From positions 1 through 37,024 of the IMG/VR virus record IMGVR_UViG_3300030061_001847: a DNA stretch of 37,024 nt. One strand, given 5' to 3'. The first letter of the stretch is position 1. Each line of letters starts with the position of its first letter. This DNA is from a virus. The translations under genes were made by a program, and so were the position numbers. Below, piece by piece: positions 1 to 37,024 of this stretch. A model generated the notes under the pieces. That model was not told the DNA's origin. It did no database searches and worked only from the letters and a program-made list of their open reading frames with translations.

Positions 1-69
1 TTACAACAAGAAGAAATTAAAGTCCCCGCAATATATAAACAATTAGAAGTAATCCCATTCACTGATTAA
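1..69 (+). CDS. C-terminal end of an unidentified protein (partial)
   Basis: The first 22 codons of the window are open and end at a TAA at 67-69. The visible tail, ending IYKQLEVIPFTD, has no motif that I recognise. The start lies outside the window. It is in the same orientation as everything that follows and is probably the last part of an upstream phage gene. Function unknown. Confidence 0.6.
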   Translation, partial: LQQEEIKVPAIYKQLEVIPFTD

Positions 70-129
70 CAACATGATTCACTTACTTACATTAACATTA
101 GTATTACAAACTTCTTTCTTTTTATTATC

Positions 130-282
130 ATGAACACAAATGAATTACAGTCTTATTTTGCACAAAAAGCAAAGGAAGATAGAAACCAAACTCAAGGATT
201 ATCATCACTAATTGATAACTATGAGGAACAAAAGCAGAAACAATATTGTTATAAACCTTACCGTACTCTTCATAATTACTAA
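130..282 (+). CDS. small hydrophilic protein, 50 aa, unknown function
   Basis: ATG at 130 opens a 50-codon frame ending TAA at 280-282. The product is polar and rich in Gln, Lys and Tyr (ends YKPYRTLHNY), with no membrane segment or known motif. There is no clear Shine-Dalgarno sequence. The ATG overlaps the TGA of a 19-codon hydrophobic frame (74-133), and the next frame starts 2 bases after this stop. That tight head-to-tail packing is the main support. It belongs to the run of tiny accessory genes at the left of the window. Function not recognised. Confidence 0.5.
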   Translation: MNTNELQSYFAQKAKEDRNQTQGLSSLIDNYEEQKQKQYCYKPYRTLHNY

Positions 283-284
283 CT

Positions 285-446
285 ATGAACACTTATTCAT
301 CAGATATGTATAACGAAATCCTCGAATATGAGAACTTTCGTTATGGTAAATTCCTAGAGATTCCCTATCCCATTATCAACAACTCAAACAAACTACATCA
401 TGGAACTAAACAACAACCCGACACAATTACAAGAGCAAGCGATTAA
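285..446 (+). CDS. small protein, 53 aa, unknown function
   Basis: ATG at 285 starts 2 bases after the previous stop, and the frame runs to TAA at 444-446. The first 40 residues (MNTYSSDMYNEILEYENFRY...) are acidic and aromatic and look like a genuine small protein. The last 16 codons overlap the start of the next gene at 400 in another frame, a longer overlap than elsewhere here, so one of the two starts may be misplaced. No Shine-Dalgarno sequence or known motif is visible. Confidence 0.42.
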   Translation: MNTYSSDMYNEILEYENFRYGKFLEIPYPIINNSNKLHHGTKQQPDTITRASD

Positions 447-609
447 CTTAGTAGATACGATTGAGGACGTTGCTGAATACTTTTGTGATGAACATTTTAT
501 AAGTGGTGAACAATTTTATGTAATGATGAAGGCACTAATTGATACAAAGCTAAGAGAGTTTCCATTTGATTATGAACAATTTGAGAAGGATATATACGAT
601 GAAGAGTAA
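400..609 (+). CDS. small acidic protein, 69 aa, unknown function
   Basis: ATG at 400, stop at 607-609. The product is acidic and predicted mostly helical (LQEQAINLVDTIEDVAEYF..., FDYEQFEKDIYDEE at the C terminus), with no membrane segment. It has the look of the small acidic proteins common in T4-like cyanophage early regions, but I cannot assign a family. Its 3' end contains the GAAGGA ribosome binding site and the ATG of the next gene (11-base overlap), so the two are probably translationally coupled. Confidence 0.6.
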   Translation: MELNNNPTQLQEQAINLVDTIEDVAEYFCDEHFISGEQFYVMMKALIDTKLREFPFDYEQFEKDIYDEE

Positions 610-796
610 TACAAAAGGACTTATGATTGATCTTAATAAGAGAAGAGAACTGTGTGAGAGTATATATCAATTAATAAGGCAAGATAAGGAAATTGCAGAA
701 GAACTAATTGACGAATATGTGTACTTGTTGGATGATAACAGAGTGGACGAATTAGCAGACTTATGTAATGATGAACTGAGAGAGTATGATGACTAA
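599..796 (+). CDS. small acidic helical protein, 65 aa, unknown function
   Basis: I choose ATG 599 because GAGAAGGA at 583-590 sits 8 bases upstream. An in-frame ATG at 566 would add 11 residues but lies deep inside the previous gene, and ATG 623 (preceded by AAAAGGA) is an alternative. The protein is strongly acidic and helical (ELCESIYQLIRQ, EIAEELIDEYVYLLDD, DELADLCNDELREYDD). It overlaps the upstream gene by 11 bases, and the next small frame begins inside its last codons. Function not recognised. Confidence 0.6.
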   Translation: MKSNTKGLMIDLNKRRELCESIYQLIRQDKEIAEELIDEYVYLLDDNRVDELADLCNDELREYDD

Positions 797-875
797 GTTA
801 ACAAGAAACATATTAAATTACGTCTTTTATATTATACTCGGAAGGATACTAATTGCACTACTATTTGGAACATAA
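786..875 (+). CDS. small membrane peptide, 29 aa
   Basis: ATG ATG at 786-791, overlapping the end of the previous gene, then 29 codons to TAA at 873-875. The sequence MMTKLTRNILNYVFYIILGR... carries one hydrophobic stretch (about residues 11-27, broken by an Arg) with Lys and Arg near the N terminus, as expected of a single-pass inner-membrane peptide. AGAGAG in front could serve as a weak ribosome site. A terminator starts 12 bases after the stop, so this is the last gene of the first cluster. No family assigned. Confidence 0.45.
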   Translation: MMTKLTRNILNYVFYIILGRILIALLFGT

Positions 876-887
876 CGTAACAGACTT

Positions 888-923
888 ACTCCCCTTGATT
901 AACACATAGTCAGGGGGAGTTTT
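888..923 (+). terminator. intrinsic terminator after the first small-gene cluster
   Basis: An 11-bp stem (888-898 with 910-920, one G.U pair) closes an 11-base loop and is followed by TTTT (920-923). It lies 12 bases after the 29-aa gene. The U-tract is also the first four bases of a TTTTCCACA box. Confidence 0.8.
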
Positions 924-1196
924 CCACAGTTTATAACACTTACCTGTGGAAAACTATACGAATTAATGTTATTTTACCCTTATAAATAGCAAATTAAATG
1001 TATATGAGCGATGTAAAGGTTTTCCACAATATGTAATGAATAGGGAGTTAATCTGTGGAAAAGGTATCAAATAGTGTGGAAATAATGTGCTTAAATGTTA
1101 GTATCTGATGTCATCTTAGCGAGCACAGTATAACACGAACTCGCTTTAATTGTCAAACCCTCGTTTATATTTTGTAGGGTTATTACGTTTTCCACA
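920..1196. promoter_or_regulatory. cluster of DnaA-box-like sequences (candidate origin)
   Basis: TTTTCCACA occurs exactly on the + strand at 920-928, 1020-1028 and 1188-1196, and as its complement TGTGGAAAA at 945-953 and 1054-1062. A sixth copy with one mismatch (TGTGGAAAT) is at 1075-1083. Boxes 1/2 and 3/4 form two convergent pairs whose first members are exactly 100 bases apart. All fit the bacterial DnaA box TTWTNCACA, and TTTTCCACA is the form I recall for cyanobacterial origins. An AT-rich stretch follows the last box, as in many bacterial origins. Seen: the boxes. Inferred: binding of host DnaA and origin function. Another host or phage protein could read the same palindromic pairs. 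Confidence 0.6.
981..988 (+). promoter_or_regulatory. T4-type late promoter octamer TATAAATA
   Basis: TATAAATA is a perfect match to the T4 late promoter -10 element read by gp55-modified RNA polymerase. It sits between the two convergent box pairs, about 300 bases before the next frame, so a transcript from it would cross boxes 3-6. It could also be chance in AT-rich DNA. Confidence 0.4.
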
Positions 1197-1230
1197 GTTA
1201 TAAGATCATATCTAAATATACTAACAATAC

Positions 1231-1259
1231 TTGACAACAACTCTCAGATATTGTAGAAT
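1231..1259 (+). promoter_or_regulatory. sigma70 promoter TTGACA-N17-TAGAAT
   Basis: The -35 TTGACA (1231-1236) is consensus, the spacer is 17 bases and the -10 TAGAAT (1254-1259) differs from consensus by one base. The predicted start is near 1266, about 24 bases before the ATG at 1290. This is the layout of an early promoter used by unmodified host RNA polymerase. Confidence 0.75.
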
Positions 1260-1289
1260 ACTAAGTAACACCAACTCCCCCTAAGTCTG

Positions 1290-1463
1290 ATGTCAGTTCT
1301 TTACAGTCAAGCAACGAAGAGTAAGTATAGAATAACATTAGAAGTTGATGCACTAAGTGACTTTAACCCACATCAAATTGACTGGCGTAAAGTATTAGAT
1401 ATGCAAGACAATGAGGAGGTACAAAGTGTTATTGAAGACATGAGTAATCCTGTCAGTTGGTAA
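1290..1463 (+). CDS. small protein, 57 aa, unknown function
   Basis: ATG at 1290, TAA at 1461-1463; first gene behind the 1231-1259 promoter. The product, including YRITLEVDALSDFNPHQIDW and the C terminus SVIEDMSNPVSW, is soluble and acidic, with a probable beta strand followed by helix. The HQIDWRKVL stretch resembles small cyanophage proteins that I remember only as hypothetical. The start lies inside the second copy of the direct repeat TCTGATGTCA (1286-1295). No strong Shine-Dalgarno sequence is visible. Likely an early gene given the promoter. Confidence 0.65.
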   Translation: MSVLYSQATKSKYRITLEVDALSDFNPHQIDWRKVLDMQDNEEVQSVIEDMSNPVSW

Positions 1464-1517
1464 CATCAAGGGGGAACCAATAAAGTGTTTCTATAGTATA
1501 ACACAGCATTCACAATT

Positions 1518-1634
1518 ATGCCTAACAGAGTATCACAAACCTTTGCAGAATTTCTATTGGAAAATGCAAACAATGGTGATGAAATCTTAGCAGTCCTCGA
1601 TGATATTGTAGAGGGTGCAGATACCTACCTATAA
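1518..1634 (+). CDS. small acidic protein, 38 aa, unknown function
   Basis: ATG at 1518, TAA at 1632-1634. The sequence MPNRVSQTFAEFLLENANNG... ending AVLDDIVEGADTYL is an acidic, probably helical micro-protein and resembles short hypothetical proteins of T4-like cyanophages. The bases before the start, CACAATTATG (1511-1520), are identical to those at the glycosyltransferase start (2249-2258), which suggests a shared translation-start context in the absence of a good Shine-Dalgarno sequence. It is probably transcribed from the promoter at 1231. Confidence 0.55.
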   Translation: MPNRVSQTFAEFLLENANNGDEILAVLDDIVEGADTYL

Positions 1635-1657
1635 GTAACAACAATTAAAGCACAGAT

Positions 1658-1688
1658 TAGGGGCAGGTTGTTTATACTTTGCCCCCTA
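1658..1688 (+). other. stem-loop in the leader of the third small-gene cluster
   Basis: TAGGGGCA (1658-1665) pairs with TGCCCCCTA (1680-1688) with one bulged C and a 14-base loop. No U-tract follows (TAATGTG), so it is not a classical intrinsic terminator. It could be a processing site, a weak terminator or part of a regulatory leader. Confidence 0.35.
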
Positions 1689-1703
1689 TAATGTGTGAGG
1701 CAG

Positions 1704-1723
1704 TTAGTGTTACTTAGTGTTTA
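1704..1723 (+). repeat. 10-bp tandem repeat upstream of a promoter
   Basis: TTAGTGTTAC (1704-1713) is followed at once by TTAGTGTTTA (1714-1723), eight of ten bases identical. The period is about one helical turn, and the array ends 8 bases before the -35 box at 1732. That is where activator half-sites are usually found. Confidence 0.35.
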
Positions 1724-1731
1724 GACAGTTG

Positions 1732-1761
1732 TTGACACTTAGTACCGCAGTATGCTACAAT
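1732..1761 (+). promoter_or_regulatory. sigma70 promoter TTGACA-N18-TACAAT
   Basis: Consensus -35 TTGACA (1732-1737), 18-base spacer, -10 TACAAT (1756-1761, one mismatch). The predicted start is near 1768. It would serve the 1772-2207 cluster, although the first frame there would have almost no leader. Confidence 0.65.
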
Positions 1762-1771
1762 TGTTTATAGC

Positions 1772-1885
1772 GTGTCTGACACATATTGTTGGGGCGTTGT
1801 TGTTATCGTGGCGGTTTTCGTTGCCGTTTTAAAAAAAGCAAAAGTCCCTAACCTACAAAAGTGGGTACATGAGAGTTATTTCTAA
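1772..1885 (+). CDS. putative small membrane protein, 37 aa
   Basis: GTG at 1772, TAA at 1883-1885. The product MSDTYCWGVVVIVAVFVAVL... has a single hydrophobic segment at about residues 7-20, then a basic tail (KKAKVPNLQKW), the pattern of an N-out/C-in single-pass membrane peptide. The start is only a few bases after the predicted transcription start, so it would be nearly leaderless unless transcription reads through from 1231. It overlaps the next frame by 17 bases. No ATG alternative exists in this frame. Moderate doubt. Confidence 0.4.
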   Translation: MSDTYCWGVVVIVAVFVAVLKKAKVPNLQKWVHESYF

Positions 1886-2003
1886 AACAATTAGAATAAA
1901 AAAAATCCCCCAAGATAAAAAGTGGTTCGATTACCATTTCGATTCTTGGGATTTTTGGTGTCATATATACAAAAAAATCCGCAGTAAAAAAATCGCCCTA
2001 TAA
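1869..2003 (+). CDS. small basic, aromatic-rich protein, 44 aa
   Basis: ATG at 1869, TAA at 2001-2003. The sequence is very basic with a cluster of aromatics in the middle (KKWFDYHFDSWDFWCHIYKK), which could suit nucleic-acid or membrane-surface contact, but I know no family. It overlaps the preceding frame by 17 bases, and its stop lies in the AAGG ribosome site of the next gene, so the operon packing supports it. The DNA also contains an imperfect stem-loop (about 1900-1957), so this stretch might instead act as RNA. Confidence 0.5.
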   Translation: MRVISKTIRIKKIPQDKKWFDYHFDSWDFWCHIYKKIRSKKIAL

Positions 2004-2009
2004 GGTTTT

Positions 2010-2207
2010 ATGGAAGAAACAGTCTATCACATATACGCAGCAGATAAGTGTCTATACAACTGTCTGAAGGAATCGGAGTTTAAACATATGTGGAGTAGAC
2101 TGGAAGAGATGGGAATAAAGGAGTTATCATATGAGAAGTTACCACCAGGTATAGGAGGTATTAATACGGTTAACTGGAAAGAACCTGATGGTGCAGATTC
2201 TTATTGA
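2010..2207 (+). CDS. small protein, 65 aa, unknown function
   Basis: ATG at 2010 with AAGG at 2002-2005, 4 bases upstream; stop TGA at 2205-2207. The product (YHIYAADKCLYNCLKESEFKH... ending WKEPDGADSY) is soluble. The segment FKHMWSRLEEMGI...LSYEKLPP resembles short T4-like phage hypothetical proteins that fold as a helix followed by a strand. It has three cysteine/histidine residues near the N terminus but no full metal motif. The -35 box of the next promoter overlaps its stop codon. Confidence 0.65.
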   Translation: MEETVYHIYAADKCLYNCLKESEFKHMWSRLEEMGIKELSYEKLPPGIGGINTVNWKEPDGADSY

Positions 2208-2232
2208 CAGACTACATAAAATACATTATAAT
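2204..2232 (+). promoter_or_regulatory. perfect-consensus sigma70 promoter TTGACA-N17-TATAAT
   Basis: Both hexamers match consensus exactly (2204-2209 and 2227-2232) with the optimal 17-base spacer. The predicted start near 2239 gives a short leader to the ATG at 2256. It should be among the strongest early promoters in the genome and would be read by unmodified host polymerase. Confidence 0.85.
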
Positions 2233-2255
2233 TGATATGAAGGTATTACACAATT

Positions 2256-3053
2256 ATGGCAAAAGGATTTACTGTTAAAGCCAATGCACCCACAAAGAAG
2301 AAGGAAGAGTGGGACATTGACGCAATTAAAGCAAGAATGAAAGGTAAGACTATAGTATTCTGTCTTCCTGGTCGTGGGTGTTCTTTCCAGTTTCTGAAGA
2401 GTTTTGTGCAGTTATGCTTTGACTTAGTTCAGAATGGGATGTCTATCCAAATCTCACAGGACTATTCCTCAATGGTTAACTTTGCGAGATGTAAGTGTCT
2501 TGGAGCAAATGTTCTCAGAGGACCGAATCAGATTCCATGGGACGGGAAACTTAAGTATGATTACCAACTATGGATTGACTCGGATATCGTCTTTGACTCT
2601 AACAAGTTCTGGCAGTTATGTGACGTATCAGTTCCTGCTGAAGTAGTCGGAGAAGATGGAAGTTGGGATGAAAGTAAGGAGAGACGTATTGCTGCTGGTT
2701 GGTATGCTACAGAAGATGGTAGTACTACATCTGTCGCACACTGGTTAGAAGAAGATGACTTCCGCAAGAACGGTGGTGTTATGAACCACGAAACCGTCGA
2801 AAGTATCTCGAAAAGAAGAAAGCCTTTCACAGTAGACTACACTGGGTTTGGTTGGGTTATGATTAAGAAAGGCGTTTTCGAGGGACTCGAATATCCTTGG
2901 TTCGCTCCAAAGATGCAAGTCTTTGAGTCTGGTAAGGTACAGGATATGTGTGGAGAGGACGTATCGTTCTGTCTAGACGCTAAAGAAGCAGGTGATGAGA
3001 TCTGGTGCGATCCTCGTATCAGGGTAGGCCACGAAAAAACTCGTGTTATTTAA
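2256..3053 (+). CDS. GT-A-fold glycosyltransferase-like protein, 265 aa
   Basis: The protein has the marks of a GT-A nucleotide-sugar transferase: beta strand and loop KTIVFCLPGRG at residues 31-41, a DxD-type metal/sugar-nucleotide motif in LWIDSDIVF (Asp108 and Asp110), an acidic catalytic-like motif CGEDVSF (Glu234, Asp235) and a late histidine in RVGHEKTRV (His259). There is no signal peptide or membrane segment, so it should act in the cytoplasm. It resembles a conserved cyanophage protein known to me only as a hypothetical or putative glycosyltransferase; the acceptor (virion protein, host lipopolysaccharide or DNA) is unknown. The start is ATG 2256, with GAAGG at 2239-2243 about 12 bases upstream. 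It lies behind the perfect promoter at 2204, so strong early expression is expected. The fold assignment is fairly sure; the activity is inferred. Confidence 0.7.
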   Translation: MAKGFTVKANAPTKKKEEWDIDAIKARMKGKTIVFCLPGRGCSFQFLKSFVQLCFDLVQNGMSIQISQDYSSMVNFARCKCLGANVLRGPNQIPWDGKLKYDYQLWIDSDIVFDSNKFWQLCDVSVPAEVVGEDGSWDESKERRIAAGWYATEDGSTTSVAHWLEEDDFRKNGGVMNHETVESISKRRKPFTVDYTGFGWVMIKKGVFEGLEYPWFAPKMQVFESGKVQDMCGEDVSFCLDAKEAGDEIWCDPRIRVGHEKTRVI

Positions 3054-3056
3054 ATT

Positions 3057-3152
3057 ATGTTTATTATGACAATTGCTGCGTGGCTCGGTTTATTCACGAT
3101 TCTTGGTATTATAGGGGGTGTATACCTTCTAAACCTTTATAACCCGCATTGA
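3057..3152 (+). CDS. small membrane peptide, 31 aa
   Basis: ATG at 3057, three bases after the glycosyltransferase stop; TGA at 3150-3152 overlaps the next ATG (TGATG). The product is almost wholly hydrophobic (IAAWLGLFTILGIIGGVYLL), one membrane-spanning helix with a GG/GxxxG-like face that often mediates helix packing. No signal or known family. The stop/start overlaps on both sides argue that it is a real member of the 2256-3446 operon. Confidence 0.55.
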   Translation: MFIMTIAAWLGLFTILGIIGGVYLLNLYNPH

Positions 3153-3328
3153 TGGATAAACGTTATAATATACGTTATAAGGGTGATATACTTCACCCTA
3201 ATGTTTCTATAGAAGAATGTAGCAATCTCTTATCAAGTATTGCAGAACGCTTCTATAGTGGTGAAGATGATGAAGTTAACCCTAGTTTTTTAGAAATGGA
3301 GGAAATTGTTAATGGCCGCATGGAATAG
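3152..3328 (+). CDS. small conserved-looking phage protein, 58 aa
   Basis: ATG at 3152 overlaps the previous stop; TAG at 3326-3328. The protein begins MDKRYNIRYKGDILHPNVSI, continues EECSNLLSSIAERFYSGE and ends in an acidic helix. The pattern RYNIRYKG-x-LHPNV-x-EEC is one I associate with a short protein found in many T4-like cyanophages, of unknown function. The last 17 bases overlap the start of the next gene, whose ribosome site (GGAGGA, 3298-3303) is inside this frame. Confidence 0.65.
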   Translation: MDKRYNIRYKGDILHPNVSIEECSNLLSSIAERFYSGEDDEVNPSFLEMEEIVNGRME

Positions 3329-3446
3329 TGAAAACACAATTGAGGCAAAACCGAAAAAAACTCGTCAGGGAAGAGGTAAACATAGCAAATATGCCGCCTC
3401 CTCTCGTAACAAAGCACCGAAAAGGTATCGAGGACAAGGTAAATAA
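3312..3446 (+). CDS. small very basic protein, 44 aa
   Basis: ATG at 3312 follows GGAGGA (3298-3303) by 8 bases, the best ribosome site of the left region. The product MAAWNSENTIEAKPKKTRQG... ends SRNKAPKRYRGQGK and is rich in Lys, Arg and Gly with no hydrophobic core. It resembles a small conserved cyanophage protein with the tail YRGQGK. Likely disordered and able to bind nucleic acid, but no function is established to my knowledge. Its stop codon lies within a late-promoter-like octamer (3442-3449), and the terminator follows directly. Confidence 0.7.
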   Translation: MAAWNSENTIEAKPKKTRQGRGKHSKYAASSRNKAPKRYRGQGK

Positions 3447-3449
3447 ATA
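3442..3449 (+). promoter_or_regulatory. late promoter-like octamer AATAAATA
   Basis: AATAAATA spans the stop codon of the basic 44-aa gene. A late transcript beginning 6-8 bases downstream would start inside the left arm of the following terminator and so escape it, running into the 52-aa gene at 3494. Confidence 0.4.
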
Positions 3450-3450
3450 C

Positions 3451-3476
3451 AAGGGACTCTTCGGAGTCCCTTTTTT
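3451..3476 (+). terminator. strong intrinsic terminator with TTCG tetraloop
   Basis: AAGGGACTC (3451-3459), loop TTCG (3460-3463), then GAGTCCC (3464-3470) and TTTTTT (3471-3476). The GC-rich part is a perfect 7-bp stem capped by an extra-stable tetraloop. It closes the early operon that begins at the 2204 promoter. Confidence 0.92.
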
Positions 3477-3493
3477 ATTGCAACGAGGTCCAA

Positions 3494-3652
3494 ATGGAAG
3501 AAAAAATGCTACGTGAAATTGCAAACGATGCAATAACACCCAAGAAAACAAATAAAAAAGTGCAAAATGACCTTTATGAGAGGGTAGAAGACAATGAATT
3601 CTATGAAGGATTGGACTATGACGACCAAATGATACCCTCTGCAGAAAGTTAG
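3494..3652 (+). CDS. small acidic protein, 52 aa, unknown function
   Basis: ATG at 3494 with GAGG about 6 bases upstream; TAG at 3650-3652. The product (MEEKMLREIANDAITPKKTN..., YEGLDYDDQMIPSAES) has a helical N-terminal half and an acidic C-terminal tail. I recognise no family. It stands alone between the strong terminator and the late promoter of gp25, so it probably depends on the octamer at 3442 or on readthrough. Confidence 0.6.
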   Translation: MEEKMLREIANDAITPKKTNKKVQNDLYERVEDNEFYEGLDYDDQMIPSAES

Positions 3653-3657
3653 TCATC

Positions 3658-3674
3658 AATCCTTAATAAATAAA
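3658..3674 (+). promoter_or_regulatory. late promoter of gp25/gp6/gp7 block
   Basis: AATCCTTAATAAATAAA contains the T4-type late octamer AATAAATA (3665-3672), ending 21 bases before the GTG of gp25. The same 17 bases recur unchanged before gp8 (21012-21028). Confidence 0.75.
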
Positions 3675-3693
3675 CAATAATTGCTGTATTAAT

Positions 3694-4095
3694 GTGCCTA
3701 TAGAACGAGTTAGCCAAGGATTTAAGGATATTAGCATGACTTTTCAAGTTAATCCCCTTAATTCAGACCTCATTGGTCTTAAAAATGAGAATGCTATTGC
3801 TCGTTCTGTAAGAAATATTGTTTTTACTTTACCTGGAGAGAAGTTCTTTGATGAAGATTTTGGATCTAGAATCTCTGCTTCCCTTTTTGAGAATATTGAT
3901 GACATTTCTGCAGCAGAAATTGTCGATGAGATAAGACAATCGATTGTTAATTATGAACCAAGGGTAGATTTACTTGATGTACAAGCATTTCCTAACTTTG
4001 ATAACAATCAATTTGATGTTCGTATTGTATATGAAATCATAGGAGCTGATGTTCCTGCTCAAGAATTGCAATTTGCACTACAGTCAACCAGATAG
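3694..4095 (+). CDS. 25: gp25-like baseplate wedge protein, 133 aa
   Basis: Baseplate wedge subunit of the GPW/gp25 family, which carries a lysozyme-like fold without need of catalysis and helps form the inner baseplate. The hallmark is NIVFTLPGEKFFDEDFGSRI at residues 41-60, and the length (133) matches T4 gp25 (132). The start is GTG 3694: the ATG two bases earlier runs into a stop after three codons, while the GTG frame gives the N terminus MPIERVSQGFKDISM that I recall for cyanophage gp25. A shorter start at Met15 is possible. It is directly followed by gp6 with no gap, as expected for proteins that meet in the wedge. Expressed late from the promoter at 3658. Confidence 0.93.
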   Translation: MPIERVSQGFKDISMTFQVNPLNSDLIGLKNENAIARSVRNIVFTLPGEKFFDEDFGSRISASLFENIDDISAAEIVDEIRQSIVNYEPRVDLLDVQAFPNFDNNQFDVRIVYEIIGADVPAQELQFALQSTR

Positions 4096-6021
4096 ATGGG
4101 ATTAGTTAATTTTTCTAACCTTGATTTTAATCAAGTTAAGACATCGCTTAAAGAATATCTTAAAGCAAACTCTACTTTTACGGATTATGACTTTGAAGGG
4201 TCTAACCTTTCATCCATAATTGACGTACTAGCATATAATACCTACATTACTTCGTATAATGCCAACATGGTAGCGAACGAAGTCTTCATTGATAGTGCTA
4301 CTTTAAGGGAGAATGTAGTCTCATTGGCAAGAAACATAGGATATGTACCAAAGTCACGTAAAGCAGCAACTGCAACCGTAAGTTTTTTCGTAGATTGTTC
4401 AGATATTACCCCAACACCCTCCACAATTACTCTTAAGGCAGGTCCTGTTGCAGCAACTTCAGGAACTTTTGGTAATCAATCGTTTATTTTTTCTATTTGT
4501 AATGATATTACTGTTCCAATATTAGACGGAATTGCTAATTTTAATGAGATTAGCATTTATCAGGGGTCTTTACTCACTTCGACATTTACTTTTAGCTCTC
4601 AAACACCTAATCAGAAGTTTATTTTACCAAATGCAGGTATTGATACCTCATTAATAAAGGTTGTAGTAAGACCAAATCAACAATCGACAAGTAAAACCAA
4701 TTATACTACTCAAGATAGTCTCTTTGATCTTGATTCTGAGTCAAAAGTTTACTTCTTGCAAGAAATTGAGGATGAACGATATGAACTTTTCTTTGGAGAT
4801 GGAATTTTTGGTAAAAAATTAGATGAAAATAACTTTATTAAGGCAGATTATATAATTTCTAACGGCGATACTGGAAATGGAGTCAGTCAATTTGAGTTTG
4901 CTGGAAATTTATCATATGAACGGAATGGATTAGACTATACAGTCACTTCTGGAGTGTCTTTAATCACTACAGACATTTCTTCGACTGGTGGTGAGAATAT
5001 TGAGACAGTAGAATCGATTAAAAAGTTTGCACCACGCATTTATGCCTCTCAAAATCGTGCTTTAACAGCAAATGACTATGAAACATTGATTCCAACTCGA
5101 ATTTATCAAGAAACAGAATCAGTTTCAGTCTTTGGAGGTGAAGAATTAGTTCCTCCTCAGTACGGAAAGGTCTTTATTAGCATAAAACCCAAAACTGGCG
5201 ACTTTTTACCTAATTTAATCAAAGAAAATATCAGAACTAAGTTAAAGAAGTATGCTGTAGCAGGAATTGTTCCAGAAATCCTTGATTTGAAGTATCTTTA
5301 TATTGAAGTTGAGTCAAAAATTTATTATAACACTAATTTGGCAAATAGTGGAGCATCTGTATCAAGTATTGTTTCTCAAAATGCAACTAAGTATGCAGAA
5401 TCTTCAGAAATGAACAAATATGGAGCAAGATTTGCATATAGTAAGTTTTTAAACATTATTGACCAAAGTAGTGAAGCAATAACTTCTAATATTACAACAG
5501 TTCAGATGAGAAGGGATTTGCGAGCTGCATTAAATAGTTTAGCAGAGTACTCAGTTGGGTTTGGTAATGCATTCCATATTAAAAGTATGGATGGTTATAA
5601 TATTAAGTCTTCTGCATTTAGAATAAGTGGATTTACTGAGGATGTTTATCTTTCAGACATTCCTAACACTAATAGAGAAAATGGATCTCTATTTTTATTC
5701 ACTCTTCCATCACCATCTTCTACAACACCAACAATTGTTAGAAGGAATGTAGGAAGTATAGATTATAAGCAAGGAATTATCACTATTAATCCAATTAATG
5801 TGTTATCTGGTAAAATAAAAGATGGTCAGACCATTATCGAGTTGTCAGCATGTCCTGCTTCCAATGACATCATTGGATTACAGGATCTTTATTTACAACT
5901 AGATATTAGTACCAGTAATTTTGAAACAGTTGTGGATGACATATCTTCAGGATTAGATCCAGCAGCATCTGAGTATATTGTTACCTCTAGTTACGCCAAC
6001 GGGACATTAGTAAGATCATAA
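4096..6021 (+). CDS. 6: gp6-like baseplate wedge protein, 641 aa
   Basis: Homologue of T4 gp6, the wedge protein that dimerises to form the continuous inner ring of the baseplate and drives its change of shape on infection. The length (641) is close to T4 gp6 (about 660). The N terminus, NFSNLDFNQVKTSLKEYLKA followed by FEGSNLSSIIDVLAYNTYI, is typical of gp6 and the related baseplate J proteins. LRENVVSLARNIGYVP-SRKAA (residues about 71-94) is the conserved core, and ELFFGDGIFGK lies near residue 231-241. The ATG directly follows the gp25 stop, and the gp7-like gene starts one base after this stop, so the three are one transcription unit. The position supports the name as much as the sequence does. 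Confidence 0.92.
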   Translation: MGLVNFSNLDFNQVKTSLKEYLKANSTFTDYDFEGSNLSSIIDVLAYNTYITSYNANMVANEVFIDSATLRENVVSLARNIGYVPKSRKAATATVSFFVDCSDITPTPSTITLKAGPVAATSGTFGNQSFIFSICNDITVPILDGIANFNEISIYQGSLLTSTFTFSSQTPNQKFILPNAGIDTSLIKVVVRPNQQSTSKTNYTTQDSLFDLDSESKVYFLQEIEDERYELFFGDGIFGKKLDENNFIKADYIISNGDTGNGVSQFEFAGNLSYERNGLDYTVTSGVSLITTDISSTGGENIETVESIKKFAPRIYASQNRALTANDYETLIPTRIYQETESVSVFGGEELVPPQYGKVFISIKPKTGDFLPNLIKENIRTKLKKYAVAGIVPEILDLKYLYIEVESKIYYNTNLANSGASVSSIVSQNATKYAESSEMNKYGARFAYSKFLNIIDQSSEAITSNITTVQMRRDLRAALNSLAEYSVGFGNAFHIKSMDGYNIKSSAFRISGFTEDVYLSDIPNTNRENGSLFLFTLPSPSSTTPTIVRRNVGSIDYKQGIITINPINVLSGKIKDGQTIIELSACPASNDIIGLQDLYLQLDISTSNFETVVDDISSGLDPAASEYIVTSSYANGTLVRS

Positions 6022-6022
6022 A

Positions 6023-9000
6023 ATGCCAGAAAAGAGAATCCAGTTTAATAATGTAGTTCAGAACCAACTCCCTGCTTATACGCAGAATGAGTTTCCTTTA
6101 GTTTCTGAATTTTTAAAGCAATATTACTTAGGACAAGAATTCCAAGGTGGTCCTATTGATTTAATACAAAATATTGATCAATATACTAAAGTTTCTGAGC
6201 AAACTAATCTAGTTGATGCTGTAGGATTATCTACCTCTGTAGATCAGTTTACTGATGTCATACCTGTGGACATGGCAGTGTATCCAGCAGGAACACATGG
6301 ATTTCCAGATTCTTATGGACTAATAAAAATTGGTAATGAGATTATTACATATACAGGAACTGCAACAACTTGTTTTACTGGTTGTGTGCGTGGATTTTGT
6401 GGTATATCATCATATAAGAATGCAACCAGTCCAGATGTACTAGTTTTCGATTCGACGACCTCTGAAGAGCATACAGGAGGGTCTAAGATCCAAAATTTAA
6501 GTACTCTGTTTCTTAAACAATTTTTACTTAAAACAAAAAATCAATTATTACCTGGATTAGAGGATCGTCCCTTACATAAAGATCTTGATCAGAATATTTT
6601 TATAAAACAATCAAAAGATTTTTATCTAAGCAAAGGTACTGACCAATCCTTTGAAATTTTATTTAAAGCTTTATATAATGAAGAAGTAGAAATAATAAGA
6701 CCTAGAGATTTTCTGTTTACACCATCAAATGCAAATTATAGAATAGAAAATCAATATGTAGTCGAATCTATCGAGGGTGAAGGAAATCCAATACACCTTG
6801 AGAACTCTACTTTAATACAAGACGAATATAAAAAAGATTTTAATAGAGCATATGCTCCTATTTCATCAATAGAACCAATTAATACTGGAGCAGGTAAAAC
6901 TTACTACAAATTGGGTATTGATGGAGGATATAATAGAGATTCTAGAGTTGAGGGTTCTACCTACGGAAAATTTGAGGTTCATCCAAAAACAAGAGTAATT
7001 GGACAGGTATCTTCAGGATCCACTTCTCTTGATGTTGATTCTACTGTAGGATTTCCAACAAGTGGTGAATTATATTGTACTTATAGTGATGGAACTGCTG
7101 GTATTGTTTCTTACTCTCATAGAAACTTAACTCAATTCTTTGATTGCACTAATATCAATGGAACTATTTCTAATGCCACTGATGTTGGAATTAATACTTA
7201 TGTTTACGGTACTTCTTCTCAAGATGCAACTAAAGTCGTTAAAGTTAGGATTGGATCAGTATTAGATAAATTGGAATGGGATGATAATACTAGAAGTTAT
7301 GGAAAAGGTGATGTTGCTAAAATTAAAACCTTAGGTATTTCGGATAAAACATTTAAAGGTAAAGATTGGTTCTTTAATGTTGCTGCAAGTTATAAAATTA
7401 AAAATGTAGAGTTAATTGACTCTGCTGATTTTACATATAAAGTTAATTTAAATGTAGATCATTTTCTAAAGGTTGGAGATACTATTACTATTCTTCAGGG
7501 AGGATTTGCTTTACAAACTTCTACGATTCTTAATATAAATTCAGCCAGATCCTTTAATGTTAAAGGTCAGGGGCAAATTACTGATGAAAGTGCTCTTACT
7601 TTAAGAAGAAATATATCAAAGGCAGTATCAAATACTTATCCAACAGTTACACCATATTCTACTAATATACAAAACGTATATGTAAAAGATAATAACAAAT
7701 ATTTGGTTGCAACAGGTTCTATTCCTTCCTATTATGCTCAACCTTTAAATGTTTCTAATCAAGCAGTAGTATTTTCGGGACAATTTGAGGGAACCGAATT
7801 TTTAATTAAACAAAGCGGAGATCATGGATTCTATACTGGCGATGCTGTTTATTATTCACCAGAAAAAATATCTCAAAATTTTTATGATGCTTTTGGAAAA
7901 GAAATAACTAAAATTGTTGATGGCACTGAATTATTTGATGAGGGTCTTTATTTTGTAAAGAGAATAGATTCTTCTACAATTAAATTAGCAACAAGTAGAA
8001 CTAATATTTCTAATGGATTATACGTTTCAGTTGACACTGCTACAACAGTAGTTAATAGTAGAATAGAACCTTATGATTTTAAATTTAAAACACTTCAGAC
8101 TCAAGATCTTTTACGTGAATTTGTAGATCCTCAATTTGATAATGAAGAACCTATTACAACTTTACCTGGATTTACAGGAATGTTGGTTAATGGAGTAGAA
8201 ATATTAAATTATAAAGCATCTGATACTATTATCTACGGACAACTTAATAAAGTTGATGTTACTGCACCAGGAAGAGATTTTGATATAATTAATCCACCAG
8301 TTTTACATATTTCTGATTCTGTTGGTACTGGAGCTACTGGACATGTTGCTGTCGAAGGTTCATTAAATGCTATTAAGGTAATTGATCCTGGTTTTGATTA
8401 TGAAGAAACACCAATTGCTAAAGTTTCTGGTGGTAATGGTCAAGGTGCTGTTGTTTCTGTAAATATGAAGCAAATAAGTCATCAAGTTGATTTCTTTGCG
8501 GATGCTAATTCTCAAAAAATTGGTATTGGTACAACTTCCAATAATTCATTCCAAATTGGGTTTAGTACATACCATAAATTTAGAAATGCTGAAAAAGTAG
8601 TTTACTATACCTATGGTCAACAGGCAGTTGCTGGAATTGTAACAAATGCACAGTATTATGCTAGGAATATTGGAGTAACTACAATTACTCTTCATAAAAC
8701 GGAAGCAGATGCTATAAGTGGAATTAATACTATTACTTTAACTGCAAATGGTATTGGAAAACAATCTATTGCTTCAGTTAATAAAAAATTAGTAGTAGGA
8801 TCTTTTAATATAATTTCTAGTGGATCTGGTTATGAAAATAAGAAAACAACTACTAATACCAGTGGAATTAATACTGCAACTGATATCATTACCATTTCCA
8901 ATCATGGATATAATTCTGGTGAGATAGTTAACTATACAGTTGAGGGTACAGTAGTTGGTGGATTAACTAATAGTACTGATTATTACTTAACAAAAATTAC

Positions 9001-12000
9001 TGATGATGGTTTTAAATTATCAAGCGTAGGTATAAACACAAATGACAGAGAATTTAATTATAGAACAAAACAATATATTGATTTTACTACTATTGGTGTA
9101 GGTACTCATATATTTAATTATCAACCTATTACGATAAGTGTTAAAGGTAAAGTTGGAATATCTTCTATAGCAGGAGATACTTTTGAGTGTGAAACACAAC
9201 CTATTTTTAGAGGATCTATTAAATCAGTTCATCTAACTGATAATGGTATTGGATATGGTTCTTCTGAAATTATTAATTTTAATAGACAACCATTATTTAA
9301 CTTAATTGCAGGTTCTCAGGCACAATTAACACCAGTAATTAATAATGGAAAAATTGTAGAAGTATTAGTACAGAATGTAGGTAAAGAATATATTTCTCCA
9401 CCAGATCTTGTATTAATTGGTGATGGAGTAGGTGCAGTTCTTACTCCTGTATTAGAAAATAATACAATAACCTCAGTAAAGGTTATTGAAGGAGGTGCTG
9501 GATATACTCAATCAAATACAACAATTACTGTAGTTGTTCCAGGAGATGGTGCAGAATTTGATGCAAATATTAAAAATTGGAGAATAAATTTATTCCAGAG
9601 ACATTATGATAATTTTACAGGAGATGATGGATTTATTGCTGACGAGTTTAATGAAAATAAAGGATTACAGTATTCTCACATATATGCACCAAGAAAGCTC
9701 AGAGAGTCCCTCTACGGCACTGTAGGGGCAGGCTCAACGGTCTCTAAGATCCAATATGGTAAAAGAGACCTGACTAGACTTAACAGTCTTGAGATCCCTT
9801 CTACAGACCACTCACCGATTATAGGATGGGCATATGATGGTAATCCAATATATGGTCCTTATGGGTATTCTCTTAGAGAAGGTGGAGTTGTAAAACAATT
9901 AACTTCTGGATATAAACTCTCTTTAAAACCTAATAGACCTCCTATTAATCAATTCCCTGAAGGATTTTTTATTGAGGATTATGTACATAATAATGTAACT
10001 GAGGAAACTGTCCTTGATGAAAATAATGGACGATTCTGCGTTACTCCAGAATTTCCAAATGGAACCTATGCTTATTTTGCAACTATAACTGATGGTGTAG
10101 CAGATAGTAGTGGACCATTTGCTGGATATAAGACACCTGTATTCCCTTATCTTATTGGTGAAAATTATTATTCCACTCCAAATGATTTTAACTTTAGTTC
10201 ATTCTCTAATCAACAACAATATCTTTTACAAGATAGTGATTGGATAAGAAATACTGTCGCATATAATCTTATTGAAGGAAAAGATAATTATGAATATGTT
10301 TATATACCTGATCAATTAAAACAAACTATAGATATTACTTCAGTAAAACCTGGACTTATTAAGTCGATAGGAATTCAGACTTCTGGAACTCAGTACCGTG
10401 TAGGTGATAAAGTCGTATTTAATAATACTAATACTGAAGGGGATTTAGGATCTGCTATTGTTTCTAAAGTTATCGGAAAAGATGTTACTAATGTAAGTGT
10501 TGCGACAAGTACAGTAACTTCTATGGAGATCTTCCCTAGAGAAAAGGGACAATATATTCTTTATGCTAATAAACCACATGGATGGTCTAATAATGACTTA
10601 GTTACAGTTAGTGGACTTTCTACAACTTCTTCGGGAATTGGTGGAGTTTATAAAGCAGGAATTACATCTAACAGTTATAAATTAATTGGTTTTGGTACTC
10701 AACCTACTGGAATTGGTACTGATGGAGTAACTGGAATTATTACTTATTTTAATATCAATGGAGATTTTACTAGTATAGATCCTAATGATATTTTAAGAAT
10801 AGGTACTGAGAAAATTAAGGTATTGCAAGTAGAACCTGAAAACAATCGTATTAGAGCTCTTAGAGCACAAGAAGGTACTACAGGTGCTGCTCATACCGTA
10901 AGCACAGTTCTTTTTGACGATCCTAGAAAATTAATAATTAATGCTGGATTTAATACAACATATACTGTTAAGCTTAATACAGAAATTTATTTTAGTCCTA
11001 ACGTTACTGCCTCGGTTGGATCGACTATTATAACCCCTGCTGGACTTGCCATTGGCGATACAGCAACAGCAACAGCAACACTTGGTGCAGGTACTTCTGA
11101 AGGAAAGGTAATTAGTATAACAGTAACTGATGGTGGTACAGAATATGCATCAGTGCCTACAGTTACGTTCAGTGATCCTTCAGGAACTCAACCTTCCGCA
11201 ACAGTTGGTCTTGGTACTACTTCTATTACTGCAGCAGCAACTGCTACTGTAGGTGCTATAGGTGCTGCAGGGACTTTTTATGGAACAGTAACTGCTACTA
11301 GTATAACATCTGTTGGTGCTGGATATACTTTAGCACCTACAGTTACATTCTCTGCTCCTACAGGTATAACGGGTCTTGCAACAGTTGGATTAGCTACAGT
11401 AGGAACAGGTGGCACAACTAGGTTATTAGCATCATCCGTATCCATCGGCAATTCTGGACTGGGATATATAACTGCTCCTACAATTACTATTAGCAGTTCT
11501 TTCCTTTCATCAGGTGGAATTCAAACAGCAGTAGGTATAGCAACTGTTAATTCTACTGGTATTATTACTGCAATTTCATTTGATCAAGCTGATCCATGGT
11601 CTGCAGGAACTGGTGCTACAGTTGGTTTTGGATATAGTACTGCACCTACACTTACATTCTCTGCTCCTAACGGTCTTGCTACAGCAGCAGGTATAGCAAG
11701 TCTATCTGGAGATTCTGTAAATTCAATTCTTGGAACTAATGCTGGTGTTGGTTATAGCACTGCACCTACTATCACTTTCAGTGCTCCTACTACATCAGGA
11801 ATAGGTAGTACATCTGTTGTTCCTGGATCTGTATCAATTGCTAATTCTGGACTAGGATATGCAACTGCTCCAACAATCACGGTCTCTGCTCCTCCCTCAG
11901 GTACAACAGCAGTAGGTATTGCAACTATCAATAGTATTGGTATGGTTACTGCGATATCATTTAATAGTGTTGATCTATGGGCAGTTGGAGCAGGTGCAAC

Positions 12001-15000
12001 AATTGGTAGTGGATATACTTCAGCACCTACACTTTCATTCAGTGGACCTAGTATTGCTCTCGGACTTACTACAGCAACAGCAACAGCAGTATTAACTGCT
12101 GATGTTGTAACTTCATTAACTCTTACCAATGCTGGTTTTGGATATACAACTGCCCCTACAATTACAATTGTTGATCCAGATCAAGCTCCAGTTTATCAAA
12201 CTGGTGTTGGTCTAGGTGCTACTGTACAACTTAGTAATAGTCCAAATTATCCAAATAAGAGAACCGTAGGAACACCTGCTGGTGGTTTCCCAAGAGGTAG
12301 AGGTACTGCTGGTGCTGGACTTACTGAAGTTAAGGTTCCCTTTAAAACTATATTCCTTCCTAATCATGGATTTGAGACTGGTGATCAAGTAGAATATTAT
12401 CCTAATTTAGGATCAGGTATTTTAGTAAGAGATGATGTTGTTACACAAACAGGTAGTAATTATGTTGGTAATACTACATCCATTTTACAAAGTGGTGAGA
12501 AACTTTTCATTGCTAAAGTAAGTGATAATTTAATTGGAATTGCCACAGTTTTAGTTGGATTAGATACTTCAGGTAATAATTTTGTTGGTGTTGCTGAGAG
12601 TGTTAGACAATCATCAACTTTAAATATTATCGGTATTGGAACAGGACTAGAGCATAGTTTTAAAACTGTTTATAATCCAATTACAGCAGATGTTGCTAGA
12701 AATTTAGTTACAGTATCTACTGGAAGTAGTCATGGATTATTAAAAGATGATGAGATAGATTTAACTATAAATCCTTCATCTATATCAACAACATTTACTG
12801 TTAAGTATAATGATTTTAATAGAAGAATTATAATTAATCCAAAAGACTTTACTGCTGCTGGAATAAACACTACAACTAATGAAATTACTATCACTAATCA
12901 TGGATTAGTAACTGGTCAAGAGATTATTCATACTGCAACAACATCTTCTGTTGGTTTAAGTAATAATGCAATTTACTATACTATTATAATTGATGAAAAT
13001 ACAATTAAATTAGCAGATACTAATTATAATGCAACTTTATTAAAACCAATTACTATTGGAATTACTAGTGCATCTGCGGGAACTATTAATCCAATAAATC
13101 CTCCAGTAAGAGTTTATAGAAATCAATCTGCTATATTTGATCTTAGTGATTCTTCTTTAGGATATGTAAATCAAACAACTACATATTCAGCATTTGATCT
13201 TAATTTCTATACAGATAGGAATTTAACTGAAAAATGGGAAACTGATAAAACTGATGAAACATTTAATGTTACTAAAGTTGGAAAAGCAGGTGTAGATGCT
13301 AATGCATCAGTTACTCTTTCAGTTAATGAATATATCCCTAATATTCTTTATTATACACTTGATGTATTAGAAGAAAGTGATACTCCTTTAAGCAAAAGAT
13401 CTATTATTAAAAAAGACACTTTAGTTAATGATGCAAGTGAAGTGCAAACCGTATCAAGTAGATATAATGGTAAATTTAATGTTTCTGTTGGGGCAACAAA
13501 TACTTTTAATTATACAGTATCACATAAACCAGAAGCAACAGAATATACATCAACTACCTCAATTCTGAGTTATGAAACAGAGTCTTCAACTGCATTTGGT
13601 GGAGTATCAGGATTTGAGATAAGAGATGGTGGTAGAAACTATTATTCGGTTCCTGGAATTGCTACTATTACGTCAGATACAGGAAAAGGAGCTCTTATTA
13701 ATGTAGAAAGTGAATCTATAGGTAAAATTAATAAAGTTCATATTAAAGATATTGGATTTGATTTCCCATCCGATCCTACATTAAGTCCAAGTGTTGGATT
13801 ACCTCAAATTATAACAATAGAAAATCTTGCATCTATTAAATCAATAGGAATAAGTTCTGTGGGTAGAGGATATACTACAGCACCAAAACTTCTTGTTTTT
13901 GATGGTATAACCAATAAGAGAGATTATGATATTGATCTTGATTATTCATTAGGTGATCAGCAAGTAACTATTCTCAAGAATACTAAAGGTTTAAGTAATG
14001 TACAACCAACTATTATCCCAACTAATGCAAGTAATGGAGTAGGAATTAATACAGTTGGATTTAATACAACTACTAAAGATGTAAGTGTAACTTTATCGGT
14101 TGGATTTAGCACTGCTGGATCTTTCCCATTCTCGGTTGGTGATAAGGTACTTGTAGAGGGTGTAAGTGTTGGTCTTGGTACAACTGCAAGAGGATATAAC
14201 TCTGCGGAATATGACTATAAGTTATTTGAGATAACTGCTGTTGATCCAAATATTGGTGGACTTGGTATTGTTACTTATAGTGTTTATAATGAATTTAAAG
14301 ATTTAGATCCTAGAGTAACACCTGGTCAATATAATGAACAAAATTCCGTCGGTAGATTAATACCTGAAAAGTATTTCCCAATATTTAATATTAAATTAGG
14401 TATACATGATTATCTCAAAGGAGAAACAGTACAATCTGATTCTGCTATTGGTACTGTTGAGAATTGGGATTCTAAGTTAGGAGAATTAAGAGTTTCTGCT
14501 AGTGAAGACTTTACAGTTGATGAAACAATTAAAGGATTGAGCTCAGAGACATTAGGAATTGCTTCTTCTATAAGAACATATGATGCTTCTATAAAAACAA
14601 ATATTTTCACTAAGGTTAATAAAGGATGGGAAACTGATTCTGGTGTTCTTAACTATAATATGCAAAGAATACAGGATAGTTACTATTATCAGAACTTCTC
14701 ATATTCATTAAGATCTAAAGTAGCATATCAAACTTGGAATGATGTTGTAAGTGCATTAAATCATACTACAGGACATATTAAATTCTGTGATCTACAACTT
14801 GACTCTATTAATGATAATGTAATGAGTGTTGGTTTAACTACTGAGACAACTTCTTATGAAATTGTTAATGATCTATATGGTATTGGTAATTTAAACTGTG
14901 TTCATGACTTTGATCTTGTAACAGAAAATTCTAAAAATGTTGGAAATGATATAGTTTCTGATGAAATAATATTTGCAAGTAGAATTCTAACTGATTATGA

Positions 15001-18000
15001 TGAATCTGTTGGTAATAGAGTTTTATCAATTGATGATATTAGTGGATCATTTAATCATCGCCCTAGAGCAACTCAATTTAGTATAGCTAATGAGTTTGAT
15101 TTATCAACCACTAGAGCAAGGAAATCTTTCCATTTTATTATGGATAAGAGATTTACTGGCGAAAGGCAGTTAACGGTTACTAATGTAATTCATGATAATA
15201 TGTTTGGTTACCTTTCTCAGTATGGTAACGGTGGTAGTGTTTATGATATCGGATCATTTGATTTTGCAATCGCTGGCGGTAAAGGTCAATTACGTTTCTA
15301 TCCAAGAAATTATAAAGTTAATGATTTCCATATTACTACTGTTTCATATAATCTAGAAGATGAATATCTAGGAATTGGTACTACTTCTGTTGGTGTAGCA
15401 CTGATAGAATCTCATAGTACAGAGGCAGCTAAGGCAGATGCTTCTACTGTTATTGTTGGAATTGCAAGTACATATCGTTCTGCGAAAGTATTAGTTTCTA
15501 TTAATCCTGATCAGTCTAAAATAACCACTGGAGAATTTGAGTATGATGAATTAAATATTATACATGATGGTAGTACTATAGATCTTGTAGAATATGATCA
15601 ATTAGTTACTCTTCCTGGAAATTATACATCGTCAGGAGTTGGAACTTATTCAGTTGGTTATAGTGGTAGTGATATCCAACTTTCATGGCATCCAGATAGT
15701 AGTAATGCTGGTGTTGGAACCACTGCTGTTATTAATACAATTACCATTGGTATTGGTAATTCTGATTACAGTGGAGTTGGAACTTTCACTATGAAGCATA
15801 GTAAGTTTAATACAAAGTCTACTACTATTGCTGCTGCCTCTGTTGGTACAACAAGTGTTATTGGAGAATACATTACTCAAATAGATTCTGCTACAGATGG
15901 TTATGATGCTGGTTACTTTATAGTACAACTTACAGATACTACAAATGGTTCTTATAACATGGCAGAGATGCTTGTTATGGATGACTACCTGTTAGCAGAG
16001 GAAAGTGGAGATACAATAGATCTTGAGTATGGTAATATTGGTGTTTCAGGAATAGGAACATTAGGTTCTAGAATAGTTGCTGATACAAATGCAGGTATAG
16101 CAACAGTTCAGTTATTATGCACCCCTACAGCAAGTATTGGTATCCAAGCACAAGTGTTTATGCAAGCACTTAAAATTGAAGATGATACTAAACAAAATAT
16201 GTCATTTGATAATGGTGCTGTTACCAGTGAATATAGTGATTATGAAGGAACTGAAAGAGATGTTAAGAAAGCATTTGATATTCAGCATGAAACCACTCCA
16301 ATCTTTGATAGAAGTTTCACTGGTAATAGTGATGCTATTGTAAGTGTTGCGAATAATACAATTGATATTCCAAATCACTTCTTTGTAACTGGTGAAAAAG
16401 TCACATACACTCATGTAGGAACAGGTAGTTCTGGTGCTGTAGGAATTGCTGCTACAAACGGATTTGCGGGTGTTGGTAATACTACTCTTTTACCATCTGA
16501 TGTGTTTGTTGTTAAAATAAATGAGGATAAGATTAAATTAGCAGCAACAGCTGAAAAATCTTTAAGATCAATTGCTGAAACTGTCACTATTACAACAGTT
16601 GGTGTAGGTACATCTCATAGATTTACATCCACAAATCCAAATGCAAAAGTACTTGTTAGTTTAGATAATATTATACAATCACCTGTTGTAGCAACAGCAG
16701 TAACAACTCAATTAGCAGTTGCTGCTAAAACAACTGATGATATTGTTTTCTTTACTGGAATTACTTCCTTTACAGGTGCTGATCTGTTTAGAATTGGTAG
16801 TGAAATTATGAGAATCGACTCTGTTGGTGTTGGTAGTACCAATGCTGTAAGAGTACGTAGACAATGGTTAGGAACAAATCTTGCAGGGCATTCTACAGAT
16901 TCATTAGTAACTAAGGTTAATGGTAATTATAATATTGTTGAGAATGTTCTAAACTTTACAGAAGCACCTTATGGAAATACTCCTCTAAGTACAAGCACTA
17001 ATCCACCAGATAGTAGAGATTGGACTGGAATAGCAACTTCATCTAGTTTTAGTGGTAGAATGTTTATGCGTTCTGGTGAAACTGATACTTCTAATGAAAC
17101 ATATTATCAGAATTATATTTTTGATGATATATCACAAGATTTTAATGGAACTACCTCAAGTTTTGATCTTAAGACTAGTGGATCCAATGTAACTGGAATT
17201 GCTACTGAAAATGCAATTATTCTTCTTAACGATGTATTCCAAGGACCTGTTCTTAATTATGACTTAACTGAGAGTGCTGGAATTACTAGTATTACATTTA
17301 CTGGAGCAGGAACATCAATCGCTGCTGATGTTAATACCTCACAATTACCTATTGGTGGTGTAATTGTTTCTGTAGGTTCTACAGAGGGTATGGGATATCA
17401 ACCTATAGTTGCTGCTGGTGGTACTGCAGTTGTTTCTTCTGCAGGTACTATCAGTGCTATTACCTTAGGATATGCTGGATCTGGGTATAGATCTGGTATT
17501 GGACAAACTGTTAGAGTTGCTATTCAAACATCAAGTCTTACTGGCGCAGAAGTTGTAAGATACGGAACTGCTACAATTGGTAGTGCTGGAGCTATTACTG
17601 GAATTGCAATTACTAACACAAATGTAATTTACAAACCAAGAGATATACAAAATGTTGGATATAATTCTGTAACTGGTATAACAACAATTACTACTGCAGT
17701 TGCTCATGGATTGGATAATGGAGAAGCAATTAAGTTAAGTGGAATTGCATTCACTTGCGACTATGCTTCAGCAGTAAGTATCTCCACTGTTGGTTATACA
17801 ACATCAACTGGTATTATGACCGTCAGTACTTACAGTGCTCACGGTCTATCTACAACTGGATCTAGAAGTCAAGCAATCTTTACTGGGTTAGCATTTACTT
17901 GTTCTTTAGATAATGGTGTTTATCAACACATTTATCCAAGAAATAGAGATAGAGTATTTAATACTGCTGTTTCTGTTGCATCAACAACTTCTACTACTAT

Positions 18001-21000
18001 CACCGTAGATGTTACTGCTGCTAAGTCACTTGATCAATATGTTCATACATTTGTAGGACCAGGAACTGAAGCAGTGATTGCTGGTGGAACTTATGGTCAT
18101 AAGTTTATTGGTATTGCTCAAAGTGCTGTAGTGTCTGGTGGTGATTACCTCCATACATTTGTGAGTTCTGGTGTTGGTAGTGTCACTGTTACGGGTATTG
18201 GAACCACCACCGCTACAGGTGCTACTTATGATGCATCTACAGGTGATTTGATTCTAACAATTGTTGGTCATGGTGCTACAACAGGTAATACGATTGGAAT
18301 TGCTACTGGTGGTATAGTCTTTACATGCTCAATGGATGATAACGGAACCAATCATCCTTATCCTCGTTCTACTGATCCTCTTGCTGGATATGGAACGACT
18401 GATATTAGTTCAGTTACTGATAATACTATTACAATTAATGTTGGTACATCTAAGACAGTTCCACATGCTGTAGAGGATGCGGTTTATGACGCTCCTACAG
18501 GTATATTAACCATGACAATACCATCTCATGGTTTATCAAGTAATCGTAGCATTAGATTGACTCCATACAGTTTATCATTTACTTGTGATATGGATCAGCA
18601 TGGAAGTATCCATACATATCCAAGAATAACTGATCCAGCATACAATACAGCAGTTTCTATCTCTGCTACAACAACAGATACAATAACTGTAAACGTTGGA
18701 GCATCTACACAAACGAAGTATAATGTCACCGCAGCTAATTACGGTGCTGCTACAGGTATTTTAACAATGACCGTTGGTTCTGGTCATAGTATTACTGCTG
18801 GAGACAGTATTAAATTTAAGAAAGAAGGTTTAACCTTTACATGTACTAAAGATGGTAATTCTACTAGACATAAGTATCCAAGAGAAGGTGATCCCACTTA
18901 TAATGGAGTTGATGTATTAAAGATTAATAGTACTACTGAATTTGAGGTTAATATTGGTATCTCTACAGTATTAAGTCATTACACTGGTGTAGGAACTGCA
19001 AAAGTACAACCTGTTATTATTGCTCCAAGAGCAGTTAATAACTCTGCTAGTGGAACAGATAAAGCAGAACCTGGTGTAAGTGTTTTGTCTGTCATTGATG
19101 ATTATTCATTCATTGTTGACACTGGAGTTTCTACTCTTCCTCATAATTATGCTAGAGGTGGAACAATCTCTAAACCAATGAAAGTAGTCATTGACGAACC
19201 ACAGTCTTACACAAATATTCCTCTAGATTATGCTACTCCTGCTGTTGGAGTTGGAACCAATGCTACTATTGATATTGTTGTAAGTCTAGGTGGTAGTGTA
19301 AGAGATTTTAAACTTAATAATTCTGGTAATGGTTATGGTAACCTAGAAACACTACGTGTTCCTTTCGGCGGAACAACTGGAATTCCAACAACTTCTTCCT
19401 TTACTAATAATCCATTTGAGTTAACTATTGATCAAATTTATAGTGATGAGTTTACTGGATGGTCATTAGGAACCCTAGAGTCTCTAGATGATTGGAATAG
19501 TAAGTTTGATGGAAATACAACTGTATTCCAATTACAAAGGGCAGGAGATACACTTTCTATTAGATCTTCTAAAGGATCTAAAATTAATGTGCAGGATGTT
19601 ATCCTTATCTTTATTAATGATATCATGCAAGTTCCTGGTGAGGGATATACATTTACTGGTGGTAGTAATGTAACATTTACAGAAGCTCCTAAGGTAGGAG
19701 ATACCTCTAAGATTATCTTCTATAAAGGAAGTGGTGGTATTGACGTTGTAGCTAGAGAAATTATTGAAACTGTTAAGAAAGGAGATGATTTGACCATAGA
19801 AAATGGTTCAGAACCATTCTACATGGGAGAAAATGTAAGGGGTGTTAGCACAGTATCCTCTACAGATACAGTAAATACTGTTCCTTATTATGGTCCAGGT
19901 AATACTGAAAATGAAAGTCTTTTAAGACCAGTTGTTTGGTGCAGACAAACTGAAGATAGAGTTATCAATGAAGAATTGGTAGGAAAAGATAGAGAACTTT
20001 ATAATGCTAATATAAATCCTACTGCTTTTGCTCTTAATAGTGTTGGAATTGGATCTACTGTAATTTTTGTTTCTAATGTAAGACCATTCTTTGATCCTAC
20101 AAATGAAAATGGAAGTGCTACTTTAAGAAGCACAATTCAGGATAAGATTGATATTCTTCCTCAATTAACTAGAACAGGTGCTGCTGGAACAGCATTAGTT
20201 TCTACAGCAGGAACAGTAACTGGAGTTACACTATCTACGGGTGGTGAGGGATATACAACTGCTACGGTAAGTTTTGCATCTACCACTGGTGTTTCTACTT
20301 CTTCTCAGGCAATGGGATCAGTAACTGTAGCATCAGGATCTATAACTGCTATTGCGATTACAAATCCAGGAGTTGGTTATACCCAAACAAGTGTCCCTCT
20401 TGTAAGTATTTCTCCACCTACACTTATTTCTGAAACAGATACTGTAAGATCATATGCTGGTGATTCTGGTAATATTGTTGGATTTGGAACTACTACAATT
20501 GGTAGTGGAACTCAATTGATATTTGATTTATTCATTCCTCTTGATTCTTATCTAAGAGATACAACTCTTACTGGAACTGCTGTTACTATCTGTGGTTTAA
20601 CTACAGGTGCTATGTTTATGGTCTATGATTCTAACGTTGGTGTTGGATCTACAAGAGTTACTTCGGTAAATAGTGGAGATGAGACAATCGGAATCGGACA
20701 CTCATATGTAGATAATGTGTATGAAGTTGCTGATTGTGAAGGTCAATATATAAATGTGACAGGTGTTGGATTTACCTATATTAAACGGGTATTCGCCAAG
20801 ATTGATGGTGAAGTTTCTGGATCATACTCTGGAATTACTTCTTCCAATTATCAAGGTTCCTTTAGTTGGGGTAAAATTATCGTTTCTAGATCTGAAGAAA
20901 ATGCTTATACTGCTTATACACAGAGTGGTATTGGTACAAATAATCTAACTGGAATATCAACTTCTTTCATCATTAGAAGAACAAATCCTCTTAAATCTAA

Positions 21001-21013
21001 GAGTTATACTTAA
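6023..21013 (+). CDS. 7: giant gp7-like baseplate wedge protein, 4996 aa
   Basis: This sits exactly where T4 has gp7, between gp6 and gp8. Residues 199-224 (DFYLSKGTDQSFEILFKALY, then NEEVEI) closely match a segment in the C-terminal part of T4 gp7, the wedge initiator that binds gp10, gp8 and gp6. T4 gp7 is 1,032 aa; this protein is almost five times longer, and the conserved segment is near its N terminus. The rest is a beta-rich mosaic: an IG-E/RG module (about 100-150), a YHYH-type domain (1263-1380), eight tandem glycine-tyrosine beta repeats (about 1694-2055) within some twenty overall, HG-x-x-G modules, a less repetitive centre (about 2860-3390), and four FTC/YPR/DP repeats (3958-4300). 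Two INDxxQxP-type modules (about 3730 and 4530) are reminiscent of gp10-like fibre domains. The single frame has no interruption. Probable role: a wedge plus long peripheral arms or host-contact structures. The gp7 identity is fairly sure; the role of the extension is inferred. Confidence 0.85.
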   Translation: MPEKRIQFNNVVQNQLPAYTQNEFPLVSEFLKQYYLGQEFQGGPIDLIQNIDQYTKVSEQTNLVDAVGLSTSVDQFTDVIPVDMAVYPAGTHGFPDSYGLIKIGNEIITYTGTATTCFTGCVRGFCGISSYKNATSPDVLVFDSTTSEEHTGGSKIQNLSTLFLKQFLLKTKNQLLPGLEDRPLHKDLDQNIFIKQSKDFYLSKGTDQSFEILFKALYNEEVEIIRPRDFLFTPSNANYRIENQYVVESIEGEGNPIHLENSTLIQDEYKKDFNRAYAPISSIEPINTGAGKTYYKLGIDGGYNRDSRVEGSTYGKFEVHPKTRVIGQVSSGSTSLDVDSTVGFPTSGELYCTYSDGTAGIVSYSHRNLTQFFDCTNINGTISNATDVGINTYVYGTSSQDATKVVKVRIGSVLDKLEWDDNTRSYGKGDVAKIKTLGISDKTFKGKDWFFNVAASYKIKNVELIDSADFTYKVNLNVDHFLKVGDTITILQGGFALQTSTILNINSARSFNVKGQGQITDESALTLRRNISKAVSNTYPTVTPYSTNIQNVYVKDNNKYLVATGSIPSYYAQPLNVSNQAVVFSGQFEGTEFLIKQSGDHGFYTGDAVYYSPEKISQNFYDAFGKEITKIVDGTELFDEGLYFVKRIDSSTIKLATSRTNISNGLYVSVDTATTVVNSRIEPYDFKFKTLQTQDLLREFVDPQFDNEEPITTLPGFTGMLVNGVEILNYKASDTIIYGQLNKVDVTAPGRDFDIINPPVLHISDSVGTGATGHVAVEGSLNAIKVIDPGFDYEETPIAKVSGGNGQGAVVSVNMKQISHQVDFFADANSQKIGIGTTSNNSFQIGFSTYHKFRNAEKVVYYTYGQQAVAGIVTNAQYYARNIGVTTITLHKTEADAISGINTITLTANGIGKQSIASVNKKLVVGSFNIISSGSGYENKKTTTNTSGINTATDIITISNHGYNSGEIVNYTVEGTVVGGLTNSTDYYLTKITDDGFKLSSVGINTNDREFNYRTKQYIDFTTIGVGTHIFNYQPITISVKGKVGISSIAGDTFECETQPIFRGSIKSVHLTDNGIGYGSSEIINFNRQPLFNLIAGSQAQLTPVINNGKIVEVLVQNVGKEYISPPDLVLIGDGVGAVLTPVLENNTITSVKVIEGGAGYTQSNTTITVVVPGDGAEFDANIKNWRINLFQRHYDNFTGDDGFIADEFNENKGLQYSHIYAPRKLRESLYGTVGAGSTVSKIQYGKRDLTRLNSLEIPSTDHSPIIGWAYDGNPIYGPYGYSLREGGVVKQLTSGYKLSLKPNRPPINQFPEGFFIEDYVHNNVTEETVLDENNGRFCVTPEFPNGTYAYFATITDGVADSSGPFAGYKTPVFPYLIGENYYSTPNDFNFSSFSNQQQYLLQDSDWIRNTVAYNLIEGKDNYEYVYIPDQLKQTIDITSVKPGLIKSIGIQTSGTQYRVGDKVVFNNTNTEGDLGSAIVSKVIGKDVTNVSVATSTVTSMEIFPREKGQYILYANKPHGWSNNDLVTVSGLSTTSSGIGGVYKAGITSNSYKLIGFGTQPTGIGTDGVTGIITYFNINGDFTSIDPNDILRIGTEKIKVLQVEPENNRIRALRAQEGTTGAAHTVSTVLFDDPRKLIINAGFNTTYTVKLNTEIYFSPNVTASVGSTIITPAGLAIGDTATATATLGAGTSEGKVISITVTDGGTEYASVPTVTFSDPSGTQPSATVGLGTTSITAAATATVGAIGAAGTFYGTVTATSITSVGAGYTLAPTVTFSAPTGITGLATVGLATVGTGGTTRLLASSVSIGNSGLGYITAPTITISSSFLSSGGIQTAVGIATVNSTGIITAISFDQADPWSAGTGATVGFGYSTAPTLTFSAPNGLATAAGIASLSGDSVNSILGTNAGVGYSTAPTITFSAPTTSGIGSTSVVPGSVSIANSGLGYATAPTITVSAPPSGTTAVGIATINSIGMVTAISFNSVDLWAVGAGATIGSGYTSAPTLSFSGPSIALGLTTATATAVLTADVVTSLTLTNAGFGYTTAPTITIVDPDQAPVYQTGVGLGATVQLSNSPNYPNKRTVGTPAGGFPRGRGTAGAGLTEVKVPFKTIFLPNHGFETGDQVEYYPNLGSGILVRDDVVTQTGSNYVGNTTSILQSGEKLFIAKVSDNLIGIATVLVGLDTSGNNFVGVAESVRQSSTLNIIGIGTGLEHSFKTVYNPITADVARNLVTVSTGSSHGLLKDDEIDLTINPSSISTTFTVKYNDFNRRIIINPKDFTAAGINTTTNEITITNHGLVTGQEIIHTATTSSVGLSNNAIYYTIIIDENTIKLADTNYNATLLKPITIGITSASAGTINPINPPVRVYRNQSAIFDLSDSSLGYVNQTTTYSAFDLNFYTDRNLTEKWETDKTDETFNVTKVGKAGVDANASVTLSVNEYIPNILYYTLDVLEESDTPLSKRSIIKKDTLVNDASEVQTVSSRYNGKFNVSVGATNTFNYTVSHKPEATEYTSTTSILSYETESSTAFGGVSGFEIRDGGRNYYSVPGIATITSDTGKGALINVESESIGKINKVHIKDIGFDFPSDPTLSPSVGLPQIITIENLASIKSIGISSVGRGYTTAPKLLVFDGITNKRDYDIDLDYSLGDQQVTILKNTKGLSNVQPTIIPTNASNGVGINTVGFNTTTKDVSVTLSVGFSTAGSFPFSVGDKVLVEGVSVGLGTTARGYNSAEYDYKLFEITAVDPNIGGLGIVTYSVYNEFKDLDPRVTPGQYNEQNSVGRLIPEKYFPIFNIKLGIHDYLKGETVQSDSAIGTVENWDSKLGELRVSASEDFTVDETIKGLSSETLGIASSIRTYDASIKTNIFTKVNKGWETDSGVLNYNMQRIQDSYYYQNFSYSLRSKVAYQTWNDVVSALNHTTGHIKFCDLQLDSINDNVMSVGLTTETTSYEIVNDLYGIGNLNCVHDFDLVTENSKNVGNDIVSDEIIFASRILTDYDESVGNRVLSIDDISGSFNHRPRATQFSIANEFDLSTTRARKSFHFIMDKRFTGERQLTVTNVIHDNMFGYLSQYGNGGSVYDIGSFDFAIAGGKGQLRFYPRNYKVNDFHITTVSYNLEDEYLGIGTTSVGVALIESHSTEAAKADASTVIVGIASTYRSAKVLVSINPDQSKITTGEFEYDELNIIHDGSTIDLVEYDQLVTLPGNYTSSGVGTYSVGYSGSDIQLSWHPDSSNAGVGTTAVINTITIGIGNSDYSGVGTFTMKHSKFNTKSTTIAAASVGTTSVIGEYITQIDSATDGYDAGYFIVQLTDTTNGSYNMAEMLVMDDYLLAEESGDTIDLEYGNIGVSGIGTLGSRIVADTNAGIATVQLLCTPTASIGIQAQVFMQALKIEDDTKQNMSFDNGAVTSEYSDYEGTERDVKKAFDIQHETTPIFDRSFTGNSDAIVSVANNTIDIPNHFFVTGEKVTYTHVGTGSSGAVGIAATNGFAGVGNTTLLPSDVFVVKINEDKIKLAATAEKSLRSIAETVTITTVGVGTSHRFTSTNPNAKVLVSLDNIIQSPVVATAVTTQLAVAAKTTDDIVFFTGITSFTGADLFRIGSEIMRIDSVGVGSTNAVRVRRQWLGTNLAGHSTDSLVTKVNGNYNIVENVLNFTEAPYGNTPLSTSTNPPDSRDWTGIATSSSFSGRMFMRSGETDTSNETYYQNYIFDDISQDFNGTTSSFDLKTSGSNVTGIATENAIILLNDVFQGPVLNYDLTESAGITSITFTGAGTSIAADVNTSQLPIGGVIVSVGSTEGMGYQPIVAAGGTAVVSSAGTISAITLGYAGSGYRSGIGQTVRVAIQTSSLTGAEVVRYGTATIGSAGAITGIAITNTNVIYKPRDIQNVGYNSVTGITTITTAVAHGLDNGEAIKLSGIAFTCDYASAVSISTVGYTTSTGIMTVSTYSAHGLSTTGSRSQAIFTGLAFTCSLDNGVYQHIYPRNRDRVFNTAVSVASTTSTTITVDVTAAKSLDQYVHTFVGPGTEAVIAGGTYGHKFIGIAQSAVVSGGDYLHTFVSSGVGSVTVTGIGTTTATGATYDASTGDLILTIVGHGATTGNTIGIATGGIVFTCSMDDNGTNHPYPRSTDPLAGYGTTDISSVTDNTITINVGTSKTVPHAVEDAVYDAPTGILTMTIPSHGLSSNRSIRLTPYSLSFTCDMDQHGSIHTYPRITDPAYNTAVSISATTTDTITVNVGASTQTKYNVTAANYGAATGILTMTVGSGHSITAGDSIKFKKEGLTFTCTKDGNSTRHKYPREGDPTYNGVDVLKINSTTEFEVNIGISTVLSHYTGVGTAKVQPVIIAPRAVNNSASGTDKAEPGVSVLSVIDDYSFIVDTGVSTLPHNYARGGTISKPMKVVIDEPQSYTNIPLDYATPAVGVGTNATIDIVVSLGGSVRDFKLNNSGNGYGNLETLRVPFGGTTGIPTTSSFTNNPFELTIDQIYSDEFTGWSLGTLESLDDWNSKFDGNTTVFQLQRAGDTLSIRSSKGSKINVQDVILIFINDIMQVPGEGYTFTGGSNVTFTEAPKVGDTSKIIFYKGSGGIDVVAREIIETVKKGDDLTIENGSEPFYMGENVRGVSTVSSTDTVNTVPYYGPGNTENESLLRPVVWCRQTEDRVINEELVGKDRELYNANINPTAFALNSVGIGSTVIFVSNVRPFFDPTNENGSATLRSTIQDKIDILPQLTRTGAAGTALVSTAGTVTGVTLSTGGEGYTTATVSFASTTGVSTSSQAMGSVTVASGSITAIAITNPGVGYTQTSVPLVSISPPTLISETDTVRSYAGDSGNIVGFGTTTIGSGTQLIFDLFIPLDSYLRDTTLTGTAVTICGLTTGAMFMVYDSNVGVGSTRVTSVNSGDETIGIGHSYVDNVYEVADCEGQYINVTGVGFTYIKRVFAKIDGEVSGSYSGITSSNYQGSFSWGKIIVSRSEENAYTAYTQSGIGTNNLTGISTSFIIRRTNPLKSKSYT
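9701..9810. other. GC-richer patch inside the giant gene
   Basis: By count, about 48% of these 110 bases are G or C, against roughly one third on either side, and codon choice shifts (CTC, TCC, ACG, GTC, AAG, ATC, GAC). The reading frame is kept. It ends just where the YHYH-type domain begins, which suggests a recombination tract. Confidence 0.5.
9809..10162 (+). other. YHYH-type domain within the giant gp7-like protein
   Basis: Residues 1263-1380 carry the order of motifs of the YHYH family (PF14240): GWAYDGNPIYGPYGY (1269-1283), LDENNGRF (1331-1338), then FPNGTYAYFATI and FPYLIG (1374-1379). In the family the third motif is YHYH; here it reads YAYF, so both histidines are lost. The domain occurs in many marine bacterial and phage proteins and its function is unknown. 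Confidence 0.75.
11101..12185 (+). repeat. eight tandem glycine-tyrosine beta repeats in the giant gene
   Basis: Eight units of the form G-x-GY-x-x-AP-T-(I/V/L)-T-F-S-AP, spaced about 35-60 residues apart, lie in residues about 1694-2055 (for example GAGYTLAPTVTF, GFGYSTAPTLTF, GVGYSTAPTITF, GLGYATAPTITV). Units 3-5 and 6-8 resemble each other as blocks, offset by about 127-131 residues (S at 11435 and 11828), so a three-unit block has been duplicated. Single copies occur along the rest of the protein. Confidence 0.8.
17894..18970 (+). repeat. FTC/YPR/DP repeat array in the giant gene
   Basis: Four copies of FTC-x-x-D...H-x-YPR-x-x-DP...I-x-VN(V/I)G begin at residues 3958, 4100, 4186 and 4272. 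The last three are spaced exactly 86 residues (258 bases) apart. A truncated FTC element (about 17750) precedes them. Each unit is preceded by an HG-x-x-x-G module, so the two alternate. Confidence 0.8.
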
Positions 21014-21028
21014 TCCTTAATAAATAAA
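21012..21028 (+). promoter_or_regulatory. late promoter of gp8 block
   Basis: AATCCTTAATAAATAAA is identical over 17 bases to the element before gp25. The octamer AATAAATA occurs in two overlapping registers (21019-21026 and 21023-21030), and the ATG of gp8 follows at 21044. It begins just inside the end of the giant gene. Confidence 0.75.
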
Positions 21029-21043
21029 TAAAAACTTTCAAAA

Positions 21044-22594
21044 ATGGCCGCAATTATAACTGACCAAATTAGAATACTTAATGCGAAGAATTTTCTTTCT
21101 GGGGTAACATCTACCGCAAACGCATATTATTCTTTCATTGGTCTGCCCAATCCCACTGATATTGAAAGTACTTGGGATACAAGTCCACCTTCACCAAAGG
21201 ACAACTTTGATGAGGAAGATAATTATTGGGACACAATGATTGCGTTGAAGAAAATTAATTCTTCAGATGCTAGACAAGTTGTTACTAGAAGATTATGGAC
21301 ATCGGGAACAACTTACGATATGTATCGTAGTGATTATAGTAGAACTAATACTGCTAAGGTATCTGGTGCGACTAATTTATATGCTGCTACTTATTTTATT
21401 ATAAACAGTGATTATAGAGTTTATGCTTGTTTACATAATGGTATAGATCCTGATAACCCCAATGGAAAACCATCTTTGGATGAACCCACATTTACTGATT
21501 TAGAACCTAGGAAAGCTGGTACTAGTGGTGATGGATATATTTGGAAATATCTTTATACTATTAAACCAAGTGATATTGTAAAATTTGAGTCTACTGATTT
21601 TATTCCTGTTCCTACTGATTGGTCAACAAATTCAGATGTTGCTTCAGTAAGAGATAATGCTGTAGATGGTGCAATTAAAATTGTAACTATCACTGATCGT
21701 GGAGTTGGTTTAGGAACTGCTAATAGCACTTATACTAAAGTTCCAATTTTTGGTGATGGTACAGGTGCAGAATGCACTATTGTTATTAATAATGATCAAA
21801 AAGTTTCTGATGTAACTGTTTCTACAGCAGGACAAAATTATACTTACGGTAATGTTGATTTAGAAGCAGGTGGAGTTCCTACTGGAACTACTAGACCAAC
21901 ATTTGATGTCATCATACCACCACCAGGTGGACATGGAAAAGACATTTATAGAGAACTTGGTGCATTTAATGTCCTTTTATATTCTAGAATTGAGAATGAT
22001 ATTGAGAATCCTGATTTTATAACAGGAAACCAAATTGCTAGAGTTGGTGTTATTGAAAATCCTAAAGCAACGTCAGGAGCACTTTTATCTGCTGATAAAG
22101 CAAGTGCTGTTGGTGCTTTGAGGTTAACAGGTGCTGGTTATAGTTCTGCCACATTTGATGCTGATGCGTATTTTACTCAAACTGTATCTGCAGGAACTAC
22201 TGCAGCGGCTAGAGTTGTTAACTATGATCAAACCACTGGGGTTTTAAAATATTGGCAAGATAGAACTGTGGCTGGTTTTAATACCGTTGGCACAGCACAA
22301 ACAAATCCTACTTATGGATATAATCTAACAGCATTTACTGCCAGTCCTGGAACTAATGGTAGTTTAACTATTACTCCAACTAGTGGTTCTAATTTAGCCA
22401 TAGATACTTCCTTTACGGGTGTCTCTACTGTAATAAATAATAGGACATACTACCTTGGACAGGAGTTTACCAGTGGGTTAGCTTCTCCTGAAGTTAAACC
22501 ATACTCAGGAAATATAGTATATGTTGATAATAGACCTTCAATAACTAGGTCTACGAATCAAAAAGAAGATATTAAAGTTATTTTGCAGTTTTAA
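21044..22594 (+). CDS. 8: gp8-like baseplate wedge protein, 516 aa
   Basis: Homologue of T4 gp8, the wedge protein that binds gp7 and gp10. Two landmarks match T4 gp8: SGDGYIWKYLYTIKPSD (about residues 163-180; T4 has GDGYVWEYLFEI) and the C terminus VYVDNRPSITR...EDIKVILQF (T4 IYMENRPP...EEINILFTF). At 516 aa it is about 180 residues longer than T4 gp8 (334). The extra length is largely in the middle and contains glycine-rich beta elements (VSTAGQNYTYGNVDL, LTGAGYSSATFDA) like those in the giant protein. ATG 21044 has no strong ribosome site. It stands directly after gp7, as in T4. Confidence 0.9.
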   Translation: MAAIITDQIRILNAKNFLSGVTSTANAYYSFIGLPNPTDIESTWDTSPPSPKDNFDEEDNYWDTMIALKKINSSDARQVVTRRLWTSGTTYDMYRSDYSRTNTAKVSGATNLYAATYFIINSDYRVYACLHNGIDPDNPNGKPSLDEPTFTDLEPRKAGTSGDGYIWKYLYTIKPSDIVKFESTDFIPVPTDWSTNSDVASVRDNAVDGAIKIVTITDRGVGLGTANSTYTKVPIFGDGTGAECTIVINNDQKVSDVTVSTAGQNYTYGNVDLEAGGVPTGTTRPTFDVIIPPPGGHGKDIYRELGAFNVLLYSRIENDIENPDFITGNQIARVGVIENPKATSGALLSADKASAVGALRLTGAGYSSATFDADAYFTQTVSAGTTAAARVVNYDQTTGVLKYWQDRTVAGFNTVGTAQTNPTYGYNLTAFTASPGTNGSLTITPTSGSNLAIDTSFTGVSTVINNRTYYLGQEFTSGLASPEVKPYSGNIVYVDNRPSITRSTNQKEDIKVILQF

Positions 22595-22600
22595 ATAATC

Positions 22601-25600
22601 ATGCCACAGCAAACCAATCTAAACGTATCCCCATATTTTGACGATTACGATCCTGCAAGTGATTATCATAAGGTGCTGTTTAAACCTGGATATCCTGTTC
22701 AGGCAAGAGAACTAACTGGTCTTCAGTCTATACTGCAAAATCAAATTGAGAAATTTGGTCAACATTTCTTTAAAGAGGGTGCTAAGGTAATACCTGGAAA
22801 CACTGGATATAACCAGTTATATTATGCTATTCAATTAGATAATAATTTTCAGGGTATTCCTGTATCTGCATATGTAGATCAATTAATCGGAACAAAAATT
22901 ACAGGATTAACTTCTGGTGTAACTGCTGTTGTAGATAAGGTTTTACTTCCAGAAGATTCTGAAAGAAATAATTTAACACTTTATATAAACTATCTTAATT
23001 CAAATACTAGCAATAATTCTACTCAAACATTCTCTGATAGTGAAGAGTTATCATGTAGTGAAATAGTTACTTCTGGACTTTTAGGTAATACTACTATAGC
23101 AGTTGGTAGTCCTATCGCTGTAACTTTAGCAACTGATGCAGCTGCAACGGGATGTTCTTTCCAAATTCAGGAAGGGGTTTATTTTATTCGTGGAAATTTT
23201 GTCACTGTACAAACTGAAACTTTAATTTTAGATCAATATACTGCTAATCCTAGTTATAGAATAGGTTTAAATGTACAAGAAAGAATAATTACTGCAGATT
23301 TAGACGATACTTTAAATGATAATTCTCAAGGGTATAATAATTATGCTGCACCAGGAGCAGATAGATTACAAATATCAACTACACTCTTTAAGAAATCTTT
23401 AGAAGATTTTGATGATGATAATTTTGTAGAACTAGCAGCAGTTAATAATGGTGTTTTAAAATCCGTAAGTAGGTCTGGGTTTGGTGTAGGTCCTAATGGT
23501 GGAGTATTTTACGAAGATTTAACTAATGTTCTTGCTAGAAGAACTTATGACGAATCTGGTGATTATACTATTAGACCTTTTGACCTTACCGTATTAAATT
23601 CATTAAACAATAATACTGGAAATAGAGGTGTATATCAAGAAGATCAGTTTACTGCTGGTGGAGATACTCCAAGAGATGATCTTATGCTTTATAAGTTGTC
23701 TCCAGGTAAAGCTTATGTTCGTGGTTATGAGTTAGAAACTTATCAACCAACATTTTTAGATTCACCAAAACCAAGAACAGTTAATACAATCAGTGATCAA
23801 AATATAATTTATAATACTGGTCCAACATTTAAATTAAATAATGTCTATGGATCTCCAACTGTTGGTACAGGTAATACCTACTATGTTACTCTAAGAGATC
23901 AAAGAGTTGGTGTTACATCTACAAGTCCAGGTGGAAATGAGATTGGTGTTGCTAGAGTATATGATATGTCATTGGAGTCTGGATCATATAATTCAGTAAG
24001 ACAACTAAATCAGTGGGATATTTCTCTTTATGATGTTCAGACTACAACTAATATTACTTTAAACCAACCTACCACTCTTTCTACTCCAACTTATATTAAA
24101 GGTTTGAATAGTGGTGCTACTGCGTTTCTTAAAGATTCTGTTACTGCAGGAGCAGGTTTAACTGTATATGAAACTACGGGTACTTTCATTCCTAATGAAG
24201 CATTATCTTTTAATGGAATTAAAAATGGAAGAGTTGCTTTAGCTATTACTGCTCATACTATTAATGATATAAAGTCAATATTTGCAACAGATGATGGAGC
24301 AGTTGGATCTGCTAAAACTTTTTCTGCAGATATTATGCAGAAGACAGAATTTAATGTTGGTTTAGCAACTATATCTGGACAATCCACTGGTGTATGTACA
24401 ATTACTGCTGCCAATCCTGATTTTGTGGGTCTGGTAACAACTGGTGATTTAGTTAGTTTCCATGATTCATCAAAATCTGTAGATCCTATATTTGGTAGAA
24501 TAACTGCTATTAATAGGGATGCTGAAAATGATGCTGCTTCTAGTGTTGCTATAGTTGGTGTTCATACTCAAAGTGGAATTGTTGCTGGTGATATACCAAC
24601 TGCAGGAAGCACAGTTATAAATGATCTTAAGGTATTGACAACAGATCTTGCCCCAAATACAGATCCTACTCTTTATACCATACTTCCCAAAAATCATATT
24701 GCTGATGTTGATTTAAATGCGGCATCTCTTTCTATAAGAAAGTCCTTCACTGTTAATATTACTAGTAATAAATTATCTAGTGAAGTTTCTTGTGGATCCA
24801 GTGAGTCTTTCTTAGCATTTGATGAGGAAAGATATTCTTTAATTAGATCTGATGGTAACATAGAAGCACTAGATGCTAGTGATTTCCAATTTAGCGATGT
24901 TCGTACTTTACAGATTTATAATTTAGGTGCGAATGATACTGGAGCACAATTAGTTACTACTGTTAAACAATTAAAACCAAAAGCAAAAGAAAAATTATTT
25001 GAGAAAGTTAATTCTATAATTGTTACTAAATCAAATACAGAGGGTTCTGGTATTGGTACTACCACATTTAATGATGGATTGGAATATGGCACTTTCCCAT
25101 ATGGTACAAGAGTTCAGGATGAAGTAATTTCTCTGAATACTCCTGATATTATCAATGTTCAGGGTATCTATGAGTCATCTGATACAGGAAATCCATCTGC
25201 ACCTAAGATGATTCTTACATCTCTTACAAGTAATTCGACTACAACTGCAGAATTAGTAATGGGTGAGAGATTAGTTGGTCAAGTATCTAATACAGTTGCA
25301 ATTCTTGCAGAAAAAATTTCAAATTCTGCTTCTGAAGTTGCTTATATTACCAAAAATGATAATGTATTTAAAGAAGGAGAAGATGTAGTTTTCCAAGATT
25401 CTAAAGTAAGAGGAACTATACAGACATTATCAGCACCAAGTTTTGATATATCTAACAATTATAAGTTTACTACAGGTCAAGAATCTACTTTCTATGACTA
25501 TGGTACTATTAAAAGAAAGCAGGATAGTGATGCTCCTAAGAAAAGAATAAAAGTTTATTTTGGTAGTGCATATTATTCTACTACTGATGATGGTGATATT

Positions 25601-28600
25601 ACTACAGTAAATTCTTATAAGAAATTTAATTATGGATCAGAAATCAGAATGGTTAATGGTGTAAGAAACTCTGATATGATTGATATCAGACCTAGAGTTT
25701 CAGATTACACAACTGCTTCTACAAATACCAGATCTCCATTGGAGTTTTATGGTAGGTCATTTGATGGTGCAGGTAATTCTGCTGGAAGTATTTTAGCATC
25801 TGACGAAGCTATTAATATTACTTACTCACATTATCTTGGAAGAATGGATAGAGTTTTCCTTACTAAAGATGGAAAATTCCAAGTAAAATATGGACAACCT
25901 GCTGAACAACCAGAAAGACCAAGCCCAGTAACAGATGCAATCGAACTTGCTACTATTACTTTACCTCCATATCTCTATGATGTAGGACAAGCAAATCTCA
26001 GATTTATGGAACATAAGAGGTTCCGTATGAAAGATATCAAGAAACTTGAGAATAGAATCAAGAATCTTGAATATTATACAGCACTCTCTATGTTAGAGAC
26101 AAATACTGCAAATATGTTTGTTGCTGATAGTGATGGATTAAACAGATTTAAGTCTGGTTTCTTTGTAGATAATTTTAATACTATTAAAGCACAAGAAGAG
26201 CAATTAAAAATCAATAACAGTATTGATGCAAAGAATAAGCAATTAAGACCTAGGCATTATACTAATGCTGTTGATTTAATGTTTGGTCCTGTAACCAATG
26301 TAGATCCAACTGCCGATTTAGCATTCTCTACTATTGAAGGACTTAATGTAAGAAGAGCAAATGATACTGTAACTCTCGATTATTCTGAAGTTGAATATAT
26401 TAAACAATCTTTTGCCACAAGATCTGAGAGTGTAACTCCATTCTTAATTAGTTTCTGGCAAGGAACCTTAGAATTGACTCCAGCATCAGATACTTGGATT
26501 GACACTGCTAGATTAGAAGCAAAAATTATTGAGACTGAGGGTAACTTTAATGAAGTAATGGCAAATGCGAGAGAAACTATGAATGTAGATCCTCAAACAG
26601 GATTTGCACCAATGGTTTGGGATTCGTGGCAAACTAATTGGACAGGAACAACTACAAGACAGTGGAATAATACTTCTACAACAACCACTTCAGGTCCTAG
26701 ATGGGGACAAGGTGGTTGGATTAATGGAGTTGATAATGATAACCCTGCACGTTGGATTGAGAGTCAGACCACTACTACTTCTCAAGATACTGTACAGGAA
26801 ACGATACAGACTGGTGTAGAAACTAGAAATGGATTGAGAACTATTGTTACTGAACAATGGGATAATGAATCTGTAGGAGATAGAGTTGTAAGTAGAGATC
26901 TTATTCCTTTCTGTAGGTCTAGGAATGTTACTTTTGAAGGTAAGAAGATGAAACCTTTGACAAGGTGTTATGGATTCTTTGATGGTCAAGATGTAACTAA
27001 GTATTGTGTTCCTAAACTTATAGAAATTTCTATGAAGACTGGTACATTCCAAGTTGGAGAAAAGATTACAGGAACAACAATTAATGCATTTAGTGGCGGA
27101 CCTGGAACAAATAGAGTTTTCTATGCTAGAGTTGCACAATCAAATCATAAAGAAGGACCTTATAATGTTGCATCTAAGGTATTCGTTAATAGTCCTTATA
27201 CTAACCAACCTATTCCTTCGACTTATTCATCTACTTCGGATATTTTAAATATAGATTTATATTCTATGTCAAGTGAGGCACAAGGGGAATATTATGGTTA
27301 TACTGAAACTGATATGGTTCTTAAAGGAGAAACTTCAGGTGCAGAAGCAACTGTTACTAATTTAAGACTTATTTCTGATTTAGGAGCAGATTTATTTGGA
27401 AGTTATTATATTCCAGATCCAAATAATGTTAATCATCCTAGATTTGAAACTGGTACAAAGACATTTACCTTAGTAAATGATGAAGATAATAATCAGGATG
27501 ATGCTAATACAGTGGCAGAGGAAGCATACACTGCATCTGGAACATTAGAAACTGTCCAAGAAAATATTATTTCTGTAAGGAATGCTAGACTTGAGCAAAG
27601 ACAAGAATTCCAAGAAAGAAATGTAAATAGAACTCTTGGAACCGAAGTGGTTGCTAGTAATGTAGTTGGACAATCTACTCAAGATAATGTTGTTGGTTGG
27701 TATGACCCTCTTGCACAATCATTCTTAATCGAAGATACAACTGGTGTCTTTGTAACCAAGTGTGATGTATTCTTCCGTTCTAAGGATGATATGGATATAC
27801 CTTTGGTATTCCAAATTCGTTCTATGAAGAATGGATTCCCAACACAACATATTCTTCCTTTCTCTGAAATTGTATTATCTCCTGATGATATTACTACCTC
27901 AGGTGATGGATCAGTTGCTACTACTATAGAATTTAAAGCACCTGTTTATTGTGAGGGTGGTCAAGAGTATGCTATGGCATTAGCATCCAACTCAACCAAG
28001 TACAGTGTATACATTTCACGTATTGGTGAGCAAGATTTACTTACTCAAACTTACATATCTAACCAGCCTTATTTGGGATCTTTATTTAAGTCTCAGAACG
28101 CTTCTACATGGGAAGCAAGTCAGTGGGAAGATTTAAAATTCACTCTTTATAGAGCAGATTTTGTGGATGAAGGAACTGTAGAATTCTATAATCCAAAATT
28201 GACTAAAGGAAATAAGCAAATTCCTAAATTAATGTCAAATCCTTTAGAATTCGTATCTAAAGAAATAAGAGTTGGACTTGGTACTACTACAGCAGATTCT
28301 ACATTAGAATTTGGTAATACTGTTTATCAGATGGGAACTCTTGCAACTGGTAATTTAGCAGGAGTAGCAGGTACTGCAGCTGGTCCAGGTTTAAATGTTA
28401 TTAATGCTGGTCTTGGGTATTCTCCAATTGATGGAACAATGACCTTTAGTGGTGTTAATCTTGTTACTCTTACTGGTAGTGGGTATGGAGCACAAGCAGA
28501 TATCTATATCTCTAGTGGATCTGTAGGTGTTGCTACTGTTGTAACTGGTGGTAGTGGATATCAAGTTGGAGATGTTGTTGGATTTACAACTCTTGGACTT

Positions 28601-30190
28601 AATTCTGTTGGACGGGGAGCAAGATTATCAATTGTTTCTATTGGTAATACAAGCGAACTAGTTCTTGATAGTGTTCAGGGTAATTTCGTTACAGGAACTG
28701 CAAATACTATGATGTATGTTCAGAGTGATGGAACAGTAAGAGAATTAAATTATGAGCATGGTGGAGATGTGCAAATATCTTCTACTTACGGTATTAGAGA
28801 AGTTACTGGTCAAGATGGTTTACATGTTAAGGTAAATCATAAGAATCATGGAATGTATTTCTCTGAGAACTCTGTTGAGATTTCTGGTGTAGAAACTGAC
28901 GTAATACCAACCAAACTAGCTGTTGCATATAATCTTGGCGATACAGGATCTATATCGGTGGAAGATGCATCAGAATTCTCTACGTTTGAGAATGTTGGTG
29001 TAGGTACTACTAATACTGGTTTCTTACGCATAGGTCAAGAAATTATTGAGTATACTGAAGTTTCTGGTAATATAATCGGTGGTAATATTGTAAGATCTCA
29101 ATCTGTAGTTGGTAGTGGTCCTGCTTTATCATATAATGTAGGTACACCAGTTTATAAGTATGAAGTTGGTGGAGTTAATTTGGCACGAGTTAATAAAACT
29201 CATGCTTTATCTGATGTAACTCTAACTGATCCAATTGACTTTGATTCATATCATGTGAAATTAGATATGTCTACCAAGTTTGACGCAAATGAAGCAAATG
29301 ATGATAGAAGTAATGATACTGGATATCCTCAGTTATTTGTTAACAACAATAAATCTGCTGGTGGATATAATGCATATGCTTCTCAGAACATTGCTTTTGA
29401 GTTAATTACTCCTCAAGTTCACTCTATGACTTGTCAAGGAACTGCTCTTACTGGAGAACTTAGAAGCACCACTGCTAAGAGTATGAGTGGATCTGAAATT
29501 CCATGGATTGATAATGGTTTTGAGGCAATTGCACTTAATGAAACAAATTACTTAACCACTCCTCGCTTAATTGCTTCTAAAGTAAATGAGGATGCTAAAT
29601 TGACTACTATTGCTGGAAGTAAGTCTATGCAAATGAGGTTATTCCTCAATACTGTTGATAGTCGTGTAAGTCCTGTAATTGATTCTCAAAGGATTAATAC
29701 TATTCTGACTAACAATAGAGTTAATAAGGTTATTGATAATTATGCTACAGATGATAGAGCAAATTCAGCATTTATTGATCCAAGTGCATTCCAATATATT
29801 TCTAAAGAAATTAATTTAGAAAATAATGCAACTTCATTAAAAATAATTTTAGATGCTCATATACATCAAAGTGCTGATGTCAGAGCCTTCTATGCGATCA
29901 GTGATCGTCCAGGTATGGAACCAATCTTTACTCCATTCCCAGGATATAAGAATTTAAATTCTAGAGGACAAATTATCCAACCAGAAAATAGTGATGGTAG
30001 TTCGGATAAATTGGTTGATAAGTCAAATGACTATGGATTTGACTCTGCTACATTACATTTCCGTGAATATACATTTACAGAAGATGATTTACCCTCATTT
30101 ACATCATATAGAATCAAACTTGTAATGACATCTACTAGTCAGGTATATGTACCAAGACTAAGAGATTTGAGAGTTATTGCTTTAGCATAA
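22601..30190 (+). CDS. large DUF4815-type baseplate/fibre structural protein, 2529 aa
   Basis: The N terminus (YFDDYDPASDYHKVLFKPGY, then PVQARELTGLQSILQNQIEK FGQHFFKEGA) is the signature of DUF4815, found in virion proteins of many marine myoviruses. Further conserved blocks are a Trp/Thr/Ser-rich stretch (about 1340-1385), FEGKKMKPLTRCYGFFDGQD (near 1445) and GWYDPLAQSFLIEDTTGVF (near 1700). The last is followed by a beta domain that could contact receptor sugars or neighbouring subunits. Glycine-tyrosine repeats (about 1930-2015) and an IGQEII module (about 2143-2200) recur from the giant protein. It fills the gp9-gp12 position of T4 but does not resemble those proteins. Start ATG 22601, six bases after gp8. 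Probable peripheral baseplate or tail-fibre component; the exact role is not known to me. Confidence 0.75.
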   Translation: MPQQTNLNVSPYFDDYDPASDYHKVLFKPGYPVQARELTGLQSILQNQIEKFGQHFFKEGAKVIPGNTGYNQLYYAIQLDNNFQGIPVSAYVDQLIGTKITGLTSGVTAVVDKVLLPEDSERNNLTLYINYLNSNTSNNSTQTFSDSEELSCSEIVTSGLLGNTTIAVGSPIAVTLATDAAATGCSFQIQEGVYFIRGNFVTVQTETLILDQYTANPSYRIGLNVQERIITADLDDTLNDNSQGYNNYAAPGADRLQISTTLFKKSLEDFDDDNFVELAAVNNGVLKSVSRSGFGVGPNGGVFYEDLTNVLARRTYDESGDYTIRPFDLTVLNSLNNNTGNRGVYQEDQFTAGGDTPRDDLMLYKLSPGKAYVRGYELETYQPTFLDSPKPRTVNTISDQNIIYNTGPTFKLNNVYGSPTVGTGNTYYVTLRDQRVGVTSTSPGGNEIGVARVYDMSLESGSYNSVRQLNQWDISLYDVQTTTNITLNQPTTLSTPTYIKGLNSGATAFLKDSVTAGAGLTVYETTGTFIPNEALSFNGIKNGRVALAITAHTINDIKSIFATDDGAVGSAKTFSADIMQKTEFNVGLATISGQSTGVCTITAANPDFVGLVTTGDLVSFHDSSKSVDPIFGRITAINRDAENDAASSVAIVGVHTQSGIVAGDIPTAGSTVINDLKVLTTDLAPNTDPTLYTILPKNHIADVDLNAASLSIRKSFTVNITSNKLSSEVSCGSSESFLAFDEERYSLIRSDGNIEALDASDFQFSDVRTLQIYNLGANDTGAQLVTTVKQLKPKAKEKLFEKVNSIIVTKSNTEGSGIGTTTFNDGLEYGTFPYGTRVQDEVISLNTPDIINVQGIYESSDTGNPSAPKMILTSLTSNSTTTAELVMGERLVGQVSNTVAILAEKISNSASEVAYITKNDNVFKEGEDVVFQDSKVRGTIQTLSAPSFDISNNYKFTTGQESTFYDYGTIKRKQDSDAPKKRIKVYFGSAYYSTTDDGDITTVNSYKKFNYGSEIRMVNGVRNSDMIDIRPRVSDYTTASTNTRSPLEFYGRSFDGAGNSAGSILASDEAINITYSHYLGRMDRVFLTKDGKFQVKYGQPAEQPERPSPVTDAIELATITLPPYLYDVGQANLRFMEHKRFRMKDIKKLENRIKNLEYYTALSMLETNTANMFVADSDGLNRFKSGFFVDNFNTIKAQEEQLKINNSIDAKNKQLRPRHYTNAVDLMFGPVTNVDPTADLAFSTIEGLNVRRANDTVTLDYSEVEYIKQSFATRSESVTPFLISFWQGTLELTPASDTWIDTARLEAKIIETEGNFNEVMANARETMNVDPQTGFAPMVWDSWQTNWTGTTTRQWNNTSTTTTSGPRWGQGGWINGVDNDNPARWIESQTTTTSQDTVQETIQTGVETRNGLRTIVTEQWDNESVGDRVVSRDLIPFCRSRNVTFEGKKMKPLTRCYGFFDGQDVTKYCVPKLIEISMKTGTFQVGEKITGTTINAFSGGPGTNRVFYARVAQSNHKEGPYNVASKVFVNSPYTNQPIPSTYSSTSDILNIDLYSMSSEAQGEYYGYTETDMVLKGETSGAEATVTNLRLISDLGADLFGSYYIPDPNNVNHPRFETGTKTFTLVNDEDNNQDDANTVAEEAYTASGTLETVQENIISVRNARLEQRQEFQERNVNRTLGTEVVASNVVGQSTQDNVVGWYDPLAQSFLIEDTTGVFVTKCDVFFRSKDDMDIPLVFQIRSMKNGFPTQHILPFSEIVLSPDDITTSGDGSVATTIEFKAPVYCEGGQEYAMALASNSTKYSVYISRIGEQDLLTQTYISNQPYLGSLFKSQNASTWEASQWEDLKFTLYRADFVDEGTVEFYNPKLTKGNKQIPKLMSNPLEFVSKEIRVGLGTTTADSTLEFGNTVYQMGTLATGNLAGVAGTAAGPGLNVINAGLGYSPIDGTMTFSGVNLVTLTGSGYGAQADIYISSGSVGVATVVTGGSGYQVGDVVGFTTLGLNSVGRGARLSIVSIGNTSELVLDSVQGNFVTGTANTMMYVQSDGTVRELNYEHGGDVQISSTYGIREVTGQDGLHVKVNHKNHGMYFSENSVEISGVETDVIPTKLAVAYNLGDTGSISVEDASEFSTFENVGVGTTNTGFLRIGQEIIEYTEVSGNIIGGNIVRSQSVVGSGPALSYNVGTPVYKYEVGGVNLARVNKTHALSDVTLTDPIDFDSYHVKLDMSTKFDANEANDDRSNDTGYPQLFVNNNKSAGGYNAYASQNIAFELITPQVHSMTCQGTALTGELRSTTAKSMSGSEIPWIDNGFEAIALNETNYLTTPRLIASKVNEDAKLTTIAGSKSMQMRLFLNTVDSRVSPVIDSQRINTILTNNRVNKVIDNYATDDRANSAFIDPSAFQYISKEINLENNATSLKIILDAHIHQSADVRAFYAISDRPGMEPIFTPFPGYKNLNSRGQIIQPENSDGSSDKLVDKSNDYGFDSATLHFREYTFTEDDLPSFTSYRIKLVMTSTSQVYVPRLRDLRVIALA

Positions 30191-30191
30191 T

Positions 30192-30407
30192 ATGGATTAC
30201 TATAAGATTGATGGGAATAAAGATTTAGCAAGAGATCCAGATACTGGATCCATTGTTAATGTGAATAATTTAGAATATCAGCAATATGTTTCTGTGAGAG
30301 AATCTAAAAAAGTGAAAAATGAATCTGTTGAACAAGATCTTGCTAATTTAAAAAGTGAAATGAATGAAATTAAATCTTTACTTAAGGAGTTAGTAAATGG
30401 CCACTAA
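30192..30407 (+). CDS. small coiled-coil protein, 71 aa
   Basis: ATG one base after the previous stop; TAA at 30405-30407. The N-terminal half (DGNKDLARDPDTGSIVNVNN) resembles a short conserved protein of T4-like cyanophages, and residues about 45-68 form a heptad-like helix (VEQDLANLKSEMNEIKSLLK). That pattern suits an oligomerising adaptor in the virion. Its 3' end carries the AAGGAG ribosome site and ATG of the next gene (11-base overlap), so the two are coupled. Function not established. Confidence 0.75.
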   Translation: MDYYKIDGNKDLARDPDTGSIVNVNNLEYQQYVSVRESKKVKNESVEQDLANLKSEMNEIKSLLKELVNGH

Positions 30408-30795
30408 AAAGATAACATTTGATCCAGATGCAGGTGTACCTGTTGCATCAAATTTAACAATCTATACTGGGGCCGATTTTAATGCTACCTTTGATGTTTA
30501 TAATGTATCAAATTCAGCGTATAGTCTCGCTAACGGAGGATTTACTACTGATTGGAGTGGTTCGGCACAAATACAAAAAAGTGCTGGTGTAGCGGCAACA
30601 ACGACCCCCTCAGCGACCTTTACTGTAGGGGTTACTACCGCAGGTAAGATTACATTAGCATTAGGTTCTACTGATACCGATAGTCTTTCTCAAGGAAGAT
30701 ATCTTTATAATGTTTTAGTTAGTAGTGGAGCAACAATCTATAATATGATAGACGGAAATATTCTTGTCTATACAGGCATTGCGTCTTCACCATAA
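30397..30795 (+). CDS. small beta-rich virion protein, 132 aa
   Basis: ATG 30397 lies 7 bases after AAGGAG (30384-30389), the best ribosome site in the structural region. The protein is predicted mostly beta: ITFDPDAGVPVASNLTIYTG, then ADFNATFDVYN, a SAQIQKS strand and a C-terminal GRYLYNVLVSSG...IDGNILVY. This is the layout of small immunoglobulin-like or BppU-type baseplate domains, though I can only suggest that. Similar proteins occur in cyanophages just before gp13. Probably a small baseplate or fibre-attachment protein. It ends the second late transcription unit. Confidence 0.7.
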   Translation: MATKKITFDPDAGVPVASNLTIYTGADFNATFDVYNVSNSAYSLANGGFTTDWSGSAQIQKSAGVAATTTPSATFTVGVTTAGKITLALGSTDTDSLSQGRYLYNVLVSSGATIYNMIDGNILVYTGIASSP

Positions 30796-30798
30796 ATA
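30791..30798 (+). promoter_or_regulatory. late promoter of gp13/gp14
   Basis: CATAAATA, a T4-type late octamer, overlaps the end of the 132-aa gene and lies 21 bases before the gp13 ATG; AAGGGG (30803-30808) follows as ribosome site. Confidence 0.65.
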
Positions 30799-30819
30799 TA
30801 TCAAGGGGCAATTGTGTAA

Positions 30820-31677
30820 ATGGCAACACCATCAAGTAGATCAGAATTAGCAGATTATTGTAAACGACAACTGGGTGCTCCAGTGTTGGAGATTAATATT
30901 GCCGATGAGCAAGTAGAAGATATAATGGATGATGCTATCCAGTTTTTCCAAGAAAGGCATTTTGATGGAGTTAGTCAGTCATTTTTAAAATATAAAATCT
31001 CTCAAGATGATATTGATAGAGGTCTCGCAAATATGAGGGGTACGAGTGGTGATAAGAGAACTGGAATAACAACTGAAACTGCTACAACAGAGATTGTTGG
31101 AGTATCTACAACCTTTACTTTCTATGAGAATAGTAATTACTTACAAGTTCCTCCAGAGATTATTGGAGTAACAAAGATATTTCATTATGATGGTGCTAAC
31201 ACTATTACTAACAATATGTTTAGTGTTAAGTATCAGTTATTTTTAAATGACATATATTTCTGGGGTGCGACAGAAATGTTGACCTATGCAATGACTAAAA
31301 CTTATCTTGAGGATATTAATTTCTTATTGACAACTCAAAAACAGATAAGATTTAATCAGAGGATGGATAGATTATATCTTGATATTGATTGGGGTGGTGT
31401 AACCGTTGGTGATTATTTTGTTATTGATTGTTTCAGGGCATTAAATCCTCATGATTATGCAAGAGTGTATAATGATTCTTTCCTCAAGAGATATACAGTT
31501 GCATTAATGAAACGTCAATGGGGACAAAATTTATTAAAATTCCAAGGAGTCAAATTACCTGGTGGTGTAGAACTAAATGGACGGCAAATCTATGATGATG
31601 CACAAAAGGATTTAGAAATCATCAGAGAGCAGATGTCTAACATGTATGAAATGCCACCTCTAGACATGATAGGATAG
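30820..31677 (+). CDS. 13: gp13-like neck protein, 285 aa
   Basis: Homologue of the T4 neck protein gp13, which with gp14 forms the head-to-tail connector below the portal and is needed before tails can dock. The N terminus SRSELADYCKRQLGAPVLEI and VEDIMDDAIQFFQERHFDG (residues about 27-45) are the family signature, followed by WGATEMLTYAMTKTYLEDI and DINFLLTTQKQIRFNQRMD in the middle. The length (285) is close to T4 gp13 (309). The gene order gp13-gp14 matches T4. ATG 30820 follows AAGGGG by 11 bases. The gp14 ATG starts four bases after the stop. Confidence 0.92.
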   Translation: MATPSSRSELADYCKRQLGAPVLEINIADEQVEDIMDDAIQFFQERHFDGVSQSFLKYKISQDDIDRGLANMRGTSGDKRTGITTETATTEIVGVSTTFTFYENSNYLQVPPEIIGVTKIFHYDGANTITNNMFSVKYQLFLNDIYFWGATEMLTYAMTKTYLEDINFLLTTQKQIRFNQRMDRLYLDIDWGGVTVGDYFVIDCFRALNPHDYARVYNDSFLKRYTVALMKRQWGQNLLKFQGVKLPGGVELNGRQIYDDAQKDLEIIREQMSNMYEMPPLDMIG

Positions 31678-31681
31678 AGTT

Positions 31682-33157
31682 ATGGTACTTAATCCTTTCT
31701 TTCAGCAAGGTGCTAAATCTGAACAAAGTTTAGTCCAAAGTCTTATCAACGAACAGTTGAAGATGTATGGTGTTGAGGTGCATTATTTACCTCGCAAATA
31801 CATGACAGAGAAAACTGTTTTAAGAGAGGTAGTACAATCTAAGTTTGATGATGCATATCCATTAGAAGCTTATGTGGATACGTTTGATGGATATGGAGAT
31901 AACCCAGTAATATTATCTAAGTTTGGTATAGAACAGAAGAACGAAATAACTCTCACTATTTCTAGAGAAAGATTTGAGGATTATCTTGCTCCTTTGATGA
32001 AGAATGAGGAGAATATAAAATTATCTACTAGACCTAAAGAAGGAGATTTAATTTATTTTCCTTTAGGTGATCGTTTATTTGAGATTACATTTGTAGAGCA
32101 TGAGAAACCATTTTATCAGCTCCAAAAGATGTATGTTTATACTCTGAGATGCGAACTCTTCCGTTACGAGGATGAGGTTATTGATACAGGTATTGAGGAG
32201 ATTGATAATGAGTTGGTAGGGGATGATTATGATGGAACTACTGATGATGGTCTTAATACCATTATTGGTCCAACACAGACCCTTACACTGGTCGGTAGTG
32301 CTTCTACAGCATGGGCATACACAGGTATAGTAACTTCTGGTGGTATTAGAAAGGTTGTTATTGCTAATAGAGGTGGTGGTTTCATATATCCCCCTAATGT
32401 GGGATTTGGATCTGCACCATCAACAGGTGTAACTGGTATTGGTTCAGTTCATGAAATGCTTGGTGGAATGACAGTATGTAATAAGAATGTTGCTAATAAT
32501 ATGAAGTCAATCCAAAGTATTGTTGTAGTAAATCCAGGTTCTGGATATACTGTTGCTCCAGGAATGGCAGTAACTGCTGTTGATAATTCAGGTGGAAGTG
32601 GATTTATAGGAACCGTACATATTGGTGATGGTACATTGGGTGTTGTAACTGTTACTGATGGTGGTGGTGGATTTAGTACATCTACTCCAACGGTTGCATT
32701 TAGTACTCCACTATCCTTTACTAATACTGGTATTGGTACAACTGCTGTTGGTGTTGCTGTTGTAAGTGCTGCTGGCACTGTTACATCCATTAGATACACT
32801 AACGCTGGTGCTGGTTATACTGCTGGTGACCTTCCAATCTCTGTTACCATTTCTTCTCCTTCTACAGATTCTACAGGAAATTATATCTTTAATGAACTTG
32901 TAAGAGGATCTACCTCTGGAGTAGAAGCAAGGATGAGAACATGGGATGCTACAACGAATCTTTTAGAGGTTGCGTCAGTAACTGGTACATTTATAATTGG
33001 AGAAACTATTGTTGGCACAGCATCTAGTGCATCCCGTGTCTTAAGGAAGAGAGATGAGGATCCATTGGATGATGGATTTGCAGATAATGCTGAGATAGAA
33101 ACAAGAGCAGATTCTATAATGGACTTTACAGAACAAAACCCATTCGGTACTCCCTAA
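31682..33157 (+). CDS. 14: gp14-like neck protein with beta-repeat insertion, 491 aa
   Basis: The first 190 residues are typical gp14 neck protein: NPFFQQGAKSEQSLVQSLIN, GVEVHYLPRKY (31-40), YPLEAYVDTFDGYGD (59-73), and LYTLRCELFRYEDEVIDTG near 151-170 (here YVYTLRCELFRYEDEV). The C terminus, SIMDFTEQNPFG, also fits. Between them (about 200-390) lies a block of four glycine-rich beta repeats (GGGFIYPP, GSGYTVAP, GGGFSTSTP, GAGYTAGD), then a GE-x-x-x-G-x-SS module (about 400-450). T4 gp14 is only 256 aa, so the insertion accounts for nearly all the extra length. The same repeats build the giant protein at 6023. It likely decorates the neck. Confidence 0.9.
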   Translation: MVLNPFFQQGAKSEQSLVQSLINEQLKMYGVEVHYLPRKYMTEKTVLREVVQSKFDDAYPLEAYVDTFDGYGDNPVILSKFGIEQKNEITLTISRERFEDYLAPLMKNEENIKLSTRPKEGDLIYFPLGDRLFEITFVEHEKPFYQLQKMYVYTLRCELFRYEDEVIDTGIEEIDNELVGDDYDGTTDDGLNTIIGPTQTLTLVGSASTAWAYTGIVTSGGIRKVVIANRGGGFIYPPNVGFGSAPSTGVTGIGSVHEMLGGMTVCNKNVANNMKSIQSIVVVNPGSGYTVAPGMAVTAVDNSGGSGFIGTVHIGDGTLGVVTVTDGGGGFSTSTPTVAFSTPLSFTNTGIGTTAVGVAVVSAAGTVTSIRYTNAGAGYTAGDLPISVTISSPSTDSTGNYIFNELVRGSTSGVEARMRTWDATTNLLEVASVTGTFIIGETIVGTASSASRVLRKRDEDPLDDGFADNAEIETRADSIMDFTEQNPFGTP

Positions 33158-33160
33158 ATA
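33154..33160 (+). promoter_or_regulatory. late promoter-like element before gp15
   Basis: CTAAATA, the shorter form of the cyanophage late element, begins at the end of gp14 and lies 21 bases before the gp15 ATG. AGGA (33170-33173) is the ribosome site, 8 bases from the start. Confidence 0.5.
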
Positions 33161-33181
33161 TAATTTAATAGGACTATAACA

Positions 33182-34186
33182 ATGTTTGAATATTTTTATA
33201 ACGAAATTTTGAGGAGGACGATTATATCCTTCGGTACTCTTTTTAATGGCATTACTGTTAAACAAGAAGGATCTGAAATAAGAGTTCCTTTGGCATATGG
33301 TCCTACACAGAAATTCTTAGCAAGACTTACACAAACTCCTGACCTCAATAAAGCAACTGCAATTACTTTGCCACGGATGTCTTTTGAGTTTACAGGTCTT
33401 ACTTATGATCCATCAAGAAAGGTAACTACTACTCAACAGTTTACAGTAAAGGATCCTACTGATGGAAGTGAGTCTAAAAAGGCATATATGCCCGTTCCTT
33501 ATAATATGCAATTTGAACTTGCTATTATGTGTAAGTTAAATGATGATGCATTACAAATTGTAGAACAGATACTTCCTTACTTCCAACCTGCTTATAATGT
33601 TACAGTTACTTTAGTAGATACAATTAAAGAAAAAAGAGATATACCCATTGTATTAGAGAACATTACAATGCAAGATGATTATGAGGGAGACTTTACTCAA
33701 AGAAGAGTTCTTCTTTATACTCTAAGATTTACAGCAAAGACCTACATGTTTGGTCCTGTTCAGGCTGCTACCAAGGATATTATCAGAAAAGCAACTGTTA
33801 CATATCTTGCTGGTGGTGCAAAAGCAGTCGAAAGAGATATTCAATATTCTGCTACTCCAAGAGCACTTAAGAGTTACACAGGCACTGTTCTTACCAACCT
33901 TGCAGCAAATGTAGAAATTGCTGATAATATAATTAAGGTAAATGATGCTAGTGGAATTACTGCCAATAGTACTTCATTAAGTTATCTCGATCTTGGTGGT
34001 GAACAGATATTTGTTACTAGTAAATCTGGTAATGACTTAAATGTTGAGAGAGGAAAAGATGGTACAACTATTGCATCTCATCTTGTAGGAGCACCAGTCA
34101 AGTCTATTACAGATTCTGATGATGCATTAATTCCAGAGGGAGATGACTTTGGATTTGATGGTACTACAATTGGATTTGCTGATTAA
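33182..34186 (+). CDS. 15: gp15-like tail terminator/sheath stabiliser, 334 aa
   Basis: T4 gp15 forms a hexameric ring at the top of the tail, stabilising the sheath and joining the tail to the neck. The N terminus MFEYFYNEILRRTIISFGTL matches T4 gp15 (MFGYFYNSSFRRYATLMGDL) in register, followed by FNGITVKQEGSEIRVPLAYG. The block YTLRFTAKTYMFGPV (about 180-194) is also typical. T4 gp15 is 272 aa; the extra 60-80 residues are C-terminal and hold a module with GGEQIFV, VERGKDGTTIASHLVGAPV (about 275-308), also seen in the giant and 2,529-aa proteins. AGGA at 33170-33173 supports ATG 33182. The position after gp14 is as in T4. Confidence 0.92.
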   Translation: MFEYFYNEILRRTIISFGTLFNGITVKQEGSEIRVPLAYGPTQKFLARLTQTPDLNKATAITLPRMSFEFTGLTYDPSRKVTTTQQFTVKDPTDGSESKKAYMPVPYNMQFELAIMCKLNDDALQIVEQILPYFQPAYNVTVTLVDTIKEKRDIPIVLENITMQDDYEGDFTQRRVLLYTLRFTAKTYMFGPVQAATKDIIRKATVTYLAGGAKAVERDIQYSATPRALKSYTGTVLTNLAANVEIADNIIKVNDASGITANSTSLSYLDLGGEQIFVTSKSGNDLNVERGKDGTTIASHLVGAPVKSITDSDDALIPEGDDFGFDGTTIGFAD

Positions 34187-34196
34187 TTAAGTGGTT

Positions 34197-34628
34197 ATGA
34201 CTAAAGAATTTAATAAATTAGATCAAACTTTTAATGTTGCTGCGGAAGTAGTAAAGGAAGAAAAGGCGGAAGTAATTCCAAAGGAAAAACCAGATAGATT
34301 AACTAAAGATGATATTACTAAAGATTATGAGTATACAAGAGGTAATCTTTATAGTATAATTGAGAAAGGACAAGAAGCAATTAATGGTATTCTTGAGATT
34401 GCTCAGGAAAGTGAAATGCCTAGAGCATATGAAGTTGCAGGACAATTGATTAAAAGTGTTTCTGATGCGACTGATAAATTAATTGATCTTCAGAAAAAAC
34501 TTAAAGATGTTAATCAAGAAGATCCTAAAAAGGGTCCAACTAACGTTACTAATGCTCTTTTTGTAGGGTCTACTGCAGATTTAGCAAAGTTGATTAAAGG
34601 AGAACAAAAATCGTCCAAAAAAGACTGA
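34197..34628 (+). CDS. 16: gp16-like small terminase subunit, about 143 aa
   Basis: Small terminase, the DNA-recognition subunit that regulates the large terminase gp17 during headful packaging. The conserved core runs DYEYTRGNLYSIIEKGQEAI (T4: [20 protein letters not shown]), then LEIAQESEMPRAYEVAGQLI and ATDKLIDLQKKLKDV, ending with TNALFVGSTADLAKLI (T4 NATVFMGSPTELMDEI). The two long helices are the oligomerising coiled coil of the family, and the length fits (T4: 164). I place the start at ATG 34197; GTG 34191, two codons earlier, is equally open. The gene begins 10 bases after gp15, matching T4 order. The expected next gene, the large terminase, is not directly downstream. Confidence 0.88.
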   Translation: MTKEFNKLDQTFNVAAEVVKEEKAEVIPKEKPDRLTKDDITKDYEYTRGNLYSIIEKGQEAINGILEIAQESEMPRAYEVAGQLIKSVSDATDKLIDLQKKLKDVNQEDPKKGPTNVTNALFVGSTADLAKLIKGEQKSSKKD

Positions 34629-34636
34629 AATAAATA
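34629..34636 (+). promoter_or_regulatory. late promoter of the coiled-coil gene
   Basis: AATAAATA directly after the gp16 stop, 24 bases before the GTG at 34661. The following bases, TAAATATAA (34632-34640), are shared with the element before gp15. Confidence 0.6.
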
Positions 34637-34660
34637 TAACTATGGATAGGGTCTATTAAA

Positions 34661-36886
34661 GTGCCACTTAAGAAACCATCAGAATTTTATATAAAGAATT
34701 CTTCAACTTCTATGGATGAAGTTAAGGAGGGTCTTAATATTGCTGCACCTGAAAAGATAGAGAATCTATCTGAAGCATTTAATGTCTTTAAGACTAATTT
34801 AAATCATATACAATCTATTTCAGATTTTACGAATAAGTTTGATAGTTTTGAGAATAATGTTCAGAAGGTACAACTACTATCTCAGAACGTAGAAGAGATA
34901 AAGGAAAATATTAATGCTCTTATTAAACAGGAAGATCTAGATGAAGCCATGACGGCACATCTTTTCTTTGTAGAGGAATCAATAAAGAATGTTCAGGATA
35001 AAGTAAAAACCCTAAACTCTAAGAGTATCTTAGAAATAAAAAAAGATTTTGCTTCTTTAACAGAAACAGTAAATGATTTTGTAGGTGTAGAAGTACCTGC
35101 ATATAAGACATTAATTGTAGATTCTGAAACAAGAGTTGATACTAGGTTTAATGTTTTTAAAGATGATCTGACTTCTCAGGTTGAGGGTGTTCATAATGAA
35201 ATACAATCTAGTCTTGCTAAAGTAACTAAAAATATTGAGTCTATTAATGAAAAGAAAGTTTCTTCAGTAAAGGAAGAAGTCAAGGGTATTGGAAGTAAAG
35301 TAGAAAATTTGATAGAAAAAGTTTTACCGTCATACAAAAAATTCTTTGCAGATACTCAATTAAATGTTGAGGAAAGAATTGCTTATGTAGGTGATACTGC
35401 TAAAGAAATTGAGGAACAATATCAATCTAATATTAATGATATTAAGGAAAAATTTAATGAGTTTGTTGGACAGGAAGTTCCTAAGTATAAGAGTCTTTTA
35501 GTAGAAACTAAAGTAAAGACTGAGAAGGAAGTTAAAGAGATATCCAATGAAATGGGTGTTAGGATTTCTCTTATTAATAAGAGTGTTGAGGGTCTTCAGG
35601 AAAGAGTTGATAATAAAGAGATAGAACTTGATAAGAATTTACTTAAGAAAACTGAAGAGATTGAGGAATTACTTGAGGATTTGACATCATTATCATCTAC
35701 ATATGATACTCTCCAAAAAGACTTTAAACAAAGAGAAGTTGCAGAAAATAAAAAATTAGAAGGATATGAAAAAAGAATTAATCAAGTAGAAGAAACACTC
35801 TCTAATGAAATCTTAGAATTGCAGGAGAACTTGGATACAAGTACTTCTAAGTATTATGAGGAGATGAAAAATACAGTAGTTCCTACTGTTGTGAATTTTG
35901 AGAAAAATTTAACTGAAAAACTTAAAGATCTAAATGTTAACTTTACTGTTAATGAAAAACATGTTCAGGATCTCCAAAAAGAATTTACAGATCTTGTAGA
36001 GAAATTAAGAGTAGATGAATTGGAGGAGAGGAGTGATAATCTTACCTATAAAATTAATAAATTAGAAGAAGTTTTAGAGAAGTTTAATGATGAGCAACAG
36101 CAATTAACCGAAGGTCTTTTAAATATTCCTCCTAATGTAGATAACCAAGATCCCTTAACTCCATTAGATCAGACTTATGTAACTCATGAAAAATTAGCAG
36201 AGCATTATAGATTATTCATTAATAGAGTTCAGCAACAACTATCCACTATAGGTGGAGGTGGTGAAGTATTCTTGGCTAGAATGCAGGATGTTGCTGTTGG
36301 AGCTGGGATTCAGACTGATGGACTTGTTTTATCATGGGATCTTAGTTCAAAATTATTTGTTCCGTCTGAAGGTGGTTCAGCAGGTGCTGCTGGTACTTGG
36401 GCATCAAGTAGTGTTGGTGTTAGTACAACTAAGAATGTAGGTATTGCTACAACTGCTAGATCTGAATATTCATTATATGTTGGTAAAGGACCTACTGCTG
36501 GTTCTGCTACAACTACTGTAGTTGCTTATTTTGATGGTGATATTTCAGTTGGTGGAACTATCTTTAAAGAGAATGTAAAGAATGTAGATTCTATTGGTCT
36601 TGTTACTGCTAGAAGTGGAATTGATATAGGATATGATTATGATGGTGGAACTGGTATTGGTGCTACTTTAACTTCAGGTGGAGATGCTATATTTGCTGGT
36701 ATTGTTACTGCCGCTATTGGTCTTGTTCCACCTGTAATAACTACTTCATCTAGAGATAGTGCTGGTATAACTACAGCAACTGGGTCTATTATATACAATA
36801 CAACCACTGCACAATTAGAAGTTTATAGTGGTTCTGCTTGGGTTGGTGTAGGTGCTGTTAATAACCTCACAATTTCTAACCTCTAA
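34661..36886 (+). CDS. coiled-coil fibre-like virion protein, 741 aa
   Basis: Start GTG 34661 (MPLKKPSEFYIKNSS); no ATG start in this frame gives a full N terminus. Residues about 20-490 are almost pure charged heptad-type helix, a very long coiled coil. A pattern VP-x-YK recurs (near residues 142, 222 and 273, with a fainter VVPT near 407), each followed by an acidic/basic helix, so the rod is itself repetitive. Residues about 500-741 are a beta-rich, glycine-rich tip with VDSIGLVTARSGIDIG and a terminal YNTTTAQLEVYSGSAWVGVG, forms common at the ends of marine phage fibre proteins. It lies between gp16 and an unknown gene. By architecture it could be a whisker/fibritin analogue or a side fibre; the sequence does not decide. 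Confidence 0.7.
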   Translation: MPLKKPSEFYIKNSSTSMDEVKEGLNIAAPEKIENLSEAFNVFKTNLNHIQSISDFTNKFDSFENNVQKVQLLSQNVEEIKENINALIKQEDLDEAMTAHLFFVEESIKNVQDKVKTLNSKSILEIKKDFASLTETVNDFVGVEVPAYKTLIVDSETRVDTRFNVFKDDLTSQVEGVHNEIQSSLAKVTKNIESINEKKVSSVKEEVKGIGSKVENLIEKVLPSYKKFFADTQLNVEERIAYVGDTAKEIEEQYQSNINDIKEKFNEFVGQEVPKYKSLLVETKVKTEKEVKEISNEMGVRISLINKSVEGLQERVDNKEIELDKNLLKKTEEIEELLEDLTSLSSTYDTLQKDFKQREVAENKKLEGYEKRINQVEETLSNEILELQENLDTSTSKYYEEMKNTVVPTVVNFEKNLTEKLKDLNVNFTVNEKHVQDLQKEFTDLVEKLRVDELEERSDNLTYKINKLEEVLEKFNDEQQQLTEGLLNIPPNVDNQDPLTPLDQTYVTHEKLAEHYRLFINRVQQQLSTIGGGGEVFLARMQDVAVGAGIQTDGLVLSWDLSSKLFVPSEGGSAGAAGTWASSSVGVSTTKNVGIATTARSEYSLYVGKGPTAGSATTTVVAYFDGDISVGGTIFKENVKNVDSIGLVTARSGIDIGYDYDGGTGIGATLTSGGDAIFAGIVTAAIGLVPPVITTSSRDSAGITTATGSIIYNTTTAQLEVYSGSAWVGVGAVNNLTISNL

Positions 36887-37024
36887 TGAAAAAGTTTAGG
36901 GACTTTAAGGAAGATTTGACATGTCCCGTGGGAATGAAGTATGATAAAAAACTAAAGTCATGTGTACCTATAAAAAGCACCTACCATGGTCGTTGGTGGG
37001 GTGGAGGCAGACACCACGAAAAAA
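36886..37024 (+). CDS. small cysteine-pair protein (partial, runs off the window)
   Basis: The ATG overlaps the stop of the coiled-coil gene (TAATG), and 46 codons are open up to the window end. The N terminus is MKKFRDFKEDLTCPVGMKYD, then KKLKSCVPI and a Gly/Trp/His-rich stretch (WWGGGRQHH). The spacing C-P-x-G-x-x-x-D...C-V-P is one I recall from short cyanophage proteins annotated as hypothetical or structural; the cysteines might bind metal or form a disulfide. The C terminus is not in view. Confidence 0.6.
   Translation, partial: MKKFRDFKEDLTCPVGMKYDKKLKSCVPIKSTYHGRWWGGGRHHEK

Follow-up and report, generated by a model that had tools for sequence, protein, structure and literature searches.

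A giant gp7 baseplate wedge protein of a cyanomyovirus, with a split core and two variable module arrays

The 15-kb gene described here encodes gp7, a baseplate wedge protein of cyanomyoviruses, and is real, correctly read and of an already known kind. What is new is its split-core architecture, in which a wedge core of ~200 aa is divided by ~2,620 aa and followed by a further ~2,060 aa, together with the rapid gain and loss of modules at two places. The giant gp7 ranks among the largest proteins of phages that are themselves among the most abundant in the sea. The DNA analysed, referred to as the window, is a linear 37-kb viral record (37,024 nucleotides), a fragment of a cyanomyovirus. The reading that best explains the whole is a cyanomyovirus gp7 with a split core and two module-built arms, which we hold with moderate confidence. 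The gene and its neighbours are as follows.

3694..4095 (+): gp25, sheath initiator and wedge protein, 133 aa (assigned from gene order and from a gene of equal length next to gp6 in S-SM2)
4096..6021 (+): gp6, baseplate wedge, 641 aa (Pfam Gp6-like_1st, E=2e-15; Gp6_C-I, E=6e-9)
6023..21013 (+): gp7, giant baseplate wedge protein, 4,996 aa, 531 kDa (ATG start, no internal stop; phrog_2885 baseplate wedge subunit, E=0)
21044..22594 (+): gp8, baseplate wedge, 516 aa (Pfam PF09215, Phage-Gp8, E=4e-15; phrog_438)
22601..30190 (+): VrlC-like protein (DUF4815), 2,529 aa, the next large baseplate gene (PF16075, E=4e-55; phrog_358, E=0)

The Pfam domains of both neighbours place the giant open reading frame (ORF) between gp6 and gp8. 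The window gp6 shares 74% identity with its counterpart in Synechococcus phage S-SM2, which points to a marine picocyanobacterium as the probable host. At positions 920-1196, five exact copies of TTTTCCACA occur on both strands within 277 intergenic bases, a cluster that we take to resemble a DnaA-box cluster; 0.74 copies are expected in the whole 37 kb, and the maximum in 100 shuffles was 3. Upstream of gp25, close pairs of TTTTCCACA are likewise found in P-TIM68 and S-SM2, at a distance of 2-3 kb.

The claim of the original prediction that this is one 15-kb gene without a stop is confirmed by an uninterrupted 4,996-aa ORF of coding-type base composition, the chance of so long an open frame at this composition being about 1e-176 (computed). 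GC content at the third codon position is 0.08-0.17 across the entire gene, compared with 0.35-0.67 at position 2, and this steadily low value indicates coding over the whole gene. An assembly error, against which the prediction had warned, is ruled out for practical purposes, since the same giant gene is present in many isolates and as 41 complete ORFs on IMG/VR contigs. The protein is 4.8 times as long as T4 gp7 (4,996 versus 1,032 aa), in line with the predicted factor of nearly five. The 40% of the window that the gene was said to occupy is correct as a figure but stems from window size; the share is ~8% of a ~190-kb genome such as that of S-SM2.

To judge by sequence, the conserved core of the giant protein is almost certainly the gp7 core. 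It consists of two blocks, which also set the limits of two long regions, termed outlets.

6023..6757 (+): gp7 core block A (aa 1-245), motif DFYLSKGTDQSFEILFKALYNEEVEI (hhalign to T4-type gp7, E=6.5e-9; to X1-type gp7, E=4.3e-13)
6758..14614 (+): outlet 1, about 2,620 aa inserted between blocks A and B (aa 246-2864), which set its limits
14615..14818 (+): gp7 core block B (aa 2865-2932), YYQNFSYSLRSKVAYQTWNDVVSALNHTTGHIKF (hhalign to X1-type gp7, E=9.8e-9; to T4-type, E=3.1e-5)
14819..21010 (+): outlet 2, C-terminal extension (aa 2933-4996, about 2,060 aa), set by block B and the end of the ORF

Block A corresponds to about 642-759 of T4 gp7 and to residues 1-134 of gp7 (498 aa) in Xanthomonas phage X1, while block B corresponds to about 859-889 and about 378-442 of these proteins, respectively. 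Homology to the core of T4 gp7 (the helical part and the DFY...KG...LF motif, 642-759) is thus present in the window protein. Block B contains HPxGF in most relatives and HTTGH in the window protein itself. A two-block core profile was built without T4 and replaced a profile containing T4, which was circular (T4 at E=1.8e-38). When PDB was searched with the two-block profile, T4 gp7 ranked top (E=5.6e-11) and matched via both blocks in collinear fashion, followed by T6-type gp7 (2.3e-10), with the next match at 0.12. The two collinear blocks, this first PDB match and the place between gp6 and gp8 together uphold the proposed identity as gp7. Blocks A and B are kept in unchanged order from T4 through X1-type phages to cyanophages, and X1-type gp7 has PHROG and Pfam Baseplate_wedge matches and weakly resembles the phage tail domain TIGR02242. 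A scan for further minimal gp7s gave only two more contigs. The gp7 chains matched in PDB are all T4-type, and for giant gp7s neither a structure nor a functional test was found. T4 gp7 has been described as absent from cyano- and pelagimyophages, with VrlC in its place (PMC7029224); contrary to this account, the sequence comparison indicates that cyanomyoviruses do have gp7.

The positions of blocks A and B mean that the giant part of the protein is an insertion inside the core plus a C-terminal extension. It is therefore not T4 gp7 grown longer, as had been supposed: the N-terminal ~640 aa of T4 are missing, and the bulk lies between and after the two conserved blocks. In T4 gp7, domain V (766-861) occupies the outlet-1 position and domain VI (920-1012) the outlet-2 position, after block B; the window protein has no Pfam match to either. 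The two missing domains are insertions of the T4 branch that are replaced here, and lie outside the shared core. By analogy, the outlets may be the same as the protrusions of XM1 gp17 and TssG, with the T4 correspondence being the only one compared by sequence. Because the core is confined to two short stretches, it is clear where to look for gp7 in a cryo-EM map.

A wedge core with two beaded, beta-rich arms is the likely architecture. The earlier suggestion of long arms on the baseplate is plausible inasmuch as two variable arrays of small beta modules exist, while the geometry of the arms is something we infer. The two arrays, or hotspots, are as follows.

11102..12211 (+): hotspot 1, eight ~35-aa 'GxGYxxAPTxTxS' units (aa 1694-2063) (repeat analysis; copy counts in relatives)
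17651..18973 (+): hotspot 2, ~85-aa 'FTCxxDxxxxxHxYPRxxDP' modules (aa 3877-4317), 5 detected (repeat analysis; AlphaFold model)

The bulk of gp7 is made largely of small beta modules, and length change is concentrated in the two arrays. Segment 3800-4420 ranges from 108 to 1,062 aa in relatives and accounts for 78% of the summed segment-length variance; segment 1650-2110 comprises 460 aa in the window, whereas the median over 38 relatives is 46. Little length variation among relatives is seen in segments 2110-2890 and 2890-3800. Seventeen copies of the ~35-aa unit are present in the window protein and 8-12 in most relatives (set of 38), while the ~85-aa module is found in 5 copies in the window protein, 12 in P-SSM2 and 18 in a separate second protein of S-SSM7. 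The hotspot-1 array has eight units in the window and in contig L122, four in contigs L123-L125 and none in 38 other relatives. The L122 array is 70% identical to that of the window, and the proteins of L123-L125 are 77-91% identical to the window protein outside the array. A difference of eight versus four units between proteins that are up to 91% identical implies in-frame gain or loss of whole modules over a short evolutionary time. The recurrence of the array in independent contigs (L122, and half-arrays in L123-L125) argues that it is not an assembly artefact. A nucleotide search of phage records with hotspot 1 gave no match, and no isolate with that array was found.

A model of two 35-aa units of the window protein shows a beta domain of six strands (pLDDT about 90). 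A pair of such units in X1 gp7 matches Pfam Gp18_dom_I (PF22639; E=2.9e-6), a family to which the window protein itself has no match. Three 85-aa modules form separate small beta barrels in AlphaFold (mean pLDDT 82, pTM 0.51), and at this pTM their relative orientation is not fixed by the model. A fold search with the 85-aa module returned small phage beta barrels and endosialidase domains (best Z 6.5, rated as common by the tool), and these matches are too weak for a function to be assigned. The 35-aa unit also occurs in three copies in a head-closure-like protein of 491 aa (31682-33157) and in one copy in gp8, and is thus common to several virion proteins.

In T4, one gp7 is joined to two copies of gp6 in each of six wedges. 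The core of the giant gp7 would dock with gp6 and gp25 as in T4, and six copies per baseplate would amount to about 3.2 MDa. Two beaded, beta-rich arms would leave the core toward the rim of the wedge. As XM1 gp17 and TssG suggest by analogy, these arms may either hold the fibres or bear host-contact modules as part of the same chain. A contact signal would then run from the arms via the gp6-gp7 wedge to the sheath. The two arrays are candidate host-contact parts, the arms may scan cell surfaces as the prediction proposed, and the giant gp7 may bind a receptor; a host-contact role of the arms, drawn from these analogies, has in our estimate slightly less than an even chance. More speculatively, the two docking loops of gp7, whose equivalents in other contractile systems hold separate spikes, may have turned into built-in arms, with phages tuning host contact by module gain and loss; if so, the eight-unit array of the window would be an arm that was lengthened recently.

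Alternatively, the bulk could be peripheral scaffold only, doing the work of gp10, gp11, gp9 and the T4 gp7 N-terminus (space-filling and fibre attachment) without host binding. Outside the two arrays, most of the protein is constant in length among relatives, as a packed scaffold should be, and in T4-like comparisons (PMC3037559) gp7, gp10 and gp12 have been classed either as too divergent or as non-cyanophage core. However, two segments vary freely in length, one of them between proteins up to 91% identical, and exposed appendages fit this behaviour better; a purely scaffolding role is unlikely, but keeps some weight for the conserved part. Growth of the arrays might also be functionless, resulting from neutral repeat slippage or recombination. 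The rapid change in copy number is what such a process would produce, and conservation within the protein is lowest in the arrays, but a large neutral gene should decay, and here frames and codon bias are kept and the modules are well formed. We regard neutral growth as improbable.

Outlet 1 contains one further recognizable domain.

9515..10222 (+): YHYH-type domain embedded in outlet 1 (aa 1165-1400) (match to Pfam PF14240 at E=6.3e-22, covering 87-183 of the 193 profile positions, the C-terminal half)

The domain is present in all relatives examined (17 isolates and a 39-sequence metagenome set) and shows the strongest conservation within the giant gp7, holding many of the invariant positions of the protein. 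YHYH domains are predicted Zn-dependent hydrolases and have been tied to tail and baseplate proteins (Aravind group, PMC7824862), so that gp7 could be a metal-dependent hydrolase that aids envelope crossing. Bacterial relatives have an intact YHHHxNP motif, whereas in gp7 it reads Y-x-H-x-Y-A-P or is lost. In both the 17- and 39-sequence alignments, Asp positions are conserved and the sole invariant histidine lies in HSP; the predicted Zn-binding histidine triad is not conserved. Fold searches with a model of the domain gave nothing above chance-like scores. With the histidine motif mostly missing, a hydrolase role is very unlikely, and the domain more probably serves in structure or binding than in catalysis.

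Cyanomyovirus gp7 usually ranges from 3,000 to 6,600 aa. Lengths in isolates are 4,156 aa in S-SM2, 4,067 in Bellamy, 4,067 in S9220M01, 4,307 in P-TIM68, 4,337 in RN05-S, 4,120 in S-SCSM1, 3,884 in S-CAM9, 4,314 in S-CAM7, 5,195 in P-SSM2, 4,446 in P-HM1, 3,048 in S-PM2 and 6,378 in S-RIM2. The ORF is complete in 41 of 80 IMG/VR loci, with lengths of 2,285-5,156 aa and a median of about 4,030, in a set that was picked by similarity to the window protein and leans toward close relatives. The gap between gp6 and gp8, the comparison that had been proposed as a check, is large in all cyanomyoviruses examined. A place among the longest phage structural proteins, which the original prediction had foreseen, overstates the case in that the window protein is ordinary for its kind, and a record length is rejected, since P-SSM2, S-RIM2 and S-SZBM1 (6,619 aa) all exceed its 4,996 aa.

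In S-SSM7 (L008 21876-40970) and Sf-FS3 (L021 2526-20055) the giant gp7 is divided into three genes, the last of which is mostly an array of 85-aa modules. The annotated record of S-SKS1 (L023 13287-20284) has no intact giant gp7 frame; an unannotated gap follows gp6, with broken frames at the place of gp7, the longest being 1,601 and 707 aa. Contigs (L106-L114) binned to Euryarchaeota, Woesearchaeota, Planctomycetaceae and other metagenome-assembled genomes (MAGs) encode a giant gp7 of the cyanophage type; these contigs are probably contaminating phage DNA in the bins.

The expected presence of the protein in virions is borne out for relatives by mass spectrometry, with 71 virion peptides for the gp7 of S-SZBM1 (PMC9146016, Table 1) and 91 unique peptides for the 1,937-aa gp7 of S-CREM2 (PMC10665884, Table 3). 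The gp7 of S-SCSM1 carries the label '(virion protein)' in its record. That the chain is cut into fragments, leaving no 5,000-residue protein in the particle, is highly improbable: the three-gene versions in S-SSM7 and Sf-FS3 imply that separate chains work, and the published 13.5% peptide coverage of S-SZBM1 gp7 does not establish an intact chain, but no cleavage evidence was found, and dozens of genomes keep the frame open for 12-20 kb.

Among known systems, the window protein is most directly compared with the cyanomyovirus gp7 'baseplate wedge initiator' (PHROG 2885, 701, 4406), with which it shares gene place, core blocks and YHYH domain. The alignment to other cyanomyovirus gp7s is collinear over the full length at 24-47% identity; unlike 38 of these relatives, the window protein has the hotspot-1 array of eight 35-aa units. 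T4 gp7 (1,032 aa; PDB 5IV5, 5HX2) also contains blocks A and B, with domain insertions between and after them. However, it has an extra ~640 aa ahead of block A and only domains V and VI (about 95 aa each) where the window has ~2,620 and ~2,060 aa, and it is without the YHYH domain and the module arrays.

The gene order gp25-gp6-gp7-gp8 is common to T4 except for gp25, which we take to be located elsewhere in the T4 genome. X1-type phages have the order gp25-gp6-gp7-gp8-VrlC as in the window, with VrlC adjoining gp8. The minimal gp7 of these phages (498 aa in Xanthomonas phage X1, 503 aa in Stenotrophomonas phage Ps15) resembles the giant form in having both core blocks and 35-aa-type beta units between them (Pfam Gp18_dom_I), but its blocks are separated by only ~250 aa and followed by only ~60 aa.

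More distant counterparts of gp7, likened by published papers and by topology, are XM1 gp17 and TssG of the type VI secretion system (T6SS), which belong to (gp6)2-gp7-type heterotrimers and have two protrusions each. In XM1 gp17 (242 aa), loop 80-106 and the C-terminus (tail 201-242) hold spikes (PMC10457771), and TssG binds one TssK trimer at each of two loops (PMC6300606). Unlike the giant gp7, both are small, and their partners bind as separate chains.
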